Source: Planctomycetia bacterium (GTDB taxonomy: Bacteria; Planctomycetota; Planctomycetia; Pirellulales; Thermoguttaceae). From it: DNA of 64,000 nt. This document shows positions 1 to 64,000 of the stretch, one piece after another (position 1 is the stretch's first letter; the number at the start of each line of letters is the position of its first letter). A program made the translations under genes and the position numbers. Where the stretch lies: positions 62,001 through 126,000 of the forward strand of contig JAUNSJ010000009.1 of NCBI GenBank assembly GCA_030539295.1. The letters run 5' to 3'. The notes under the pieces are model-generated. The model searched no databases. It was given only the letters and a program-made list of their open reading frames with translations, and was not told the DNA's origin.

Positions 1-2
1 CG

Positions 3-1013
3 AAGGATCTCGTTTGTTCAATAACGACTGGCGAGAATAATCCTCGCAATAGTGAAGGCGGATTTGTTAAGCTGAAAAATGGTGATATATTTTATGTGTA
101 CACGCATTTTACTGGTAATGATTCGAATGACCATGCGCCATCCTATCTCGCAGCCAGAAGGTCAAGCGATAATGGTACGACCTGGACAGACGCCGATGAA
201 ATTGCATTGGACAACGAAGGAAAAGGCAATACAATGTCTGTTTCTCTTTTGCGGCTTGCAAATGATGAAATTGCCATGTTCTATCTTGTTCGAGAACATC
301 CGGGCGACTGCCGTCCCTACATGCGAATCTCAAAGGATGAATGTCAGACCTGGGGTGATAGGATTCTCTGTTTTCCGGACGAGTCCTATAGTGGCGTGAA
401 TAACGATCGGGTTATACAACTTGGCAATGGGAAACTCATCATGCCGATTGGTCGTCACAAATTTCTGGGACCAGATGAATATAATTTTGAATGGACAGCT
501 GATGTTTTTTGCATGATATCTGACGATAACGGGCGAACGTGGGCGATGGGCGATCTTGTAGATAATCCGGATAAAGTTATGTATCAGGAGCCTGGAGTTG
601 TTGAGCTTGCCGACGGCCGCCTGCTTATGAACATTCGCACCGGAAGCGGAAGTCAATATTTCGCTTGGTCAGAAGATGAAGGTCAGCATTGGACGACGCC
701 AGTTCCTTCCTGTCTGGATTCACCAGTTTCACCAGCCGTTATTAAACGAATTCCAGGACGAGACGAACTCCTTGCCGTTTGGAATCCTCTACTACCTGAT
801 AGAAGTCGGACGGCGATGGATATCGGTATTTTGTCGCCTGATGGGCAAACGTTGAAAGTTCGTAAACGATTGGAACCAATCGACAGCGATAAAAACTTTC
901 AGTATCCTGCCGTGCTGTTTTTGAACGACAGTGAATTTTTAGTCTCCTATTTTAATTGGAAAGTCAGTAATTATATTTACAAGCTGAATATTATAGATCT
1001 GCTAGATGAATAA
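3..1013 (+). CDS. Sialidase family protein (BNR/Asp-box), 5' end cut by window
   Basis: The reading frame is open from base 3, so the gene begins before the window; the first internal ATG at 96 is not its start. The visible part is a beta-propeller of the sialidase/BNR-repeat class, with Asp-box-like motifs SSDNGTTW, ISDDNGRTW and WSEDEGQHW, each at the turn of a propeller blade. Family members release terminal sialic acids or related sugars from glycoconjugates. The arginine-bearing FRIP-type motif of true sialidases is not visible and would lie upstream. The gene lies 75 bp before a second sialidase on the same strand, so the two probably form one operon. Substrate specificity cannot be read from the sequence. 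Confidence 0.85.
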   Translation, partial: KDLVCSITTGENNPRNSEGGFVKLKNGDIFYVYTHFTGNDSNDHAPSYLAARRSSDNGTTWTDADEIALDNEGKGNTMSVSLLRLANDEIAMFYLVREHPGDCRPYMRISKDECQTWGDRILCFPDESYSGVNNDRVIQLGNGKLIMPIGRHKFLGPDEYNFEWTADVFCMISDDNGRTWAMGDLVDNPDKVMYQEPGVVELADGRLLMNIRTGSGSQYFAWSEDEGQHWTTPVPSCLDSPVSPAVIKRIPGRDELLAVWNPLLPDRSRTAMDIGILSPDGQTLKVRKRLEPIDSDKNFQYPAVLFLNDSEFLVSYFNWKVSNYIYKLNIIDLLDE

Positions 1014-1088
1014 TAGCATAAGGTGTTGTGTTATCGTTTAACGTGCCGTTTTTAGTCACAAATAAAGATAAATATAGAAAGATATTGT

Positions 1089-4000
1089 ATGTCGAGAATA
1101 TCCAATTACTGTTACATATTAGTTTTCGCGCTGATTTTTACCGCAGCAACGGTCTTTGCAAGCGACGAGGCCGTCGATGATTGTGCAAACCTGCCTGCTG
1201 ATAATGGTTTTCAAGACCATGAAATCATTAAGCTCAACGGATACGCCAATAGCGAGCAATACCCGGCACAATTCAGACTATTAAGCGAAAATTGGAACGC
1301 TCAAGTCTATGTGCCGGGCTTGACCTATCTGGAAGACAAGAATCGCGTTCTGCTGCTAATGAGTACTTGCGGGACTAATCGTCGCTCACTCTTAATGGAA
1401 AGTGATGATTTGGGGCAAACATGGACGAAACCACATTTCTTACTTAATACCGAACGAATACCAGAAGTGTCTGGTATTGGAATTACTACGCTTGGTGGAA
1501 GTAAAGTTTTTCTTTATCGTGGCTATAATCGTGCATTAAGTAATGACTATGGCGAAACGTGGCAAACGGTGAGTAAATTAGATCCGCCCGAGGGTAAGCC
1601 CGCATGGGATCTTTGGGACCCACCACTGGTTGTGCGAAAGGAAAATAATACGATCGTCTATGAGACAGGTCATTATGCAGACGTTTTGGATAATGGTGGC
1701 TATCATAGTCAGGCATATATTCGATGGACGATTGGTCGTGATGGTGAGTTTCCGGATTTGACCTCCTGGTCGAAGCCAATAAAAGTTCCACAATGGGACT
1801 ATATAAATGAAGTCTTTCTGGCCCAGGCACCTGATGGAAATCTTGTCGCCGCCTGCCGCACCGATAACAGAACATGGTGGCTTGATCAAGTTTCCGGGTT
1901 ACAAACGACGGTATCGTCGGACGGTGGTCAAACCTGGTCTGAACCCTTTGTTGTCTCAGAGGCAAGCGGTATGCATCCAGACATAGTAACTTTGCCTGAC
2001 GGACGCTTGGTGATGACCTATGCCATTCGTCGTGGATATCCCTATAATGAATACGGTTTTCCCCGTTTTAGGATTGAGGCCGTTATTAGCAATGACAATG
2101 GAAAAACCTGGGATCTTGACGGTCGATATATTTTAATGAAATATGACAGCCAAATTGCTGGCGACCTGGATTATAATGCGGCCCCACAATCGACAGCGAC
2201 GATTCTTTTGCCGAATGGCCAACTCATGACGGCCTTCGGATTAGGTTATAGTTATCATCGTGATATCGCACTGATGCTTTGGTCAGTGCCACCGGCGCGA
2301 GAAGTGACCGCGCGGGATAAGGCAACAGAGCTTGTTCGAAAATATCAACTGGACCGAACCTTTTGGGATAATGAAAAGCGTTATGTTTATGGAGAAAGTC
2401 TCCTGTTCGTCAAAAAAGGCGACCAGCCGGCATCGGCGCGTACGCTCTATATTCCTGGAAGCTATACGCGTCTGATGAGTTCCGATCGTAAGAAAACTTA
2501 TATGGAAGACGTTGATTATATCGTAAATCAGGATGAAAAGACGCTTATACTGACCGAAAAATCCTCAATTCCCTTCCTGACAGCCGACGAACTTGCTGCC
2601 AAGAGCGAGAATGCGAACGTAAAAGCGCACGGTAATATCGAAAATAAGACTGAATCCGTTGGTATCAACGCTGATTTCATCGAGAGTCATCAGGTTGTTC
2701 TTGATTATGTTCCCCCGTGGCGCGACTATCTGGACTCTAAGACGTGCAATCCGGAATCGCCTGACCGCTGGACAGGTTACGTTCCGGTTTTTGATGAGAC
2801 TCGACTGCCGAAAATATTAGAAAAATTACGTAACGGAAAATCTGTTCATTTGGTGGTAAGCGGCGATGGTATCTCCGCGGAACGCGTTAAGTCTGAATCC
2901 ACTGATTCGAAATCGCAACCTTTCCAGCCTTGCTGGCCGGAACTGGTCGCAATGGGATTACAAAGTATCTATGGTTCTGAAGTTACTCTGGATAATTTTA
3001 TGACTGAAGGCAGAACGTCGCAATCCGGTGCGGACGACCTCAAGAGGATTATCGACGCCAAGCCGGACCTTCTCGTCCTCGCCAGTGGTATGTTCGATAT
3101 AAGGGACAATATATCGGAAAACTACCACAGTAATTTAAAGACTCTGATAGAAAGTGTTCGCGAAAAGCTTCCGGACTGTGAGTTTATTCTCGTTTCGTCC
3201 ATGCCTGTCGGTCCCGAAGGGGGAGAGCCGTCACAAGAGCAATTTTCAGCTTATGCTAAGATTGTGCAAGACGTTGCGGACCAAGTTCCCGGCACGGCCT
3301 TTGCCGACATGACCACCTTGGGTCAGGATTTACTTAAGCGAAAATCCTTTTATGACATATGCGGAAGCGGTGGGAATCAGCCCAACGAATTCGGCCATCG
3401 ACTTTATGCCCAAGTCGTGCTAAGTCTCTTGACAGAAGGCAGTTTGGACCACGTCCTGCAGAAAAACTTTTTGGACGCGCTGGCATATGGTCTTCCTGAA
3501 CCCGAAGGTCCATCGACCGTTATTCCCACGGTCCCGCGCTGGGCAAACGGCGACGTTAAATGGAAGGAGCGACTTGAGCGTCTCAAACAGGAAATTTCCG
3601 CTGGTGGCGACCTCGACCTCCTTCTTATTGGCGATTCCATTACACACCTGTGGACCTGGGACGTTCCAAACGACGCGAATAATATTTCCGGCGAAAATAT
3701 ATGGAACAAATATTTCAAAAAATATAAATCGATCAACTTTGGTTTTAGTGGCGATCGCACGGAAACCATGCTCTGGCGACTTGGCGAGGTCCCACTTGAA
3801 CAGATTAACCCGAAAGTTATTTCTCTGCTCATTGGTGCCAATAATGTGACCAATCTTGATACACCGCCCCAGGATATTGTCAAAGGGATTCTTGCTGTAC
3901 TCGACCGGCTTCAGAAAACGTTTCCGAACGCAGAGGTTATTCTCATGCCAATTTTTCCACGCGACGAAAACCGTGACGAAATATATAGAAAACGTGTCAG

Positions 4001-4211
4001 TGAAGTTAACAATGAACTCATTCCTGCCGTCGCTGACCGGGAGCATACCCATCTTCTGGACCTCACCGACACGTTTCTCGAATCAGACGGCCATCTTCCC
4101 AAAGATATCATGTTCGATTTCCTTCATCCCACAGAAAAGGGATTTGAACGCTGGGCAGAAAAATTGGAACCGCTCGTAAATCAACTGCTTAACGGCGAGC
4201 CTGCGAAGTAA
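1089..4211 (+). CDS. Secreted sialidase fused to two SGNH/GDSL domains, the first apparently inactive
   Basis: This is a 1040-residue exported protein; residues 1-24 form a signal peptide. Residues about 45-420 are a BNR-type sialidase propeller (SDDLGQTW, SNDNGKTW). After a linker come two SGNH-hydrolase domains. The second (about 830-1035) has all blocks: GDSIT with Ser850, GFSGD near 885, GANN at 916 and DFLH ending at His1013. The first (about 585-800) reads GDG at 592-594 where the catalytic Ser should be, and NQPNEFGH at 763 where a catalytic His is expected, so it is probably non-catalytic. Such esterases often deacetylate sugars, so a joint sialidase and sialate O-acetylesterase role is likely (inference). 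Its 3' end is duplicated at 5501. Confidence 0.88.
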   Translation: MSRISNYCYILVFALIFTAATVFASDEAVDDCANLPADNGFQDHEIIKLNGYANSEQYPAQFRLLSENWNAQVYVPGLTYLEDKNRVLLLMSTCGTNRRSLLMESDDLGQTWTKPHFLLNTERIPEVSGIGITTLGGSKVFLYRGYNRALSNDYGETWQTVSKLDPPEGKPAWDLWDPPLVVRKENNTIVYETGHYADVLDNGGYHSQAYIRWTIGRDGEFPDLTSWSKPIKVPQWDYINEVFLAQAPDGNLVAACRTDNRTWWLDQVSGLQTTVSSDGGQTWSEPFVVSEASGMHPDIVTLPDGRLVMTYAIRRGYPYNEYGFPRFRIEAVISNDNGKTWDLDGRYILMKYDSQIAGDLDYNAAPQSTATILLPNGQLMTAFGLGYSYHRDIALMLWSVPPAREVTARDKATELVRKYQLDRTFWDNEKRYVYGESLLFVKKGDQPASARTLYIPGSYTRLMSSDRKKTYMEDVDYIVNQDEKTLILTEKSSIPFLTADELAAKSENANVKAHGNIENKTESVGINADFIESHQVVLDYVPPWRDYLDSKTCNPESPDRWTGYVPVFDETRLPKILEKLRNGKSVHLVVSGDGISAERVKSESTDSKSQPFQPCWPELVAMGLQSIYGSEVTLDNFMTEGRTSQSGADDLKRIIDAKPDLLVLASGMFDIRDNISENYHSNLKTLIESVREKLPDCEFILVSSMPVGPEGGEPSQEQFSAYAKIVQDVADQVPGTAFADMTTLGQDLLKRKSFYDICGSGGNQPNEFGHRLYAQVVLSLLTEGSLDHVLQKNFLDALAYGLPEPEGPSTVIPTVPRWANGDVKWKERLERLKQEISAGGDLDLLLIGDSITHLWTWDVPNDANNISGENIWNKYFKKYKSINFGFSGDRTETMLWRLGEVPLEQINPKVISLLIGANNVTNLDTPPQDIVKGILAVLDRLQKTFPNAEVILMPIFPRDENRDEIYRKRVSEVNNELIPAVADREHTHLLDLTDTFLESDGHLPKDIMFDFLHPTEKGFERWAEKLEPLVNQLLNGEPAK

Positions 4212-4402
4212 GCAACCCTGCGATGTTGAATTGCGTGGCCATTAACCGTTAAAACGGGAGCCTGTCCAGCATCGCCCCAGCAAAAACAATTTTTCGTACA
4301 GGGACAAACGTGCTGGTTTGTGAAAGACGAAGCTGGGGCGGTGCCGGATTTTTTGAAGAGGGAAAAATAGACGTGGTCTATGAGTTGCAGTACGCGGCGC
4401 GA
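4153..4402. repeat. 250-bp direct repeat, copy 1
   Basis: This block matches 5501-5751 almost base for base. It holds the last 59 bp of the sialidase-SGNH gene and, on the minus strand, a decayed copy of the 3' end of the squalene synthase-like gene. In this copy one base is missing in the run encoding SLFTK, which shifts the frame. It marks the left edge of an insertion of about 1.1 kb between two convergent genes. Confidence 0.9.
4242..4402 (-). pseudogene. Truncated 3' fragment of the squalene/phytoene synthase-like gene
   Basis: On the minus strand this encodes a tail (RHRPSFVFHKPARLSLYEKL) matching the last 35 or so residues of the intact gene ending at 5590. The upstream part SRRVLQLIDHVYFSLF is also present but sits in another frame because of a single-base deletion. 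No start codon or catalytic segment is present, so it is a non-functional duplicate created with the direct repeat. Confidence 0.85.
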
Positions 4403-4537
4403 CTCTCATTTCCGACGAACCAACGGATCGACAGGGATGTTTGGTAATCGCTCCATTCTTTCGCGACCGGGTCATAACTCCGAATGGTTACTGTGAAGAC
4501 GCTGACTGTCCGTTTTTTCCAAGGCACGTCAGGGAGA

Positions 4538-4978
4538 CTAATATTTCTGCAAATCATTCCTATCATCCATTACGTCTTCTGTCAAGTCATTTGAGCCAAA
4601 ACAAACAAGAAAAAGTCCACAGAATATCATAAAACAAAATAAGTTGAATACACTTAAAGCAATGTGAAACAAAACACTGCAGAGAAAAATATCCCAATAG
4701 TGTTGTTTTGCACAACAGTAAAGAAAGCAAAATACAAGCGATGCCATTGTTAATGCTAGAAAAGAGAATAAAGATGATTTTACAAATGATTTAATAGTCC
4801 TCTGGTGGATAAAATAGGTGAAAGTTACTATATCAACCAGAACACATAAGAAAAAGAAATAAAACACAGTCGCAGCAGCAGAAATAATAAATAATAGCCA
4901 CAAATAAAAAAACACTATAACTATAAATAAAATTGTTAGAGACAATTTCATGAATGTTTTAATGATATCCATGGGCAT
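4538..4978 (-). CDS. Small multi-pass membrane protein of unknown function
   Basis: The product has about 146 residues and about four hydrophobic segments with Phe/Leu/Ile/Val-rich stretches, plus an acidic C-terminus (SNDLTEDVMDDRNDLQKY). I do not recognise a family. The ATG at 4978 is preferred over one seven codons upstream because AAAGGA lies just before it. A consensus-like promoter lies at 5194-5222. The gene is markedly more AT-rich than its neighbours and is the only apparently intact gene between the two 250-bp repeats, which suggests it arrived with the insert. It could be accessory or immunity-like, but nothing in the sequence assigns a role. Confidence 0.6.
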   Translation of the reverse strand: MPMDIIKTFMKLSLTILFIVIVFFYLWLLFIISAAATVFYFFFLCVLVDIVTFTYFIHQRTIKSFVKSSLFSFLALTMASLVFCFLYCCAKQHYWDIFLCSVLFHIALSVFNLFCFMIFCGLFLVCFGSNDLTEDVMDDRNDLQKY

Positions 4979-5193
4979 GATTCCTTTGTAAATAAACCGC
5001 AATTACCCTAACGTCAAAACAAAGACTTAAGTGGTTCCCTTTGTCCTATCGAAAAAAGGTGAAGAACAACGTGGGTTGTTTGATGCTCTTTGTGGCTTGT
5101 CACCGCGTAGCAGCAACAAGCCAAGGAGGTGTTGAAAAAGAACCGATGTATAACCGCCTTTCTTTTATGCCTGCACCAAGCAACCATTCGTGT

Positions 5194-5222
5194 ATTCTAA
5201 TTCATTCGAAACCTCTTGTCAA
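5194..5222 (-). promoter_or_regulatory. Sigma-70-type promoter for the membrane protein
   Basis: On the minus strand the -35 box TTGACA (5217-5222) and the -10 box TAGAAT (5194-5199) are separated by exactly 17 bp. The downstream gene starts at 4978, giving a 5' leader of about 200 nt. Confidence 0.65.
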
Positions 5223-5260
5223 GTAAAAAATCGCTCTGACTTCGCATTTCTCAGTTTTTT

Positions 5261-5398
5261 TCAGCCTATCAAGGTATTTCTGTTCCGGAATCCTCCCAAG
5301 ATTCGAATGTTTCCGTTGACCGTTAGAAATTCCTGAATCGCCTCAATTGCGACTTTTGTCTTCGTCTCCGGACTAATCGTTTGTCGGGTACGTCCCAT
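5261..5398 (-). pseudogene. Remnant of an IS3-family transposase OrfA
   Basis: A 45-codon minus-strand ORF begins MGRTRQTISPETKTKVAIEA and stops after about 45 residues. The start resembles the N-terminus of IS3-family OrfA proteins, which open with a basic segment and a helix-turn-helix with the pattern SPExKxKVAxEA. A ribosome binding site (AAAGGAG) lies upstream. After about 35 residues the sequence no longer resembles the family. OrfB and the terminal inverted repeats are absent, so the element is dead. Its place inside the repeat-flanked insert suggests a mobile element helped build the insertion. Confidence 0.6.
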
Positions 5399-5500
5399 AA
5401 GGACTTTCTCCTTTGGTCGTTATTATAACAGCTCTTTCGGTGTTTGTCATCCCCCATGTTCCCCACCCGATTTTTCGCCAGATTGTTGGGACCATTTAAA

Positions 5501-5751
5501 GGGCAGAAAAAATGGAACCGCTCGTAAATCAACTGCTTAACGGCGAGCCTGCTATGTAAGCAACCCTGCGATGTTGAATTGCGTGGCCATCAACCGGCAA
5601 AAGTTGAGTCTGTCCAGCATCGCCCCAGTAATAACAATTTTTCGTACAGGGACAAACGTGCTGGTTTGTGAAAGACGAGACTGGGGCGGTGCCGGATTTT
5701 TGTGAAGAGGGAAAAATAGACGTGGTCCATGAGTTGCAGTACGCGGCGCGA
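5501..5751. repeat. 250-bp direct repeat, copy 2
   Basis: This is the second copy of 4153-4402. It carries a stub of the sialidase-SGNH 3' end (ending GEPAM and a stop) followed by the true 3' end of the squalene synthase-like gene on the minus strand. Confidence 0.9.
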
Positions 5752-6558
5752 ATCGCGGTCGACGTAAGCAAATAAAGGCCGACTCTGCCGGAAGAGCCAT
5801 TCTGTCTTTTCAATGCGTTCTGCCAGAAAACGGGCCAGCGGGTCATTATTGTCTGAAAACCGGGCAAGCAGTTCAGCCGGAGACGCCGCTGTGGCACGTT
5901 GAAAATCACTCATGTCAAGACCAAACCGATTGAGTTCCGACAATGGGAAGTAGAGACGATTGGCCGCAATGTCTTCCCGAATATCACGCAAGATATTTGT
6001 ATACTGAAACGCGTGAGCCAGTGCTTGTGTAAGCTGTATAATGGGAGGCGAATTCGGATCTTGCGAGCAGCCGAGAATGGCGAGTGTCGCCTGACCCACC
6101 GCCGTTGCCACCTGGTCGCACCAGCAGGACAAGGCCGGTTCGTCGGCGAATCGCACATCCGGAGCCAGGTCGGTTATCATTCCGTCAATCACGGCGGTCA
6201 GCGACTCGGTCGGTATCTTGAACTTCCGGACGACGGCTGCGAGTGCTGGCAGGAGAACGACGCCTGGCAGGTCCGCTTCCCAGTCACGCGGTCCATTTAC
6301 CGCCAGCGTGCCTATGGTTTCCTGCCACTTTTTAAGAATATTTTTTCGAGATTCGAGCGAGTCGTCCTGGGCAAGTGGTGTGTCGGCGAGGTCGTCGAGC
6401 CACCTGAGATAGGCGTACAAAACGGTCATGGCGGTCCGCTTGTCCGCAGGGAGGAAACGGAACGCGAGCACGAAGTTTGAATGACTCTTTCGGGCCAGAC
6501 GACGGCATGCGGCTAGCGATTGTGCACAGGCAGGCGTCGTCATAAAATCCATTTTCAT
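5590..6558 (-). CDS. Squalene/phytoene synthase family protein (HpnC/HpnD-like)
   Basis: This 322-residue protein belongs to the trans-isoprenyl diphosphate synthase family that joins two prenyl diphosphates head to head. The first Asp-rich motif is LDDLADT (about residue 54) and the second region reads NILRDIREDIAANRLYFP (about 195), the Mg-diphosphate binding sites. In planctomycetes such genes usually serve squalene/hopanoid or carotenoid synthesis through a presqualene or hydroxysqualene step. No partner gene lies beside it, so the exact product is open. The ATG at 6558 has a GAGG ribosome site. The last 55 or so codons are duplicated as debris at 4242-4402. Confidence 0.85.
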   Translation of the reverse strand: MKMDFMTTPACAQSLAACRRLARKSHSNFVLAFRFLPADKRTAMTVLYAYLRWLDDLADTPLAQDDSLESRKNILKKWQETIGTLAVNGPRDWEADLPGVVLLPALAAVVRKFKIPTESLTAVIDGMITDLAPDVRFADEPALSCWCDQVATAVGQATLAILGCSQDPNSPPIIQLTQALAHAFQYTNILRDIREDIAANRLYFPLSELNRFGLDMSDFQRATAASPAELLARFSDNNDPLARFLAERIEKTEWLFRQSRPLFAYVDRDSRRVLQLMDHVYFSLFTKIRHRPSLVFHKPARLSLYEKLLLLGRCWTDSTFAG

Positions 6559-6719
6559 TTGGGGGACCTCTGTAAAAGCGACAGGGGCACGCGGTCCCCT
6601 CGCGGGCGAACTATACTGAAATTGTCTCCTTGGTGAAAGGCAATTCGGGTAGGCAACTCCAGCAGCAGCCTGCCCGGTTGCCGTCTTTTTTCTTCCCGTT
6701 TAGCGAAAGAAGGTGGCTT

Positions 6720-6968
6720 ATGCCCGTATGTCAATCGGATTACGTTTTATGCTCTCAAGGTGACCTGCGGGACCTTGACGCCGATCGCTCCCGGCAGAGT
6801 CGAAGAGGAGCGAATGTCTCTTACAGCAGTCAGCACACGTACTCGGCCGAGGCGCGTGAACTCTCTTCCGCGCTCGACACGTACAAACTCCGGCACCGCC
6901 GGTGTTATCTCACCTTCGAGGAAATCGTAGGCGTGCTCCGCGACCTCGGCTACCGGAAGACGAGCTAG
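6720..6968 (+). CDS. Small conserved planctomycete-type protein, function unknown
   Basis: The product has 82 residues. I chose the ATG at 6720 because AGAAGGTGG precedes it; an earlier in-frame ATG at 6630 has no ribosome site. The C-terminal half (YSAEARELSSALDTYKLRHR, then TFEEIVGVLRDLGYRK) is predicted helical and resembles small planctomycete proteins with a YKxxHRRxxxTxEE pattern that I recall but cannot verify here. The role is unknown; a DNA- or protein-binding adaptor is possible. It stands alone between two minus-strand genes. Confidence 0.6.
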   Translation: MPVCQSDYVLCSQGDLRDLDADRSRQSRRGANVSYSSQHTYSAEARELSSALDTYKLRHRRCYLTFEEIVGVLRDLGYRKTS

Positions 6969-6983
6969 TCTCCGCCGCGTCCG

Positions 6984-7736
6984 CTAGCCCGCGTAGCTGT
7001 CGTGGTCGACGAAGAGGGTGGCGTTGGAGTGCGTGCGGAGGATCGTGGCCGGGCAGTCCGTGCTGATCGGCGCGCTTATCGTGTCGGTAACGGCTTTGCG
7101 TTTGAGTCGACCGGGCACGGAACAGACGAGACATATCCCGCCCATAAGAGTCGGCACGGTAAGTGTTATGGCCTGTTTCGGGACGGAGTCGAAGTCGGGA
7201 AAGCAGCCGTCGTTGACTTGCTGACGTCGACAGGCTTCGTCGAGGGTAACGATTTTGACCTGAAGCGGGTCGTTGAAGTCGGCCACGGGCGGGTCATTAA
7301 AAGCGATATGGCCATTCTCGCCAATCCCCATGCAGACCACGTCGATCGGGCCTTCCGCCAGGCAGGAATTATATCGGGCACAAAGAACGTCCGGGGCGAC
7401 GTTTTCGGTCCCGTCGTCGAGCAGGCAGATCTTGCCGAAGGGGAGCAGGTCGAAGCAATGGCGATGCAGATAGTAGGAGAATCGGGCAGGAGAATTTTTG
7501 GGCAGGCCGATATACTCATCCATATGCAAGGCGGTTACGAGGGACCAATCGATTCCTTTCTCTTGGACCAAAGCGGCCAGCATCTCATTTTGTGAAGGGG
7601 CGGCGGCAAAAATAACCCGCGCGTTCCCCTTGGCCTGGATGGCGTCCCGAATCGCGGACGCCGCCTGCTTGGCCGCCATGGCACCCAACGTTGCTCGGTC
7701 GTCGCAAACCTTTACTTTTAACATACCTGCGTACAT
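6984..7736 (-). CDS. nagB: Glucosamine-6-phosphate deaminase
   Basis: This is a cytosolic enzyme converting glucosamine-6-phosphate to fructose-6-phosphate and ammonia, the last step of amino-sugar and sialic acid breakdown. Family signatures are LHMDEYIGLP, GIGENGHIAFNDPP and the closing SNATLFVDHDSY. The length of 250 residues is normal. The start at 7736 is preferred over one eight codons upstream because AGGAG lies 5 nt before it. It has its own promoter (7882-7910). With three sialidases in the window it fits a host-glycan diet, although nagA and the nan genes are not in this window. Confidence 0.93.
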   Translation of the reverse strand: MYAGMLKVKVCDDRATLGAMAAKQAASAIRDAIQAKGNARVIFAAAPSQNEMLAALVQEKGIDWSLVTALHMDEYIGLPKNSPARFSYYLHRHCFDLLPFGKICLLDDGTENVAPDVLCARYNSCLAEGPIDVVCMGIGENGHIAFNDPPVADFNDPLQVKIVTLDEACRRQQVNDGCFPDFDSVPKQAITLTVPTLMGGICLVCSVPGRLKRKAVTDTISAPISTDCPATILRTHSNATLFVDHDSYAG

Positions 7737-8220
7737 ACTCTCTCCTCTTCTTGCGCTCATTTCTGCTGCCTTGTCTCCGCTGTTCGCTCGACTGCGATGT
7801 CAAAACAAGAACCAGAGACCCCTGTTCGTTCTGCGGTAGAGTCATACTGAAAGTGCTTCTGGCACTCCACCCCGAACTCTCATTATAATGGACTTCTTAC
7901 CCTTCGTCAATCTTTCCCGCCATAAATATGCGAAAATTTTTTAAATGAATGTAGTAATATAATAAGGTAACAGTATTACTGCTGCCTCTGCTTGTCCTCT
8001 GGCAAAAAACAGGGAAAAGATGGAAATCTTGCCTATTTTATCTTGCGTCCAACGTGAAAAGTCGCTATGATTCCCCTTGTCCGCAGCAGCGGCACGGACA
8101 CTTACCGACATTGTCCCAAGGGTCCGTGCTTCGGTATCAGGATGAATCGATGCCACAACCCAAGATACGACAGGGACTTACCTCATGCAGGGAGTCCCGC
8201 AACGAGAATAATAAACGACT
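7737..8220. other. Gene-free stretch between nagB and a lipoprotein gene
   Basis: It holds the nagB promoter and an inverted repeat AGTAATA (7953-7959) / TATTACT (7974-7980) about 45 bp upstream of the -35 box. One arm resembles the AATAATACT half-site seen near the GntR regulator. Nothing else coding is visible. Confidence 0.5.
7882..7910 (-). promoter_or_regulatory. Sigma-70-type promoter of nagB
   Basis: On the minus strand TTGACG (7905-7910) and TATAAT (7882-7887) are spaced 17 bp apart. The leader to the nagB start is about 140 nt. Confidence 0.65.
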
Positions 8221-9555
8221 ATGGCCTGTATGAAAATGAATACATTTCGACCTTTCTCCCTTGTATTCCTGTTTGTCTGCCTGTTCGCTCCCGGGCTGTT
8301 CGGGTGTCGGTCGGTATCGAAAGATGGCTATCCTTTTTTAGGTGGGTTGGGCGAGCTGGCCTGGACGGATGAATCGCTGGAAAAAGACTGGAATCGTGCC
8401 CGTGCCTCGGCGAAAAAACGTAAATCTGTCAAAAAAGCCAAGGAGGAGCAGAATCAGCAAATCCTTTCTGCGGTTGACTATAAATTCTATCCAGTCGATT
8501 ATTACTGTTCTTCCGGGTCTCCCTATCGTTTACTCTTTGACGCGCCGCGGCGTGACAATCTTCTCACCGTGCAAGAGGGTCCGGCCCGGTCCGGCCGGTG
8601 TGCCCCGGTCCCGAACGCGTCGAGCGACCCGGAGCTGGAATACTTGCTCTCTGGAATGCAGAGGAGCACAGCGGCCAAGTCCGTCATAGGGCAGGGGGTA
8701 AGTTCCGTTCCCGAGCCGGCTGTGCGCCGTGCCGCAACGGTCATGCCACTGCCAAAGGAATCAGACAATCCGATTCGACAGGTTCAATATATCGATGCGG
8801 TCCGGACCGCCCCGGAGCTTACAAACGTGCCGGCTCAGACCGATAAGAATTGGGAGGAGCAAACGCGTCAGGCGATAGACACTCTGCAAAAAGAGCTGCA
8901 GTCGCGTCAGGCAGACGGTAGTATAACGGCTTCGGAACAGGCGAAATTGCGTCTGCTTCGGCTGACCTTGGGCGAGACGAACGAGGCGACGCCGATTGCC
9001 TGTGAGAATGAGTCGCTCCATCGCTTTTGGGAGGAGCAGTGCTCCGGACTGGCGGCCGTACTGCACGGTAATCTTTTGGACACGCCGGAGAATCCGCAAA
9101 CGGCAGCCACGGCGGCCCAGCATTTTCAGGTCGGACTCGACTCACTCAAGCAGAACTGCCCACTGACGCTGAACAAAAGTCTTATTGTGGAAACGGTCGC
9201 CCCTTTTGGACTCTATGAAGAGAAAAAGGACGCAACCAAGGCAGGAGAACCTATTTACGTCTACGCGGAATTGGAAAACGTCTTTGCAAAAGAGACGTCC
9301 GGCGGCGTTGAAATGGCCGTCTTGTGTCGCTGGGAACTGCTGGATAAGAGCCATCAGGCGGTCATTCCCGCCTGTGAACAGTTATGCCGCAGCCTGACGG
9401 AGAGCCGACTTCGCGACATCGTGCTTAATATTACGGTCGAAACCGAGAGTACACTTGCCCCGGGCGAATACACGCTCGTACTCGCCGTCTCCGACCGCAA
9501 CCATCCGCAGCCGACGACCGTGCAAGCGACGCTCCCGGTTCGAATTACGCCCTGA
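8221..9555 (+). CDS. Predicted lipoprotein of unknown function
   Basis: The protein has 444 residues, or 441 from the ATG at 8230. The N-terminus is a signal sequence with lipobox LFGC, so it is probably an acylated lipoprotein. A basic segment (about 60-80, ARASAKKRKSVKKAKEEQ) follows, then a low-complexity middle part and a C-terminal region of predicted beta strands (about 310-440, for example EPIYVYAELENVF and PGEYTLVLAVSDRNHP). This arrangement recalls planctomycete lipoproteins of unknown role; I recognise no catalytic motif. It runs convergently into the response regulator gene with one base between the stops. Confidence 0.7.
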   Translation: MACMKMNTFRPFSLVFLFVCLFAPGLFGCRSVSKDGYPFLGGLGELAWTDESLEKDWNRARASAKKRKSVKKAKEEQNQQILSAVDYKFYPVDYYCSSGSPYRLLFDAPRRDNLLTVQEGPARSGRCAPVPNASSDPELEYLLSGMQRSTAAKSVIGQGVSSVPEPAVRRAATVMPLPKESDNPIRQVQYIDAVRTAPELTNVPAQTDKNWEEQTRQAIDTLQKELQSRQADGSITASEQAKLRLLRLTLGETNEATPIACENESLHRFWEEQCSGLAAVLHGNLLDTPENPQTAATAAQHFQVGLDSLKQNCPLTLNKSLIVETVAPFGLYEEKKDATKAGEPIYVYAELENVFAKETSGGVEMAVLCRWELLDKSHQAVIPACEQLCRSLTESRLRDIVLNITVETESTLAPGEYTLVLAVSDRNHPQPTTVQATLPVRITP

Positions 9556-9556
9556 C

Positions 9557-10018
9557 CTACTTCTCCTTTTTCGGACCGAAGCTCTCTTCCATTGAGTCAA
9601 TATAGCGGCGGAGACGTTCCAGCTCACTGGAAACACTTCGCAATTTCAGCATGTTTTCGACCCGTTTGAGCAATTCGAACTGATTCACCGGTTTGCTCAA
9701 GTAGTCGTCGCAACCGGCCAGAACAGCGCGCTCTATATCGCCCAGTTCCGACAAAGCCGTAACCATAAGAATCATAGTCTTGGAAATTCCCGGCGTTTCT
9801 TTTATCATCTGGCAGACTTCGAAACCACTCAATTTCGGCATCATAACGTCGAGCAGAATGAGGTCCGGCTGAAAGGATTTAACCTTTTCCAGCGTCTCCA
9901 TACCATCTTTGGCGAAATCAATTTCGTAATCGCATTCCGCAAGGTAGGCTTCCAAAAGTTCCTGATTGAACGTATTGTCATCGGCGATCAGGATGCGAGG
10001 TTTATTTGTTTCGGCCAT
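9557..10018 (-). CDS. Single-domain response regulator (CheY/PleD-type receiver)
   Basis: This 153-residue protein is a receiver domain with a short coiled tail. Acidic pocket residues lie in IADDN, the phospho-acceptor Asp is in LILLDVMMP, the Thr in VTALS and the Lys in YLSKPV. The C-terminal 30 residues are helical and charged. It has no DNA-binding or enzymatic output domain, so it probably signals by protein contact. It is the last gene of a minus-strand operon with a TPR protein and a DEAD-box helicase; no histidine kinase is adjacent. The start has AGGAG 9 nt upstream. Confidence 0.92.
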   Translation of the reverse strand: MAETNKPRILIADDNTFNQELLEAYLAECDYEIDFAKDGMETLEKVKSFQPDLILLDVMMPKLSGFEVCQMIKETPGISKTMILMVTALSELGDIERAVLAGCDDYLSKPVNQFELLKRVENMLKLRSVSSELERLRRYIDSMEESFGPKKEK

Positions 10019-10035
10019 GGTTTGCGTTCTCCTAT

Positions 10036-10392
10036 TTACGACTTCTGCTCGTCCTGTACGCTCTTTAAGTAGGCGGCCAGGCGGGCTTCCTGGGCCTTCA
10101 TGAGTGCCTCTTCCGCCTTGGCGCGGTCGCCGCTTTTTATGGCCATCGCGCTAAAGGCGGTGTAGTAGAACGGATTATCCGTTTCCAGTTCGCAAGCACG
10201 GGCAACGGCAGCCAGAGACTTGTCGTCATTACCGAGTTTATGATACAAGACCGACAGCGCCAGGTGCGCCAAGGCGTAGTTCGGATACGTCTTTGTCAGT
10301 TGTGTAAGTTCCTCGACGGCCTTGTCCAGTTCGCCGTTGTTCTTCAGTTGGATACATTCATCGTACCACTGTTCTTTTGCTCGTTGCGTCAT
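10036..10392 (-). CDS. TPR-repeat protein
   Basis: This 118-residue soluble protein contains about three tetratricopeptide repeats (DECIQLKNNGELDKAVEELT, ALAHLALSVLYHKLGNDDKS, PFYYTAFSAMAIKSGDRAKA), a helical scaffold for protein-protein contact. It lacks a signal peptide. It sits 17 bp before the response regulator and 27 bp after the helicase, so the three are probably co-transcribed. The partner is unknown; the adjacent receiver protein is the obvious candidate. Confidence 0.85.
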   Translation of the reverse strand: MTQRAKEQWYDECIQLKNNGELDKAVEELTQLTKTYPNYALAHLALSVLYHKLGNDDKSLAAVARACELETDNPFYYTAFSAMAIKSGDRAKAEEALMKAQEARLAAYLKSVQDEQKS

Positions 10393-10419
10393 GGTTGTAT
10401 CATCCGTTTCTATCTTGGT

Positions 10420-13005
10420 TTACAGGGCACGTCGGATCCGGCGGACTGATTTGCCGAAGACCGGTTTGACCTGTTTTTCTTCTTCCTCTTCGTGCGATTC
10501 CGGTTTCGTATAGGCTTCGAATCCCGGTAATTCCGTTCGTTTCAATAAGCGATTAATTCGCTTCTCAATGCGCGTCAGTTCCGCGCCTTCCTGCGAGGTG
10601 ACCAAACTATAGGCGACGCCTTCACGGCCCATGCGGCCCGTTCGACCCACCCGGTGCACATAGTCGTCGCAGAACTGCGGAATATCATAATTGATTATAT
10701 GGGAAATTCCGGAAACGTCTATCCCGCGTCCGACCACATCGGTTGCCACGAGAATCGCCACGTTGCCACTGCGGAAATTCTTCATGATCTTGTCACGCTG
10801 GTCCTGCGACAGGTCGCCGTGGATGGCCGCTACGCCGTCGAAAGTCCGCTTGAGGTTCGTGCCGATTCGGTCAACGGCCCGTTTCGTCCGACAGAAAACA
10901 ATCGCCTGTTGCGGTTTTTCACGCTCAAGTAAGGTTATCAACGCCTCAAACTTACGCTCTTTATCGACGGTAAGATAAAATTGTTCAATTGTTTCCGAGG
11001 AAATGTCCTGGGCAGAAAAATCATACTGCTCCGGGTCTCGCATATACCGCTTGGCAAGCTGGACCACCGGGGCCGGAAGCGTCGCGCTGAAGAGCAACGT
11101 TTGACGCTCCGAAGGCGTTTGACGCAGAATCTTCTCAATGTCGGGCCGGAACCCAATATCAAGCATGCGGTCGGCCTCGTCGAGTATAACCCATTGCAGG
11201 GACTGAAACGATAAAGCTCTTCGGGCAACCAGATCAATAATACGTCCGGGCGTACCCACAACAATATCGACGCCGCCGCGTAACTTCTGAATCTGGCTGG
11301 CGATCGGTTTGCCACCATAGCAGGCCGTGACGATAATATCACGTTCACCGACCAGTTTCATCGCCTCGTCACGCACCTGAACTGCAAGTTCTCTCGTGGG
11401 GACAATAATAAGGGCAACCGGATCATTTCCCGGGGGGCAGTCCTCCACTTTTTCCAGGACCGGAATAACGAACGCGGCTGTTTTACCGGTTCCGGTCTTC
11501 GCCTGACCGATCAGATCGACACCGGCCATAACGCGTTGGAAAGTTCCCGCCTGAACCGGGGTCGGATTTTCATACCCCGTTTCATGGAGAATACGCAGCA
11601 TAGGCAGAGAAATGGGCAGCTCACCAAAACTCAAGTGCGACGCCGCTTCGTCGTCTGTCTCATCTGGCGTAACGGAAGCTTGCTCCTGGACTTGAGGTCG
11701 TTTTTGTGGTTCAGGACGCGTGGGGCGTGGGTCAGTCTTTTTCGGCTTCCCAGCGGATCTCGGCGTCTGCTTTTCGCCAGTCTCAAGAGGAATGTCTTTG
11801 GCCGCCACCTTGGTCGGGGCCAGAGGCTCCGTCTTTGCTGGTGCGATTGAACGTTCCGCGACTGGCTCGGGAGCAACGCTCGTCTGCAGCATGTTTTCTT
11901 CAAGATCGGGACCCGGAACGAGAGACGCGGCCTCTTGCCCGGTCACTTTACCCGCGGAGGCCGGCTTAATTTCCAGCAGGGCAAGGCAAAGTCGATAAAG
12001 TAAAAGGCTGGTCGCATCCTTACCGACGTCAAAGATTTCCGCGATTTTTTCCGGGGCGAAGCCTGCGAACCGCAATTTTTTCGTGGCTCGCCATTTTAGG
12101 TCGTGTAGCTTCTTGGCCGAGACGGTCGCAGGCGGTGCCGATTTCTCCACCGCACCTGAATCCACTTCCACGTCGCTCTTGACCACGTGAGTGACCATTT
12201 CCTGACGCTCTTGGCCTGGTTCCGTTGGCGGGAGCGTCTCGACGTCGACTGCCATTTTCTTACGCTCTTGACTCCCTTTTCGCCGCGTCCGGGCTTCGGC
12301 AGAACTGCCCGTGCGAGACGGGGATCCGGGTGATGCCAATGACTCACGCGCTACTGTAACCTTCGCTTGGTCCACAGGTTGCTGCGTTTGATCTGCCACA
12401 CTGCCGCCCCGCTTCCGATTGGCCTGCTTGCGTCCGCGACTCTTTTCAACGGACTTGACCTCGACCTCATCGGTCCCATTTGCCGTGCTCACGCTCTTCT
12501 CACGTGGCAGCTCGTTCCGGCTGCCCGTCTTTTCACTTCGTTTCCCGGAGCGTCCGCGCCGATTCCGCCCGGATTTTTCGAGTTGCTTCGCCGGCTTGAC
12601 CTCGGTCTCTTCCGGCTCATCGTCGAAATCGTCCGGATTAAAGTCGAAGCCCAGGTCATCGTCGTCATCAGGCAGAATGGAGCCGTAACTCGGCAGCGCG
12701 TAGCCGTCGTCGACGTGTTTTTTCGGGGGCAGAAAATCGCGGTCAGGCGAGTCATACTGCTCCGCGACCGTACTGGCCGAGGCACCTTTGCGTCGCCGAT
12801 TCTTCGGCTTCTTAACGGGAACGACGGTTATATCGACCTGCTCGCTATCGTCGTCCACTTCGTCCCACTGAAATCGATTGATAAATCCTTTGCCTGGCAT
12901 CTTTCGCGAGGAGGCTTTTTTACTTCTGCCGGCAGACTGTTTCTTTTCACTTCGTGTTGGCCTGTTGTCGGCCCGTTCCTGATTCTGTGCGTCCAAAATA
13001 TTCAA
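10420..13005 (-). CDS. DEAD-box RNA helicase with a long disordered N-terminal extension
   Basis: The product has 861 residues. The C-terminal 400 are a complete DEAD-box core: AKTGTGKT (motif I), PTRELAVQ, TPGRIID, DEAD (II), SAT (III), ATDVVGRGIDV (V) and HRVGRTGRMG (VI). It should remodel RNA or ribonucleoprotein using ATP. The N-terminal 450 residues are mostly charged, low-complexity sequence rich in Lys, Arg, Glu and Asp, interrupted near 310-355 by a compact helical segment (KWRATKKLRFAGFAPEKIAE). Bacterial DEAD-box proteins usually carry such basic tails at the C-terminus. The start is a TTG (13005, or codon 4) after AAAGGA and is uncertain. It is the first gene of the helicase-TPR-regulator operon. 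Confidence 0.93.
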   Translation of the reverse strand: MNILDAQNQERADNRPTRSEKKQSAGRSKKASSRKMPGKGFINRFQWDEVDDDSEQVDITVVPVKKPKNRRRKGASASTVAEQYDSPDRDFLPPKKHVDDGYALPSYGSILPDDDDDLGFDFNPDDFDDEPEETEVKPAKQLEKSGRNRRGRSGKRSEKTGSRNELPREKSVSTANGTDEVEVKSVEKSRGRKQANRKRGGSVADQTQQPVDQAKVTVARESLASPGSPSRTGSSAEARTRRKGSQERKKMAVDVETLPPTEPGQERQEMVTHVVKSDVEVDSGAVEKSAPPATVSAKKLHDLKWRATKKLRFAGFAPEKIAEIFDVGKDATSLLLYRLCLALLEIKPASAGKVTGQEAASLVPGPDLEENMLQTSVAPEPVAERSIAPAKTEPLAPTKVAAKDIPLETGEKQTPRSAGKPKKTDPRPTRPEPQKRPQVQEQASVTPDETDDEAASHLSFGELPISLPMLRILHETGYENPTPVQAGTFQRVMAGVDLIGQAKTGTGKTAAFVIPVLEKVEDCPPGNDPVALIIVPTRELAVQVRDEAMKLVGERDIIVTACYGGKPIASQIQKLRGGVDIVVGTPGRIIDLVARRALSFQSLQWVILDEADRMLDIGFRPDIEKILRQTPSERQTLLFSATLPAPVVQLAKRYMRDPEQYDFSAQDISSETIEQFYLTVDKERKFEALITLLEREKPQQAIVFCRTKRAVDRIGTNLKRTFDGVAAIHGDLSQDQRDKIMKNFRSGNVAILVATDVVGRGIDVSGISHIINYDIPQFCDDYVHRVGRTGRMGREGVAYSLVTSQEGAELTRIEKRINRLLKRTELPGFEAYTKPESHEEEEEKQVKPVFGKSVRRIRRAL

Positions 13006-13161
13006 TTCCTTTAAATTGTGTGGAGCAGGAGAGTATGGACGATCGGCTCAAGCGAACGTACCCGCATCAAGTCACGCAGGCCGCGCGGCCGGAACAGAAT
13101 CCGCCCGCGCGAAAAATCGTGGCAGCAGGCAAAACGCAAATGACGAACAGGCAAGCTCTTC

Positions 13162-14070
13162 TTAGAAGGCGACCATATTACGAAATTCACGATAGCGTTC
13201 TTCTATATTATCCCGTGTCAGGTTTGCCAGACGTTCCAAAGAGAATCCTTCTACGCAAAAACTGGCAACCACCGTAGCATAGGCAAGCCCTTTTCGTATC
13301 GACTCTTCCGTCAAGTCATCACTTGCGGCGAGATACCCGCTCAAGGCTCCGGCAAATGTGTCGCCAGCCCCGGTCGGGTCAACCAGCCGATCCGTCGGAT
13401 AGGCCGGAATCATAAATATCCCGTCTTGAGTCAAATACAGAGCGCCATGCTCTCCCTTCTTAATTATTACCATCCTCGGACCCTGGTCCAGGATTCGTTT
13501 TCCGGCTCTGATGAGATTCGTTTCGCCCGTAAGCAACTTCACTTCCGAGTCGTTCAGAATCAGTCCATCAATTCGACGAAGTAACGCGTCCAGATTGGCC
13601 CTGTCGTTGTTGATATAAAAATCCATCGTGTCCGCTATAACCAGTTTGGGCTTAACCGACATTTTGTTCAACAAGGCCAAATGTATGCCCGGTCCTCCGT
13701 TGGCCAGAAATACGTATGGTATTTCACTGGCAGGCTTTGGCACGACTGGATCGTACTCAACGCCCATTACGTTTAATTCAATCTCAAGCGTTTCACGCTC
13801 GTTCATGTTCTCAAAATAACGCCCTGACCAATAGAGCGTCTTGGCCCCGGACCGTATCTCCAGCCCGTCCAGATTAATGCCATGTTTCTTCAGAAAGAGT
13901 GAATCCTCCCCATTCCAGTCATCTCCCACAACGGATACCAAGTGTGGCTCTGTAAAAAACGAGGCCGCATAGCTCGAATAGACACCCGAACCGCCTAAAA
14001 CCCGGTCCCGTCTGGCCTCGGGGGTGGCGATCGTATCGTACGCTGCGGATCCTGTTATCAAAAGCGACAT
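13162..14070 (-). CDS. PfkB-family sugar/nucleoside kinase
   Basis: This 302-residue ribokinase-fold enzyme phosphorylates a sugar or nucleoside. The C-terminal PfkB signature DPTGAGDTFAGALSGYLA contains the catalytic Asp and anion hole; the N-terminal GGSGVYSSYAA matches the substrate-binding loop. Within the family it looks closest to adenosine kinase/sugar kinase types of unknown substrate. The ATG at 14070 follows AGGAAG by about 7 nt. The frame stays open through the tandem repeat upstream, but that extension is non-coding repeat DNA and should not be counted. Confidence 0.85.
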   Translation of the reverse strand: MSLLITGSAAYDTIATPEARRDRVLGGSGVYSSYAASFFTEPHLVSVVGDDWNGEDSLFLKKHGINLDGLEIRSGAKTLYWSGRYFENMNERETLEIELNVMGVEYDPVVPKPASEIPYVFLANGGPGIHLALLNKMSVKPKLVIADTMDFYINNDRANLDALLRRIDGLILNDSEVKLLTGETNLIRAGKRILDQGPRMVIIKKGEHGALYLTQDGIFMIPAYPTDRLVDPTGAGDTFAGALSGYLAASDDLTEESIRKGLAYATVVASFCVEGFSLERLANLTRDNIEERYREFRNMVAF

Positions 14071-14133
14071 GTTCTCTCTTCCTGAAGGTCTTCTCATCTC
14101 TGGCAAAAAATTGCCGTTATTGGGTAAAACAAC

Positions 14134-14283
14134 GTTGCACAACCATTTCCCGCAAGGCGGCCCCTGGGTTGAAACCCGGGAAAAATGGGCGTGTCGGGGG
14201 TAAAACCGGTTGCACAACCATTTCCCGCAAGGCGGCCCCTGAGTTGAAACCCGGGAAAAATGGGGGTGTCGGGGGTAAAAAAT
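14134..14283. repeat. Two tandem copies of a 75-bp unit
   Basis: Unit 1 starts at 14134 and unit 2 at 14209; they differ at only a few bases. Each contains an inverted repeat (GGGTTGAAACCC in unit 1, GAGTTGAAACCC in unit 2). It lies between the PfkB kinase and glgC, in the divergent upstream region. It does not match any other part of the window. Confidence 0.85.
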
Positions 14284-14431
14284 ACAAAGCAACGCCTGGG
14301 GGTGATTTAAAGGCCACTTTGTATCCGATGGAGTTAAGCGTCGTCCAACTTCGTTGCGGTTTGCCCGCAGGAAGTCTTCTATCTCAATTCCCTTTTATAT
14401 AATAGTATAACCCAAAGGAGATGTTTCACAA

Positions 14432-15697
14432 GTGGGAGTACACCTTTCCGATCCAAACTGCCGTATGCTCGCCGTTATTCTGGCCGGCGGAAAAGGCGAA
14501 CGGCTCGAACCTCTTACCCGGCATCGCGCCAAACCCGCGGTCCCGTTCGGCGGTTCCTATCGCATTATTGATTTTGCACTATCAAATTGTATTAATAGCA
14601 ATATAAAACAAATCCTCCTGCTCACACAGTATAAATCGTACAGTCTTTCGCGGCACCTGTCGCTCGGCTGGACTCATTTCTTCTGCCGGGAACTGAATGA
14701 GTACCTGGACGTCATACCTCCGCAGCAGCGTATTGACGACAGTTGGTATCGCGGAACAGCGGACGCCGTTTATCAGAATATCTATTCGATAGAAAAGCAG
14801 CACCCGCAATACGTCCTCATGCTGGGCGGCGACCATATATATAAGATGAACTATCAATACATGCTTGATTTCCACTTGCGGAATCGTGCGGACGCGACAA
14901 TATCGGTGTTAGAGCTACCGGTCGCGGAAGCGGCAGGGCGGTTCGGAGTGCTGCAAACAGACGGAACCGGTCGCGTACTGGATTTTCAGGAGAAGCCGGC
15001 GCACCCGTACCCTGTGCCAGGGCGTCCGGAGCGATGTTACGCCTCGATGGGCATTTATATATTCAACGCGTCCTTTCTTTTCGAAGAGCTCTGTCGCGAC
15101 GCAACCCGACGTGGCAGTCGTCACGACTTCGGCGGTGACCTGATTCCGCGTTCGCTCAAGACGAGTCGCGTTTTTGCCTTTCCGTTTTCCGGCACGAACG
15201 AGCATGCTTACTGGCGTGACGTCGGGACAATCGACGCCTATTACGCGGCCAATCGCGACCTGATACAGATCAAGCCGGAACTGAATATTTATGACCGGAA
15301 CTGGCCGATCTACACGGCGCACCCGCACTGCCCGCCGCCGAAATTCGTCTTTTCGGAAGATGAACGACGCGGCGTGGCAGTGGAGAGTCTCGTCTGTAGC
15401 GGTTCGATTATTTCCGGCGGCAGTGTTTTTCGGTCCATTCTGGGTCACCGCGTTCGCGTCAATAGCTGGTCCCAGGTCGAGGATTCCATTCTCTTTGCCG
15501 ACGTTGCCATTGGCCGCAACGCCCGCATTCGCCGCGCCATTATAGATAAAGGGGTCGTCATCCCGGCCGGTACGCAAATCGGCTACGACCCCGACGAAGA
15601 CCGACGCCGCGGCTTTCACATTACGGAATCCGGCCTGGTCGTCGTGCCAGCCTTTACGCAACTGGAGTCTGGCGAGAACCGAGAGGACCCGGTCTGA
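14432..15697 (+). CDS. glgC: Glucose-1-phosphate adenylyltransferase
   Basis: This cytosolic enzyme makes ADP-glucose from glucose-1-phosphate and ATP, the committed step of glycogen synthesis. The pyrophosphorylase loop is AVILAGGKGERLEPLT, followed by KPAVPFGGSYRIIDF and DHIYKMNY. The C-terminal third forms a left-handed beta-helix (repeating I-x-x-G hexapeptides such as GSIISGGSVF). Its 421 residues are normal for the family. The start is GTG at 14432, about 11 nt after AAGGAG; ATG at 14465 is a less likely alternative because it would cut into the nucleotide-binding strand. No other glycogen gene is adjacent. Confidence 0.95.
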   Translation: MGVHLSDPNCRMLAVILAGGKGERLEPLTRHRAKPAVPFGGSYRIIDFALSNCINSNIKQILLLTQYKSYSLSRHLSLGWTHFFCRELNEYLDVIPPQQRIDDSWYRGTADAVYQNIYSIEKQHPQYVLMLGGDHIYKMNYQYMLDFHLRNRADATISVLELPVAEAAGRFGVLQTDGTGRVLDFQEKPAHPYPVPGRPERCYASMGIYIFNASFLFEELCRDATRRGSRHDFGGDLIPRSLKTSRVFAFPFSGTNEHAYWRDVGTIDAYYAANRDLIQIKPELNIYDRNWPIYTAHPHCPPPKFVFSEDERRGVAVESLVCSGSIISGGSVFRSILGHRVRVNSWSQVEDSILFADVAIGRNARIRRAIIDKGVVIPAGTQIGYDPDEDRRRGFHITESGLVVVPAFTQLESGENREDPV

Positions 15698-15704
15698 AGC
15701 TCTG

Positions 15705-15730
15705 CGGCGACTGGTTCCTTTCAGTCGCCG
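15705..15730. terminator. Hairpin between glgC and the broken SGNH gene
   Basis: A 9-bp perfect stem CGGCGACTG / CAGTCGCCG with an 8-nt loop lies 8 bp after the glgC stop and overlaps the 3' end of the convergent pseudogene. A weak T-rich run (AACGTTTTCTT) follows on the plus strand. Confidence 0.5.
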
Positions 15731-16124
15731 AACGTTTTCTTAATTTCCGGCTCCATAACCTCGGCCCAGATGCGGTATCCGGCCAGATTCGGGTGCAGAA
15801 AGTCCGGCATAAGCTCCTGTTTTAAGGTCCCGTCGGCATTGAGAAAACGGTCACCGGCAGAAAGGAGCACAACGTTCGGGACCTGGCCGTCGCGTAGAAT
15901 TCGTTCCAGACTTCCAAACCACAAAGTTCAGGAAAGGTCGGATAAGGCTCCCAGCGATGTGTTATGGAATCGCCAACCATAAACAGATCAACATTGCTCT
16001 GTTCCATGCGTTCAACGAACTGATTAAAGCGGCCCGAAGGACAAGCACTCGGCTCCGCGATGATCTGCGCATAACAGGTCGTAATGGCTGCTGTCAAAAC
16101 AGCAAGGCACAAAATAACGTGCAA
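15721..16124 (-). pseudogene. Broken SGNH/GDSL hydrolase
   Basis: Two frames together encode the two ends of an exported SGNH esterase. The first (16124 down to about 15870) has a signal peptide and block I, GDSITHRWEPYPTF. The second (about 15920 to 15721) has the end, with DRFLNADGTLKQELM and the catalytic MPDFLHP. The middle, which should carry the GxxGD and GxNN blocks and about 80 residues, is missing and the frames do not match. An internal deletion with frameshift is the simplest reading. It is related to the second SGNH domain of the 1089-4211 protein. Its promoter (16246-16274) still looks intact. Confidence 0.85.
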
Positions 16125-16245
16125 AAATATTTTTTTATGATAAGTCTCTTTCTGGGCACGTGAACATTAGAGTGACACACATTCAGTAAGCAGACCCGGA
16201 AAAGGTAGCTTCTGAATTCTCACAACAGGTTACAGTATAGTATTC

Positions 16246-16274
16246 ATTATGTAAGGAAGAACGAAGATTGTCAA
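16246..16274 (-). promoter_or_regulatory. Promoter of the broken SGNH gene
   Basis: On the minus strand TTGACA (16269-16274) and CATAAT (16246-16251) are spaced 17 bp apart. The upstream side shares an 18-nt element with the DUF1559 promoter at 20500 (minus-strand match at 16268-16285). Confidence 0.65.
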
Positions 16275-16401
16275 GTAATATTTTTGAAAAAGAGCCGTTT
16301 TTTGGATAAAATTCTTGTTCTTGGCGACAAGGAGAATTTTAAGGCAAAGAGCGGTCCGTTTCAGTATTTTGATGGTGATAAAGGCCCTTCTTTATGGAAA
16401 A

Positions 16402-16434
16402 TTGAAATAATACTAATAGACAGTATTATTTCAA
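16402..16434. promoter_or_regulatory. Perfect 13-bp inverted repeat, candidate regulator operator
   Basis: TTGAAATAATACT and AGTATTATTTCAA flank a 7-bp spacer with no mismatch. The core AATAATACT recurs at the GntR gene's promoter (20666-20674) and as half-sites at two other promoters, so it is a candidate binding site for that regulator. No gene starts immediately beside it now; the gene it served may be the broken SGNH gene or may have been lost. Confidence 0.5.
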
Positions 16435-16702
16435 CTGCAGAAGAGTTCTTAATTAGAGGTAATATCGCACGAACTTTGGCTTTATTTTTCCGCTGACCCT
16501 GTCTCTAAAGTGTCCATCACAACTGGGAAAAGCCTACCAAAGACGAGCTGATGGCCCTCGCTTGACGGAAGCATGCCGTCTGGACGTAATGAGGAATGGA
16601 CAATTTCCGGGCCTCCTGCCTGTTCCATGGGCTTCACATTATCGTGGTTAAATTTTACCTGGAAATTTATGATAGAGCAATAGCGTCTTATTCACTTTCC
16701 AT

Positions 16703-16731
16703 ACGTTATCCAGGTTCTAACTGGATAACGT
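16703..16731 (-). terminator. Hairpin after the sialidase operon
   Basis: A perfect 11-bp stem ACGTTATCCAG / CTGGATAACGT with a 7-nt loop lies 15 bp beyond the stop of the last operon gene. There is no T run on the minus strand, so it may slow the polymerase or protect mRNA rather than terminate by itself. Confidence 0.5.
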
Positions 16732-16746
16732 GTGGATCAGTTTTGC

Positions 16747-17244
16747 TTACTCTGCCGTGACTTCAATTGTTTCCGAACCGCCTGCGGTTACTTCGATGAC
16801 TAAAGGAGTTGTCTCAGCGGAATTGAATATTTCCGCAACTTCTACGGGCGCATTTTTTTCTGCGATTTCGATTTTTTTGAAATATGCGTTTCCTTCTTCA
16901 TCGTTCAGTCTAAGAAACTCCTCCTCTGTTAATTCACCAGGAACTATTTTTTTCTTTTTTACGGTAACTTTAAACGTGCCAATCGGTGCACCCGATTGCG
17001 AGTACCCTCCACGAACTGTATGCAGGTTCACTACACCTTTCGCATTAGTTATTCCTCCGGTGACAACATCCGAAGCCTCTGATGGAATGAGTTGAACATT
17101 AGCCTCATCAAGCGGAGCACCGTTTCGCGTCACGACCAACGAGAATGGTACTGTCTTCGGAAAATTGTCAGGCCTCGCCGAATTACATCCTGAAGTTAAA
17201 CAAAGGGATATCAAGGAAATACAAATATAAGCAAAATTTTTCAT
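16747..17244 (-). CDS. Transthyretin-like (carboxypeptidase regulatory-type) lipoprotein
   Basis: This 165-residue lipoprotein has lipobox LTSGC. A beta-sandwich of the kind found in planctomycete surface lipoproteins follows (VTRNGAPLDEANVQLIPSEA, GGITNAKGVVNLHT, IGTFKVTVKKKK). Its start overlaps the stop of the upstream sialidase by four bases (ATGA), indicating translational coupling. The family accompanies DUF1559 proteins in several operons of this window; a structural or scaffold role at the cell surface is inferred, not shown. Confidence 0.8.
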   Translation of the reverse strand: MKNFAYICISLISLCLTSGCNSARPDNFPKTVPFSLVVTRNGAPLDEANVQLIPSEASDVVTGGITNAKGVVNLHTVRGGYSQSGAPIGTFKVTVKKKKIVPGELTEEEFLRLNDEEGNAYFKKIEIAEKNAPVEVAEIFNSAETTPLVIEVTAGGSETIEVTAE

Positions 17245-19088
17245 GGCTCAATATCTTTCTCAATAAGTTTTTTTAATGGTGCTGGACATGTTCGCGGATA
17301 TACCTTCAGTTCAATACTTTTGCGCAGAACTGGGTCGAGCAGATCGGCGACCAGCGTATGTCCCTTTGTACTGGGATGCATGCGGTCCTCAAGCAGAAGA
17401 GACGCAATTTCTTCCTCGCCTTTCTGCTGGCCAATTTCATCCCAGGCGGCGAAAATATCGACCAGCGGAACGTCCTTCGACGCGGCGACCTTGCGAACAA
17501 TCTCATTATAATCACGAAGCGAAACCTCATTAAATGACTTCTCACTGTTGGCGTCATAAGGAGCTTTTCCGTAAAGTTCTTTCGTCTTGTCACTCCATCG
17601 CAACTGACTGGTGGTCATGAGAATCGCCGGAACTCCCATCCCTTTAATCTGGTCGATAATCCAATTGAGATTTTCTTCAAACCCCTCTTTGGAAACTCGT
17701 GGCTTCGTTACCGGTGGATTTCGCCAAACGTCAATAGCTGAATCGTTGATCCCGAATTGCACAACGACCAGATCCGGATTCTTTTCCCGGACGAGTTTGT
17801 CAAAACTATTGCGGGCAGCGGTGGTCGTACTGCCCGACACGCCGGAATTAAGAATGATCGCGTCGAGCTGTTCCGCGTCGAACCGTTTTTGCAGTTGGGC
17901 GCCATAGGTCACAGCCCCATCTCGCAGTGCTGTCGTACTGTCTCCCAATAATACAATCTTTTTGAACCCTTCCTGCTTCGCCTTTTCCTTTGTTAGAATG
18001 GCAATTTCATCCAGCAGAGACTGTTCTTTTACACTCATGCGAAGACCTCCGAACATGGATGTAATCCAGAAATTACCGGGAGTTACTTCATATAAGTAGG
18101 GATAGGAGACCTGCTCCATTCCCCATTTATCATTTTCCTTTTTGTATCTTGCTGCAATAACGATCGGGTCACTCCAGGTTTTCGCATCATCATCGCTAAA
18201 TGCAATGGAAAGCTCTTCACGCGACGAATAGACGGGAGCACCGAGGGGATAATTGTATGGTTTTTCATTTCGTACCCGATTCCAAAGAAGTGATATTCGT
18301 CCATCGGCTAATCGCGTCAGAGTACCGCAGCATGTACTGCTTTGGATTCCTGATGTTTTTGGTTCTGGCCAAGTAAGTCCGCCATCAGTCGATATTGACT
18401 CAAAAAATGCACCTTTTGTCGTACGTATAAGCATATAGACTGAGTGGTCCTGGCGTTCAACAATTGTACCTTCCATTGCGCCACTGTGGTCTCCTGTTCC
18501 CGGCATAAAAATAAGATCACTTTTTTGCCACGTTTCTCCCTGGTCATCGGATACATATGTTAGTGAAGAGTGTCCCCAAGGTATTGCCGTTTGTCCAACA
18601 AGTACAATTCTTCCGCTTGCTAATTGTATTATGCATCTTACTGCCCCGCACCAGGTTCGTTGCAATTGCTGCGGTTCTGTCCAGGTTTCGCCATTATCGG
18701 TACTGCGAATTACATAAACCGGAAGGACCCAATCTTCGACCTTTCCTTTACCCCAACCATCCGGGCCTCGTTTGAGTTCTTTATCGTTCATAAAGACAAA
18801 AATAATTGTACCTTCTCTCGTCCGCAAAATGGTACGTTCAAAGCGGTCTACATATTTTTCCGGGTCGAGTATCTGCCGCGATTCCCATGTTGTTCCGCCA
18901 TCGTAACTTCGATGTACATGATTCTCTTCAACACAAAGAATACCTCCGTCGATAGAAACGAAAGGACCTTGCAAGTCGGTTGGCATTTTTTCGCCGGCAG
19001 CGTAGATTTCAAGTTCACCGGCACGAATGTGTACGGGCAAAGTTACATACAAGCCGAACACAAACAATAGACATAACAATTTTCTCAT
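17241..19088 (-). CDS. Secreted sialidase-SGNH esterase fusion
   Basis: This 615-residue exported protein has a signal peptide (about 1-23). Residues about 30-355 are a sialidase-type propeller with Asp boxes SYDGGTTW, STDNGETW, SDDQGETW and STDGGLTW. Residues about 375-590 are an SGNH esterase: GDSTT (Ser384), GVSGST, FGINDS and DRMHPSTKGH. The combination could remove acetyl groups from, and then release, terminal sialic acids; this is inference from domain content. It lies in an operon after a DUF1559 gene and is coupled to a lipoprotein gene. The fusion is built differently from the 1089-4211 protein (one SGNH domain, shorter). Confidence 0.88.
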   Translation of the reverse strand: MRKLLCLLFVFGLYVTLPVHIRAGELEIYAAGEKMPTDLQGPFVSIDGGILCVEENHVHRSYDGGTTWESRQILDPEKYVDRFERTILRTREGTIIFVFMNDKELKRGPDGWGKGKVEDWVLPVYVIRSTDNGETWTEPQQLQRTWCGAVRCIIQLASGRIVLVGQTAIPWGHSSLTYVSDDQGETWQKSDLIFMPGTGDHSGAMEGTIVERQDHSVYMLIRTTKGAFFESISTDGGLTWPEPKTSGIQSSTCCGTLTRLADGRISLLWNRVRNEKPYNYPLGAPVYSSREELSIAFSDDDAKTWSDPIVIAARYKKENDKWGMEQVSYPYLYEVTPGNFWITSMFGGLRMSVKEQSLLDEIAILTKEKAKQEGFKKIVLLGDSTTALRDGAVTYGAQLQKRFDAEQLDAIILNSGVSGSTTTAARNSFDKLVREKNPDLVVVQFGINDSAIDVWRNPPVTKPRVSKEGFEENLNWIIDQIKGMGVPAILMTTSQLRWSDKTKELYGKAPYDANSEKSFNEVSLRDYNEIVRKVAASKDVPLVDIFAAWDEIGQQKGEEEIASLLLEDRMHPSTKGHTLVADLLDPVLRKSIELKVYPRTCPAPLKKLIEKDIEP

Positions 19089-19239
19089 AAAATCTCCTGT
19101 ATTTTAACACGGGTTACGTGGGGTGTACATACATTAGTTTCATTTTTGTTCCATTCAACTTTTCTCGCCTAATGACTGAGGAACATGCTATAGAGTCAGT
19201 AGGTGAACATGATGGGGAAAGAGCCGTTGTTCCGGTAAA

Positions 19240-20385
19240 CTATAAAGAGACCGTTTCACCACCATCGGTGCTTCCCATTGCTCCCCAGATGCCATAGGGG
19301 CTTGGACCGGACTTTCCTGCCATGCCGGTATTGTAATTCGGATTGGTTGTCGCATCGTATTTGCCAGCATCTATTGTGTCGGAAACGAATCGGACACTGC
19401 CATCACATAATAATACGTTTACACCCCCCGAATGGTAACTGGATGCAGAGTTTAAGTGTGGCCCTGCCGCATGAGTTCCATTTGTGAGACCGCAGGACGG
19501 AGAGTTTGGTGGAAGTACAGCAACGAAACCACTATTGGAAATAGATGGATAAAAGGGATATGGGGCGTGCGCGCCGTTCTTCATACACGTACCGGTAAAG
19601 ACTTTTCTATCGGTTGCATTGACTGTAAGCAGGCATGCTCCGGGAGTTATTGGTGCACTCACTCGAACAAGATTTCCTTTAATAAGGTTGCCAGTTAACG
19701 TTAGCCCAATGCCCATTTCTGAATAAGCCAAAGTATTGGATGATCCATCAATCAAGGTTGAGAACTTGGTCCAAATGTAAATATTCTTGAATAAACCGCG
19801 GTGCGGTTCCTCCCAAGATATTCCGTTTCCACTTGCAAAATTCGTAGTATTATTGTAGGAATCTCCAAAACATCCAGCATAAGAACAATTTGTCGCATCG
19901 GGAATGGAATGCGCTTCGGCACTCTTATTGGGGTCTGAAGGACAGAGCAGATAGCTTATTTGACCGCACAGGCCCGCAACTTTGGTATGGTTTGACGCGC
20001 CGCACGTGCTTGATTGCCGAATTGACGAATAGGCAGACTGCTGTTCGCAAAAAGGAAGAAGTGCGGCCATAGGGTTGAATACATATTTGCTTGAAATTTT
20101 TGAGATAATGAGCGAAGCCGCGGGGAAAGCGAAGTTGGTATCATGGTAGTTGTGCAATCCGATTCCGATCTGTTTGAGATTGTTCGTGCATTGCATGCGT
20201 CGGGCCGCTTCCCGCGCCGCTTGCACCGCTGGCAAGAGCAGCGCAATTAAGATTCCAATGATCGCAATGACCACCAGAAGTTCAACCAGGGTAAAAGCCA
20301 GAATTCTTCTTAACGTTCTGAAATTTTCCCCTCGTTTTGTCGCACATTCCCAAAATTCGACTCTCTGCACCAAGTTTGTTTTCAT
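19240..20385 (-). CDS. DUF1559 protein with prepilin-type N-terminus
   Basis: This 381-residue protein has a type IV pilin-like signal ([20 protein letters not shown], about residues 31-50) followed by [21 protein letters not shown] large DUF1559 domain ends in the typical [20 protein letters not shown]. Planctomycetes carry many such proteins, thought to be pseudopilin- or surface-related; the function is not established. It opens an operon with a sialidase-SGNH fusion and a lipoprotein. Unlike three other DUF1559 genes in the window it has no poly-G tract. AAAGGGG precedes the ATG. Confidence 0.92.
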
Positions 20386-20499
20386 GGCAAAGCCCCTTTA
20401 CAGTTTTAGATAAACGTTAGTACAAATAAGACAACCAGGAAGGCGAGCAAAAAATTTTTGCTGTTTCTGGCGTCATACAAAAAATCCTCTTCTATGTCC

Positions 20500-20528
20500 A
20501 ATATATCAGGAATAAAAGTTTTTGTCAA
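20500..20528 (-). promoter_or_regulatory. Promoter of the DUF1559-sialidase operon
   Basis: On the minus strand TTGACA (20523-20528) and TATATT (20500-20505) are spaced 17 bp apart. The -35 box is embedded in the 18-nt element AAAAATATTACTTGACAA (20522-20539), also found at the broken SGNH promoter and, with one difference, at the GntR promoter. Confidence 0.7.
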
Positions 20529-20663
20529 GTAATATTTTTGAAACTTTGCTATTTTCTTCTAAAAATTCTTGGTTTTTACAATGAGGTGACATTTAATCGA
20601 CTTTTGATGAAGCTCTTGTTATATGATAGAAGGCAGAATTTTTGATGTTTAAGAAGAATGATT

Positions 20664-20702
20664 AAAAATAATACTTGACAATAGAATTATTTCGGATATA
20701 CT
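20664..20702 (+). promoter_or_regulatory. Promoter and likely auto-operator of the GntR regulator
   Basis: TTGACA (20675-20680) and TATACT (20697-20702) are spaced 16 bp apart. An imperfect palindrome, AATAATACT (20666-20674) then N7 then AGAATTATT, spans the -35 box and spacer, a position suited to repression. It matches the perfect palindrome at 16402-16434 with one mismatch in the second arm. Confidence 0.6.
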
Positions 20703-20758
20703 AGTTGTATTATTAACTGTGAAATGAGCATCGACGGGAGCCCGCTCCCTGAGGCCCC

Positions 20759-21871
20759 TTGAGTACACCAGACGTAAAGGCTTTGCAGACAATGAAAAGC
20801 GATTCCAGTTCCGGTATTTCCCGACTCCTTGAGCTGGCTCAGGTTTTGGAAAAAGATATCGAAGAGCGCAAGTTAAAGGCCGGCGATTCCTATCTGACGA
20901 CCTCTGCCGCGGCTGCCTATCTGGAGGTCGGGAGCAAAACGGCCAATCAGGTGCTTCAGGTGCTCGAAAAGAAGGGCGTACTGCATCGTGCCCAGCGGCG
21001 CGGGGCGGTGATTGCCCAGCCGCCTGTTTTTGACCTGTCCGCACCGGAATCGAAAATTGAAACGGTCTATTTCCTCTTTGGCAGTGTCTATCGCAAAGAT
21101 TATTTCACGCAGGAAGAGGAATGCTCGCTTACCCTGAGTCTGCAAGAGAAGCTTAAAAAGGTCGATATTAGTGCAAAATTGGCATCGCAAGGGCGGGAAT
21201 TCGTCGAGGATGTGGGCGAATTGATCTCTTCGGCTTTACAAATGGGACGCACGCCCGGTTTTATTTGTCTGGGCTGCCCGCCGGAAGTCCAGCGGTTGGT
21301 CGCGCAGTCCGGACTGCCGGCGGTCGTTTGGGGAACGTGCCATGCCTCGATTACCGGAATTTCCTCGCTCGAAAGTGATTTCGAATCGGCTGCCACTCAA
21401 TCGGTGGCTCTGGTCGAACGCAGGAATCGGCAGCGAGTCATCTTTATTACGCACAACGTCATAAGCCCTGGTGTGCACGTCTTTCTCGACGGCTTTCGAC
21501 GGCAGCTTGGTTCAAAATTGGTCTGCGAACGCTTTCTCCCAGTTGACCAGGAAGTCATTACGATCAATGTGCAAGAGCTTTTTCGGCAGTTTCAGCCGGA
21601 CGTCTGGTATTTAAAATATTCCTGCCCCGATTTGATTATGAGCGCGATTGACGACCTGAAGCGAGTGAATCCCGGCTACGCTCCGGACGTGATTTATGAA
21701 GCGAGGTACGCCGCGTACAAGGTCAATGTGGATTCGCCTTGCTACCTGATCGCAACGGAAATCGACCCGTCCACACTTGGTCGCATGCTCGGTAATCTTC
21801 TGCTCGGCTCGTTACGCGGTGACCCCGTACAGCATGTTCTGCTCCCCATGCAGTTATCGGCACAGGGATAG
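20759..21871 (+). CDS. GntR-type transcriptional regulator with sugar-sensor domain (AraR-like)
   Basis: This 370-residue protein has a winged-helix DNA-binding domain (about residues 15-85, TTSAAAAYLEVGSKTANQVLQVLEKKGVLH) and a C-terminal periplasmic-binding-protein-like fold (about 100-365) of the LacI/AraR type, which normally binds a sugar. It is encoded divergently from the sialidase operon, so it most likely controls that operon and itself; shared elements in both promoters support this. The start is a TTG after GAGG; an ATG at 20792 is the alternative. The ligand is unknown; a product of sialoglycan breakdown is a reasonable guess. Confidence 0.82.
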   Translation: MSTPDVKALQTMKSDSSSGISRLLELAQVLEKDIEERKLKAGDSYLTTSAAAAYLEVGSKTANQVLQVLEKKGVLHRAQRRGAVIAQPPVFDLSAPESKIETVYFLFGSVYRKDYFTQEEECSLTLSLQEKLKKVDISAKLASQGREFVEDVGELISSALQMGRTPGFICLGCPPEVQRLVAQSGLPAVVWGTCHASITGISSLESDFESAATQSVALVERRNRQRVIFITHNVISPGVHVFLDGFRRQLGSKLVCERFLPVDQEVITINVQELFRQFQPDVWYLKYSCPDLIMSAIDDLKRVNPGYAPDVIYEARYAAYKVNVDSPCYLIATEIDPSTLGRMLGNLLLGSLRGDPVQHVLLPMQLSAQG

Positions 21872-22175
21872 CTTTCAGGACGAAGCGGACATCAAAACGT
21901 TCCGAAAACCGCCGTGTTCACTCTTGCCCTGTTCAAATCTTGACCTGCTGGCTTAGAAATTTAGGGCTGGTTGAATTGTGTGATTTATCTAAATTATCTA
22001 TTTTGTCAAAAACATTAAAAATACAGACTCTTTTTTCGCTGCTGGGGATTTTTTTGTTAGATTTACTGGCTTTGTGTGGGTATAATGAAGTGGGGGGAAG
22101 TGGTTTTTGACGAATACGAACTTTGATAGAAAACGGCTGCGAAGTTTTTCCAGCCCGAGTAAAGGAGACTAAACC
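21872..22175. other. Gene-free stretch upstream of the haem protein
   Basis: A TATAAT at 22081-22086 is a possible -10 box for the next gene; no good -35 box accompanies it. Nothing else is seen. Confidence 0.4.
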
Positions 22176-24656
22176 GTGAAACGTTGTTGCGTGACCATTT
22201 TTCTAATGACACTCGCTACGCTCAGTATCTCTTTGGCCAGAGAGCCCGTTTTTTCCGGGGAAGAGAAGACAACCGCCGTCGTCAACCGGACGGAAGAGGC
22301 CCAATTGCAATGGAAGTCACTTCAGGAGCAGATAGCTCGCGGGATGAAAGATAATGTGCGGAGTGAGGCCTTGCATGCGGCCAGTACGATTCTGCCTTCG
22401 GACCGCGACCCGCTCGATATAGCCTTGCGACGTCTTGTTCCGCTTATGGACCAGTTGGAAGAACTTGACAGTGATCTGGATTTAAGCCTCGAACGTGGTG
22501 AATGGAAAGATCTGAATCAACAGGCAAGCGAGGTATCGCCTGAGAAGGTCGAATTACGGCAAGAGATATTTCTTAAAGTGGACGAACTTAAGACCCGCGT
22601 GGCGTTTAAGAATCCTCTGCTAGACTTTCGTGACCTGCTGTTCATCAAGAGAAAACCCTGTCTTTTTGAGCAGGAGGAAGGCAATCATATGTGTGACCAG
22701 TTCTTTGGCTTCAACGCGTTGCCAGGGGGCGGGCTGTTCGTTCTGCGAAATGCGTTTGGTGCGGAGCCGGAAGTCGTTGACCTTTTGGCCGGGCTGTCGG
22801 TGACCAGTGGCCGGTATAAGGGCCGAAAGCTGGATAAACAGTGGGGATTCCTTTCGCCGGACCTGTCGTGGGAGAATGAAGAAATCGTCTTTGCGGCCAC
22901 GGAGATAACCGGATTGCCCGGGGCGTGCGTCTGGAACACCGATAACTGTTTCCATCTGTTTAAGATAAAATACCATCCGGAGAGTGCGACTGCGTCCGAC
23001 TTACAGCAGTTGACCGACGGTGCTTTTAATGATTTTGACCCCTGTTTCCTGCCCTCAGGCCGCATTGCGTTTATTTCGGAACGAAGAGGAGGCTTCGGCC
23101 GGTGTCATCCTCGCATTGTACCGACTTACACGCTCCATTCGATGAACGGCGACGGTTCCGATATCGTAACGCTTTCGTACCACGAAACGAATGAATGGCA
23201 GCCGGTCGTCGACCACAACGGAATGATCCTCTATACGCGTTGGGACTATGTAGACCGCGGTGCCAATAATGCGCATCATCCGTGGATTACCACGCCCGAC
23301 GGCCGCGACCCGCGTGCCGTGCAGGGCAACTATAATCGCAGTGCTTATGACCGACCGTTGTTCGAGGCCGATTTGCAGCCCGTGCCCGATTCCGGAAAAC
23401 TTGTGGCCACGGCTGTGCCTCACCATGGCCAAGGTTATGGCAGTCTCGTTCTGATCGACCCGAAAACGGAAGACGATAATGCGATGGGGCCCGTCCGGCG
23501 GATAACCCCGGAGCAGCCGTTTCCGGAGTCCGAACAGGAAATCTACGTGTCTGGCCCGCGCAATTACGCTTCGTGCCGCCCTCTGTCCGAACTCTTTTAT
23601 ATCTGTGTCTACGATGCCTTCTCCGACGAAATGCGGGGGCCCGATAATAATTATGGTATCTATCTGCTCGATGCGTTCGGCAATAAAGTCCTCCTCTATC
23701 GCGACCCGGAAATTGCCTGTCGCGATGCGATTCCGATTCGCGTAACCGACCGCCCGCCGGTCATTCCGCACAAGACCCTCGTCGGGAAACCACTGGCACC
23801 GGGCGAAACGTTCGTCCCCTCTGACAAAGACGTTTTACCGAAGTTCGCGCAAGTAGGATTGATTAACGTTTATGATACCGGCCTGCCGTTCCCGGAGAAT
23901 ACGAAAATTAAACGACTCCGGATCGTCCAAATACTGCCCAAGACGACCCCACTTGAGTCTCAACCGCGAATCGGATACGGCCATCAGAAGAATACCCGTC
24001 AGGTACTCGGCACGGTTCCGGTGGAAGAAGATGGGAGCGCCTTGTTCAATATGCCGGTCAACGTTCCTGTCTATTTTCAGGCTCTTAATGAGAATGGAGT
24101 TGCAGTGCAGTCCATGCGTTCGGATACTTACGTTCATGAAGGGGAGCAACTTGTCTGTCAGGGCTGCCATGAGAACCGCTATTCGACCGTGGAGCAGTAT
24201 CCGAACCAGGCCTATCTCGCCATGAAGCGGGCACCGAGCGAAATTGTCCCGGACCCATTGGGCACACGTCCCATGAACTTTCCTCTACTGATCCAGCCGA
24301 TTCTCGATGCGAAATGCGTCGATTGCCATGCGAAGTCGGAGGACCCCAAAGCCATTGACCTGTCGCGAGGACCGAAAGAGAAGCATTTCTTCAACTCTTT
24401 TGAGAACCTTCGCCCATTCTGCTTCTTCTTCGACCATTATTTGTGGACGGAACCGCAGACGATTCCAGGCCAGTTCGGGTCCATGGCCAGTCCGCTGTAT
24501 AAAATTCTCACCTCGGAACATTATGGCCTTGAACTGACCCCGGAAGAACTCTATCGCTTTACGGTTTGGATGGATAACAATTGCGACTTTTATGGCAATG
24601 ATGAGCATGTTGAGGAGCAGCGGGAAGGGGCCATTATAAAACCGACCTTGGAATAG
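22176..24656 (+). CDS. Exported di-haem propeller protein resembling hydrazine synthase alpha subunit
   Basis: This 826-residue exported protein has a signal peptide, a helical N-terminal region (about 35-150), then a TolB/WD40-like beta-propeller (for example DFDPCFLPSGRIAFISERRG and SMNGDGSDIVTLSYH). The C-terminal part has two c-type haem motifs, CQGCH at 661-665 and CVDCH at 714-718. This layout is that of planctomycete proteins annotated as similar to hydrazine synthase alpha; most are not from anammox bacteria and have no proven reaction. No beta/gamma subunit or other anammox gene is near, so hydrazine synthesis should not be inferred. A periplasmic redox or binding role is more likely. 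Confidence 0.8.
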   Translation: MKRCCVTIFLMTLATLSISLAREPVFSGEEKTTAVVNRTEEAQLQWKSLQEQIARGMKDNVRSEALHAASTILPSDRDPLDIALRRLVPLMDQLEELDSDLDLSLERGEWKDLNQQASEVSPEKVELRQEIFLKVDELKTRVAFKNPLLDFRDLLFIKRKPCLFEQEEGNHMCDQFFGFNALPGGGLFVLRNAFGAEPEVVDLLAGLSVTSGRYKGRKLDKQWGFLSPDLSWENEEIVFAATEITGLPGACVWNTDNCFHLFKIKYHPESATASDLQQLTDGAFNDFDPCFLPSGRIAFISERRGGFGRCHPRIVPTYTLHSMNGDGSDIVTLSYHETNEWQPVVDHNGMILYTRWDYVDRGANNAHHPWITTPDGRDPRAVQGNYNRSAYDRPLFEADLQPVPDSGKLVATAVPHHGQGYGSLVLIDPKTEDDNAMGPVRRITPEQPFPESEQEIYVSGPRNYASCRPLSELFYICVYDAFSDEMRGPDNNYGIYLLDAFGNKVLLYRDPEIACRDAIPIRVTDRPPVIPHKTLVGKPLAPGETFVPSDKDVLPKFAQVGLINVYDTGLPFPENTKIKRLRIVQILPKTTPLESQPRIGYGHQKNTRQVLGTVPVEEDGSALFNMPVNVPVYFQALNENGVAVQSMRSDTYVHEGEQLVCQGCHENRYSTVEQYPNQAYLAMKRAPSEIVPDPLGTRPMNFPLLIQPILDAKCVDCHAKSEDPKAIDLSRGPKEKHFFNSFENLRPFCFFFDHYLWTEPQTIPGQFGSMASPLYKILTSEHYGLELTPEELYRFTVWMDNNCDFYGNDEHVEEQREGAIIKPTLE

Positions 24657-24960
24657 AGCCGTCTCCTGCTTTTTGACGAGAAAAGAGGGAGAAAAGTGGG
24701 AGAAAGAAACGTTTCGTGGGGAATAAGGGAGAAAAAGAGGTGGATTACCGCCGGCTCCTCCCCTTTTCCCATCCGGAAAATGTGTTATAATGTGCTTTCC
24801 TGTGTGAAGACGGGTTTGCCGCCCCGCTTACCGCTTGTCTGGCGCAAGTGAGGTCGCAATTTGCTTTGAACAGGGAAAGACGGATTTTAAACGAATCATA
24901 ACGACGAAAAGCGTGTGAAAATCACGATTTTTGTTAATAAGAAGAGTCAGGAGAGAAGAA
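24657..24960. other. Gene-free stretch
   Basis: It contains a TATAAT at 24787-24792 that could serve as the -10 box of the following small-protein operon. I see no hairpin with a T run and no gene. Confidence 0.4.
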
Positions 24961-25059
24961 ATGGCCAAACCAGGAAGAGTAGTAAAGAAGGCGAATCATG
25001 GTAAACGACCGGCGAACGCCAAGGCGCGTCGGGCCAAACGTCGTTTGGTTAAAACCTGA
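24961..25059 (+). CDS. 32-residue basic protein, bL37-like
   Basis: This tiny ORF encodes MAKPGRVVKKANHGKRPANA followed by a Lys/Arg-rich tail. The segment KKANHGKRPANA closely resembles the end of the small mycobacterial ribosomal protein bL37 (KANHGKRPNA, from memory). Nearly a third of its residues are Lys or Arg, as in ribosomal proteins buried in rRNA. GGAG precedes the ATG by about 7 nt. It is followed by a FabZ-like gene and trmB, a housekeeping context. I infer a ribosomal protein; I recall similar short proteins in planctomycetes but cannot verify that here. Confidence 0.7.
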   Translation: MAKPGRVVKKANHGKRPANAKARRAKRRLVKT

Positions 25060-25089
25060 TTAAAAGCGGTGCCGTAAGGGGAACGTAGC

Positions 25090-25578
25090 GTGACAATCAA
25101 GCCCTTTTTGGTGAACCCCGCGTTGTACGACTTGGATAAACCCATAACGGATATCGTGGGGATACGCAAGTACAATAGCCAGCGATTCGAAATGGAGCAG
25201 CTGACCGCGATTGTATACGAGAACATCGAAGAACAGGTATCCGTTGGGTATAAAGACCTGACCGATAAGGAGTTCTGGGTGCGAGGGCATATGCCGGATT
25301 ATCCCCTTATGCCAGGCGTGATTATGTGCGAGTCGGCCGCCCAGCTTGCGAGCTATTTTGTAACGAAATACGACCTGTTTCAGGGCGCAGTCATGGGATT
25401 TGCCGGCTTGGAAGAGGTCAAATTCCGCGGTATGGTGCGGCCGGGCGACCGGTTCGTCGTACAGGCGAGCCTCTTAAAACTGCGCCGCATTCTCGTTACC
25501 GCTCGATTTATGTGCCTCGTGGACGACAATATAGTCTGTGAAGGAGTCCTCAAGGGAGTCCCGCTTCGCTTAACCTAA
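25090..25578 (+). CDS. FabZ-like hot-dog dehydratase
   Basis: This 162-residue hot-dog-fold protein has the catalytic loop GHMPDYPLMPGVIMCESAAQ, matching the FabZ pattern GHFPxxPxMPGVxxxExxAQ with its His and Glu. FabZ removes water from 3-hydroxyacyl-ACP in fatty-acid elongation. The N-terminal 60 residues are longer than in classical FabZ, so it may be a planctomycete-specific paralog acting on another acyl chain. The start is GTG at 25090, 30 bp after the bL37-like gene; the trmB gene follows after 6 bp, so these three are one operon. Confidence 0.82.
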   Translation: MTIKPFLVNPALYDLDKPITDIVGIRKYNSQRFEMEQLTAIVYENIEEQVSVGYKDLTDKEFWVRGHMPDYPLMPGVIMCESAAQLASYFVTKYDLFQGAVMGFAGLEEVKFRGMVRPGDRFVVQASLLKLRRILVTARFMCLVDDNIVCEGVLKGVPLRLT

Positions 25579-25584
25579 CCCGAA

Positions 25585-26277
25585 ATGAGCGGCGGTCTTA
25601 CGCCGAATACAGCTGTTGATATGAGCCGCAGTTCTCTTACCGCAATTCAAGGTGATCTCGACCTTACCGGTTATTTTTTTAAAGGCGACGAGCTAACCAA
25701 ACCTCTTGATACTGATGCTCTGTTCGGACGTTCTGCGCCGGTCGAGTTGGAAATTGGTTCCGGAAAGGGCCTTTTTATCCGCAAGGCCGCGGCCTTGGCC
25801 CCGGAGCATAATTTTATCGGGATTGAACTTGCCTATCGTTACGCACTCATGTCGGCTGCGGGCCTGTGCAAGCGTGGCCTGACCAATGCGAAGATGATTA
25901 ATGCGGACGCGGCCTTGATTTTGCGGGAATATTGTCAGGCGAACTCGCTGGCGGCGATCCACGTCTATTTTCCGGACCCATGGTGGAAAAAATCGCATCG
26001 CAAGCGGCGAATTCTTCGGACCGACGTCCTAAAGTTGATCGAAAGTCGCCTCGTGCCAGGCGGAAAACTTCATTTCTGGACCGACGTTGAGGAATATTAC
26101 TATTCAACGCTCGACCTCTTGCACAGTGAAACGCAACTCACGGGCCCAAATGAGGTTGCGGAGCCGGAAGCGGAAGACGATATGGACTTTCGGACTCATT
26201 TCGAACGCCGTACGCGACTGGCGTCGCTCCCGGTCTGGCGATGCTTCTTTGTAAAGTCCGCGCCCTCTTCGCCGTGA
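25585..26277 (+). CDS. trmB: tRNA (guanine-N7)-methyltransferase
   Basis: This 230-residue class I SAM methyltransferase forms m7G46 in tRNA. Signatures are ELEIGSGKGLFIRKAA (SAM binding), NFIGIELAYRYA, and YFPDPWWKKSHRKRRILR, which is diagnostic of TrmB. The enzyme ends normally with HFWTDVEEYY and a short C-terminal tail. No clear ribosome site precedes the ATG; translation may be coupled to the FabZ-like gene 6 bp upstream. Confidence 0.93.
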   Translation: MSGGLTPNTAVDMSRSSLTAIQGDLDLTGYFFKGDELTKPLDTDALFGRSAPVELEIGSGKGLFIRKAAALAPEHNFIGIELAYRYALMSAAGLCKRGLTNAKMINADAALILREYCQANSLAAIHVYFPDPWWKKSHRKRRILRTDVLKLIESRLVPGGKLHFWTDVEEYYYSTLDLLHSETQLTGPNEVAEPEAEDDMDFRTHFERRTRLASLPVWRCFFVKSAPSSP

Positions 26278-26555
26278 TAAGGCGTGTCCGTTTTGCGGTG
26301 GTGAGCGGTGTGCGAGTCCGAGTCCTCAAGAGCCGGCGAACAGAGGCTACCTCGTCTTGGCAGAAATGCCTCCTCTGTCCGCAACCGGTGAATTTCTCTT
26401 CTTTATAAATTTCGCCGGTCCTACTCGAAACATCCGCGAAAAGGGGTAGAATAATAGACAGGGTCATTTGGGTTTGGCCCGGTATATTTTTTTGCGGGAC
26501 CGAGACGCAAGGTTCGGTCTTGCAGGAGTTTCCATCTTTTATTGAAAAGAGAGAC

Positions 26556-27146
26556 ATGACAGAGTCGAAAAAAGGCTTGGACCATGAGGTGGATCAAGAC
26601 CGCATAGCCCGAGCCGTGCGAGAAATTTTACTGGCGATCGGAGAAGATCCGGATCGGGAAGGGCTCCTGGAGACGCCAAGTCGGGTAGCACGCATGTACG
26701 GGGAGATTTTCGCCGGAATTCATAGCGATCCCAGCGTTCATCTTCAGAAATTTTTTACGGAGAAGTATGACGAAATCGTCCTGGTCCGCGACATATCGTT
26801 CGACAGTATGTGCGAGCACCATCTCCTTCCGTTTATGGGTAAGGTCCACATAGGCTATTTGCCGAACGGTAAGGTCGTGGGACTGTCGAAACTGGCGCGT
26901 GTGGTCGAGACGATCTCGAAGCGGCCACAGATTCAGGAGCGTATGACCGAAGAGATTGCCGATCTGCTCATGCACGATCTGGATGCGAAAGGAGCAGGAG
27001 TCATTATCGAGGCCGTGCATACGTGCATGACCGTGCGAGGTGTCAAGAAGCAGCAGGCGACATGCGTAACGTCGTCCATGAAAGGGTCCTTCCGTCGGGA
27101 CGCGAGAACGCGTGCGGAATTTTTGCATTTAGTTCATGAGCGATAA
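26556..27146 (+). CDS. folE: GTP cyclohydrolase I
   Basis: This 196-residue enzyme converts GTP to dihydroneopterin triphosphate, the first step of folate and pterin synthesis. Zinc ligands are in SMCEHHLLPF and VHTCMTVRGV; the closing QATCVTSSMKGSFRRDARTR region is typical. The start at 26556 is preferred, as AAGAGAG precedes it; the TTG at 26520 would only add a non-conserved leader. It lies 15 bp upstream of the dehydrogenase fusion gene, so they may be co-transcribed, without an obvious functional link. Confidence 0.95.
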   Translation: MTESKKGLDHEVDQDRIARAVREILLAIGEDPDREGLLETPSRVARMYGEIFAGIHSDPSVHLQKFFTEKYDEIVLVRDISFDSMCEHHLLPFMGKVHIGYLPNGKVVGLSKLARVVETISKRPQIQERMTEEIADLLMHDLDAKGAGVIIEAVHTCMTVRGVKKQQATCVTSSMKGSFRRDARTRAEFLHLVHER

Positions 27147-27161
27147 TAAATAGAAGAAACT

Positions 27162-30100
27162 ATGGCGCAACTAACGACAACGAGTGCTCGATTGCAGGAC
27201 GACCTGCGTGGCTTAATTGAAGGAGACGCGGCGTGCGATGAAGTCACGTTGCAGCTCTATTCGATGGATGCCGGCATGTTCCAAGTCAAGCCACTCGGAG
27301 TTGTCTGGCCGCGTACGACTGCGGATGTCCAGGCAACGGTGCGTTATGCGGCGGATTCGGGCATTCCGGTGCACGCGCGCGGCTCGGGTACGAGTACCAC
27401 CGGCGGTGCGCTCGGGCCAGGCCTGGTGATCGATTTTACACGCTTTATGCACCGACTTGTCTCCTCGGAAGGGAATGAAATTACTGTGCAGCCGGGCGCC
27501 GTGCGTGAGCGTCTGAACGTCCTTTTGAGAACGACGAAGCAGCATTTTTTTGCCCCCAGCGCGGGGCATTTCCCGACCAGTACAATTGGGAGTATCCTCT
27601 CTACCGATTGCATAGGGCCGCGCTGGTTGCGATACGGGTTCCCGCACGACCATGTCAAAGAACTTCAGGTCGTGACGCCCGACGGACGCCTGCATACCCT
27701 GCGTCCGGAGCCGATTCCTTTTGCGACCAATGGCAGTTTTCTCACGCCGGCGGAAGTGGCAGCGACCGCTCCGCATTCCCTGTTTGCCACGAACGATTCC
27801 TCCTGGCGACGTCTCATAGAAATTCTGCGCGCGGCGAAATTCGCGATTCGGGAGGAACAGACGAACCAGATGCCCGACTCTTGCGGCTATCGGCTCGAAG
27901 GGGTCGTAAAAAATGGAATCTTTGACCCTGCTCGACTTTTCGTGGGTTCAGAAGGGACCTTGGGTATCATAACCGGGGCCACGTTAACGACCTCTCCTCT
28001 GTCGAATTGCTCCGGAGCCATTATTTTCCTCTTCGACGGACTGGACAAAGCGGCGCGAAGTGTGGAAACCATTCTTCAGTTCAAGCCAACGTTGTGCGAT
28101 ATGATCGATCGACGCATTATCAACATGCTCGGCGAATGGGACCGTCGCTTTCTGCCAATACTGCCGTCAGACACGGAGGTGGCGCTCGTCGTGGAATTCG
28201 ATTGCGATACGTCCAGCGAATTGAATAATCGCATGAATCGTTTAACGCACCAGTTGCGACAGATCGACCGCTTGAGCTTTGGCTCCTGGTTCGCGTTTCA
28301 TCAAGCGGAGAAAGATCTGTTCCGCGACCTGCTCCGCAAGTCGAAAGGGGCACTGCTGGGCATACGCCGCCCGTTCCATGTCGCTACACTTCTGGAAGAC
28401 CTTCAGGTTCCTGTGGCCCGACTTTCCGATTTTCTGCATACGGCGCAAAATATACTCAAGCGGCATGGCGTGACCTACTCCATATCAGGCCACCTAGGCC
28501 ACGGACAGGTGCAGATCTTACCGATACTCGACGGCGACCGTGAGAAATCGGAGTCGCTTTTGTATGCCGTCTGTTGCGAATTATTTGACGCGGTTAGGGA
28601 TTACGGCGGGACAACGGCCTCGGCGACAGGCAGTGGCCTGGCACGTACCCTGGCGATTCCCGGTCGCTATCCGAAACTCTCATCCGTTTTCGTTGCCATA
28701 AAAGACTTGCTCGATCCGGACAATATCTTTAATCCGGGCAAAATTGTTAACGACGCCATGAGGGCCGCCTCGCGACAGCAGGCAGAACAAGAGTCAAACG
28801 CAACCGAGGCGAACGTGAAGTCAATTACCGTCGCGCAATCAGGCGTGCAGGAGTTGGAGGGTATAAACGATTCACCGGACGCCGCGGAACTCGTCACGCC
28901 GTGGCACGGACTCTTTTATAAAATGAATCCGGACGAAAATGAGAATGATGCCGATGTGCCAAAACTTCGCAATCAGCTTGAATTGCAGCTGCGCTGGGAG
29001 CCGCGACTGATCTCCGACACGACCTATCAGTGTTCCGGTTGCGGGCTCTGTCGGATACGAACGTCGGAAACGCGAATGTGTCCTGTTTTTCGGCATTCGC
29101 CCAATGAAGTTGCTTCCTGTCGCGCTAAGGTTAACTTGCTCCGTGGGATACTCGACGGTCTGCTCCCGCTGGAAACGCTTACGGAAGAGGACTCACGCAA
29201 AATTGCCGATTTTTGCAATTTTTGCCATTGTTGTCAGGAGGAATGTCCCGCTTTGGTCGATGTCCCGAAGCTCGTCTTCCATTTAAAAAATGCGTATAAT
29301 GCGTCCCACGGTATGTCGCTGCGCGAACGTTTCCTGACCAATATAGATGGCGTACTGACCGTTGCGTCCTTCTTTCACAAAATTGTAAATTACGCACTGG
29401 GACGTCCGTTTCCACGCTGGCTGCTGGAAAAATGTGTTGACATACCGCAAGGTCGAAAACTGCCCCGGCTGGAACGGTCGACCTATCTGTCACGCCGTCC
29501 CTGGCGCCGTCGCGTGATTCGTACTCCCGACCCGAACGAAACCGCGGTTGCCCTTTTCCTCGATACCTATTCGAATCATTTCGACCCGCGACTTGCGGAA
29601 GCGGCGGTCCGCGTTCTGGAGCACAACGGAATCAAGGTCATTGTCCCGCCACGTCAAAAATCGTCCGGGCACCCGGCGTTTACTCTTGGCAATGCCGACC
29701 TGGCCGAACGCATTGTTCGCCATAATGTCAATGTGCTCACGGAACTGGTCCGAAGACGCTATCGCATTGTGACGATTGAGCCGGTTTCCGCCGTCTGTCT
29801 TCGCCATGAATATCCCTACATACGCGACGATGAGGAAACGGCTGCAATCGCTGCCAATACGACCGATATTTGCAATTTTTTGTATGAATTATATCTTCAG
29901 CATAAATTGCAACTTGACCTCAATCCGATTCACGCCACGGTTGGATATCACGCACCATGCCGCACTCTGGCACTGACCGGAGGGTCAATTGCCCAGGCAA
30001 CGCCTGCGCAAGAGCTGCTGCATTTAATTCCGGAACTCAACGTTGTTCGCCTCGAACGCGGATGTTGCGGACTCGGCGGGCTGGGCGGTATGACGCGTCA

Positions 30101-30314
30101 GAATTATAAGCGGAGCCTTAAACTGGGTATGCCCCTTACGCTCGCGTTGCGTGACCCGGAAATTCATTTCGGTGCCTGCGAATGTAATACGTGCAAAATG
30201 CAAATGGAGCAGAGAACGGATAAGCTAACACTGCATCCGCTCAAGCTGCTCGCCTATTCCTATGGACTTATGCGGGAAGAAATTCCCATGGCGTCGTCCG
30301 AGTCGCTCGAATAA
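27162..30314 (+). CDS. FAD-linked oxidase fused to Fe-S/CCG reductase (GlcD-GlcF type)
   Basis: This 1050-residue protein joins two glycolate/D-lactate oxidase subunits. Residues about 20-240 are the FAD-binding PCMH domain (HARGSGTSTTGGALGPG), and about 260-540 the substrate cap. After a linker come two 4Fe-4S clusters (CSGCGLC at 624 and CNFCHCCQEECP at 685) and the cysteine-rich domains, with GYHAPCRT and a CCG motif at 968-970. It would oxidise a 2-hydroxyacid such as D-lactate or glycolate and pass electrons to the respiratory chain at the inner membrane face. The substrate is unresolved. Fused versions occur in several phyla. Confidence 0.9.
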   Translation: MAQLTTTSARLQDDLRGLIEGDAACDEVTLQLYSMDAGMFQVKPLGVVWPRTTADVQATVRYAADSGIPVHARGSGTSTTGGALGPGLVIDFTRFMHRLVSSEGNEITVQPGAVRERLNVLLRTTKQHFFAPSAGHFPTSTIGSILSTDCIGPRWLRYGFPHDHVKELQVVTPDGRLHTLRPEPIPFATNGSFLTPAEVAATAPHSLFATNDSSWRRLIEILRAAKFAIREEQTNQMPDSCGYRLEGVVKNGIFDPARLFVGSEGTLGIITGATLTTSPLSNCSGAIIFLFDGLDKAARSVETILQFKPTLCDMIDRRIINMLGEWDRRFLPILPSDTEVALVVEFDCDTSSELNNRMNRLTHQLRQIDRLSFGSWFAFHQAEKDLFRDLLRKSKGALLGIRRPFHVATLLEDLQVPVARLSDFLHTAQNILKRHGVTYSISGHLGHGQVQILPILDGDREKSESLLYAVCCELFDAVRDYGGTTASATGSGLARTLAIPGRYPKLSSVFVAIKDLLDPDNIFNPGKIVNDAMRAASRQQAEQESNATEANVKSITVAQSGVQELEGINDSPDAAELVTPWHGLFYKMNPDENENDADVPKLRNQLELQLRWEPRLISDTTYQCSGCGLCRIRTSETRMCPVFRHSPNEVASCRAKVNLLRGILDGLLPLETLTEEDSRKIADFCNFCHCCQEECPALVDVPKLVFHLKNAYNASHGMSLRERFLTNIDGVLTVASFFHKIVNYALGRPFPRWLLEKCVDIPQGRKLPRLERSTYLSRRPWRRRVIRTPDPNETAVALFLDTYSNHFDPRLAEAAVRVLEHNGIKVIVPPRQKSSGHPAFTLGNADLAERIVRHNVNVLTELVRRRYRIVTIEPVSAVCLRHEYPYIRDDEETAAIAANTTDICNFLYELYLQHKLQLDLNPIHATVGYHAPCRTLALTGGSIAQATPAQELLHLIPELNVVRLERGCCGLGGLGGMTRQNYKRSLKLGMPLTLALRDPEIHFGACECNTCKMQMEQRTDKLTLHPLKLLAYSYGLMREEIPMASSESLE

Positions 30315-30340
30315 TCGTACTTGTAAACAGGAACAACGTT

Positions 30341-32653
30341 ATGAAACCAGCGTTACTTATTCCATTGCGAACTTTTCTGGTAGCCCTGCTGCTCGTTTTT
30401 TCTTTGGTACTTCCGCCGGAAGGAATGTTTCGCGATGGGTCGTATCAGTTGGTTGTCCTCGGTTGGATTTTTGCGGCCCTGTTAACTCTGGGCATAAACG
30501 TGACGCAGCCGCGACGGTCTGGTCCTAGAAGAATGGCTAGGGTAATGGATTCTCTTGTGGCCTGTTTCTTTCTGTGGATTGGTTTGTCGTTTTTGTATTT
30601 GTGCTACACAAAATCGGGAAATATACGTTATGCCACGAATGCATTTTGGCTCTGGGAGAGCTTTGGCCTTGTTTACATGGTCTTTCGAACGGGGTACGGT
30701 TCCCGTAACCAAAATGTCGTGCGTTTCCTGCTACTCATGCTCGTTGGTGTCTCGCTGGCCCAGGCGGGTTATGCGGTCTACGCGTATACGATTCGTGACC
30801 CGCAAATGCGCCGCGATTATCTTGCCGACCCGGAAACCATGCTGGCCGAAAGCGGCTTGCATTATGAACCTGGGTCACCAGAACGAATCTTACTTGAAAA
30901 CAGAATTCTTGGCAGTACAGAACCGCTGGGTACCTATGCCTTGACCAATACGCTTGCGGGCGTGCTCTTGCCGGCACTGATCTTGCTTTTTGTCTGTTTG
31001 TGTCGGTATACAGGCAAATTATTTTCACACACCACGTATCCCGCTATCGCTTCGCGTGCCGGTCCTGTGGTGCTGGCGGCCTTAATGTTTACGCTGCTCT
31101 TTGTCTGTCTGCTGCTGACGAAGAGTCGAACGGGAATACTCTCCCTTGCGATTGGTCTGGCTTTGATTCCCGCCACCTTTCTGCTCCTCCGGGTGTCACA
31201 CGCCTTGGACGCTCACAAAGCAGTAAGCGGAGGCAAGCGGGGGCGGCGACTCCTGCTGATTACTTTTGCCGTTGCTTTTCTCCTTGCCTGCAGCGTCTCG
31301 CTTGCTTTTTGGACCGGCGCCCTTGATCGTGAAGTCTTGACTGAAACGAGTAAATCACTCGGCTATCGCATTCAATACTGGATTGCCAGTTCACACATGA
31401 TTGGCGATTACCCCTGGCTGGGCGTCGGACCGGGTAATTTTCAGAACCGCTATCCTCAGTACATGCTTCCCCAGGCAAGCGAGGTCATTGCGGACCCGCA
31501 CAATTTCTTTTTTGAAATTGCTGTGGGGTTCGGACTTCCGGCCATTGTTTTCTTTTTAACGATCGTCGGACTGTTTGCCGCGATGGTCTGCCACGCCCTG
31601 ACGAATCGGGAAACGGCGGACTCTGTTACAGAGCAACGGAACGCGTCCGATACGAGTACAGGCGGTCGCATGCCGGTTATTCTGGGCGGTATGACCGGTA
31701 TGCTCTCGCTCTTCTTTTTATCGAAAGCAATGGATAGTACAATCGACGCTGTTTTTGTTGGCATTGCAATAATTTGTATTGCGTTAGTCTTCATAGTGGA
31801 TCGAATTTTTGCGGGGGTATGGCAGAGTCGGAATCGCGGCCGGGATTTCGTTGTCTTTTTGCCTGCCCTTGCCGGTGCGATTCTTTTGAATTTATGCGCT
31901 GCCGGAGGAACGGGTTATCCGGCCATTGCCGTGCTCCTTTGGATGGGAATCGGTCTGTTCGTCTCCTGGTACGAAACGAGCGGGCGCGGTGGGGAGTTGG
32001 AAAATACGAAGCCAAACGCGGCTGCCCTTGCCCAACGTTCGGGACGCTGGGCCTCAATTGTTATTCCTGCCGGTTCCTTTCTCCTGCTGCTCGCGGCGTT
32101 CCTTTTTGCCGAACGGCTTTTTATTACGAATAATCTTGCCCAGGCGATTTTAAACAATGTGGCCGCGGCGGAAAGTCGTCTCTATTACGATGTGACGCAA
32201 ACGCTGGGCGAACTGGACACGGCCTGTCGGGAAACGGATCCGTACTCCATTCCGCTTGCCAAGAAGTACTACGAACTGGCGTCGGCACGGTATATAGCCA
32301 CTGCGAACCAAGCACATGAACAGTCGTGGCGAACTGCGCGTGCACATCTTCTCGCGGTTGCTCCGCATTCGGCCTCAATTGCTTTTTTGGTCGGGGAACG
32401 TGAATGGAACGCGGTTGAAAAAGATTCTGTTTTTGTGAATTCCGCAAAAGAGGCCTTGGCCTTGGCCGTTGCGCGAGCGCCTGGCGATGCCAAATATCAC
32501 GCTCTTTTTGCCTTGGCTCTATTAAGGGCAGGCGAGAGCGACGCGGCACAAGAAGAGGCGAAGATCGCTCTTCGCCTGAGTGAACAAACGCCGCACAACG
32601 ACCGAAAGCTTCCGGAAAACCTGATTGTGCAGCTTGAGAAAATTATTTCATAA
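30341..32653 (+). CDS. O-antigen ligase/polymerase-like membrane protein with C-terminal repeats
   Basis: This 770-residue protein has about ten hydrophobic segments in the first 600 residues. The large loop holds the Wzy_C-family pattern [17 protein letters not shown] and [10 protein letters not shown], with the conserved His after the GxGxxxF motif. The C-terminal 170 residues are soluble and helical, with TPR-like units (for example [20 protein letters not shown]). Relatives join or polymerise lipid-linked glycans at the periplasmic face. It follows the oxidase gene by 26 bp and overlaps the convergent accC by 11 bp. Confidence 0.82.
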
Positions 32654-33986
32654 AGTTTTGTTCGATGAAACTTGTATCAACTTGCCCCGCCATAAAGTCG
32701 GGATGCGAAAGAATCTTCTTCTGAAGTGGAATCGACGTCTTGATGCCACTAATATGAATTTCGTCGAGACAGCGGAGCATGCACTTTATAGCCTCTTCCC
32801 GGGTTGGCTGGTGCACAATAAGTTTGCCAACCATGGAGTCGTAATAAGGCGAGACCGTATAGCCGCTGTAGACGTGTGAGTCGAACCGCACGCCGAACCC
32901 GCCAGGCACAATAAGTTGCGTTATGAGTCCGGGAGCCGGTCGGAAATTGTGGTCGCAATCTTCCGCATTAATACGGCACTCCAGGGCGTGCCCTCGCTGC
33001 TTGACGTCCTTCTGCGTAAACGGAAGTTTTTCGCCGGACGCGAGCAGGATTTGTGTCTTGATCAGGTCAATTCCGGTTACCAGTTCGGTTACCGGGTGCT
33101 CAACCTGGATACGCGTATTCATTTCAATAAAATAGAAATTTTCATCCCGATCGACGATAAATTCGACCGTACCGGCACTGGTATATCCGGACTCACGAGC
33201 CATGGCCGCGGCAGCGTTACACAGCGCGGTTCGCGTCTTTTGCGAAAGATTGGGCGCCGGACTTTCTTCCACGAGTTTCTGATGCCGCCGCTGCGTTGAG
33301 CAGTCGCGCTCCCACAGATGGCACACGTTACCAAACCGGTCGGCAATAATTTGCGCTTCGATATGGCGTGGACCTTCGACGAATTTTTCAAGATACAGAG
33401 CGCCGTTGCCGAAATTCGCCTTGGCCTCGGACGCCGCCTGTTCAAACGCGGTCCGCAATTGGCCCGGCTCACGAACGACTCGCATGCCGCGCCCGCCCCC
33501 TCCGGCGGTTGCCTTGAGTAGAACCGGATAGCCGATGCTATTCGCTATGGCTTCCGCCTGTTCTACGTCGGCGACTTCGCCATCGCTGCCCGGAACGGTT
33601 GGGACGCCCCCTCGTTTGGCAATAGCGCGTGCGGAAATCTTATCACCCAGTTGCTCCATGGCCGCGACGGAAGGGCCGATAAATTCGTACCCGCACGACC
33701 GGCAGACGTCGGCGAAGTGGGCATTTTCGGCAAGGAGTCCATAGCCCGGATGTATGGCGTCGACCTCACCCAGTTCCGCCGCACTTATAATGCGATCGAT
33801 TTTCAAATAACTTGAACTTGCGGTCGTGGGACCAATACAGAATTTTTTATTCGCCAGCTTCAGATATTCTGCGTCCTGGTCGGCTTCACTATAAACGGCG
33901 ACGGTTTCGATACCAAGCTCGCGACAGGCACGAATAATGCGTAGGGCAATTTCGCCCCGGTTGGCAATAAGAATTCTTTTGAACAT
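32643..33986 (-). CDS. accC: Acetyl-CoA carboxylase, biotin carboxylase subunit
   Basis: This 447-residue ATP-grasp enzyme carboxylates biotin on AccB using ATP and bicarbonate, starting fatty-acid synthesis. It opens with [21 protein letters not shown]; the glycine-rich ATP lid is [13 protein letters not shown], with [16 protein letters not shown] and the RINAEDC segment further on. Length is normal. It is 48 bp downstream of accB. Both follow prmC in a long minus-strand operon. Confidence 0.96.
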
Positions 33987-34034
33987 GGCTTGCGATCTCC
34001 AGATAAAAGGACGGAATGACCCCGGTTGCGTGAC

Positions 34035-34520
34035 TTACGCCTGTGGGTCCACCTTGAACAAAGGGCGTCCGAAATCGACGGAATCCCCATTCTGTGCCAG
34101 AACGGCGACGATGCGTCCCGAAAGCTCTGCCTGTATTTCGTTAAAGACTTTCATGGCCTCTATGATGCAGACGGTGGAATCGGGTCCCACGGAATCACCG
34201 ACCTTAACGAACGGTTCCGCGTCCGGATTGGAAGACGTATAGAACGTGCCGACCATAGGCGAATTAATGGTAACGAGCCGGGATTCCTCCGCGGGAGCTG
34301 TCGCAACCACAGCGTCCACCGCAGGTTGTGTAACCGCAACAGGTGCGGGCATCGCCACGGCGGTCGTAACCGGATTGCCAACGGCACAGGTGCGTCTCAG
34401 TTGAATACGCGCTTCCCCTTGCGACAGGTCAATTTCGGAAATGCCATTGTCGTTCATGAGTTCAACGAGTTCCTTAATCTTCCCAACGTCAAAAACATCC
34501 GCTTGTTTGCCATTTGCCAT
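34035..34520 (-). CDS. accB: Biotin carboxyl carrier protein
   Basis: This 161-residue carrier has an N-terminal helical part (VGKIKELVELMNDNGISEID), a Pro/Ala-rich hinge (about 75-90) and a C-terminal biotinyl domain with the biotin-accepting Lys in IEAMKVFNE. It shuttles carboxybiotin between AccC and the carboxyltransferase. I prefer the ATG at 34520, because GGGAG lies 8 nt upstream; an ATG five codons earlier lacks a site. It is paired with accC. Confidence 0.95.
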   Translation of the reverse strand: MANGKQADVFDVGKIKELVELMNDNGISEIDLSQGEARIQLRRTCAVGNPVTTAVAMPAPVAVTQPAVDAVVATAPAEESRLVTINSPMVGTFYTSSNPDAEPFVKVGDSVGPDSTVCIIEAMKVFNEIQAELSGRIVAVLAQNGDSVDFGRPLFKVDPQA

Positions 34521-34550
34521 GTTAGAATCTCCCATTGTAATTACGTAATT

Positions 34551-35441
34551 TTAGTGTTCGCTTACCTTGTATGCGGTAATATATCGTTTAATGCGAGCCA
34601 GGTCGTTCGAAACGCGGACGTCGCTCCAGAGCGGGTTCTCTTTCATACAGGCGACGACCGGGTCGATCGTTGCCGGGCTGGCTTCCAGCATGAGGAGTCC
34701 GCCTGGCTTGAGTTTTTCGGGGGCCGCCGCGACGATTCGCAGGAGCACGTCCGTACCGCTCTGACCGCCGCACAGTGCCAATTCCGGCTCGTAATCGCGC
34801 ACCATCGGCTCCAGACGCTCATATTCCGCTCGCGTTATGTAGGGCGGGTTGCTCACAATAACGTCAAACGGGCCGGCGTCTGGCAGTGCGTCGAAGAGGT
34901 CGGACTTCACAAAGGTAATCTGGGCGGCGACTCCCTGTCGTTCGGCATTGCTTTTGGCAATGGCCAAGGCCGCCTCGCTCACATCGACCGCGGTCACATG
35001 AACCGCCGGGGCATTCCGTGCGATGGCTATGGCGATATTGCCGGACCCGGTACCAAGGTCGGCCACATGGAACATATCGGGTGACACGCCACTTCTCTTG
35101 AGGAAATCGAGTGATTCGAGGACCAATTGCTCCGTTTCCGGACGCGGAATGAGTACATCGGAAGTCACCTGGAAGGGCAGGGAATAGAATTCTTTAACGC
35201 CCACGAGATAGGCGACCGGTTCCCCGGCCCCGCGACGCCGAACGTAGTCGCGGAATTTCGTGAGCTGCTCCGGCGTCGGAACCTCGTCGAACCGGGTGTA
35301 CAGCTCAATGCGGGTTGCCTTAAGTGTATCGGCCAGCAGAATTTCCGCCTCAAGGCGCGGAGATGCGGACCCGTGACTCTTTAAAAATTCGGTGGTCCAG
35401 GCCAAGAGCCGCTGGACATTCCATACGTCTTCGTTCGCCAT
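34551..35441 (-). CDS. prmC: Peptide chain release factor glutamine methyltransferase
   Basis: This 296-residue enzyme methylates the Gln of the GGQ motif in release factors. An N-terminal helical domain is followed by a SAM-binding fold (VADLGTGSGNIAIAIA) and the active-site motif VSNPPYI. Start 35441 is chosen because GGAGGT lies 9 nt upstream; the longer frame to 35489 has no site. It lies just downstream of prfA, whose product it modifies. Confidence 0.95.
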   Translation of the reverse strand: MANEDVWNVQRLLAWTTEFLKSHGSASPRLEAEILLADTLKATRIELYTRFDEVPTPEQLTKFRDYVRRRGAGEPVAYLVGVKEFYSLPFQVTSDVLIPRPETEQLVLESLDFLKRSGVSPDMFHVADLGTGSGNIAIAIARNAPAVHVTAVDVSEAALAIAKSNAERQGVAAQITFVKSDLFDALPDAGPFDVIVSNPPYITRAEYERLEPMVRDYEPELALCGGQSGTDVLLRIVAAAPEKLKPGGLLMLEASPATIDPVVACMKENPLWSDVRVSNDLARIKRYITAYKVSEH

Positions 35442-35588
35442 ATTCGGTAACCTCCGACAGATGGTGTCAGACACCTGTCCGCATTTCATTTTAGGATCGT
35501 GTCCCTTGCCTTATATCGCAATGCTATTTATGTAACATATTGTAAATAAACAGGTTCGAACTCTGCTTAATACAAAACCTACCCGCAA

Positions 35589-36668
35589 TTAATCGTCGGC
35601 TAAAGGACCAAAAGAGCTTCGCAGTTCCGCTCGTTCGTAGTCCAGCAGTGCCTCAATAACCGGTTTGAGATCGCCTGCGATGATTATGTCGAGCTTGTAC
35701 AACGTTAAGCCGATTCGGTGGTCCGTCACGCGATTTTCCGGGTAGTTGTAGGTTCGTATCTTCTCACTGCGGTCGCCTGTGCCGATTTTGCTGTGCCGGT
35801 CTTCCGCTCGTTTCTTCTGCTCTTCGTCTCGTTTCGCGTCGTATATACGCGATTTCAGGACTCGCAACGCCTTGGCCAGATTCTTGTGTTGACTCTTCTC
35901 GTCCTGGCAGCTTACCACAATTCCAGTCTCGTAATGCGTTAAGCGAATGGCCGATGCCGTCTTATTGACATGCTGACCGCCTGGACCACTGGAGCAGAAG
36001 CGGTCGACCCGGTAATCTTCCGGTTTTAGGTCAATTTCCACATCTTCCGGCTCGGCCATAATTGCGACCGTAGCCGTTGAGGTATGGACGCGCCCTTTGG
36101 CTTCCGTTTCCGGGACGCGTTGGACGCGGTGTACGCCGCTTTCAAACTGGAGTTCACGAAAGCAGCCTTCACCTTCAATGGAGAAGACAATCGATTTAAA
36201 GCCGCCCATTTCAGTGGCGTTCATCGACATGAGGTCGGTTTTCCAGCCGTGATCTTCACAATAATGCTTATACATTTCATAAAGATCGCGGGCGAATAAG
36301 GCTGCCTCGTCGCCTCCGGTTCCTGCCCGGATTTCCAGAATGCAGCTCGTACGATTCGCGTCGTTGCCGCCAATGGTCATATCCAGAAGCTCTTCCCAGA
36401 GTCCTTCCCGTTCCTCTTTCAGTTCGGGAAGTTCTGCCGTTGCCAGCTCCTGCAGTTCCGCGTCGTGCCCGTCGATAAGCTTTTTCGCGTCGGCGATTTC
36501 CGCATTTAACTGCTTAAAACGCCGATACTTACCGCACAGCTTCGCCAGGGACCCGTGCTCCCGCGCAATGGCGGCAAGGCGATTCGAATCGGCGAGAACC
36601 TCCGGCGCGACCATAAGTCGCTCAAGCTCCTCAAATCGGGCAAACTTGGCCTCGAGTAACTCACGCAT
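35589..36668 (-). CDS. prfA: Peptide chain release factor 1
   Basis: This 359-residue factor terminates translation at UAA and UAG. The peptidyl-hydrolysis motif is [32 protein letters not shown] is the RF1 signature and separates it from RF2. Domain 1 is helical (about 1-100). The start overlaps the end of rpmE by eight bases. It forms an operon with rpmE, prmC, accB and accC. Confidence 0.96.
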
Positions 36669-36873
36669 CTTTCTTAACGGACTTATACTTGTTCAGGAAC
36701 TTCTCAATTCGCCCTGCCGTATCGACGTATTTCAGTCGGCCCGTATAGAACGGATGACATGCGTTACAAATATCGACTTTAAGCTCCGGCTTCGTGCTCC
36801 GTGTGACGAAACTATTGCCACAACCACAAGTTACCTTCGTTTCAACATACTTCGGATGGATTCCCTTTTGCAT
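36661..36873 (-). CDS. rpmE: 50S ribosomal protein bL31
   Basis: This 70-residue ribosomal protein begins [20 protein letters not shown] and retains the zinc-type cysteines CGCG and [10 protein letters not shown]. It is the first gene of the rpmE-prfA-prmC-accB-accC operon; rpmE next to prfA is a common bacterial order. Confidence 0.96.
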
Positions 36874-37636
36874 CGTTTTACTCTTCGTGTTTGGCTGTTT
36901 GACCGGCCTTTTGGGACAGTCCCCTCCCGGGAACAGTTTGTACGGATTTCAGTACACATGAATTCCGGCGAACGACCCAATACCAATCAAAATGATAATG
37001 CTCCACAAAAGACTCTATTCTACCATGAAATTCCCCTTTGACGAGGCCCCCCTGAATTTATTAAAAAATCACAGGTATCAAAATCAGAGTTCATCCTAAT
37101 TACAGTGGGCGAAGCCTATTAAAAAAAGTTTGAAGGGGTGTGGGGGGACTTTTCAAAAGTCCCCCCACGAAAAAAAACCGCTCATCTCCCCCTCTCATCT
37201 CTCGCCCCCACCCATTCGTCCCAATCGCATCTCCATTTCGTTTCCCACCACCATTGACCTGCAACCGTCATTGACCCACATCGAAGTCCTGTGTTCTCTT
37301 GGGACGAATGTCTCGAAGAAAGAGCGAAGCAATTTTCTTCGAGCCGGATTACGTGTAGCCCGTCACTACCTCCCCGGCCTGCACAGCCCCTTCAGGGCGA
37401 GGCGGTATGGCAATGACGGGTAAATGGCAAATCGATTGCAACTTGGCGGTGTTGGGCTTTCGTTTTCGCTATTGCTGGTCGGGCCCTGGTGTGCCGGATT
37501 GGCTAATTTGTCTATTTTACTTATTCTATTTTTGGCTACGTAACCACACTGGCCCGTCCTTAGGGCCATTCGGCAGTCAGGCAACCAAAAATCTCCTTTT
37601 TTTGAGAAAATTTTGCAAAAAAATCGCTTTCGATAC
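36874..37636. other. Gene-free stretch rich in inverted repeats
   Basis: There is no convincing ORF for about 760 bp. It holds a perfect 14-bp-arm palindrome (37140-37168), a 12-bp long-range stem (37213-37224 with 37299-37310), a 10-bp hairpin right after it (37312-37343), and an 8-bp stem followed by a T run (37528-37602). It could encode a structured RNA or mark a recombination site; see the findings. Confidence 0.5.
37140..37168. terminator. Perfect 14-bp-arm hairpin
   Basis: GTGGGGGGACTTTT (37140-37153) and AAAAGTCCCCCCAC (37155-37168) are exact complements around one base. A run of eight A follows on the plus strand, equal to T before the stem on the minus strand, so it is not a textbook terminator in either direction. 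Confidence 0.5.
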
Positions 37637-37665
37637 TTGCAATGCAAATTCCGATTTTGTATAAT
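37637..37665 (+). promoter_or_regulatory. Promoter of the tandem lipoprotein genes
   Basis: TTGCAA (37637-37642) and TATAAT (37660-37665) are spaced exactly 17 bp apart. A small palindrome TTGCA-A-TGCAA covers the -35 box and could bind a regulator. Confidence 0.65.
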
Positions 37666-37750
37666 CTTAGGTTAATGACAGATCATGCCGCCTTTCCAAA
37701 AAAAGGCCATGTTTCTACTTTTGATGAAAGTGCAGGAAGGGCCTCTATCA

Positions 37751-39811
37751 ATGAGCAACCATCGCCATAAAATGTTATTGCGTAATGTTATTGTTACACA
37801 AATAGCGTCAATAGTTTTGTTTTACATGTGTATATCTATTGTTTCTTTCATGGGATGTAAGAACACCATAGAAGTTCAAAAAGAATTTCACAAACAAGGA
37901 ACACAGGCTGGTGAAAAGCAAACAATAATTATTAATGAAATCCCTTACACATTTTGCTGGTGTCCGCCAGGACAATACACAATGGGACAATCTAGTTCTC
38001 CTATCAAGTATGAAGATTTTTGCGATGTTGTTCTAACGCAGGGATTTTGGATGCTTGAGTCGGAAATTACGCAAGGGATGTGGATTAGCATAATGTTAAA
38101 TAATCCGAGTAACAATAAAGGTGGAATATTAAACAGTAGACTACAATATCCAGTAGAAAGTGTAAACTGGTATGATTGCCGTGATTTTATTACTAAACTG
38201 AATAAAATGAATATTCTACCTAAAGGATATGTCTTCTCTTTACCAACAGAAGCACAATGGGAATACGCAGCTTGCGCCGGAGAAAAACCTTTCATTCTTC
38301 AAAAGCAAGAACTTGATAACATCGCGTGGCAAGGAGGTGGAACATGGGGGATCTTACATAGTACAGGGATAAACAAAATTTACTCGACACAGAAAATCAA
38401 AAACAAAAAACAGAATGCCTGGAATTTGTATGACATGCTGGGAAATGTCGGTGAAATATGTTTGGATAAGTACTATGAAGATGATTATATTTATGGGGCA
38501 ATACAACAAATAGACTTGATGAACGAATTTACAGGATCCCCACAAAAGAGTCTTATCGTTACTCGGGGTGGTTCCTTTTCTTTTCCTGGTCCCAAGGTTG
38601 AATACCGAATTCCATATTACGCTGATTGGAAAGATAAAGAAATCGGTTTTAGAATTGTAATAAAACAAAAGCCACCATTGGTTTTTAGTCATGTGGTTAC
38701 TACTTCACGTTTATGGTATCTTAATTTAACTTTTGATTCTGAGATCTGTACCACTAGACCTATTCGTGGCGAGTACGTGCGATCAGACGAACATTTTGTC
38801 GAAATAAGAACATCAACAGGTGAAATACTCAAATTCGAAAAGCTTTCATTGTTATATCGTGAGGACAAATTATATGTTCTTGAACAGGAACGTAAAAACA
38901 AGAAACGTGCAAAATCAGAATTTCCAGACGAAACGGAATCTTCCTCTGCGTCTGAGGAATCACAGACGTACCCCATTCGCGAGGACGAGTCAAAAGAAGA
39001 GCCCGTTGAGGAAACTCCAGCTCCGTCGAGCAAGAGTTCTGAATCTGCTGACATGAAGAATGAAGATTTGGAACGATTGGGAGTTGATTTATCCGTAAGA
39101 GCGTCTTTAAATAACAAAAACATTATAGTAGAGGGAGAAGAAAACCCGGGATTGCCTGGTTTTAAGTCTGCTCTCTATCGAGATGGTATTACCGGAAAAT
39201 ATATATTAGCGTTTGCGGGTACCGATGATTATGAGGATGCAATTGAAGATATATGGCAAGGACTTGGGTACGGGATTACACAATATCAAGAGGCGATAAG
39301 AGTTTCTGACTCTTTAATGCGTAATGAACATATTGCGAATAACATAATAATTACCGGCCATTCATTAGGAGGGGGATTGGCAAGCGCAGCGGCGTGTTTT
39401 ACAGGATGCCGTACTGATTCTTTTAACGCAGCTGGGCTTCACCCTAATACAATTAACAACGGTAGTTCTGAAGCCATTATTCGTTTTAATAATGCAACCA
39501 CATCGAATGCTCAAAGATCTTTACTTATCAGGGCTTATTATACAGATTATTGCATCTTAAGTAATATACAGGATTATACCATTCTATGCGATGCAATAGG
39601 TTACCGAATAAAAGTAGATACTGATTATGACACAAGAATGGCATTTCATCTATTTGAAACATTTGTTTCGACTGCAGTTCCTGGAGGGGGGAGTTCACTT
39701 ATTCTATCATTAGGGCAAACTGCATATACAATGATAGAATGTCATGGATTAGACGCTCTGTTTTATGGATTATTAGTCGATGAAAGTACAGGAAGGAACC
39801 TCTATAAATGA
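37751..39811 (+). CDS. Lipoprotein: FGE-sulfatase-like domain, SHD1, linker, class-3 lipase-like C-terminus
   Basis: The protein has 686 residues. The start at 37751 is chosen because AGGAAGG precedes it and the tandem neighbour starts identically. A hydrophobic leader ends in lipobox SFMGC. Residues about 50-305 form an FGE-sulfatase/SUMF1-like fold (LPTEAQWEYAACAGEKPF, LYDMLGNVGE, VTRGGSFSF) but lack the catalytic Cys of true FGE (GFRIV instead of GFRCA). Then come an SHD1-like segment (about 335-375) and an acidic Ser/Glu linker. The C-terminal 240 residues are alpha/beta-hydrolase-like with nucleophile loop ITGHSLGGGLAS. The C-terminal half is AT-rich. A surface lipase or effector role is inferred. 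Confidence 0.75.
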   Translation: MSNHRHKMLLRNVIVTQIASIVLFYMCISIVSFMGCKNTIEVQKEFHKQGTQAGEKQTIIINEIPYTFCWCPPGQYTMGQSSSPIKYEDFCDVVLTQGFWMLESEITQGMWISIMLNNPSNNKGGILNSRLQYPVESVNWYDCRDFITKLNKMNILPKGYVFSLPTEAQWEYAACAGEKPFILQKQELDNIAWQGGGTWGILHSTGINKIYSTQKIKNKKQNAWNLYDMLGNVGEICLDKYYEDDYIYGAIQQIDLMNEFTGSPQKSLIVTRGGSFSFPGPKVEYRIPYYADWKDKEIGFRIVIKQKPPLVFSHVVTTSRLWYLNLTFDSEICTTRPIRGEYVRSDEHFVEIRTSTGEILKFEKLSLLYREDKLYVLEQERKNKKRAKSEFPDETESSSASEESQTYPIREDESKEEPVEETPAPSSKSSESADMKNEDLERLGVDLSVRASLNNKNIIVEGEENPGLPGFKSALYRDGITGKYILAFAGTDDYEDAIEDIWQGLGYGITQYQEAIRVSDSLMRNEHIANNIIITGHSLGGGLASAAACFTGCRTDSFNAAGLHPNTINNGSSEAIIRFNNATTSNAQRSLLIRAYYTDYCILSNIQDYTILCDAIGYRIKVDTDYDTRMAFHLFETFVSTAVPGGGSSLILSLGQTAYTMIECHGLDALFYGLLVDESTGRNLYK
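38888..39062 (+). repeat. Linker repeat, copy 1 (175 bp)
   Basis: This is nearly identical to 40936-41110. It encodes the basic-then-acidic linker (RKNKKRAKSEFPDETE onward) that joins the shared N-terminal part to the variable C-terminal domain. Confidence 0.9.
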
Positions 39812-42744
39812 GCAACCATCACCATAAAATGTTTTTTTACAATTTTAGTGCTACACAAATAGTGTATATGTTTTTGTTTTACATGTGTATATCTATTGTT
39901 TCTTTCATGGGATGTAAGAACACCATAGAAGTTCAAAAAGAATTTCACAAACAAGGAACACAGGCTGGTGAAAAGCAAACAATAATTATTAATGAAATCC
40001 CTTACACATTTTGCTGGTGTCCGCCAGGACAGTATACAATGGGGGAGAATCCGCAGAATTATCACCCAGTTGGTCAATTGGGATGGGGGGATGTTATCCT
40101 TACACAAGGTTTTTGGATGTTGGAAAGTGAAATCACACAAGCCATGTGGATTAATATCATGGAAAATAACCCCAGTGAATTTAAAAGTGGTCTATTAAGA
40201 AACAGACTTCAACATCCAGTAGAAAGAGTGTCTTGGGATGATTGTCAGACATTTATAACGAAATTGAATGAAATGTCTCTCCTTCCTTCTGGTTATTTAT
40301 TTTCATTACCAACAGATGCACAATGGGAGTATGCTGCCTGTGCAGGAAAAAAACCATTTACTTTAGAGGAGGAAAAAAACCTTGATTCAATAGCTTGGCG
40401 AGGAGGTAAATCGTGGTGGATGCAGGGTGGTGGACCAAGCAATCTCTATACTACCCAAAGAGTTAAAACAAAGAATCCTAATGATTGGGGATTATATGAC
40501 ATGCTGGGAAATGTTTTTGAGACATGTCTTGACAAATTTTTCGATGACAAATATATATATAGTTCGATTCCTCAAAAAGATCTATTTAACGAGCATGATC
40601 CCACAAAACTCGAAGATGTTGTTATACGTGGTGGAAGTGTTTTTTCTGGTGGCGTATGTGTCCGCAGTCGTGGAGGAGTTTCGCCACGCGTAGGAAATAG
40701 AGTTTGTGGCTTTAGAATTGTAATCAAACAACCACAACCTTCTGTTTTTAGCCGTACTATACCAACGGATTACGAATGGGTTATTGATCCACGCGGCCGT
40801 AAGGAATTTCGACTTCGTGGCAAGTATGTTCATTCTGATGAACGTTTCGTCGAAGTACAAGTATCAACAGGAGATATAGTAAAACTCGAAAAGAATTCAT
40901 TAGAGTTCTACAACAAAAATTACATTCGTGATGAGGAACGTAAAAACAAGAAACGTGCAAAATCAGAATTTCCAGACGAAACGGAATTTTCCTCTGCGTC
41001 TGAGGAATCACAGACATCTCCCATTCGCGAGGACGAGTCAAAAGATGAGCTCATTGAGGAAACTCCAGCTCCGTCGGGCAAGAGTTCTGAATCTGCTGAC
41101 ATGAAGAATGTTCGAATCGGCGATCGAAGAGACGAGTTCCTTTTTGTTGCTGACGCTGCGACCATGCACTGGTCGGTCAATTCCGAAACTTCCAGGTCAC
41201 ATAATTCGAACTCTTTTCCGACTACTTCGGTTTTCAACGATGCTCGATTGCCTGCTGCCAGGACCGGGAACAAAGAAGAAACCCTTTTCTTCTCCGAGGA
41301 ATCTACGAATCAACTTTTTTATACCTACCAGGCACAAGATGTGTCAAGACTGTGCGATTTTGTGGAACTTCATGACCTGGACGCAAAAATAAATCGTTTA
41401 TACAAGGTTCCTCTTCCCGCTAAAATTGAAGGTATTGTTCCGCAAAAAGAATTGTTGTTCGGACGATGTCGGCATGTAGAGCACGTGGGTTTTCTTAATG
41501 TCATTGCATTTTTGCGAATGTCAAATCACGAACAGCTGGAACCTGCTTTTATTTTTGATCCTTATCGTCAGCCCTTTCCACGAAAAGATGCCATTAGCTC
41601 TCAATTTTGGAGCGTAATTAATTCAAAAACCGTGGAACAAGTGATCGCCATTAATTCCTCTCTTCTTCTGACGCAAGGCGAGGGGATGTTGACTTTATGG
41701 GATATTGACAAGCTTAGGTCGAAATACAGCATCGTGTGCAAATCTCAGACTACCGACGTTTCGGACGACGGAAAATGGCTCGCTGTTCCTGTTACGGAAT
41801 ACGCGAAATCAAGAGGAATAGAAATCCGTGAAGTTCTTAGCGGTAAAGTTCGAGGCGTACTGGGACCCCGCGAAAGTGGTATTATAAAATGTTGTTTTTC
41901 ACCGTCCGGCAGGGAACTCGCCGTACTGTATCGCGACGAACTTGTCGTCTACTCGCTGAAGTATGGCACGATCAGCTGTGAAATTCCATGCCCAGACGCA
42001 ACACTATCCGAGAACCATTTAATTTGGGTCGGGGATGATAGAATAATGAATAATGGCATTCTTTACGATCTCAACGCGCAGATGGCGGTCTGTCACTATC
42101 TGACACTCGATTCCCGAACCAATGTTATGCAATATCACCAGGGAAGGCTGTGGATCATCTTTCGTTCGCCAGAGGGTTTTAAATTGATTAATGAGAAACT
42201 GCCACATGAAGAAATCGAGCAGGCGTTTCAGAAACTCAACCTGAAACAAACCTTTGACTATTATCCCGATATCCCCTTAAAACTGATTGTCGTTGTAGGT
42301 ATGGACACAACTGAAAAGACGCATCCCACTCTGCTTGAAGAATGGCAGGAGCATCTTAAAACAAGAGGTTTTAAAGTTGCGAAGGAATCATCTGTTCATC
42401 TCAGTGTTGCTATAGGAAGGGCACCAAGGAAAGAGATTTTCAAACAATTCGGCCGTGTTACCCCGAAAGCAGTCGAATCTGACTATTACCTTCAGTACAC
42501 CCAACTCTTCAAAAATGCCAAACAGGTCTGGTCAAATCAATGTGTTCACCACGAACAGAACTGGGAGACGCGACTTATGGCACGCTACGGACCAGACGCT
42601 CCTGAACTTAAGAATGAAGTATACATCCCCTATATCGACGACCTGCGTATTCCACGATATATCCAAAAAGATCAAGAGGTCCCCACAGCCGCCCCGATAC
42701 AAGCGATGTTTGACGCAGAAGGAGTGAAAATTGTGAGCCCGTAA
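39808..42744 (+). CDS. Lipoprotein: FGE-sulfatase-like domain, SHD1, linker, WD40-like propeller C-terminus
   Basis: This 978-residue paralog of the preceding gene overlaps it by four bases (ATGA). The lipobox leader and first 60 or so residues are identical to it. The FGE-like domain (about 50-310; LPTDAQWEYAACAGKKPF, VIRGGSVFSGG) is only partly similar. The SHD1 segment (WVIDPRGRKEFRLRGKYV) and the acidic linker are again close to identical. From about residue 434 the protein changes to an unrelated region with WD40-like blades (VTEYAKSRGIEIREV, CCFSPSGRELAVLY), ending in a domain typical of planctomycete propeller proteins. Base composition shifts back toward the host average at this point. 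No enzymatic role can be assigned. Confidence 0.75.
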   Translation: MSNHHHKMFFYNFSATQIVYMFLFYMCISIVSFMGCKNTIEVQKEFHKQGTQAGEKQTIIINEIPYTFCWCPPGQYTMGENPQNYHPVGQLGWGDVILTQGFWMLESEITQAMWINIMENNPSEFKSGLLRNRLQHPVERVSWDDCQTFITKLNEMSLLPSGYLFSLPTDAQWEYAACAGKKPFTLEEEKNLDSIAWRGGKSWWMQGGGPSNLYTTQRVKTKNPNDWGLYDMLGNVFETCLDKFFDDKYIYSSIPQKDLFNEHDPTKLEDVVIRGGSVFSGGVCVRSRGGVSPRVGNRVCGFRIVIKQPQPSVFSRTIPTDYEWVIDPRGRKEFRLRGKYVHSDERFVEVQVSTGDIVKLEKNSLEFYNKNYIRDEERKNKKRAKSEFPDETEFSSASEESQTSPIREDESKDELIEETPAPSGKSSESADMKNVRIGDRRDEFLFVADAATMHWSVNSETSRSHNSNSFPTTSVFNDARLPAARTGNKEETLFFSEESTNQLFYTYQAQDVSRLCDFVELHDLDAKINRLYKVPLPAKIEGIVPQKELLFGRCRHVEHVGFLNVIAFLRMSNHEQLEPAFIFDPYRQPFPRKDAISSQFWSVINSKTVEQVIAINSSLLLTQGEGMLTLWDIDKLRSKYSIVCKSQTTDVSDDGKWLAVPVTEYAKSRGIEIREVLSGKVRGVLGPRESGIIKCCFSPSGRELAVLYRDELVVYSLKYGTISCEIPCPDATLSENHLIWVGDDRIMNNGILYDLNAQMAVCHYLTLDSRTNVMQYHQGRLWIIFRSPEGFKLINEKLPHEEIEQAFQKLNLKQTFDYYPDIPLKLIVVVGMDTTEKTHPTLLEEWQEHLKTRGFKVAKESSVHLSVAIGRAPRKEIFKQFGRVTPKAVESDYYLQYTQLFKNAKQVWSNQCVHHEQNWETRLMARYGPDAPELKNEVYIPYIDDLRIPRYIQKDQEVPTAAPIQAMFDAEGVKIVSP
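40936..41110 (+). repeat. Linker repeat, copy 2 (175 bp)
   Basis: This is nearly identical to 38888-39062. Similarity stops abruptly after ADMKN, where the C-terminal domains become unrelated. Confidence 0.9.
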
Positions 42745-42877
42745 ATGAACGGCGAAACGTGGTACGCATGACAGCCTCGTTCGCAGATTCATTATTCACC
42801 GCGCCCCGAACGCTATTCGCTTGCTCCAAACTGCAGGCGGCAGGGAACCGAAAGCCGCCCACAGTGTTGTGAGTTTT

Positions 42878-43810
42878 TCACGGACTTATGGCCTTAAATG
42901 TTGGGGCAGGGGTGTCAGTTGGATAATAACTCTCGAAGAATTCCTTCATGGGTCCGGGGTACACGGCTTTGCGGACGTCGGTCCAGGTCTGCTGATTGCC
43001 GGTGGCGTAGAAGAGAATCGTCTCTCCCTGCCACTGGAACAGGTCGACGTCGGAGTTATTAATGCCTTCCTCCGGCGTCGCCTTAAGGACAGGATTATTC
43101 GGACTCGCTTCCCAAGTTATTAAATCTTTCGAGCGAACGAGGTCAGAAACGTAAGTTCCGTTATCCGCCCGCAGATAGATCACGTAATACCAAGGGGCAA
43201 AGTAGCGTATGACGGGACAGGCACTGTACGACTTCTGGTCAGGTCCCGCAAAAGCGATATTCGGTATCTTGGTCCAGTGGGACAGGTCGTTACTTCGGGC
43301 AAACTTAAAGCAGAATCCGACAGGCTGGTCGGACTCATAGGCCATAATATAACCTTGATCGTCCTGGCACACCGAGGAGTTGAGCAGGTGCTCGCCGCCT
43401 TCCCGTATGATGGCCGGTTCCATTTTCCAGTTGACCAGATCGCTACTGGAGAAGTGGTCAATATCAAGGAACCAGGAGTCGACCGACTCCTGCCGGGCAG
43501 CGTAGACATGAAAGCAGCCATCGGCAATAATGGCGCACCCGAGTGAGTGGCATTGGCCGAAATCAGAAACGAATTCGCCTGTCGTTAGATCCATAATTCG
43601 CAGCCCGAGCGACTGCGGCGTGTGGTCGGATACGAATGGCCGCTTGGAGCAGAACAGGAGCGGTTTGTTTTCCCAGACGACCGGCGTGACCTCCATAATT
43701 TCGGCACTAACGACTGCCTTGTCCTCTTTTTGTAATTCGGCGCCGGGCATATATGCCGAAGAGAGTAAGGTAATCAGGCCCGTGACAATGATCATAGCGG
43801 CATGTTTCAT
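42878..43810 (-). CDS. Exported five-bladed-propeller glycosidase-like protein (GH43-like)
   Basis: The product has about 310 residues from the ATG at 43810, which begins a signal peptide (MKHAAMIIVTGLITLLSSAY). The frame is open upstream but the extra N-terminus is not signal-like. Repeated motifs such as FSSSDLVNWK, ARSNDLSHWTK and VRSKDLITWE, one per blade, are typical of GH43/GH62/GH117-like glycosidases acting on plant or algal glycans. I could not place the three catalytic acids with confidence, so hydrolase activity is inferred. It is the last gene of the operon led by the DUF1559 gene at 45542. Confidence 0.7.
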   Translation of the reverse strand: MKHAAMIIVTGLITLLSSAYMPGAELQKEDKAVVSAEIMEVTPVVWENKPLLFCSKRPFVSDHTPQSLGLRIMDLTTGEFVSDFGQCHSLGCAIIADGCFHVYAARQESVDSWFLDIDHFSSSDLVNWKMEPAIIREGGEHLLNSSVCQDDQGYIMAYESDQPVGFCFKFARSNDLSHWTKIPNIAFAGPDQKSYSACPVIRYFAPWYYVIYLRADNGTYVSDLVRSKDLITWEASPNNPVLKATPEEGINNSDVDLFQWQGETILFYATGNQQTWTDVRKAVYPGPMKEFFESYYPTDTPAPTFKAISP

Positions 43811-43975
43811 GATTAAAAATTTCACTTTCTTAAAAATGTGTGCAAAGCCAGCGATACTCCAACTCGTTGAGAGCGGAATATCGCAGGCCATGATTTTCAT
43901 TAAGTTTTCAGGCGATCAGTCGGCCTCTCCACACGCGGTAGTAAAAGGAGAATCCGACGAACCATTCCGGGAGGA

Positions 43976-44395
43976 CTACATATGAAAATCAAAGGTTTGA
44001 ATTTTGGAATCGGTTACAGTAACTTTCTGTTTCGATTCGCTTCCGAATTCCGGAGGAACCAGGTCGACGCTTTCTATTTTCGCTTGCATCGGGTTAACGC
44101 CGGGAGGAGGAGTCGACGCCTGTCGCGAGGAAAGTGAAACGCCATATTCACCCGGCACAAGCCCTTCCGAGGCTGTAATGGAATATTTTCCCTCCTTGAT
44201 CTCCGCGCCGCAAGAGGTACGCTCACTTTGTGACCCGATCGGTTCAAAATTAATGTATCCTGTGGCCAGCGGAGCACCATCAAGTGTAACACTCCCTTCA
44301 ATGGCCTTGCGCCCTTGCGGATTGGCATTGGAACAACCGGCACAAATGGTCGCCAGGGCCAGACAGACCAACATTATTGTCTTTTCAAATCTCAT
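43976..44395 (-). CDS. Transthyretin-like lipoprotein
   Basis: This 139-residue lipoprotein has lipobox ICAGC and the beta-sandwich pattern EGSVTLDGAPLATGYINFEP followed by GKYSITASEGLVPGEYGV. It lies between a DUF1559 gene and a glycosidase-like gene. Closely similar small lipoproteins occupy the same kind of operon at 17244, 48447 and 61088. Confidence 0.8.
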   Translation of the reverse strand: MRFEKTIMLVCLALATICAGCSNANPQGRKAIEGSVTLDGAPLATGYINFEPIGSQSERTSCGAEIKEGKYSITASEGLVPGEYGVSLSSRQASTPPPGVNPMQAKIESVDLVPPEFGSESKQKVTVTDSKIQTFDFHM

Positions 44396-44418
44396 TGAAT
44401 TACTCTTGTCCTGCTCTG

Positions 44419-45542
44419 TTAAAGTGATAGTGTTTCACCGCCTTGGGTTGTCGCAGCGGCACGCCAGGCATCTATATTGATCGTATCGGAAACGAAGCGA
44501 ACACTGCCGTCAACCAGACCGGCATTGACGCCGCCCGAATGTCGACTTCTCGCTGAAATGATGGAGTACTGATTCCCATCCCCATCTTTCGGGCCATTTT
44601 GGATCCCGATCATGGGTTTACCATTAGCATAGGGCGCAGAAGATATCCAACATTCATCAACACTGGAGGAGTTTGGCGGTCTGTGTGCACTGTATGTATT
44701 AAACAAGTTGGAGTAGATTGTTCCCCGCCAATCGTACTTGTTTGTGCCGGTACTTTCCCATGACTTACCGGAAATGACTTCGGAAATCGCCATCGTGTTG
44801 GATGTCCCGTCGATAATAGAGGCCATAACGGTTCCCTTTCCTGCGTTTAAGTCGCCGGGCGGAAAGAAACCAAAAACCGCTCCGTTGTGTCGTATCACTG
44901 TTGTCGTGCCCGGCAGTGTGTATTCACTCATCCAGCCCTTAATACCCGCTTGCGTATAGTAGGGATTTTGTCCATTGCACCCAACGTAATTGTACAGGGG
45001 CATCCCCTCTTCCCAACCGGAGGCTGCCTTGTCCACAATTTGATTAGGAGCGTCGGAAGGACACAAAAAGGCTGACACAATTCCATTTTTACCGAGTACC
45101 TTGGCGTTATTGATATCATAAGTCGCTACAGTACAGTTGTAATTATCGAACATAGCCGTCTGCTCAATAAAAGGGAGAATGGATATGGCCCAAAGCATCA
45201 ACTCCTCGTTACCGCTGTTCTTGATACCGCCGGGCGGAAATGAACGGTGGACATCGTGATAGTTTTGTAAGGACAAGACTACCTGTTTGATTTTGTTGGT
45301 GCATTCCATGCGCCGGGCAGCTTCGCGTGCGGCCTGAACCGCTGGCAGAAGCAAGGCAATTAATATGCCTATAATCGCAATTACGACAAGTAACTCGACC
45401 AGTGTAAAAGCCACAAAACGCTGTATCCTGCTGGCAGACTGGACGCGTGAGAGGGCAAAAGCAGAGGCAAGACAGAACAGACGGCCTAGATACCCCCCCC
45501 CCCGTATCTTAACGTCTTCCGCTGAAAGCTCTTTGTTCTCAT
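44419..45542 (-). CDS. DUF1559 prepilin-like protein, out of frame at a poly-G tract (apparently OFF)
   Basis: With 12 G this would be a 374-residue DUF1559 protein: a leader ending in YGGGG, the pilin-type signal [32 protein letters not shown], and the closing [20 protein letters not shown]. The ATG at 45542 has AAGGAG 9 nt upstream and is the only well-supported start. With the 11 G present, its frame stops two codons after the tract (18 residues). The pilin frame stays open upstream to a TTG at 45615 with no ribosome site. The gene heads an operon with a lipoprotein and a glycosidase-like gene. Frameshifting or a base-count error are alternatives to true switching. Confidence 0.85.
45493..45503 (-). 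repeat. Poly-G tract of 11 bases in the DUF1559 leader
   Basis: It lies 13 codons after the ATG at 45542. It is a pure homopolymer, so its length could change by slippage during replication. Confidence 0.9.
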
Positions 45543-45650
45543 AACTCGTATCTCCTTTTTGAAAGTGGTGTTGGTTAGAGGCGACGCGTCTGTGTGAATT
45601 TCCCTGGAAAAACAAAAAACACGACGCGCACCGTTGCTTCCAATAGCAGT

Positions 45651-45679
45651 ATTATATCACGGCAGAACTTTTTTGTCAA
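45651..45679 (-). promoter_or_regulatory. Consensus promoter of the DUF1559-glycosidase operon
   Basis: On the minus strand TTGACA (45674-45679) and TATAAT (45651-45656) match the consensus in all twelve bases with a 17-bp spacer. Expression is therefore expected to be strong, which makes the frame problem downstream more notable. Confidence 0.8.
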
Positions 45680-45783
45680 GCGAAATTTATTGACGATTTA
45701 TATTTATTTTTTTGACGTTTTGTCCGGAGAAAAAACCGCCTGTTCATGCCGTGATGCACCGTAACCAATTCTGTATGGCTGAA

Positions 45784-47943
45784 TTACGGATAAACTGTTT
45801 TCAACCACAGCAAAAAGGCATCCTGTTGTTCTTTTTGGAAGCGGCAGATATCGTCAGGCGTCTGGATCTGGACCTGTTTTGCCGCTGTTTCGGTCTTTTG
45901 TACTGACTGAACGCAGTGGCGAACGGCGTCGACATTGGCAAAGCGGTCGCGAATTGGAGCATAGATTAGGCAGGGACGCGGCATAATGACCCTGATAATA
46001 TCGTCGTAGTCGAGCGGGGTTTCCTTTTCGCGGCCAATGAACAGCCCCAGTTTGGGGACTACGGCATGACAGTGACTCAACAGGGCCAGGCCGCCAGTGC
46101 GATTGGCTTGTGTTTGGTCACGAAACTGAGTCACTCCGGAAAAGGAAGCGACCGAGGTAATGCGGTCATCCAACGCTGCGGCGAACACGGCAACCATGCC
46201 GCCGTAACAGAATCCAGCCGCACAGATTTTCGTTGGGTCGGCTTGGGGAATGCTTGCGGCGGCCTGACCTTTACCCTCGAGCAGAAAGTCCAGGGCGGCC
46301 TGAACATCAGCGACTGCCTGACCCAATTTTGACCAGTGTGGATTTTGTTCGTAAAAAGTTCGATTCTTAAGAATCTCTTCCCCGAACCCGACCTGGTCCC
46401 ACGTCACAACCAGATATCCTTCCCCGGCAAGGCGCCAAGGGACGGTTGTTCCTTGTATTCCGTAGCCTTCATTGCTGCCTGTGGCGTAGCTCCACGGTCC
46501 GAGCCAGAGTACAGTCGCAAGATATTCTGTTCGGTCAGGGTCAAAATAAATATTCCCTTGACGACCGGAAGAAAAAGCAAAAGGCACACGTTTGCAATTG
46601 TCAACCCGACCGATATTCCGGTCCTCTTGCGGGATAAATAAATCGTCGGGATGGGTGAGGTGCCAGCAGGGAGCTTCCTGATATGTTGGATGTCCGAGTA
46701 GCCATTGCAATTTTTTAATTGTATCGTCTGTAGCAGGGACTTCAAGATCGTCTGAAGTTTGCAACGTGCGCCAATGATCCCAGTCAAAAGCGTGCAAAAG
46801 GTTCTCTTGATAGAATGATTTGTCGATGGTCTTGCGAAGGAACGCACAATCGAAGAAATCGAGATTGAATTGAACACGTTCCGGCAGAATGGGATTGTGG
46901 CCACCACGACGCCAAGCCAAAGTTATTTTGGATTCCGCGCCATGTAAGGCATAAGCTTTTTTTGCATTTAAATAACAGCGTTCAACAGCGAAGGTTTGAT
47001 CACCGTCGTCGTTAAAGGCTGTGTCAAGCATGAGATGTCGTGGTGCTATTGTTGCCAGCAGGGCATTGGCTTCAATGGGGAGTTCATTCTCCTTTCCATA
47101 ATATTCCTTTAAAGAAGGCAGAACCCAGCATTCGGGGACATCTTCCGGGGACACGGACTCCGACCATGTTTGCCGGCCGGAAAACCGATAAGAAGCGGCC
47201 GTTGGCACTCCACTGCTCCTGGCAACAACGCAAGAGAAGCGAGAATCGAACGCGGCGGCGTAAATGGCCATTTTCCCATAGCGCGAATGACCCATAATAC
47301 CGATCTGATTCGGATAAATCTTTACCACGCAATCAGGAGACAACAGGTAATCCAGACAACGACTTGCCAGCCACGCCTGAATCGCAAGCGAGGAGGACCA
47401 GGTTGCCTCCGGATACTCATTTTTGAATATTTTCCAAACATTTTCATAGTTTGGAAATGCCTCTTCTTTCTGATTGGCATCAACACCCGGGAAATAACAG
47501 ACGACATAGCCTCGTCGCACAGCTTCGTCGGCCCAGGGAATCTGATAGTATCGGGGCGCGAGGAGTAGAAGTGGGAACGGACCTGGTCCGGCGGGAATTC
47601 GCAAGGTGAGTTCAAACGAGGCCTGGTGCGGCGTATCGAACGTGACCTTGATTCGCTTGACCGTTTCTGTGTTACTCTGTTGACGATCGAGTTCCGAAGC
47701 TGCGATCACGGCGGGAACGTGCTCCGGGAAACGACCGAGATACGTATCGCAAAACAGAGTATGAATTTCTGAAACGCGTGACGGCCAATCCTCAACAGAA
47801 CGGACTTTGTGTCCATTGCAAAAAGTTAACGCGTCGGGTTCTTCAAATGATGAAACAGAAGGTGCGTCCGCTCCTGCTTCTGCCACGACGACAAAGAGAA
47901 GTACGAAGACACAAACTTTAATGGCATTCACATGCATATACAT
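45784..47943 (-). CDS. Exported double alpha/beta hydrolase: CE15-like plus dienelactone-hydrolase-like
   Basis: This 719-residue protein has a signal peptide and two hydrolase folds. The first (about 40-390) has the nucleophile loop IGIMGHSRYGKMA with Ser220 and a late His in WRRGGHNP, the pattern of CE15 glucuronoyl esterases, which cut lignin- or glucuronate-linked xylan esters. The second (about 430-719) has AAGFCYGGMVA, where the nucleophile position is Cys579, as in dienelactone hydrolases. The substrate is unknown; a polysaccharide-ester role fits the secretion and operon position (after DUF1559 and a lipoprotein). Confidence 0.82.
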   Translation of the reverse strand: MYMHVNAIKVCVFVLLFVVVAEAGADAPSVSSFEEPDALTFCNGHKVRSVEDWPSRVSEIHTLFCDTYLGRFPEHVPAVIAASELDRQQSNTETVKRIKVTFDTPHQASFELTLRIPAGPGPFPLLLLAPRYYQIPWADEAVRRGYVVCYFPGVDANQKEEAFPNYENVWKIFKNEYPEATWSSSLAIQAWLASRCLDYLLSPDCVVKIYPNQIGIMGHSRYGKMAIYAAAFDSRFSCVVARSSGVPTAASYRFSGRQTWSESVSPEDVPECWVLPSLKEYYGKENELPIEANALLATIAPRHLMLDTAFNDDGDQTFAVERCYLNAKKAYALHGAESKITLAWRRGGHNPILPERVQFNLDFFDCAFLRKTIDKSFYQENLLHAFDWDHWRTLQTSDDLEVPATDDTIKKLQWLLGHPTYQEAPCWHLTHPDDLFIPQEDRNIGRVDNCKRVPFAFSSGRQGNIYFDPDRTEYLATVLWLGPWSYATGSNEGYGIQGTTVPWRLAGEGYLVVTWDQVGFGEEILKNRTFYEQNPHWSKLGQAVADVQAALDFLLEGKGQAAASIPQADPTKICAAGFCYGGMVAVFAAALDDRITSVASFSGVTQFRDQTQANRTGGLALLSHCHAVVPKLGLFIGREKETPLDYDDIIRVIMPRPCLIYAPIRDRFANVDAVRHCVQSVQKTETAAKQVQIQTPDDICRFQKEQQDAFLLWLKTVYP

Positions 47944-48030
47944 ATTGCTTCCCGGTAAATAGACTCTTATGTCGGCGCGTCATTATGCTCGTGCCGACAT
48001 GATTATACAGGAGCTGCCGAACGGAAAAAG

Positions 48031-48447
48031 TCAAATGGAATCGGTATGAAAATCGAAATTCGCTTCTGACGAACCGCTGGCTGATACTTCGAACGTAGTT
48101 GACCCGTCGAAGGCTGATTTTGGCAGTTTATAGGGAGACGGATCGCCGTTGAGTACGTTTTTCGGCGGGTTCGGATTCACCCAGCCCAGACGCACCTGAA
48201 AGTGCCCGATGGGACAGCCCGTTTTTCCCGATTCTGTTGTCAGTGTGTACTTGCCATTGGCATCGGTGAGTCCGGTTGCGCCTGTTGTGACTCCATTAGT
48301 TTCCAGAGTAAAACTCACTCGATGGTCTGGCAGTGGTTGGCCGTCCAAGGTGACAACCCCGGAAACGCACGACGTCTTTTCGCCACATCCCGTCTGGCAG
48401 AGAGTCAACAGGACGGCGCATACTAATAGGGCTTTTATGCTTTTCAT
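48031..48447 (-). CDS. Transthyretin-like lipoprotein
   Basis: This 138-residue lipoprotein has lipobox CQTGC, followed by the repeated sandwich pattern SGVVTLDGQPLPDHRVSFTL and GLTDANGKYTLTTESGKTG. It is the second gene of the operon led by the DUF1559 gene at 49664. An intra-operon hairpin (48490-48525) precedes it. Confidence 0.8.
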   Translation of the reverse strand: MKSIKALLVCAVLLTLCQTGCGEKTSCVSGVVTLDGQPLPDHRVSFTLETNGVTTGATGLTDANGKYTLTTESGKTGCPIGHFQVRLGWVNPNPPKNVLNGDPSPYKLPKSAFDGSTTFEVSASGSSEANFDFHTDSI

Positions 48448-48489
48448 TCTATGATACCTCGTAAATAAAAAATTTGTTTATTAAAGAGA

Positions 48490-48525
48490 CGTTGAGGGGA
48501 CGTGGGTAGTCTTGTCCCCTCAACG
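48490..48525 (-). terminator. Intra-operon hairpin after DUF1559
   Basis: A perfect 12-bp stem CGTTGAGGGGAC / GTCCCCTCAACG with a 12-nt loop lies just after the DUF1559 stop. The T run on the minus strand comes late, so partial termination or mRNA protection is more likely than a full stop. It may set the ratio of DUF1559 to downstream products. Confidence 0.6.
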
Positions 48526-48534
48526 CAGGACGTA

Positions 48535-49664
48535 CTACAGAGATTTACTCTCTCCGCTTTGCATGGCGCAGAGATAGCAGTACAGTTGCTTGTCAATCGA
48601 TTCGGAGATGAACGAGACCGACCCATCGGCGCGACCGGCGTTAATACCTCCCGAATGATACGAGCCGGCGACCCGCTGGTGAATCTGGGGTTCTCCACCC
48701 GAGGCGACCAGGGCAATCTCCGAAAGTGCATCGAATTTGGGTTGTGTTAAAGTTGACTCGAACGACAGTGCCCGTGGAAATGCATTGTGTAAAACGTGGC
48801 ATGATAATCCAATGAAATAGGTGGCGCGACGATAGGCTGTCGTCTGTAAATCTTTTGAATTCCCGCGCTCGACGATAACAAGCGTATTGCTTGTCCCATC
48901 CGTTATGGACGCCATATTGGAAAATTGTTTAATGCGGCCATCGGCGGTCGATTCCGGAATCACCGCGTGATAGACCCCGATGGATTCAGAATTCGTAATT
49001 GAACTGGCATCGTTGCAGTCCCAGGTCCCGGTCGTCCCGGAACCGGCACAGACGCTGGTGGACCATCCGCAGACGGCACGATAGGAGATACTCCGCCTTT
49101 TCCCGGGATAAAGCTCGCTGTTATTCCAGCCACTATTTATTGTACCCACATCGACCAATTGACCGGCGAAGGAGTCTGAAGGACAATTAAAAGCCGCTAC
49201 AAGAGTTTCTCCTAACTCCCAGTTACTAAGTTCCCCCTTGGGGTTATCCTTATCAGATAACATGTAGCTGAAATTGAACTGTTCAAAAAGAGAACTCTGT
49301 TCTATATAGGGGAGAATGGCAACTGTCCACAGATTCCCCGTATGATCCAAGTTGCTGACTTTGTCCATGGCTGTGGTCCCGTAATTGAGCGACCCCGCCG
49401 GAAAACTTTGGTACACATCGTGGTAATTCTGGAGCGAGAGGGAAAGCTGCTTGATCTTGTTCGTGCACTCCATACGCCTCGCCGCTTCGCGGGCAGCCTG
49501 AACAGCAGGTAAAAGAAGCGCGATTAAGATACCGATAATCGCAATAACCACCAAAAGTTCGACAAGTGTAAATGCAAGGATTCTTTTTAGAGCCCCTAAA
49601 GACCCCCCCCCCCGTAGTTTAACGAGACCAGCGAAATCATACTCTTCTTCATCGTCTTTGTCAT
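48535..49664 (-). CDS. DUF1559 prepilin-like protein, out of frame at a poly-G tract (apparently OFF)
   Basis: With 12 G the product has 376 residues: leader MTKTMKKSMISLVSLNYGGG onward, pilin-type signal, [20 protein letters not shown], and a C-terminal GGINAGRADGSVSFISESID. The ATG at 49664 has AAGGAG 7 nt upstream. With the 11 G present, reading from it gives 22 residues and a stop. The pilin frame continues upstream only to a TTG at 49731 without a site, and would encode an odd acidic leader (KDDEEEYDF). It heads an operon with a lipoprotein and the CE15-like hydrolase. A base-count error or frameshifting could also explain the mismatch. Confidence 0.85.
49603..49613 (-). repeat. Poly-G tract of 11 bases in the DUF1559 leader
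   Basis: It lies 17 codons after the ATG at 49664, in the same place and with nearly the same flanks (AAC TAC before, T after) as the tract at 45493. Confidence 0.9.
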
Positions 49665-49773
49665 TAGTTTTCTCCTTGAATTGAGAGTTGTTGTGACGCT
49701 TTGTAAAAAACTCTTGTTTTTTGAAAAACAAAGCGGCGAATATCGGTATAGAATCCCCGATATTTGTATGCTT

Positions 49774-49802
49774 ATTATAAACTGCGGTTAAATATCTGTC
49801 AA
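49774..49802 (-). promoter_or_regulatory. Consensus promoter of the DUF1559-CE15 operon
   Basis: On the minus strand TTGACA (49797-49802) and TATAAT (49774-49779), a perfect match with a 17-bp spacer. The leader to the ATG is about 105 nt. Confidence 0.8.
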
Positions 49803-49950
49803 TGACACAGAATCGCCAAAAAGTACCAGATTTGCGACAAAAACACCCTAATTTGACAGTCCGGACGCAAGAGCAGTCACTTCTCGAACGGATTTACCCC
49901 TGCTCCGGACTGCGATTTGGGCTTTTGTACAGGCGAATCCGAATTGTATC

Positions 49951-50580
49951 TTATCGAAACGGAAAGAAAACGAAAACGGCGGCGTCCCAAAGAGCGTGTG
50001 AGACGATCAGGGCCGGGAGCGACCGCGGATAAAGTCGAAACAGGATCGACCAAACACAGCCCAAAAGGGCAGCCGCGGCTAAAAGCATCAGATTGAACGA
50101 AAAAATATGGACGAGTGTATAGACAGCTACAGCTATTAGGACAGCCGCGTTCTTACCGTAGAGGTCGGCGAGCGAGCGCTGGACGTAGCCTCGCCAAAAA
50201 ATCTCCTCCGCAGGACCAATGATCAGTAATAACAGGAGAGCTATGACCACAGGCGACGTTCCTTCCCGGAGTGTGTAGACATCGGCAATCTGCCGGGGAG
50301 CGAAATGAAAGATAATCCCGCTCGCCTTGTCCCCAAGCCAAAAGACACACCAAAGGAACGCGGCTAACAAGGCACCGTAAGCCAGGGCACGGGGCGTGAA
50401 TCGCAAAATACCACGCCAGTCGCGACGAAAACTGAAGGCCATGGTCAATAAGAGCATAGCCGACACGCTCATCATTGGCCAGAATGGAATTAGGGACGCC
50501 GTCCAGGGAGAGAACATGACGAACCAGAGCAGAAAGGCGATTAGTATTGAAATTAACAATTTGTGTTTTTGTGTGTTCAT
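49951..50580 (-). CDS. CPBP/Rce1-type intramembrane metalloprotease
   Basis: This 209-residue membrane protein has about six to seven hydrophobic segments. Conserved motifs are PAEEIFWRGYVQ (EExxxR), TLVHIFSFN (HxxxN) and VSHALWD, which ligate the metal in CAAX-protease/bacteriocin-processing proteins. The substrate is unknown. It stands between the DUF1559 operon and menA on the minus strand; the spacing suggests independent transcription. Confidence 0.88.
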   Translation of the reverse strand: MNTQKHKLLISILIAFLLWFVMFSPWTASLIPFWPMMSVSAMLLLTMAFSFRRDWRGILRFTPRALAYGALLAAFLWCVFWLGDKASGIIFHFAPRQIADVYTLREGTSPVVIALLLLLIIGPAEEIFWRGYVQRSLADLYGKNAAVLIAVAVYTLVHIFSFNLMLLAAAALLGCVWSILFRLYPRSLPALIVSHALWDAAVFVFFPFR

Positions 50581-50690
50581 TGTTGCTCTCTTTGCAGTAA
50601 GAGAATGGCAGACAGTCGAATCATTTTTTATGGAACATGTCGTTTCAAAACGGTCCGGCGTCTGTGTGGCACTCTGTTGTTCGTAATGGC

Positions 50691-51563
50691 TTAATGCCCT
50701 ATCTGTGGTAATAGCGATACTGTTATAAAAATGGAAAAAACCGTTTGTAATCGCGCTGTTATGCGGTCGAGACTGTCAAGTTGCCGCGTGTCGGTTACGG
50801 TATGGACTGCCGCTCGCGCCATGGGTAGGGTAATCAAAATAATCAGCGAGGTCAAAGGGAGAATTCCCGAAAAACCGTAACCGCCAATTAAGAGATAGGG
50901 CGTGATAATCAAAAAACGATAGAAGTGTGAGGCGTTTCGCGGGCCGAGCCAAAGTGCAAACGTGTGAACGCCTGCCGCCTGATCGTGCGTCTGGTCGCGA
51001 ATATCGTTGGCATGTAAAATCGCGGTCGTCAGCAGTCCAATGGGGAGAGAAAGTAGCAGGCACTCCCACGAAAGCTGACAGGTGAGTGTGTATTCTGTTC
51101 CCAAGGCGATGCCCGGTCCGAAAATAACAAAAATCAGGAAAACACCGGCGCCACGGAACTTCAATGCATAATAGAAAAACGTTGCCACACATCCGGCCAG
51201 GCCCAAGTAGAAGAGAAAAGGACCACTAAGCCACGCGAGATAAAGCCCTGATAACGACCCTATTGCCAGGATAATCAGACCATAAAGCAGAATTGTTCGC
51301 GGTCGAAAAATCTTGTCCGGAAGTGTGCGGGAACCGGCCGTCTCAACCGTATCGACGCCAAACGAGAAATCGAAATAATCACTGATCAGATTGCCTGCCA
51401 GCTGAAATAAAACGGCCGACAGCAAAACCAGAGGCGCCAAGCTCCATCTTGCTTCCGCATGATGACCGTAAAGCCAGGAGGCAATCACAATAACAGGAGC
51501 CGCAGACGCGGGGATTGACCACGGTCGCGTTGCGGTTAGCCATTTTTTTAGTTCTGTGCTCAT
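50691..51563 (-). CDS. menA: 1,4-dihydroxy-2-naphthoate prenyltransferase-like (UbiA family)
   Basis: This 290-residue membrane enzyme has about eight to nine segments. It begins TATRPWSIPASAAPV, as MenA does, and has the prenyl-diphosphate Asp-rich motif NLISDYFDFSFGVD and the second motif HANDIRDQTHD. MenA attaches the prenyl tail in menaquinone synthesis. A general UbiA prenyltransferase with another aromatic acceptor is possible, since no other men gene is near. Confidence 0.85.
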   Translation of the reverse strand: MSTELKKWLTATRPWSIPASAAPVIVIASWLYGHHAEARWSLAPLVLLSAVLFQLAGNLISDYFDFSFGVDTVETAGSRTLPDKIFRPRTILLYGLIILAIGSLSGLYLAWLSGPFLFYLGLAGCVATFFYYALKFRGAGVFLIFVIFGPGIALGTEYTLTCQLSWECLLLSLPIGLLTTAILHANDIRDQTHDQAAGVHTFALWLGPRNASHFYRFLIITPYLLIGGYGFSGILPLTSLIILITLPMARAAVHTVTDTRQLDSLDRITARLQTVFSIFITVSLLPQIGH

Positions 51564-51776
51564 GAGTCTCGTTAGTATCGTTGAAGTTTAAGGGGGGATG
51601 TGTTCTTCTATATGCGATGGTTTTGCTCTCGTGAACGTTTGCGTAGAACTCTGCCGGACTCGCGTCACGCCTTGGGAACGTAGCCCACACCGCAGGCAGT
51701 GCCCGCACCGCACAGGTATCAATAGAATAACATTTTCGGTTGATTCTGTCAAGTCCGGGACGACGCCATTTCCCCG

Positions 51777-53060
51777 CTACCCGGCGTCTTTGCTGTCGAG
51801 ATGGGTCCTTTTTTCTTTGTGGGGGGGCGCAACGTCGGATTCCGGGACGAGGTGCGGCTGCTTGCGGAACTTGCCCGGACGGATACCCGTCTTGCGAACG
51901 AAGGCTTCACTCAAGCGCTGCGGATGATTAAAGCCGCTCTTGATAGCGATTTCCTCAATGCTCAAGTTCGTAGTTCGCAGGAGAATTTTCGCAATTTCAA
52001 TCTTCTCATTAAGAATCTGCTCCAGAACCGTCTTATTCAGTTCGACGCGAAAGAGTCGCTGAAGTTTCGTCGTGGAGAGGTCGACGCACGCGGCAACGTC
52101 CGGAACGGAAATGTCGTACCGAGCGTTTTCCCGTATGAATTCCAATGCCTGTTGTATGACCGGATGCGCCACTTTGTACACCTGCGTCGACGTTCGAACG
52201 GCTATGCCGAGAGGCGGAATATAACGCTCATAATGCCCAAGCTCTTCTCCGTTCATTGCGCGGGCCAGGAGTTCCGCTGCGCGATAGCCGATTTCCTTTG
52301 AGTTCAAAATAACGCCACTTATGGTCGGCGAGACCATTTCACAGGCAATTTCCTCATTATCGCCGGAGATGATGGCCACGACTTCCGGGACGCTTAAATG
52401 CACCGCCTCGGCCTCCTCCAGCAGCTGTATCGCGCGAAAGGAATTACAGGCAAGAATGCCAACCGGCTTCGGCAGCGCGCGAATCCAGGCCTGAATCCGT
52501 GGCCGTTCACGCTCCCATGTACTATTGCGATATTCAAAGCGGTTGTCCACAATGCGGTCGTCGAATCGCAATCCTTTGAAAACACTACACGTGCCGCCAC
52601 TTTCGCGTATTCGGTCGCAAAATCCGCGGCAGCGCTCGTCTGACCAGAGATAACCCTGCTGTCCGATGTACCCGAATTCACTGTAGTCGCGCTCAAGAAG
52701 ATGCTCCGCCGCCATACGCCCGACGGCAACCTGGTCATTATATAATAAGGGCAGGCCCAGCGACGGCACGCGTTCATTCAAATCAATGACCGGAATGCCT
52801 GTCTTGCGGGAAAAATCGTACATCTCCTCCGACGAAATACGCGAGATAATTCCGTCGCCTCGCCAATGCCGCAGCCAAGGCGGAAATTGCCATCGCGAAA
52901 ATTCATAGTCCAAATGGATACGCCAGGGACCATTCTCTTTCGCGTACTGCGTTATTCCCTGGAGCACTTCCCGCCCGTACGCATTGGCCAGCGAGACAAA
53001 GACGGCGACCTTTTTTGCCTGTCGGCCCTTATTTTGACGTGCTTGTGTCGATATGTTCAT
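51777..53060 (-). CDS. XylR-type transcriptional activator (sugar sensor plus AraC domain)
   Basis: This 427-residue regulator has an N-terminal LacI-like sugar-binding fold (about 20-285: VAVFVSLANAYGREVLQGI, VAAIISGDNEEIACEMVSP) and a C-terminal AraC/XylS domain with two helix-turn-helix units (about 305-405: DVAACVDLSTTKLQRLFR, IEEIAIKSGFNHPQRLSEAF). The layout is that of XylR. It is encoded divergently from the sugar operon at 53344. A 38-bp element at 53181 recurs at 58538 upstream of a second operon, so it probably activates both. The inducer is unknown. Confidence 0.88.
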   Translation of the reverse strand: MNISTQARQNKGRQAKKVAVFVSLANAYGREVLQGITQYAKENGPWRIHLDYEFSRWQFPPWLRHWRGDGIISRISSEEMYDFSRKTGIPVIDLNERVPSLGLPLLYNDQVAVGRMAAEHLLERDYSEFGYIGQQGYLWSDERCRGFCDRIRESGGTCSVFKGLRFDDRIVDNRFEYRNSTWERERPRIQAWIRALPKPVGILACNSFRAIQLLEEAEAVHLSVPEVVAIISGDNEEIACEMVSPTISGVILNSKEIGYRAAELLARAMNGEELGHYERYIPPLGIAVRTSTQVYKVAHPVIQQALEFIRENARYDISVPDVAACVDLSTTKLQRLFRVELNKTVLEQILNEKIEIAKILLRTTNLSIEEIAIKSGFNHPQRLSEAFVRKTGIRPGKFRKQPHLVPESDVAPPHKEKRTHLDSKDAG

Positions 53061-53142
53061 GTTATAAAACCTTGTCAGCCATCGATATGTTATCAGTCCC
53101 CCCGACTAAAAAACAGCGTCTTTCAATACTTGGAACAACTCA

Positions 53143-53171
53143 ATTATATCATACGACTCAAGTCGAGGCAA
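53143..53171 (-). promoter_or_regulatory. Promoter of the XylR-type gene
   Basis: On the minus strand TTGCCT (53166-53171) and TATAAT (53143-53148) are spaced 17 bp apart. It ends 10 bp from the shared operator, so activator binding could also repress or adjust its own gene. Confidence 0.6.
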
Positions 53172-53180
53172 GAGGTGTAG

Positions 53181-53218
53181 TGCACAAAACCGGATAAATT
53201 CTATCGAAAACGCGATTG
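53181..53218 (+). promoter_or_regulatory. Shared 38-bp operator, copy 1
   Basis: It contains TGCACAAAACCGGATAAA (53181-53198) identical to 58538-58555, followed by a less strict part including TCGAA and ATTG that runs into the -35 box. The position just upstream of the -35 box is typical for AraC-type activators. Confidence 0.65.
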
Positions 53219-53243
53219 AAAAATCTGCGATTGCGGGTATTAT
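53216..53243 (+). promoter_or_regulatory. Promoter of the sugar-catabolic operon
   Basis: TTGAAA (53216-53221) and TATTAT (53238-53243) are spaced 16 bp apart; the operator abuts the -35 box. Confidence 0.65.
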
Positions 53244-53343
53244 AGAGTCAACGGTGGTGAGAAACGTTTTTTACGCGTCGAAGTAGGACGAGAAGAGGTT
53301 CTGCCGTTGACAAGAAAGTGCGACTATTAAGGAAAAGGAGCGT

Positions 53344-54111
53344 ATGATGCAAGTTTGCTTAAAAGACAAGGTGTGTGTGGTTACCGGGTCGGCCAAGAGT
53401 ATCGGTTACGGGGTTGCCCAGGCGTATTCTGAATCTGGAGCCAAGGTCGTTATGATCGATATTGACCCGGCCGTGATGGACTCTGCTGCCCGGCTTGGTG
53501 CCCGGGGTTATGTCCTCGATATAACGAAGCGAGCGGACGTTTTGAAAGTTTTTTCGGAAATTGCGACGGAAATCGGACCCGTTTATGCTTTGGCGAACGT
53601 TGCCGGCGCGGTGGACCAGGCCCCCTTTACGGAAATTACGGAAGAGGCCATGGACCGTATGATGCGGGTTAATGTAAGCGGGACCCTCTTCTGCTGCCAA
53701 GGGGCCGTTGCCAGTATGCGGACTCTTGGTCAGGGGCGGATCATCAATTTCTCCTCGAAATCGGGCAAGACGGGCTCTGCGCTCATGGCTCACTATTCCG
53801 CGGCCAAAGGAGCTGTTATTGCCTTGACACACGCATTGGCCTTTGAACTTGCAAAAGATAAAATCAACGTGAATTGCCTCTGTCCAGGCATAACCGACGC
53901 GACAGGCGTCTGGAGCGAGGTCAGTAAAGGGTATGTGAAAAACATGCACAAAAGCCGCGAAGAAATTATCGATATCTTTACGGCAAAAATCCCGCTTAAG
54001 CGTTTGACTTCCATTGAGGACGTTGTTGCCTGGGTCCTCTTCCTCACGGAACAGGGCGACTACTGCACTGGCCAAGCCTTTAATATTTCCGGTGGGCGCG
54101 AAGTTCACTGA
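53344..54111 (+). CDS. Short-chain dehydrogenase/reductase
   Basis: This 255-residue NAD(P)-dependent oxidoreductase has nucleotide-binding GSAKSIGYGVA, structural LANVAG, catalytic Ser in NFSSKSG and Tyr-Lys in HYSAAKG, and NCLCPGI. It probably oxidises a sugar alcohol or sugar acid; the substrate cannot be read. The first gene of the sugar operon. Two adjacent ATGs (53344, 53347) follow AAAGGAG; the second has better spacing. Confidence 0.9.
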   Translation: MMQVCLKDKVCVVTGSAKSIGYGVAQAYSESGAKVVMIDIDPAVMDSAARLGARGYVLDITKRADVLKVFSEIATEIGPVYALANVAGAVDQAPFTEITEEAMDRMMRVNVSGTLFCCQGAVASMRTLGQGRIINFSSKSGKTGSALMAHYSAAKGAVIALTHALAFELAKDKINVNCLCPGITDATGVWSEVSKGYVKNMHKSREEIIDIFTAKIPLKRLTSIEDVVAWVLFLTEQGDYCTGQAFNISGGREVH

Positions 54112-54153
54112 TACACGACATTGTAAGATACAAGAAAAGTGAAAAGGTAAAAT

Positions 54154-54822
54154 ATGAAAATAGCACGTTATCTCGACCACGCTGTGCTCAAGCCGGAATT
54201 AACCCGGCAAGAAGCAGAAGAGGCTATAAAACTTGGAATTTCGTACGAGGTGCGGACCGTGTGCGTGCGCCCGTGCGATCTTGAGCTTGCAGTGGCCCTG
54301 TGTCAAGGGACGCAAACGGAAGTTTCCGTCGTTCTGAACTTTCCCCACGGCTGCTCCAGTACCGCGATCAAAGCAGCCGAGGCACGCGACTACTCGCAAA
54401 AGGGAGCCCGTGAACTGGATATGGTCGCCAACTACGGCTGGATTCGGTCCGGACTCTACGACCTGGTGGAGCAGGATATTCGCGCCGTCGTCGAAGCGGC
54501 CCAGCCCTTTAACGTAACGGTCAAAGTTATTCTGGAAACGAGCCAATTGACCCTGGAACAAATAGCACGAGCGACGCAAGCCGCCATTGCCGCCGGCGCC
54601 GCGTTCGTCAAGACCTCAACCGGATTTAACGGACCGGGAGCTACAGAAGAGGCCGTCGACGTCATGCTCAAGACGTCGCAAGGACGAATCAAAGTCAAGC
54701 CGTCCGGAGGAATTCGCGACGCCGCTCGCGCCGCCATGTTCGTCAAAATGGGTGCTGACCGGCTCGGCGTCAACTACACCAGTACGCCGGAAATTTGCAA
54801 GTCGGCCGCCGGTAACCCATAA
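54154..54822 (+). CDS. deoC: Deoxyribose-phosphate aldolase family protein
   Basis: This 222-residue class I aldolase has the Schiff-base Lys in FVKTSTGF, a second Lys in VKPSGGIRD and the VVLNFPHG segment. DeoC reversibly cleaves 2-deoxyribose-5-phosphate to glyceraldehyde-3-phosphate and acetaldehyde. Here it lies among sugar dehydrogenases and an FGGY kinase rather than nucleoside genes, so it may act on another phosphorylated sugar. AAAAGGT precedes the start. Confidence 0.85.
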   Translation: MKIARYLDHAVLKPELTRQEAEEAIKLGISYEVRTVCVRPCDLELAVALCQGTQTEVSVVLNFPHGCSSTAIKAAEARDYSQKGARELDMVANYGWIRSGLYDLVEQDIRAVVEAAQPFNVTVKVILETSQLTLEQIARATQAAIAAGAAFVKTSTGFNGPGATEEAVDVMLKTSQGRIKVKPSGGIRDAARAAMFVKMGADRLGVNYTSTPEICKSAAGNP

Positions 54823-54895
54823 AGGTAACACATAAAATCGATCGAAGAGCCTTTACAAACGATACTAAAAGACAGACCTGTATTTTGCGGAGAGA

Positions 54896-55996
54896 ATGAA
54901 TATGTCAACACTAGTGGAAACCACGACGCGAGTCAGACGGCAACCCCGGGACTTCTCCTGTGGCGATTCCGTTGTTTTTTACGCCCCTCATGACGTTCGT
55001 ATTGAGCCGATGGCTAAGCGTCCCGAGCCGGGAACCGGAGAAGTTCTGGTGCGTGTCGAGGCCTGCGCCATCTGCGGAACCGACGTGAAATCTTACCGCT
55101 TTGGCAACGCGAGAATTCAACCGCCACAAATTATGGGCCATGAATTTTGTGGCACAATTGAAGAATGCGGGCAGGACGTCACGGAATACAGTCCGGGCCA
55201 GCGAGTCGTTATGGCCACAAGTATGGGCTGCGGCTCCTGCTTCTATTGCAAGAGCGGGCACAGTAATATCTGTCCTGAAATCGAAGCGATGGGCTTTCAT
55301 TATCCAGGCGGGATGGCCCCGTGGCTCATTATTCCGGCCAAAGGAGTGCGGCAGCGGCATTTAGTGGACGTCGGCGACTTGAATCCGGTCGTTGCCGCCC
55401 TTGCCGAACCGATGTCTTGTGTTATAAATAATGTTACCAGGCCGCCGCGGGACGAGGTTCATACCGCGCTCGTACTCGGACTCGGTCCGCTCGGATTCCT
55501 GCATGCCATTTGCTTACGCGAACGCGGGGTTGAGTCCATTGTGTGTGTTGAGTTTCCCGGACGTCGGTTTGAGCTGGCTCAGGCGATGGGCTTTCAGGTC
55601 ATAACGCCAGAGGAACTGGAACGCTCCTGGCAGCAGCGGTCGGGCAATCGCGGTTTCGATTTCGTTATTGTCACCGCGCCAAGCAACGCGATTCAGGGAA
55701 CGGCTCCGAAGTACGCGAGGAAACGCGGCTACGTCTCCTGGTTCGCGTCACTGCCCGCCGGCGACGAAATGCTGACCGTCAACAGTCGCACGGTGCACTA
55801 TGGAGAGCTGACCGTCTACGGCACCAGCGATTCCACACCGGAGCATGTACGTCAAGCGGTTGACATTTTGCGACAGGGCCAGAACGATTTCCGTAAAATC
55901 GTGACGCACGTCCTGCCCATGAGTCAGTTTGAATTTGCGCTCGACGAAATAAAAAATGGCGCCGCAGTTAAGATTGTTCTGGTTCCGGAAAACTGA
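54896..55996 (+). CDS. Zinc-dependent medium-chain dehydrogenase
   Basis: This protein of 364-366 residues belongs to the sorbitol/threonine/alcohol dehydrogenase family. Catalytic zinc ligands are in ACAICGTD and GHEFCGT; structural zinc cysteines are in GCGSCFYCKSGHSNIC; the NAD fold shows VLGLGPLGFLHA. It probably oxidises a polyol or ketose in the operon's pathway. The ATG at 54902 has better spacing to GGAG than the one at 54896. Confidence 0.9.
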   Translation: MNMSTLVETTTRVRRQPRDFSCGDSVVFYAPHDVRIEPMAKRPEPGTGEVLVRVEACAICGTDVKSYRFGNARIQPPQIMGHEFCGTIEECGQDVTEYSPGQRVVMATSMGCGSCFYCKSGHSNICPEIEAMGFHYPGGMAPWLIIPAKGVRQRHLVDVGDLNPVVAALAEPMSCVINNVTRPPRDEVHTALVLGLGPLGFLHAICLRERGVESIVCVEFPGRRFELAQAMGFQVITPEELERSWQQRSGNRGFDFVIVTAPSNAIQGTAPKYARKRGYVSWFASLPAGDEMLTVNSRTVHYGELTVYGTSDSTPEHVRQAVDILRQGQNDFRKIVTHVLPMSQFEFALDEIKNGAAVKIVLVPEN

Positions 55997-56090
55997 TTCG
56001 GGCATGGTTTTCCGGTATACAGACGAAGGATTATTATCGCTCCATAAATTTAAATTTTCAACGCGGTACGAAATAGAGAGAGGTTAACCG

Positions 56091-57620
56091 ATGAAATATC
56101 TGCTTGGAATCGATTGCGGTTCAACGATCGTTAAAGCGGCTTTATTCGACGAGAACGGGCATGAAATCTCGGTCGTCGGAGAGAAGATACCTCATCTTTA
56201 CCCTCATTCGGGCTGGACGGAAAACGACCCGGAAAAACTCTGGCAGAGTGTCCTGACACTCCTGTCCCGACTCCTGCGTGAGACAGGAATCGACCCGGGA
56301 CAGATTGCCGCTCTTGCCTGTACCGGATATGGAAACGGACTGTATCTGACCGACGCCAAGGGAACGCCCGTGCGGAATGGAATCATCTCGTCGGACCTGC
56401 GTGCCCGGGATTATGTCCAGCAATGGCTCAATGACGGGACGCTCGACGCCCTACGCCCGAAAACCTTGCAAGCGACCTGGCCCGCCCAGCCCAACGCTCT
56501 GCTCCGTTTCCTCCTCGACCATGAGCCAGAAAGTGTACAGCGTGCCCGTTGGTTCTTTACCTGTAAGGATTATATTCGTTTTCGGCTGACCGGGCACCCC
56601 TGCTGGGAACTCTCCGACGCTACCGGATGCAATATGGTAAACGTAACCACCGGGGAATACGACGATGCGATTTTTCACGCCTGGGGCCTGGAACAGGTGC
56701 GTGATCTTTTTCCGCCGTTGTGCCATTCGCTGGACCTGTGCGGCACAATTACCGACGAGGTTGCCAAGGCGACCGGGCTTCTCGCGGGTACGCCCGTTGC
56801 CGCCGGTATGTTCGATATCGACGCCTGTTCCCTCGCCGCTGGTATGACCGACCCGTCTTGCCTGTGCATGGTCAGTGGCACTTGGGGCAATAATCTTTCC
56901 CTTACACAAGATCCACGCCCCGACAGCGATATTTTCATGACCAGTCGCTACGCGCTGGACGGCTATTATCTTTTGCTTGAAGGCAGTCCGACCTCGGCCA
57001 GTAATTTCGACTGGTTCGCCACACGCTTCCTGGCACGCCGTGCCCCGCAGGCGTATCAGGGTGAAAGTGACGAAACCGCATGGCGTGACACGCAATTTGC
57101 GGAATGTCTGCGTGAAATTGCCGCCGTTTCCCCACGTGAGGATGCCCCCATTTTTTTGCCGTACCTCTTTGGCGGTCCGGTCGACCTCGATGCCCGTGGC
57201 GTCCTCTTCGGACTCGATGGTCGTCATGAGCAGGGCGATATCCTCCGTGCCGTCCTCGAAGGGATCGTCTTCGGGCACCACTGGCACGTCGATCGCTTGT
57301 GCCGCGTGCGGAATCGCCCGGTCGTCATTCGCCTGACCGGCGGGGCAACGCGAAGTCCGCTCTGGACGCAAATGTTCGCCGATGTTTTCCAGACGCCGGT
57401 AGAAATTCCGACCGGGACCGAACTGGGCGTTCTCGGCGCGGCTATTGGCGCCGCTGCTGCGGTGGGCCTGTATCCATCATTAACCGATGCGGTTCAGTCC
57501 ATGGTTCGCGTCGACCGTGTCTGTCAGCCGAATTCGGAACTGGCCGAACTTTACGCCCGAAAATACCGCCGGTTCCGGAAGTTGCTCGACGTCCTCGCCG
57601 GGCACTGGACGCTGGATTAG
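56091..57620 (+). CDS. FGGY-family carbohydrate kinase (LyxK-like)
   Basis: This 509-residue sugar kinase begins LGIDCGSTIVKAALFDENG (phosphate-1 loop), has TGYGNGLYLTDAKGTPVRNG, then VSGTWGNN (second loop) and GGATRSPLWTQMF (adenosine site). Within FGGY kinases it most resembles L-xylulokinase types, but its substrate is not certain. It would phosphorylate the ketose made by the dehydrogenases for later cleavage. GAGAGG precedes the start. Confidence 0.9.
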   Translation: MKYLLGIDCGSTIVKAALFDENGHEISVVGEKIPHLYPHSGWTENDPEKLWQSVLTLLSRLLRETGIDPGQIAALACTGYGNGLYLTDAKGTPVRNGIISSDLRARDYVQQWLNDGTLDALRPKTLQATWPAQPNALLRFLLDHEPESVQRARWFFTCKDYIRFRLTGHPCWELSDATGCNMVNVTTGEYDDAIFHAWGLEQVRDLFPPLCHSLDLCGTITDEVAKATGLLAGTPVAAGMFDIDACSLAAGMTDPSCLCMVSGTWGNNLSLTQDPRPDSDIFMTSRYALDGYYLLLEGSPTSASNFDWFATRFLARRAPQAYQGESDETAWRDTQFAECLREIAAVSPREDAPIFLPYLFGGPVDLDARGVLFGLDGRHEQGDILRAVLEGIVFGHHWHVDRLCRVRNRPVVIRLTGGATRSPLWTQMFADVFQTPVEIPTGTELGVLGAAIGAAAAVGLYPSLTDAVQSMVRVDRVCQPNSELAELYARKYRRFRKLLDVLAGHWTLD

Positions 57621-57737
57621 ACCACCCTGTCAGGCATATTGTTAAAAATACAAGAAAACAGTAAGCCTGTTGTGTGACCGTTCGAATAAATAACTTGCAA
57701 AAATAGCAAATGCAATAAAAAGGTAAAAGGAATTTTT

Positions 57738-58499
57738 ATGGACCTGTTCCTCAAGGACAAAACTGTTCTGGTCACCGGCGCCGCCAAGGGACTCGGTGCC
57801 GCTATTGCCACATTGCTGGCCCAGGAAGGTGCCCGGGTCGTTATCAATTATTCGTCCAGTCGTGAGGCCGCCGCGTCGCTCTCACACCAGTTGACCGACC
57901 AGTACGGAGTCCGCACACTTGCCCTGCAAGCCGACGTTTCCAACGAAGCCGAGGTCATTTCCATGTTCGATGCCGTGGAGGCGGAATTCGGCCCGGTCGA
58001 CGCTCTGGTCAATAACGCCGCGTACTGTGCCAATCCCTGTTGCGTTGATTTGGACCTGGCCGAATTTCAGAAGACGCTGGCCGTAAACTTACAGGGAACC
58101 TTTCTCGCCAGCCGCGAATTCTGCCGACGCGCTTTGCGTGATAAGCGGACCGGGAACATCGTCAATATTTCCAGTCAGGCAGCGCTCCGCGGATCGCAAA
58201 GTGGGAAAACAGCCTACGACATGACAAAAGCGGGCATCGTCGGGTTTACCCGCTCTCTTTCGCTCGAAATGGCCCCCCACTGCATTCTCGTCAATTGCGT
58301 CCTGCCCGGCCTTATGTACACCGACATCCTCGCCCGTCAGATCGCCGCCGACCCCGACCGCTACAACAAACGTTCCCCCCTGGGCCGAATTGGTCGCTGC
58401 GAAGAGATTGCCCAAGTTGCCGTCTTTCTCTGCTCCAGCCGAGCAAGCTATATGAGCGGCGCCTCGGTCGACGTCTCCGGCGGCCTGGCCTTGCACTGA
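57738..58499 (+). CDS. Short-chain dehydrogenase/reductase
   Basis: This 253-residue NAD(P)-dependent enzyme has TGAAKGLGAAIA for nucleotide binding, NNAAY, catalytic Ser in NISSQAA and Tyr/Lys in YDMTK, and NCVLPGL. It is only moderately similar to the SDR at 53344, so the operon has two distinct oxidation steps or substrates. It is the last gene before the second promoter at 58573. Confidence 0.9.
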   Translation: MDLFLKDKTVLVTGAAKGLGAAIATLLAQEGARVVINYSSSREAAASLSHQLTDQYGVRTLALQADVSNEAEVISMFDAVEAEFGPVDALVNNAAYCANPCCVDLDLAEFQKTLAVNLQGTFLASREFCRRALRDKRTGNIVNISSQAALRGSQSGKTAYDMTKAGIVGFTRSLSLEMAPHCILVNCVLPGLMYTDILARQIAADPDRYNKRSPLGRIGRCEEIAQVAVFLCSSRASYMSGASVDVSGGLALH

Positions 58500-58537
58500 C
58501 ATAGAATTCGCTCACGCTGGATGAGGGATTCTTTGTC

Positions 58538-58575
58538 TGCACAAAACCGGATAAAGTTTGTCGAATTCATGATTG
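58538..58575 (+). promoter_or_regulatory. Shared 38-bp operator, copy 2
   Basis: It repeats the 53181-53218 element (first 18 bases identical, about 31 of 38 overall) immediately upstream of the next -35 box. It connects this operon to the XylR-type regulator. Confidence 0.65.
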
Positions 58576-58600
58576 CATTACAAAAATGTTTGTGTATAAT
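58573..58600 (+). promoter_or_regulatory. Promoter of the DUF1559-oxidoreductase operon
   Basis: TTGCAT (58573-58578) and TATAAT (58595-58600) are spaced 16 bp apart, the same spacing as at 53216-53243. Confidence 0.65.
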
Positions 58601-58743
58601 AATGGTATCAAGCTTGAATTGATCAGGCTTAGATACTGACAAACCGTTACCTTGCGTGTTTTTTCACTCGTTTCGTCTTGATACTCCGAGAGAAAGTTCA
58701 AGACCAAAACCATCACCATCACCTTATGAGAAGGAGACGTAGC

Positions 58744-59895
58744 ATGAAAGTAGAACGTATCATTGTCGATTTGTTAAAACGGGGGGGGGGCAGCCCGGAC
58801 AATTTAGCGAAAAGCCTCTCTTTTTCGGTGTCCCGCATAAAAAATCGTCGTCGGGGCTTTACTCTTGTCGAACTTTTGGTCGTGATTGCCATAATAGGCA
58901 TTCTGATTGCCCTTCTTTTGCCGGCAGTTCAGGCAGCACGCGAAGCGGCCAAGCGAATGCAATGCACAAGCAACTTAAAAAATCTTGTCCTTGCCGTACA
59001 CAACTATCGCGACACCAACTTCATGAATATTCCCGCTGGTTTGGTTCCAGACAGTCAGCCAGTCTCTGTTTGTACCCCTTCCTGGTATTGGCGTATACTT
59101 CCCTTCGTGGAGCAGTCGGCGCTTTACGAAGGATTTGTATCTCGCACATGTGACATGAGTGTGACCGGCCATACCGGTCCCTGGTACAGTCGGATTGATT
59201 GCCCGATCTATGATAATAAGGAGAGTCCTTATACAACGGCAAACGTCTCAATTTTTACATGTCCAAGTCGTGAATATCAATTTAAGGAACACGCGACGGA
59301 TATTGATTACAATCGGTCTATGGGCTGCTATGTTGTCAACCTGGGACCGACGAGTTACGGTCGTATCAATCTGCACCTGGCATACCCCGGCAATTACAGT
59401 ACAAAGCCGTGGTATCAGCCCCACGAACCGCCTTTTCGATTGAGCCTGGCGCCAACATCTCCCACCTCAACGACCATAAAGTATGACGATAAATTGGCGT
59501 TCGTCGACTTTAACGCCATAACCGACGGGTTAAGCAATACGGTCTTTATGTCTGAAGTCACGCCAGCTCGCGACGCGTCCGGTTCCTATGGCGATATTAT
59601 GATGGTGGTCGGCTGTGGCTTCAGTGCCCGATTTACTCCCAATAGCGACGGAGCAGGAACGAAAGATGATCTTTTTTCCATCTTTAACGCCGAGACAGTG
59701 GGTGTGAACCGAAAAGCTGCCTGTAATTTAATTAGCAATTTCGACAATAACAAAGCCAGGGTGCGGAGTTATCATCCAGGAGGTGTCAACGCCGCTTTGG
59801 GAGACGGATCCGTTCGCTTCGTTTCCGATACAATTGCCGAAAATGTGTGGGCCTATGCCTGTGGCGGGGCTGATGGTCAAAATGTCGAGCTGTAG
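58744..59895 (+). CDS. DUF1559 prepilin-like protein with poly-G tract, in frame (ON)
   Basis: This 383-residue protein has a leader containing KRGGGS, the pilin-type signal [32 protein letters not shown] and a closing [20 protein letters not shown]. The ATG at 58744 follows AAGGAG by 7 nt and is in frame with the domain at the present 10 G; the TTG-initiated extension to 58678 is not needed. One G more or fewer would break the frame. It is followed by a close paralog at 59984, and the pair seems to be a tandem duplication. Confidence 0.9.
58781..58790 (+). repeat. Poly-G tract of 10 bases in the DUF1559 leader
   Basis: It lies 12 codons after the start, encoding part of RGGGS. It is equivalent in position to the tracts at 45493 and 49603. 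Confidence 0.9.
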
Positions 59896-59905
59896 TCCGG
59901 TGGTT

Positions 59906-59948
59906 CCCTCTCTTGTTGTTTAAAGTGAGAGGGGATTGACCTTTTTTT
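59906..59948 (+). terminator. Intra-operon hairpin with T run
   Basis: A 7-bp stem CCCTCTC / GAGAGGG (59906-59912, 59927-59933) is followed by seven T at 59942-59948. It sits between two DUF1559 genes and probably gives partial termination. Confidence 0.5.
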
Positions 59949-59983
59949 GATTTTATCTTAGCTGAAAAGAAGAGGAGAACAAC

Positions 59984-61024
59984 ATGAAAAGAAGAGGATT
60001 TGGATTTACCCTTGTGGAGCTGCTCGTGGTCATTGCAATTATTGGTATTTTAATTGCTTTGCTCCTGCCGGCCGTACAGGCGGCGCGAGAGGCGGCTCGC
60101 CGGGCACAGTGTACCAACAACTTGAAGAATCTCGTTCTGGCGATTCACAATTATCGGGATGCCAATACGAAGAATCTGCCTGGTGGCCTGTCACATAGTG
60201 TCTGGTTACCCTCCTGGTATTGGCGTATTATGCCTTACGTGGAACAAAACGCGCTCTACGACTCCTTTCTCACCAGAACTTGTGATGAGTCCATTAGTGG
60301 TCATTCGGGCCCTTGGTACAGTCATGTAAATTGCCCAGTCAATGACGATAAAGAAAGTGAATCGGCTACTGCAGAAGTTTCCATTTTTACCTGTCCGTCC
60401 CGACAATACCAAAAGAAAGAGAATGCCTCGGATAATGATTACAGCAGAGCCATGGGATGTTACGCCGTTAATATAGGTCCGACGAACTACGGGCAATGGA
60501 ATCTGTACGCGGCATTTACTTCTTATGCCGGCAAGCCGTGGTTTAATCCGAAGACACCACCATTCAATATTGGAATGGGATTAAAAGCGGGAACAACGTC
60601 CGAGACGGTAGTGCGGGACCGACTCGCCTTTATGGACTTTAGTGCCATCCTGGATGGTCTGTCCAATACAGTTTTTATGTCAGAAGTGACTCCTGCAAGC
60701 GACGGCAGTGGCAGTTATGCTGATATCCAGTTGGTTTTCGGTTGTGGCTTCAGTGGACGATTTACCCCTAATAGTGACGGCACGGGAAGTAAAGACGATC
60801 TTTTCGCCAAATATAACGACAACACGGTAGGTAGAGGCGGTAAGGGGCTTTCCAACGACACAATTGGGCTTGAAAACAACAAAGCGCGAGCAAGAAGTTT
60901 TCATTCCGGAGGGGTAAACGCTGCCATGGGTGACGGGTCCGTTCGTTTCGTTTCCGATACAATCGCCGAAAATATTTGGGCTTATGCCTGTAGCGGCGAT
61001 GATGGTGTTACAGTTCAGTTTTAA
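59984..61024 (+). CDS. DUF1559 prepilin-like protein, short leader
   Basis: This 346-residue protein starts [14 protein letters not shown], so the pilin signal lies almost at the N-terminus. [18 protein letters not shown] and the closing [20 protein letters not shown] are typical. It is a close paralog of the preceding gene (shared [14 protein letters not shown]-like segments and [17 protein letters not shown]). It has no poly-G tract. GAGGAG precedes the ATG. Confidence 0.92.
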
Positions 61025-61087
61025 AACAGGTATTTGTAGTGAGATTAAAATAAAAAATTTAAATTAAAAGAAGAAGGATTTGGTTTG

Positions 61088-61504
61088 ATGAAAACATCTG
61101 TTGCTTTGTTGGCTTGCATTCTCTTAACCATTGCCGGTTGCGGCGGTAGCGGCCTTTCGGTGGGCGGCGCCGTCTCCTACGACGGTAAACCTGTGGATAA
61201 CGGTAGTATCGGATTCGTCGCGGCTGGCGGCGGAACTACTTATGGCGCCGATATAAAGGGTGGTAAATGGAATAGAAAACTTCCTCCCGGTTCCTATGAC
61301 GTTTCCATCGTCGACAATACAAAAAAACAGCTTGATAAGCCCTATGTTAACGATATAGGACAAACGGTGGAAACGGAAACAGTAACCACCATCCCTGATT
61401 GTTACAATGTGAATAGCACGCTGAAAGTTGATATCGAACCCGGGAAGAAGGTCTATGATTTCTTATTGGCGGTGCCTGATAACACGGAGAATGTTGTTGA
61501 ATAA
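61088..61504 (+). CDS. Transthyretin-like lipoprotein
   Basis: This 138-residue lipoprotein has lipobox TIAGC and the pattern GGAVSYDGKPVDNGSIGFVA then PGSYDVSIVD. It fills the same operon slot as the lipoproteins at 17244, 44395 and 48447. AAGGA precedes the ATG; an upstream TTG is not used here. Confidence 0.8.
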   Translation: MKTSVALLACILLTIAGCGGSGLSVGGAVSYDGKPVDNGSIGFVAAGGGTTYGADIKGGKWNRKLPPGSYDVSIVDNTKKQLDKPYVNDIGQTVETETVTTIPDCYNVNSTLKVDIEPGKKVYDFLLAVPDNTENVVE

Positions 61505-61552
61505 TTCACTTGGTTATATCACCAATAAAATAATTTAATGAGTGAGGTTCAG

Positions 61553-64000
61553 ATGGGACATTATCGATTCAGCCTTTACAATATGTCACTTGTTGTCGTT
61601 TTGACTGCGGCGCTGTCATGCACGTGCCGTGTCTGTTTCTCTCAATCCCTGTTTCTCGAGGCAGAGGCTTTCAAAGAACTCGGAGGCTGGGTCGTCGACC
61701 CGCATTCCATGCAGCAAATGGGATCGTCTTACATTATGGCACATGGAAAGGGAGAACCTGTAGCCGATGCCTGGACGAGAGTCGATATTCCGCAAGAAGG
61801 AGAATATTTCGTCTGGGTCCGCACTCGGGACTGGACCGCTGTCTGGGGACGTGGTACACCTGCCGGACAATTCAACATCGCGATCAACGACGTCCCCTTG
61901 CCAACTATTCTGGGTACTAATGGCAAGGAGTGGGCTTGGCAAAAAGCGGGCCTCGTGCGACTTCCTGCCGGCACGAGTAAGATTTCTTTTAAAGACCTTA
62001 CCGGGTTTAATGGCCGTTGCGATGCCCTGTATTTAACGTGTGACCCGAACGATATTCCGGCGAACACTGCGGAAAAACTTGTCGCTCTCCGCGATAGTAA
62101 AACGGGAAATGTCATACGCGACGCCGAAAAACAATACGACCTTATTGTCGTCGGAGGCGGCATGTCCGGTATGTGTGCCGCACTGGCCGCCGCGCGAACC
62201 GGGTGCAGTGTCCTCCTGCTCCAGGACCGTGAAGTTCTCGGCGGTTGCAACAGTTCAGAGATCCGTGTCGGACTCGGTGGTCATATACATCTCCCTCCTT
62301 ACACAAATTTGGGAAATATTGTGGAGGAAGTTGCACCTATTCATGGCAGTGGCGGCACGTACGACAAAGAGTATTATGAAGATGCCAGAAAAGAAATTAT
62401 CTTCCACAAGCCAGGCACACATTGTGATCTGAGGTTTCGTGAGCACGTGTATGCCGTCGAAGCTGACCCCAACGACCCAAAACGAATCGGAGCTGTCATT
62501 TCCCGCAACACGCACACCGGAAAACAGACACGTTTTCGCGCTCCTCTGTTCGTCGACGCAACGGGAGACGCTGTTATTGCACGCATGATGAATTGCGAAG
62601 TTATGTATGGACGTGAGGCACGTGCCCAATTTAATGAAATCAATGCCCCGGAAATCGCCGATCGGCAGGTCATGGGACATTCAGTACTATGGATTGCCAA
62701 GCGGCAGGAAGAACCCGTCTCTTTTCCTGACATTGATTGGGCACTCCCCTTTACCGACGAGACCGCCTATTTTATTCGCGGGGGTGACTGGGAACAGGAA
62801 GCAGGACAGTATCGGGATATGGCCGACGAAACGGAGTATATTCGTGACTACGGACTTCTGTCCATCTATTCCAACTGGTCCTTCTTAAAAAACCATTCGT
62901 CCCGTAAAGCGGAGTTCGCTTACGATGGTCTCGATTGGGTCTCGCCCATCGGCGGCAAGCGCGAAAGCTATCGCGTCGTTGGTGATTATATCCTTAATCA
63001 GAATGACCTTGAGAATACCATAATTTATCCGGACGCCACGGCATCGATTAACTGGAATATCGACCTTCATTTTCCCGACCCGATTAATGTTGATCGTTTT
63101 GAAGAGCCTTTTCGCTCTTGTGCCTATCATCGGCTCTACCCGGCCCCATATCCCGTCCCCTATCGCTGTCTCTATGCAAAAGATTGTAAAAACCTTTTCC
63201 TCGCCGGACGCCATATCAGTACTACGCATGTTGCTTTTGCCGCCGCTCGGGTTATGCGGTCCTTGGGGATGCTCGGTGAAGTCGTCGGTATGGCCGCTTC
63301 CGTCTGCAAGCAGGAGAATATACTCCCACGCGATATCTATGAAACTCATTTCGAACAGCTCAAAACTCTTATGCAGCGTGGCGTTCCGAAATCTCCCTTA
63401 TATCACGGGGGAGGAACTGGCGACCACGAATCCTACCACTTTAAAGAGCTTGGTTTCCTCAGTATCTATCCCAATCCGTCGCCACTTTCCGAGGAACTGA
63501 TTAATCGCATCAAGGCTCTTGGCATGATTCATCGGCACGAGCATCCGCAACTTATGGAGAAAAAAGACCGTACGAAAAATATTAAGGTTGAAATGAAGAC
63601 TCCACTGTCTTCTATTGAGCTTGATAAAATTGAATTCTTCCAGATTCAAGGTGGGGCTCTCTCGTGCAATGAGTCCGATATTGTTCTCGACCAGGATATT
63701 GCAATCGGTATCAAGGGGGGGACCTTTGACGTCGGTTCCGACTCACAAAAGGAATCAGCGTTATACCTCTCTGGCCTCATTGAAAGTGAGCCTTTAAACG
63801 GAAATGAAACTTATGCCCCCTTGAGAAAGACTGGGACTGGTAAACTGATCGTACAGGGAATTGATACAACGGAATGTCCCTGGAATATTGAACAGGGGAC
63901 AGTAATATTTCAACGCTCGCGAAGCAATGAAGATTCCCACTGCCGTCAAGGCAATATTATCATTAATCCCGGTGCGGCCTTGGTGTGCGATAATCGCAAT
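61553..64000 (+). CDS. Exported FAD-dependent oxidoreductase, 3' end cut by window
   Basis: The gene is open to the window end with over 815 codons visible. After a signal-like N-terminus comes a domain of about 130 residues resembling a carbohydrate-binding beta-sandwich (EAEAFKELGGWVVDP). An FAD_oxidored-type domain follows (LIVVGGGMSGMCAALAAARTG near 197, then VLGGCNSSEIRVGLGG, and LFLAGRHISTTHVAFAAARVM). The last visible part has beta-helix-like strands (GTGKLIVQG, QGTVIFQRS), as in autotransporter-type passengers. Relatives are annotated as FAD-dependent oxidoreductases of carbohydrate use; the substrate is unknown. It is the last visible gene of the operon at 58573. Confidence 0.8.
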   Translation, partial: MGHYRFSLYNMSLVVVLTAALSCTCRVCFSQSLFLEAEAFKELGGWVVDPHSMQQMGSSYIMAHGKGEPVADAWTRVDIPQEGEYFVWVRTRDWTAVWGRGTPAGQFNIAINDVPLPTILGTNGKEWAWQKAGLVRLPAGTSKISFKDLTGFNGRCDALYLTCDPNDIPANTAEKLVALRDSKTGNVIRDAEKQYDLIVVGGGMSGMCAALAAARTGCSVLLLQDREVLGGCNSSEIRVGLGGHIHLPPYTNLGNIVEEVAPIHGSGGTYDKEYYEDARKEIIFHKPGTHCDLRFREHVYAVEADPNDPKRIGAVISRNTHTGKQTRFRAPLFVDATGDAVIARMMNCEVMYGREARAQFNEINAPEIADRQVMGHSVLWIAKRQEEPVSFPDIDWALPFTDETAYFIRGGDWEQEAGQYRDMADETEYIRDYGLLSIYSNWSFLKNHSSRKAEFAYDGLDWVSPIGGKRESYRVVGDYILNQNDLENTIIYPDATASINWNIDLHFPDPINVDRFEEPFRSCAYHRLYPAPYPVPYRCLYAKDCKNLFLAGRHISTTHVAFAAARVMRSLGMLGEVVGMAASVCKQENILPRDIYETHFEQLKTLMQRGVPKSPLYHGGGTGDHESYHFKELGFLSIYPNPSPLSEELINRIKALGMIHRHEHPQLMEKKDRTKNIKVEMKTPLSSIELDKIEFFQIQGGALSCNESDIVLDQDIAIGIKGGTFDVGSDSQKESALYLSGLIESEPLNGNETYAPLRKTGTGKLIVQGIDTTECPWNIEQGTVIFQRSRSNEDSHCRQGNIIINPGAALVCDNRN

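Follow-up and report, generated by a model that had tools for sequence, protein, structure and literature searches.

A single AraC/XylR-type regulator, most likely the protein encoded at 51777-53060, probably operates a regulon of four promoters, with DUF1559 surface modules among its targets; judged from sequence, we put the probability of this reading at roughly 0.77. The first-pass annotation had predicted one regulon joining a sugar operon and a DUF1559/oxidoreductase operon, and this prediction is supported by the rarity of the shared element, its placement at promoters and its geometry, as well as by the adjacent full-length XylR homologue and by recurrence at independent paralogous loci; it is extended here from two promoters to four. 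The window, that is, the whole 64,000-nucleotide stretch that was analysed, corresponds to C58:62001-126000 of the genome, and positions given without a contig refer to it.

The repeated element and its promoters

The 18-mer TGCACAAAACCGGATAAA occurs exactly, and on the same (+) strand, at 53181-53198 (copy A) and 58538-58555 (copy B), and these are its only copies in the window at up to three mismatches, against 0.06 expected in shuffles. The identity originally reported at 53181 and 58538 is thus exact for the 18-mer and amounts to 31/38 positions over the full 38 bp, the second box being looser than the first; in both copies, as described at the time, the looser part meets a -35 box followed by a 16-bp spacer. 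The genome search named in the first-pass annotation was run over all 88 contigs (4.13 Mb) and returned four exact copies of the 16-bp core, rather than a scatter over many unrelated loci, where 0.0018 (about 0.002) would be expected by base composition. Besides A and B, these are copy C at C58:126946, 946 bp past the window end, and copy D, on the minus strand of another contig (C11:36947-36964), with one mismatch in the 18-mer; all four are oriented into a promoter, ahead of a -35/-10 pair. A profile of the four 64-bp promoters gave four genome matches at E<1e-12 and a next best match at only E 0.09, the informative point being the empty gap behind the four, since the profile was built from those same promoters. 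Weaker copies in the same genome (C31:175453 with two mismatches, others with three) were dismissed because they lack a second box or promoter and because a reversed control also yields three matches.

In copy A, the outer half-site is followed on the same strand by an inner half-site, ATCGAAAACGCGATTGA (53203-53219), an imperfect direct repeat at a 21-bp pitch (9/17 matches at lag 21, equalled at lag 22) that overlaps by 4 bp the -35 box of promoter A (53216-53243, +; TTGAAA at 53216-53221, a 16-bp spacer, and TATTAT at 53238-53243). Copy B repeats this layout, with the inner half-site GTCGAATTCATGATTGC at 58560-58576 (+; 7/17 matches, 21-bp pitch, 4-bp overlap) and promoter B at 58573-58600 (+), consisting of TTGCAT (58573-58578), a 16-bp spacer and TATAAT (58595-58600). 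Across copies A-C, the best lag between outer and inner box is 21 bp (22/51 positions matching), and in each copy the 17 bp of the inner box reach 4 bp into the -35, giving same-direction half-sites within a pitch of 21-22 bp. The alignment of all four copies has as its invariant parts, in order, GCACAAAACCGGATAAA, TCGAA, G.TTG where the -35 begins, and parts of the -10. Copy D differs in register, its -35 lying 3 bp further off and its best internal lag being 24-25; it is probably a member of the regulon, and the least certain of the four.

The adjacent regulator and related loci

Copy A lies inside the divergent intergenic region between the sugar operon and a gene on the minus strand at 51777-53060, which encodes the regulator proposed to bind the element. 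The description of this neighbour as XylR-type was well founded, the gene encoding a full-length XylR homologue: the N-terminal sensor matches PBP1_XylR (PF22177, 28.4 bits against a cut-off of 27) and Peripla_BP_3 (PF13377, 96 bits), the C-terminal AraC-type helix-turn-helix DNA-binding domain matches PF12833 (63 bits) and PF00165 (30 bits), and the match to the E. coli XylR structures 4fe4/4fe7 runs over the full length (E 1.4e-41). In relatives, the closest regulator (48% identity, in G046) has in its gene row a zinc dehydrogenase with 46% identity to the operon A enzyme and an SGL protein with 27% identity to its operon D counterpart. Near the homologues of about 40% identity in G042 and G036 are FAD oxidoreductases that share about 33% identity with the operon B enzyme. 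By this route, which is independent of the operator, the regulator lineage is linked, as far as gene content indicates, to the kinds of gene found behind A, B and D. The element itself was never found as an exact 16-mer in 99 relatives, its one-mismatch matches being about as frequent as in the reversed control, and in G046 matches at up to three mismatches were at background (50 vs 40); the G046 promoter is missing because the contig breaks off within the first gene. A regulator orthologue is absent from three sister species, which, together with the lack of an exact element in any relative, accounts for the missing cross-species footprint.

The same geometry is found upstream of other regulators of this type. 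Of 44 lags examined over 110 regions upstream of XylR-type regulators, taken from this genome and its relatives, 21 and 22 stand out, with z values of 7.2 and 5.6, respectively, against dinucleotide shuffles; lag 21, being a multiple of 3, gains somewhat from coding sequence (z is 4.7 at lag 18), while lag 22 is not so affected, and the lag-21 value was reached at any lag by 0/200 shuffles. At locus C79, where an XylR-type gene is divergent from a DUF1559 gene, the promoter carries a tandem of GCGTAAAATTACAAAA, GCGTAAGATTACAAAA and GCGCAACTTTACAAGT at a 22-bp pitch and, a further 21 bp along, a degenerate fourth half-site sharing 4 bp with TTGACA. At C76, where the gene divergent from the XylR-type gene is again a DUF1559 gene, the operator recurs at a second DUF1559 gene 3 kb further along; both DUF1559 promoters contain GTCGGAAAACCAGAGGAATAA, with a related half-site 22 bp upstream and TTGACA 35 bp away, and C76 is a predicted second small regulon of the same design. 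This locus was found by a scan of 14 loci, in which the one other exact repeat, at C13 (L074:13118/14991), was rejected as an operator, being an extended duplicated stretch instead. No convincing copy of the C79 and C17 operators was found elsewhere in the genome beyond their own loci; an operator distributed over four promoters is thus not typical.

The assignment of the 51777-53060 protein to the element rests on adjacency, among about 48 XylR-like regulators. It is conceivable, if unlikely, that the operator is of the AraC/XylR type and is bound by another of these proteins, the neighbouring gene controlling something else: the genome holds 48 PF13377 regulators above the cut-off, and a C-terminal AraC-type domain is present in 25 of the 30 tested (none was detectable by tblastn in the other five); several HTH paralogues are 37-39% identical; and the C76 operator resembles the element (AAAACC..GGA.TAA). 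Against this, copy A falls within the intergenic region from which the regulator gene itself diverges, where a local AraC/XylR operator is usually found, and at both C76 and C79 the operators adjoin their own regulators.

Genes behind the four promoters

Operon A, all on the plus strand, encodes an SDR dehydrogenase (53344-54111) whose closest model is L-iditol 2-dehydrogenase, below cut-off; a DeoC aldolase (54154-54822), above the TIGR00126 cut-off and the sole enzyme of the operon to pass an equivalog cut-off; a zinc-dependent polyol/sugar dehydrogenase (54896-55996) and a second SDR dehydrogenase (57738-58499); and an FGGY carbohydrate kinase (56091-57620) that is xylulokinase-like and below the equivalog cut-off (236.6 bits against 380 for XylB). 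The operon contains no xylose isomerase or transporter, and has DeoC and three dehydrogenases instead. Searches of solved structures for its enzymes did not settle the substrate. The 'defined sugar pathway' of the first-pass annotation is too strong a term, since its enzymes can be classed clearly but no substrate could be assigned.

Operon B, also on the plus strand, begins with two DUF1559 pseudopilin-like proteins. The first is placed at 58744-59895, where an ATG behind GGAG is a more likely start than the TTG at 58678 from which the reading frame is listed; the frame 58678-59895 matches PF07596 (141 bits), N_methyl (38 bits) and TIGR04294 (41 bits), in line with its N-methylation motif and H-X9-DG. 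The second (59984-61024), 65% identical to the first, likewise has PF07596, a prepilin N-terminus and H-X9-DG. They are followed by a small lipoprotein-like protein (61085-61504), with an LTIAGC lipobox recognized by eye and no Pfam match, and by a 1092-aa FAD-dependent oxidoreductase (PF12831) that runs from 61538 to the window end at 64000 and continues to 64816 in window numbering; it has a signal-like N-terminus and is probably secreted. Operon C encodes a DUF1559 protein, a lipoprotein-like protein and a 478-aa FAD oxidoreductase, and the downstream genes of B and C are paralogous. PF12831 oxidoreductases number six full-length and one split in the genome, two of them in the four-promoter set; another, at C83, comes after a DUF1559 gene in the order seen in B and C. 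Operon D encodes a lipoprotein with an SGL (gluconolactonase-like) region, a PEMT-type methyltransferase, a 989-aa protein with no Pfam, NCBIfam or PDB match, and a BD-FAE/PaeX-like esterase. Immediately upstream of D, in the same orientation, is a DUF1559 gene.

A reading of the repeats as mere leftovers of gene conversion or promoter duplication along the contig, with no shared regulation, is quite improbable. Copies B and C, besides their paralogous downstream genes, have in common a 22-bp upstream extension, GCTGGATGAGGGATTCTTTGTC (58516-58537, +, in copy B), which is present in these two copies only and nowhere else in the genome, which makes it probable that one of the two promoters is a copy of the other. 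Copy A, in contrast, shares only the element with B and C and none of their flanks, copy D is on another contig, and conservation ends at the operator and promoter boxes. The least probable alternative, binding by another class of protein (a repressor or an accessory activator), could draw on the weak similarity of the inner half-site (6-9/17 matches) beside a far better conserved outer 18-mer, but a lag and dyad comparison of A-C found no strong dyad symmetry of the kind typical of LacI-type or TetR-type sites, and the same-direction 21-bp pitch with its 4-bp overlap of the -35 fits the class of the adjacent regulator, tandem half-sites recurring at C76 and C79.

Under the preferred reading, the element would be the operator of a sugar-sensing activator of the AraC/XylR type, most likely the 51777-53060 protein, a dimer of which would sit on a pair of half-sites facing the same way, the outer (GCACAAAACCGGATAAA) strong, the inner weak and reaching 4 bp into the -35. 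With its ligand present, presumably a sugar or polyol, the regulator would recruit RNA polymerase; binding of the element by this particular protein, activation and the nature of the ligand are all predicted. One switch would in this way serve four promoters: A for the intracellular sugar/polyol operon, B and C for the DUF1559 operons, whose products would be DUF1559 pseudopilin-like proteins, a small lipoprotein and a secreted FAD oxidoreductase, and D for the lactonase-like/esterase operon. The same substrate may be the extracytoplasmic target of the B-D products, and it is plausible that the secreted oxidoreductases and the lactonase act on an extracytoplasmic sugar whose breakdown operon A completes inside.

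Reach of the design and comparison with known systems

Planctomycetes have, to our knowledge, few protein families larger than DUF1559, for which no role is agreed. The shared operator offers a regulatory clue, in that at least some members of the family are probably co-expressed with a sugar-breakdown pathway and with secreted redox enzymes. In this genome, which has 153 DUF1559 matches and whose DUF1559 content and prepilin types point to a planctomycete, a DUF1559 gene lies within 2 kb of 25 of the 48 PF13377 regulators, against a mean of 9.3 and a maximum of 19 in 2000 random trials, a placement test that used the 150 listed DUF1559 matches and approximated contig ends by the last feature. 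A family-wide adjacency was rejected, as only 2/29 loci in relatives had a DUF1559 gene within 1.5 kb, vs 1/18 control loci; given its rarity in relatives, the coupling characterizes this lineage rather than the family at large. A wider, tentative and rather doubtful proposal is that DUF1559 proteins are substrate-specific surface parts, many of them under an XylR-type sugar sensor of their own. If it were true, the operator sets ahead of DUF1559 genes would reveal the carbon source that each surface module serves; the anatomy of C76 and C79 and the 25/48 adjacency suggest that many modules could be assigned to substrates via their operators, and the purpose of DUF1559 becomes a testable question.

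Among known systems, E. coli XylR, the activator of the xylose operon (4fe4, 4fe7), has the same full-length domain order, a PBP1_XylR sensor followed by an AraC-type HTH, and a local operator with same-direction half-sites near the -35; it differs in that operon A lacks a xylose isomerase and transporter and has a kinase that is only xylulokinase-like and below cut-off, and in that the targets proposed here include DUF1559 modules and secreted oxidoreductases. The I1-I2 site of AraC has two half-sites at a spacing of 21-22 bp, placed immediately before the -35 or extending into it. In MtlR, two 15-bp blocks at -72/-58 and -50/-36, 22 bp apart, lie upstream of the -35 (PMC4514859). Copies A-C are like both in half-site pitch and in placement at the -35 and differ from them in half-site sequence; the sensor domain of the 51777-53060 regulator is periplasmic-binding-like, unlike that of AraC. 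The XylRA regulon of a xylan-degrading Vibrio has a motif of two direct repeats at several promoters, covering xylanases and xylose metabolism (PMC12125979), and so shares with the set proposed here an XylR homologue acting through one two-direct-repeat motif at several promoters; its extracellular part consists of xylanases, whereas here it would consist of DUF1559 pseudopilins, lipoproteins and FAD oxidoreductases. As to the DUF1559 proteins, Rhodopirellula baltica has 74 DUF1559/SBP_bac_10 (PF07596) proteins, some of which change under stress (PMC2754498), and the PF07596 domain, prepilin N-methylation motif and H-X9-DG C-terminus of the pseudopilin-like DUF1559 proteins of Planctomycetes are also present in both genes of operon B. 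A limited literature search found no DUF1559 gene tied to a specific sugar regulator or operator. In summary, the type of regulon is known already, as the XylR regulon, and the inclusion of DUF1559 modules in such regulons is, as far as we looked within this limited literature, new.

Regulator and DUF1559 pairs across the genome

Across its 4.1 Mb, the source genome (G000) has 153 matches to DUF1559 and encodes roughly 48 regulators of the XylR-like type; genes of the two kinds are frequently neighbours, an adjacency that is not seen in this frequency in relatives. On contig C76 (locus L075, C76:22000-41000), two DUF1559 genes 3 kb apart are each preceded by an identical tandem operator, GTCGGAAAACCAGAGGAATAA (positions 9922 and 12879), and one of them is divergent from a XylR-type regulator; this is a predicted second small XylR/DUF1559 regulon. 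On contig C79, where a DUF1559 gene and a XylR-type regulator are transcribed divergently, the stretch separating them holds four tandem half-sites with a pitch of 22/22/21 bp, the last overlapping TTGACA (locus L201, C79:33000-43000, positions 4908-4990), and upstream of another XylR-type regulator (C17:160217-160254) there is a perfect 16-bp direct repeat, TGACGCAAATTGTATA, with a 22-bp pitch and restricted to its own locus.

Relatives and surroundings of the operator-bearing operons

The row of DUF1559, 195-aa protein and FAD oxidoreductase genes on contig C83 (locus L203, C83:92000-107000, positions 8931-12116) matches the gene order of operons B and C; a XylR-type regulator lies about 6 kb ahead of it, and no copy of the operator shared by copies A-D was found at this locus. 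A FRG-domain protein gene (locus L011, positions 15551-16468) is convergent to operon C, facing it at the operon's end. In operon D, the 989-aa protein (locus L012, C11:30000-46000, positions 1542-4511) begins with a signal-like segment and matches nothing in Pfam, NCBIfam or PDB, though parts of it resemble a glycoside hydrolase barrel on visual inspection.

The stretch upstream of copies B and C

Among the operator copies, only B and C are immediately preceded by the 22-bp stretch GCTGGATSAGGGATTCTTTGTC (window 58516-58537 and C58:126924-126945, respectively), which is perhaps a duplication remnant or an additional site.

Follow-up and report, generated by a model that had tools for sequence, protein, structure and literature searches.

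A conserved gene set of three dehydrogenases, a LyxK-clade sugar kinase and a DERA-type aldolase in a Planctomycetia bacterium

Several described systems resemble the operon analyzed here, which lies in a 64,000-nucleotide stretch of Planctomycetia bacterium DNA (the window). The fungal L-arabinose/L-xylulose route is built from MDR, SDR and FGGY enzymes and is not known to include an aldolase step; these enzyme classes are shared with the window, whereas the aldolase step is found in the window only. In the Lsr (autoinducer-2) system, an FGGY kinase (LsrK) is likewise paired with a member of the DeoC/LacD superfamily (LsrF). However, the window kinase is 24% identical to LsrK and does not share its clade, the window DeoC is of the DERA type, and the operon has no lsr transporter. 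The E. coli yia-lyxK-sgb system (L-xylulose/3-keto-L-gulonate) has a kinase of the same clade (33% identity), but comparison with E. coli revealed none of the sgbH, sgbU and sgbE functions among the window operon genes, which include no decarboxylase or 3-/4-epimerase and encode a DERA-type aldolase instead. With the deoCABD pathway the operon shares the aldolase family, its catalytic residues and its TIGR00126 score. In contrast, the operon lacks deoA, deoB and deoD neighbors like those of E. coli, a loop serine of the aldolase is lost, and dehydrogenases and an FGGY kinase are added. Finally, SPU-type microcompartments, for which a DNA-derived substrate has been proposed (PMC8217296), also contain a DERA-type aldolase, but the window operon has no genes for shell proteins, RpiB or aldehyde dehydrogenase. 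No known pathway was found to which each of the enzymes is clearly orthologous, in agreement with an earlier note on this DNA that saw no match to a standard pentose or polyol pathway. As far as tested, the gene set fits no known pathway, and searches of open-access literature listed no paper on it.

The operon comprises five ORFs on the same strand, separated by gaps of 42, 73, 94 and 117 bp (Table 1). Their Pfam domains, each above the curated cut-off, bear out the two SDRs, MDR, FGGY kinase and DeoC-like aldolase that the earlier note had placed here. To these we add a divergent XylR-type regulator, which by its position probably controls the operon. Sorbitol/L-iditol 2-dehydrogenases are the closest PDB relatives of SDR1; threonine and sorbitol dehydrogenases are among those of the MDR, and FabG and glucose 1-dehydrogenase are those of SDR2.

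Table 1. Genes of the operon and its divergent regulator (window coordinates)
Feature	Position	Strand	Evidence
XylR-type regulator, divergent	51777..53060	-	LacI-like sensor domain and AraC HTH; Peripla_BP_3, HTH_18 and PBP1_XylR above cut-off
SDR1, sorbitol/L-iditol 2-dehydrogenase-like short-chain dehydrogenase	53344..54111	+	Pfam adh_short; PDB relatives
DeoC/DERA-type class I aldolase, altered phosphate loop RLGVNYTS	54154..54822	+	TIGR00126; Pfam DeoC/LacD
MDR, zinc-dependent, polyol/threonine-dehydrogenase-like	54896..55996	+	Pfam ADH_N and ADH_zinc_N
FGGY sugar kinase, LyxK clade	56091..57620	+	Pfam FGGY_N and FGGY_C; tree with E. coli references
SDR2, short-chain dehydrogenase, FabG/glucose 1-dehydrogenase-like	57738..58499	+	Pfam adh_short_C2; PDB relatives

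The oxidation, phosphorylation and aldol steps recognized by the earlier note are all encoded, and the genes have been conserved together (see below). We consider it probable that the operon specifies an inducible catabolic pathway for a sugar or polyol, consisting of oxidation/epimerization, phosphorylation and retro-aldol cleavage. In the order of steps that we infer, the two SDRs and the MDR would shift or re-set a carbonyl group by oxidation and possibly epimerization, and the LyxK-clade kinase would then phosphorylate a terminal hydroxyl of the resulting ketose. Retro-aldol cleavage of the phosphorylated sugar by the DERA-type class I aldolase would follow, the most likely products being glyceraldehyde-3-phosphate and a short carbonyl compound, either a C2 aldehyde or, if the substrate is a hexulose, a C3 ketone.

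The five genes are a conserved unit and not chance neighbors. By tblastn count, at least three of the five are present at 24 of 80 loci of kinase relatives, and the set occurs in Planctomycetota, Verrucomicrobiota, Kiritimatiellota and Bacteroidota; this recurrence in other phyla indicates more than chance. Note that ORFs at the neighbor loci were called mechanically, with some true genes masked by opposite-strand frames, and that presence was recounted by tblastn. A search with SDR1 (E ≤ 1e-45) in 25 genomes, including the window's own, returned exactly one match in 22 and none in 3, and in 18 of the 24 other genomes the sole strong match lies inside the kinase locus. SDR2 is kept near the kinase in the relatives' loci, and cluster-linked MDR homologs are ~40-45% identical to the window MDR. 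Elsewhere in its own genome, a second kinase-MDR-DeoC trio follows the same logic. Among 17 close-relative genomes (L065-L081; kinase 50-55%), 16 contain a window-type DeoC, but the kinase was not found in the fetched stretches flanking DeoC in these 16, which points to a partial dispersal of the unit among the closest relatives.

The kinase belongs to a 49-row clade (support 100/100) together with E. coli LyxK, while XylB, LsrK, AraB, FucK, RhaB and GlpK all fall outside. Its earlier description as L-xylulokinase-like therefore holds at the level of the clade, of which E. coli LyxK is only one deep branch. The kinase scores below the TIGR01312 XylB cut-off (236.6 vs 380.25 bits) and passes none of the other NCBIfam kinase models listed.

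The aldolase exceeds the TIGR00126 cut-off (208.9 vs 117.3 bits). It has retained the Schiff-base lysine, the second lysine and the aspartate of the DERA catalytic site (K153, K182 and D89; equivalents of E. coli K167, K201 and D102), and across the 35 window-type and cluster-linked proteins the equivalents of E. coli D16, C47, D102, K167, K201 and R207 are invariant. In contrast, the equivalent of E. coli S238, the phosphate-binding loop serine of DERA (PMC8403123), is present in none of the 17 window-type and none of the 18 cluster-linked proteins, as judged by separate comparisons of the loop, since the automatic residue alignment misplaces the E. coli phosphate loop. In the window loop, RLGVNYTS, an asparagine stands opposite the serine of the best PDB relative. 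With the loop serine lost, the aldolase could favor a substrate that is unphosphorylated or phosphorylated differently, and the kinase and aldolase steps would then come in a different order. Note that the loss is not diagnostic, because it also occurs in a related DERA group without link to the cluster.

Partner genes recur at the 24 loci, which were chosen for carrying at least three of the genes: an exported SMP-30-like protein (20 loci), a transporter of the nucleoside-symporter family (Nuc_H_symport MFS; 18 loci) and an exported D-lyxose-isomerase-like cupin (13 loci). These partners fit sugar uptake and aldose-ketose isomerization, hinting at a ketose intermediate. In the window's own genome, the transporter and cupin are represented by distant homologs alone, which lie on other contigs and have no pathway genes beside them. 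The earlier note had suggested a deoxy- or branched-sugar substrate. A 2-deoxy or alpha-hydroxy compound is compatible with the DERA catalytic site, but the lost loop serine together with the isomerase-like partners also allows ketoses, and nothing is specific to a branched sugar. Reading the substrate from glycosidases (among them an arabinofuranosidase-like protein in L129) or sulfatases (the latter only in L097 and L122, as single-locus cases) was rejected, and none is claimed here, because these neighbors are too few, confined to single loci and not from a systematic scan.

Among alternatives to the pathway proposed above, a hexitol/hexulose route resembling that of fructose-6-phosphate aldolase is a possibility, though a doubtful one. 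Here SDR1 and MDR would produce a hexulose, the kinase its 6-phosphate, and DeoC would release dihydroxyacetone and glyceraldehyde-3-phosphate. The relatedness of SDR1 to sorbitol/L-iditol 2-dehydrogenases fits, as do a DhaK-DhaL pair in the own genome and the cupin, which has the D-lyxose isomerase fold and solved relatives crystallized with D-fructose and D-mannose. An AGE-family epimerase (L110/L113), GH32 (L129) and DUF2961 (L128) point the same way; however, the glycosidases are single-locus cases from unsystematic inspection. Moreover, fructose-6-phosphate aldolase is a transaldolase-family enzyme and not a DERA, and a ketone product does not fit the aldehyde dehydrogenase of the microcompartment-linked members.

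These members come from three genomes (L102/L228, L117/L227 and L084+L295), in which the SDR1/MDR/FGGY set is joined to SPU-type genes, namely DeoC, RpiB, aldehyde dehydrogenase and shell genes; SDR2 is present in two of the three. Shell genes, aldehyde dehydrogenase and RpiB were found together with DeoC in L102/L228 and L117/L227. The contig of locus L089 stops before any BMC gene, and a BMC search of that genome gave no match. In the window's own genome, BMC domains were found only at one PVM-like locus (C7), which was rejected as a pathway partner: its aldolase is of class II, and DeoC is lacking (enzymes named by eye). Of 288 genomes searched, 75 had a match, and Kiritimatiellota regions from 20 of these 75 were fetched around SPU-type or related DeoCs. 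A shell gene and aldehyde dehydrogenase occur in 12 of them, but SDR1, MDR, SDR2 and FGGY in none of these 12 stretches (one, L277, ends inside the aldehyde dehydrogenase gene), making the SPU link a minority subtype.

The RpiB-type isomerase adjoining DeoC in the microcompartment-linked members, and the annotation of E. coli LyxK as L-xylulose kinase, would suit a pentose-5-phosphate that is cleaved after isomerization to glycolaldehyde and glyceraldehyde-3-phosphate. We regard this as unlikely: RpiB is absent from the window operon and the other 21 of the 24 loci, and DERAs are described as acetaldehyde-dependent (PMC8403123).

Rather unlikely, too, is salvage of deoxynucleosides or 2-deoxyribose, with DeoC an ordinary DERA acting on 2-deoxyribose-5-phosphate made by the kinase, and the dehydrogenases accessory. 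The TIGR00126 match, the nucleoside-symporter-family transporter at the relatives' loci and the junction with SPU genes, given their proposed DNA-derived substrate (PMC8217296), would agree with it. However, no member of the thymidine-phosphorylase family (PF00591) was found in the own genome (87.9% complete), while 14 of 14 control genomes were positive. To our knowledge, such salvage has no use for the three dehydrogenases or for a kinase of the LyxK clade. The serine lost from the loop is, moreover, the one binding the phosphate of deoxyribose-5-phosphate (PMC8403123). That unrelated genes lie together by chance, as the missing kinase around DeoC in the nearest relatives might suggest, is very improbable and contradicted by recurrence in four phyla and by the SDR1 matches, nearly unique, at the kinase locus.

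In conclusion, every enzyme class of the proposed catabolic pathway is known and the pathway is conserved across four phyla, making it a concrete assay target. The three joined genomes suggest that such SPU organelles may receive their fuel from this pathway and not from DNA-derived deoxyribose. More tentatively, SDR1, MDR, SDR2 and FGGY may serve as a front-end module for a DERA-type aldolase, a natural variant with a re-tuned phosphate pocket; the aldolase would be free in the cytosol in cases such as the window and enclosed in an SPU-type microcompartment in others. At least that SPU subtype may then burn an exogenous, oxidized and phosphorylated sugar and not deoxyribose from DNA. The link thereby offers a testable alternative to the DNA-scavenging role proposed for one of the more widespread microcompartment types.

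The genes SDR1, DeoC, MDR, FGGY and SDR2, encoding two short-chain dehydrogenases (SDR1, SDR2), a DERA-type aldolase, a Zn-MDR and a sugar kinase, were separated by intergenic gaps of only 42 to 117 bp, with a regulator gene divergent from them (see table). The next downstream genes resemble DUF1559-type proteins (by eye, from an N-terminal motif), so SDR2 is probably the last gene of the operon. A consensus promoter scan, with 6 candidates vs 2.7 ± 1.8 by chance, was uninformative. The genome carrying the window comprises 4.13 Mb in 88 contigs and is 87.9% complete. FGE-sulfatase (PF03781) domains occur in two large neighbouring proteins, and an esterase of two domains with a glucuronyl-esterase match (PF22244) lies a few kb from the regulator.

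Coordinates of the operon and of other loci in the same genome (contigs C7, C27 and C73; stretches L149, L041 and L042)
Feature	Location	Strand
SDR1	window 53344-54111	+
DeoC	window 54154-54822	+
MDR	window 54896-55996	+
FGGY	window 56091-57620	+
SDR2	window 57738-58499	+
XylR-type regulator	window 51777-53060	
Two FGE-sulfatase-domain proteins	window 37685-42744	
Two-domain esterase	window 45784-47943	
Second FGGY-MDR-DeoC trio	C73, L042 6661-10073	-
SMP-30-like gene preceding trio	C73, L042 10091-11248	
DhaK/DhaL-like genes and aldolase	C27, L041 about 6460-9170	-
PVM-like microcompartment locus	C7, L149 6881-14500	

DERA-type proteins are common, with matches in 156 of the 196 genomes of the order, but only two genomes besides this one exceed 60% identity to the window DeoC. 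The kinase is rare: across the phylum, matches at E<=1e-60 occur in 8 of 392 genomes, counting this one. We scanned one-genome-per-species contigs with a four-kinase alignment and took the best 80 of 126 confirmed loci. By tblastn, 24 of the 80 carried three or more of the five; record titles place them in Planctomycetota, Verrucomicrobiota, Kiritimatiellota and Bacteroidota. The typical order was SDR1-DeoC-MDR-SDR2-(transporter)-FGGY (e.g. loci L091, L095, L119). Searched in full with SDR1 (E<=1e-45), 22 of 25 genomes (the 24 and our own) gave a single match and 3 gave none. The sole match was the one within the kinase locus in 18 of the 24 other genomes; it shared a contig with that locus in G613, lay on another contig adjoining shell and AldDH genes in G601, and lay elsewhere, outside the kinase locus, in G615. 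As the 24 loci were selected for at least three genes, this result supports orthology of the unit, not its frequency.

The closest kinases (50-55%) came from 17 Planctomycetaceae MAGs (L065-L081), whose isolate names presumably belong to a termite-gut series. Sixteen of them encode a window-type DeoC at 62-70%, and no kinase was found in the stretches examined around it, with SDR2 or SDR1 next to DeoC in L212, L213 and L035. Another MAG (L116) has a 51% kinase and only a distant DERA. Thus, the genes lie close together in the window and in distant phyla, and are partly dispersed in the nearest relatives sampled.

Recurrent partners at the 24 loci were an SMP-30-like exported protein (20), a Nuc_H_symport transporter (18), an exported cupin (13), an HZS-alpha-domain protein (7), a RhaT-like transporter (4) and an aldose 1-epimerase-like protein (4), export being predicted by eye from N-termini. 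The cupin matched D-lyxose isomerase only sub-threshold in sequence; its predicted model (pLDDT 77.6) was closest to solved structures of D-lyxose isomerase (E 2e-14; TM-score 0.86 on target). None of these partners occurs in the window operon; the transporter and cupin each have one distant homolog elsewhere in the genome.

In three genomes, the dehydrogenase-kinase set was joined to a locus of the sugar phosphate utilisation (SPU) microcompartment kind. L102/L228 (Phycisphaerales) read cupin-SDR1-shell-AldDH-RpiB-DeoC-epimerase-MDR, with FGGY and transporter further out, and L117/L227 (Kiritimatiellia) SDR1-shell-AldDH-RpiB-DeoC-epimerase-MDR-SDR2-transporter-FGGY-cupin. In the third genome, L084 stops in RpiB and L295 starts RpiB-AldDH-shell-SDR1-cupin; we infer that these contigs adjoin. 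The linked DeoCs carry an N-terminal extension resembling an encapsulation peptide (by eye). SPU loci have been described from DeoC and RpiB and tentatively given a role in DNA degradation (PMC4207490, PMC8217296). The dehydrogenase-kinase set was absent from all 12 ordinary SPU loci sampled. In Kiritimatiellota SPU loci (L275-L288) RpiB adjoins DeoC, often in one long open frame (>420 aa), perhaps a fusion. The PVM-like locus on C7, with BMC domains found by search, also encodes what by eye are a class II aldolase, an AldDH, and PduL-like and acetate-kinase-like proteins.

Equivalents of E. coli D16, C47, D102, K167, K201 and R207 were kept in all 35 DeoCs compared (17 window-type, 18 cluster-linked). 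Loop residue S238 of E. coli DERA binds the phosphate of deoxyribose-5-phosphate (PMC8403123). An equivalent serine was found in 0/35 of these DeoCs, in 0/3 microcompartment-linked ones and in 20/20 other Kiritimatiellota DeoCs sampled. A 64-row tree (24 near-copies left out) resolved a 38-row clade (99/99) of 18 cluster-linked and 9 window-type DeoCs plus 11 DERAs of another planctomycete family, apart from E. coli DERA, the SPU DeoC clade and the L040 DERA, a neighbour of nucleoside phosphorylases (by eye). The three microcompartment-linked DeoCs grouped with SPU DeoCs; thus two DERA lineages, both lacking the serine, serve the same front-end genes (SDR1, MDR, SDR2, FGGY). Since the unlinked planctomycete DERA family also lacks it, a tie between serine loss and this gene set is suggestive only.

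A tree of 60 rows placed the FGGY kinase in a 36-row clade (99/93) from the same four phyla, whose sister group includes kinases of acetogens, Tissierella and Klebsiella and spirochaete-titled ones. The enclosing clade of 49 rows (100/100) contains E. coli LyxK and excludes XylB, LsrK, AraB, FucK, RhaB and GlpK. The earlier note's term 'L-xylulokinase-like' holds at the level of the LyxK clade; an identity of 33% to LyxK does not justify naming the substrate. Some kinases of this clade adjoin aldolases of other types, annotated as class I fructose-bisphosphate aldolase (Shinella, Phyllobacterium) or heptonate-phosphate aldolase (Klebsiella), or class II-like in acetogens (by eye). Acetogen-type records (L127, L130, L131, L135-L138, L140, L142) pair a related kinase with SDR, GlpA/GlpB-like, DUF1667-like and antiterminator-like genes, and some of these records, not all, also with a class II-like aldolase; with families assigned by eye, this is another uncharacterised kinase-aldolase set.

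The C73 trio, which may serve another sugar in parallel, has an XylB-like kinase (379.6 bits vs a cut-off of 380.25) and a DeoC that is a distant DERA, above the cut-off at 141.8 bits. Past the SMP-30-like gene lies an HZS-alpha-like one (by eye). On C27, DhaK- and DhaL-like genes adjoin a PF01791 aldolase, LsrF/FbaB-like by eye.

The window DeoC passed the DERA equivalog model and its nearest solved relatives are DERAs; FGGY passed none of the listed family models, its nearest solved relatives being xylulose kinase, gluconate kinase and others. Those of SDR1 are sorbitol/L-iditol 2-dehydrogenases, while those of MDR include threonine and sorbitol dehydrogenases and those of SDR2 FabG and glucose 1-dehydrogenase. 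In conclusion, the five genes form a real catabolic unit, conserved but uncharacterised, of clear chemistry class, with a deoxy sugar, a pentose-5-phosphate and a hexulose-6-phosphate as candidate substrates.
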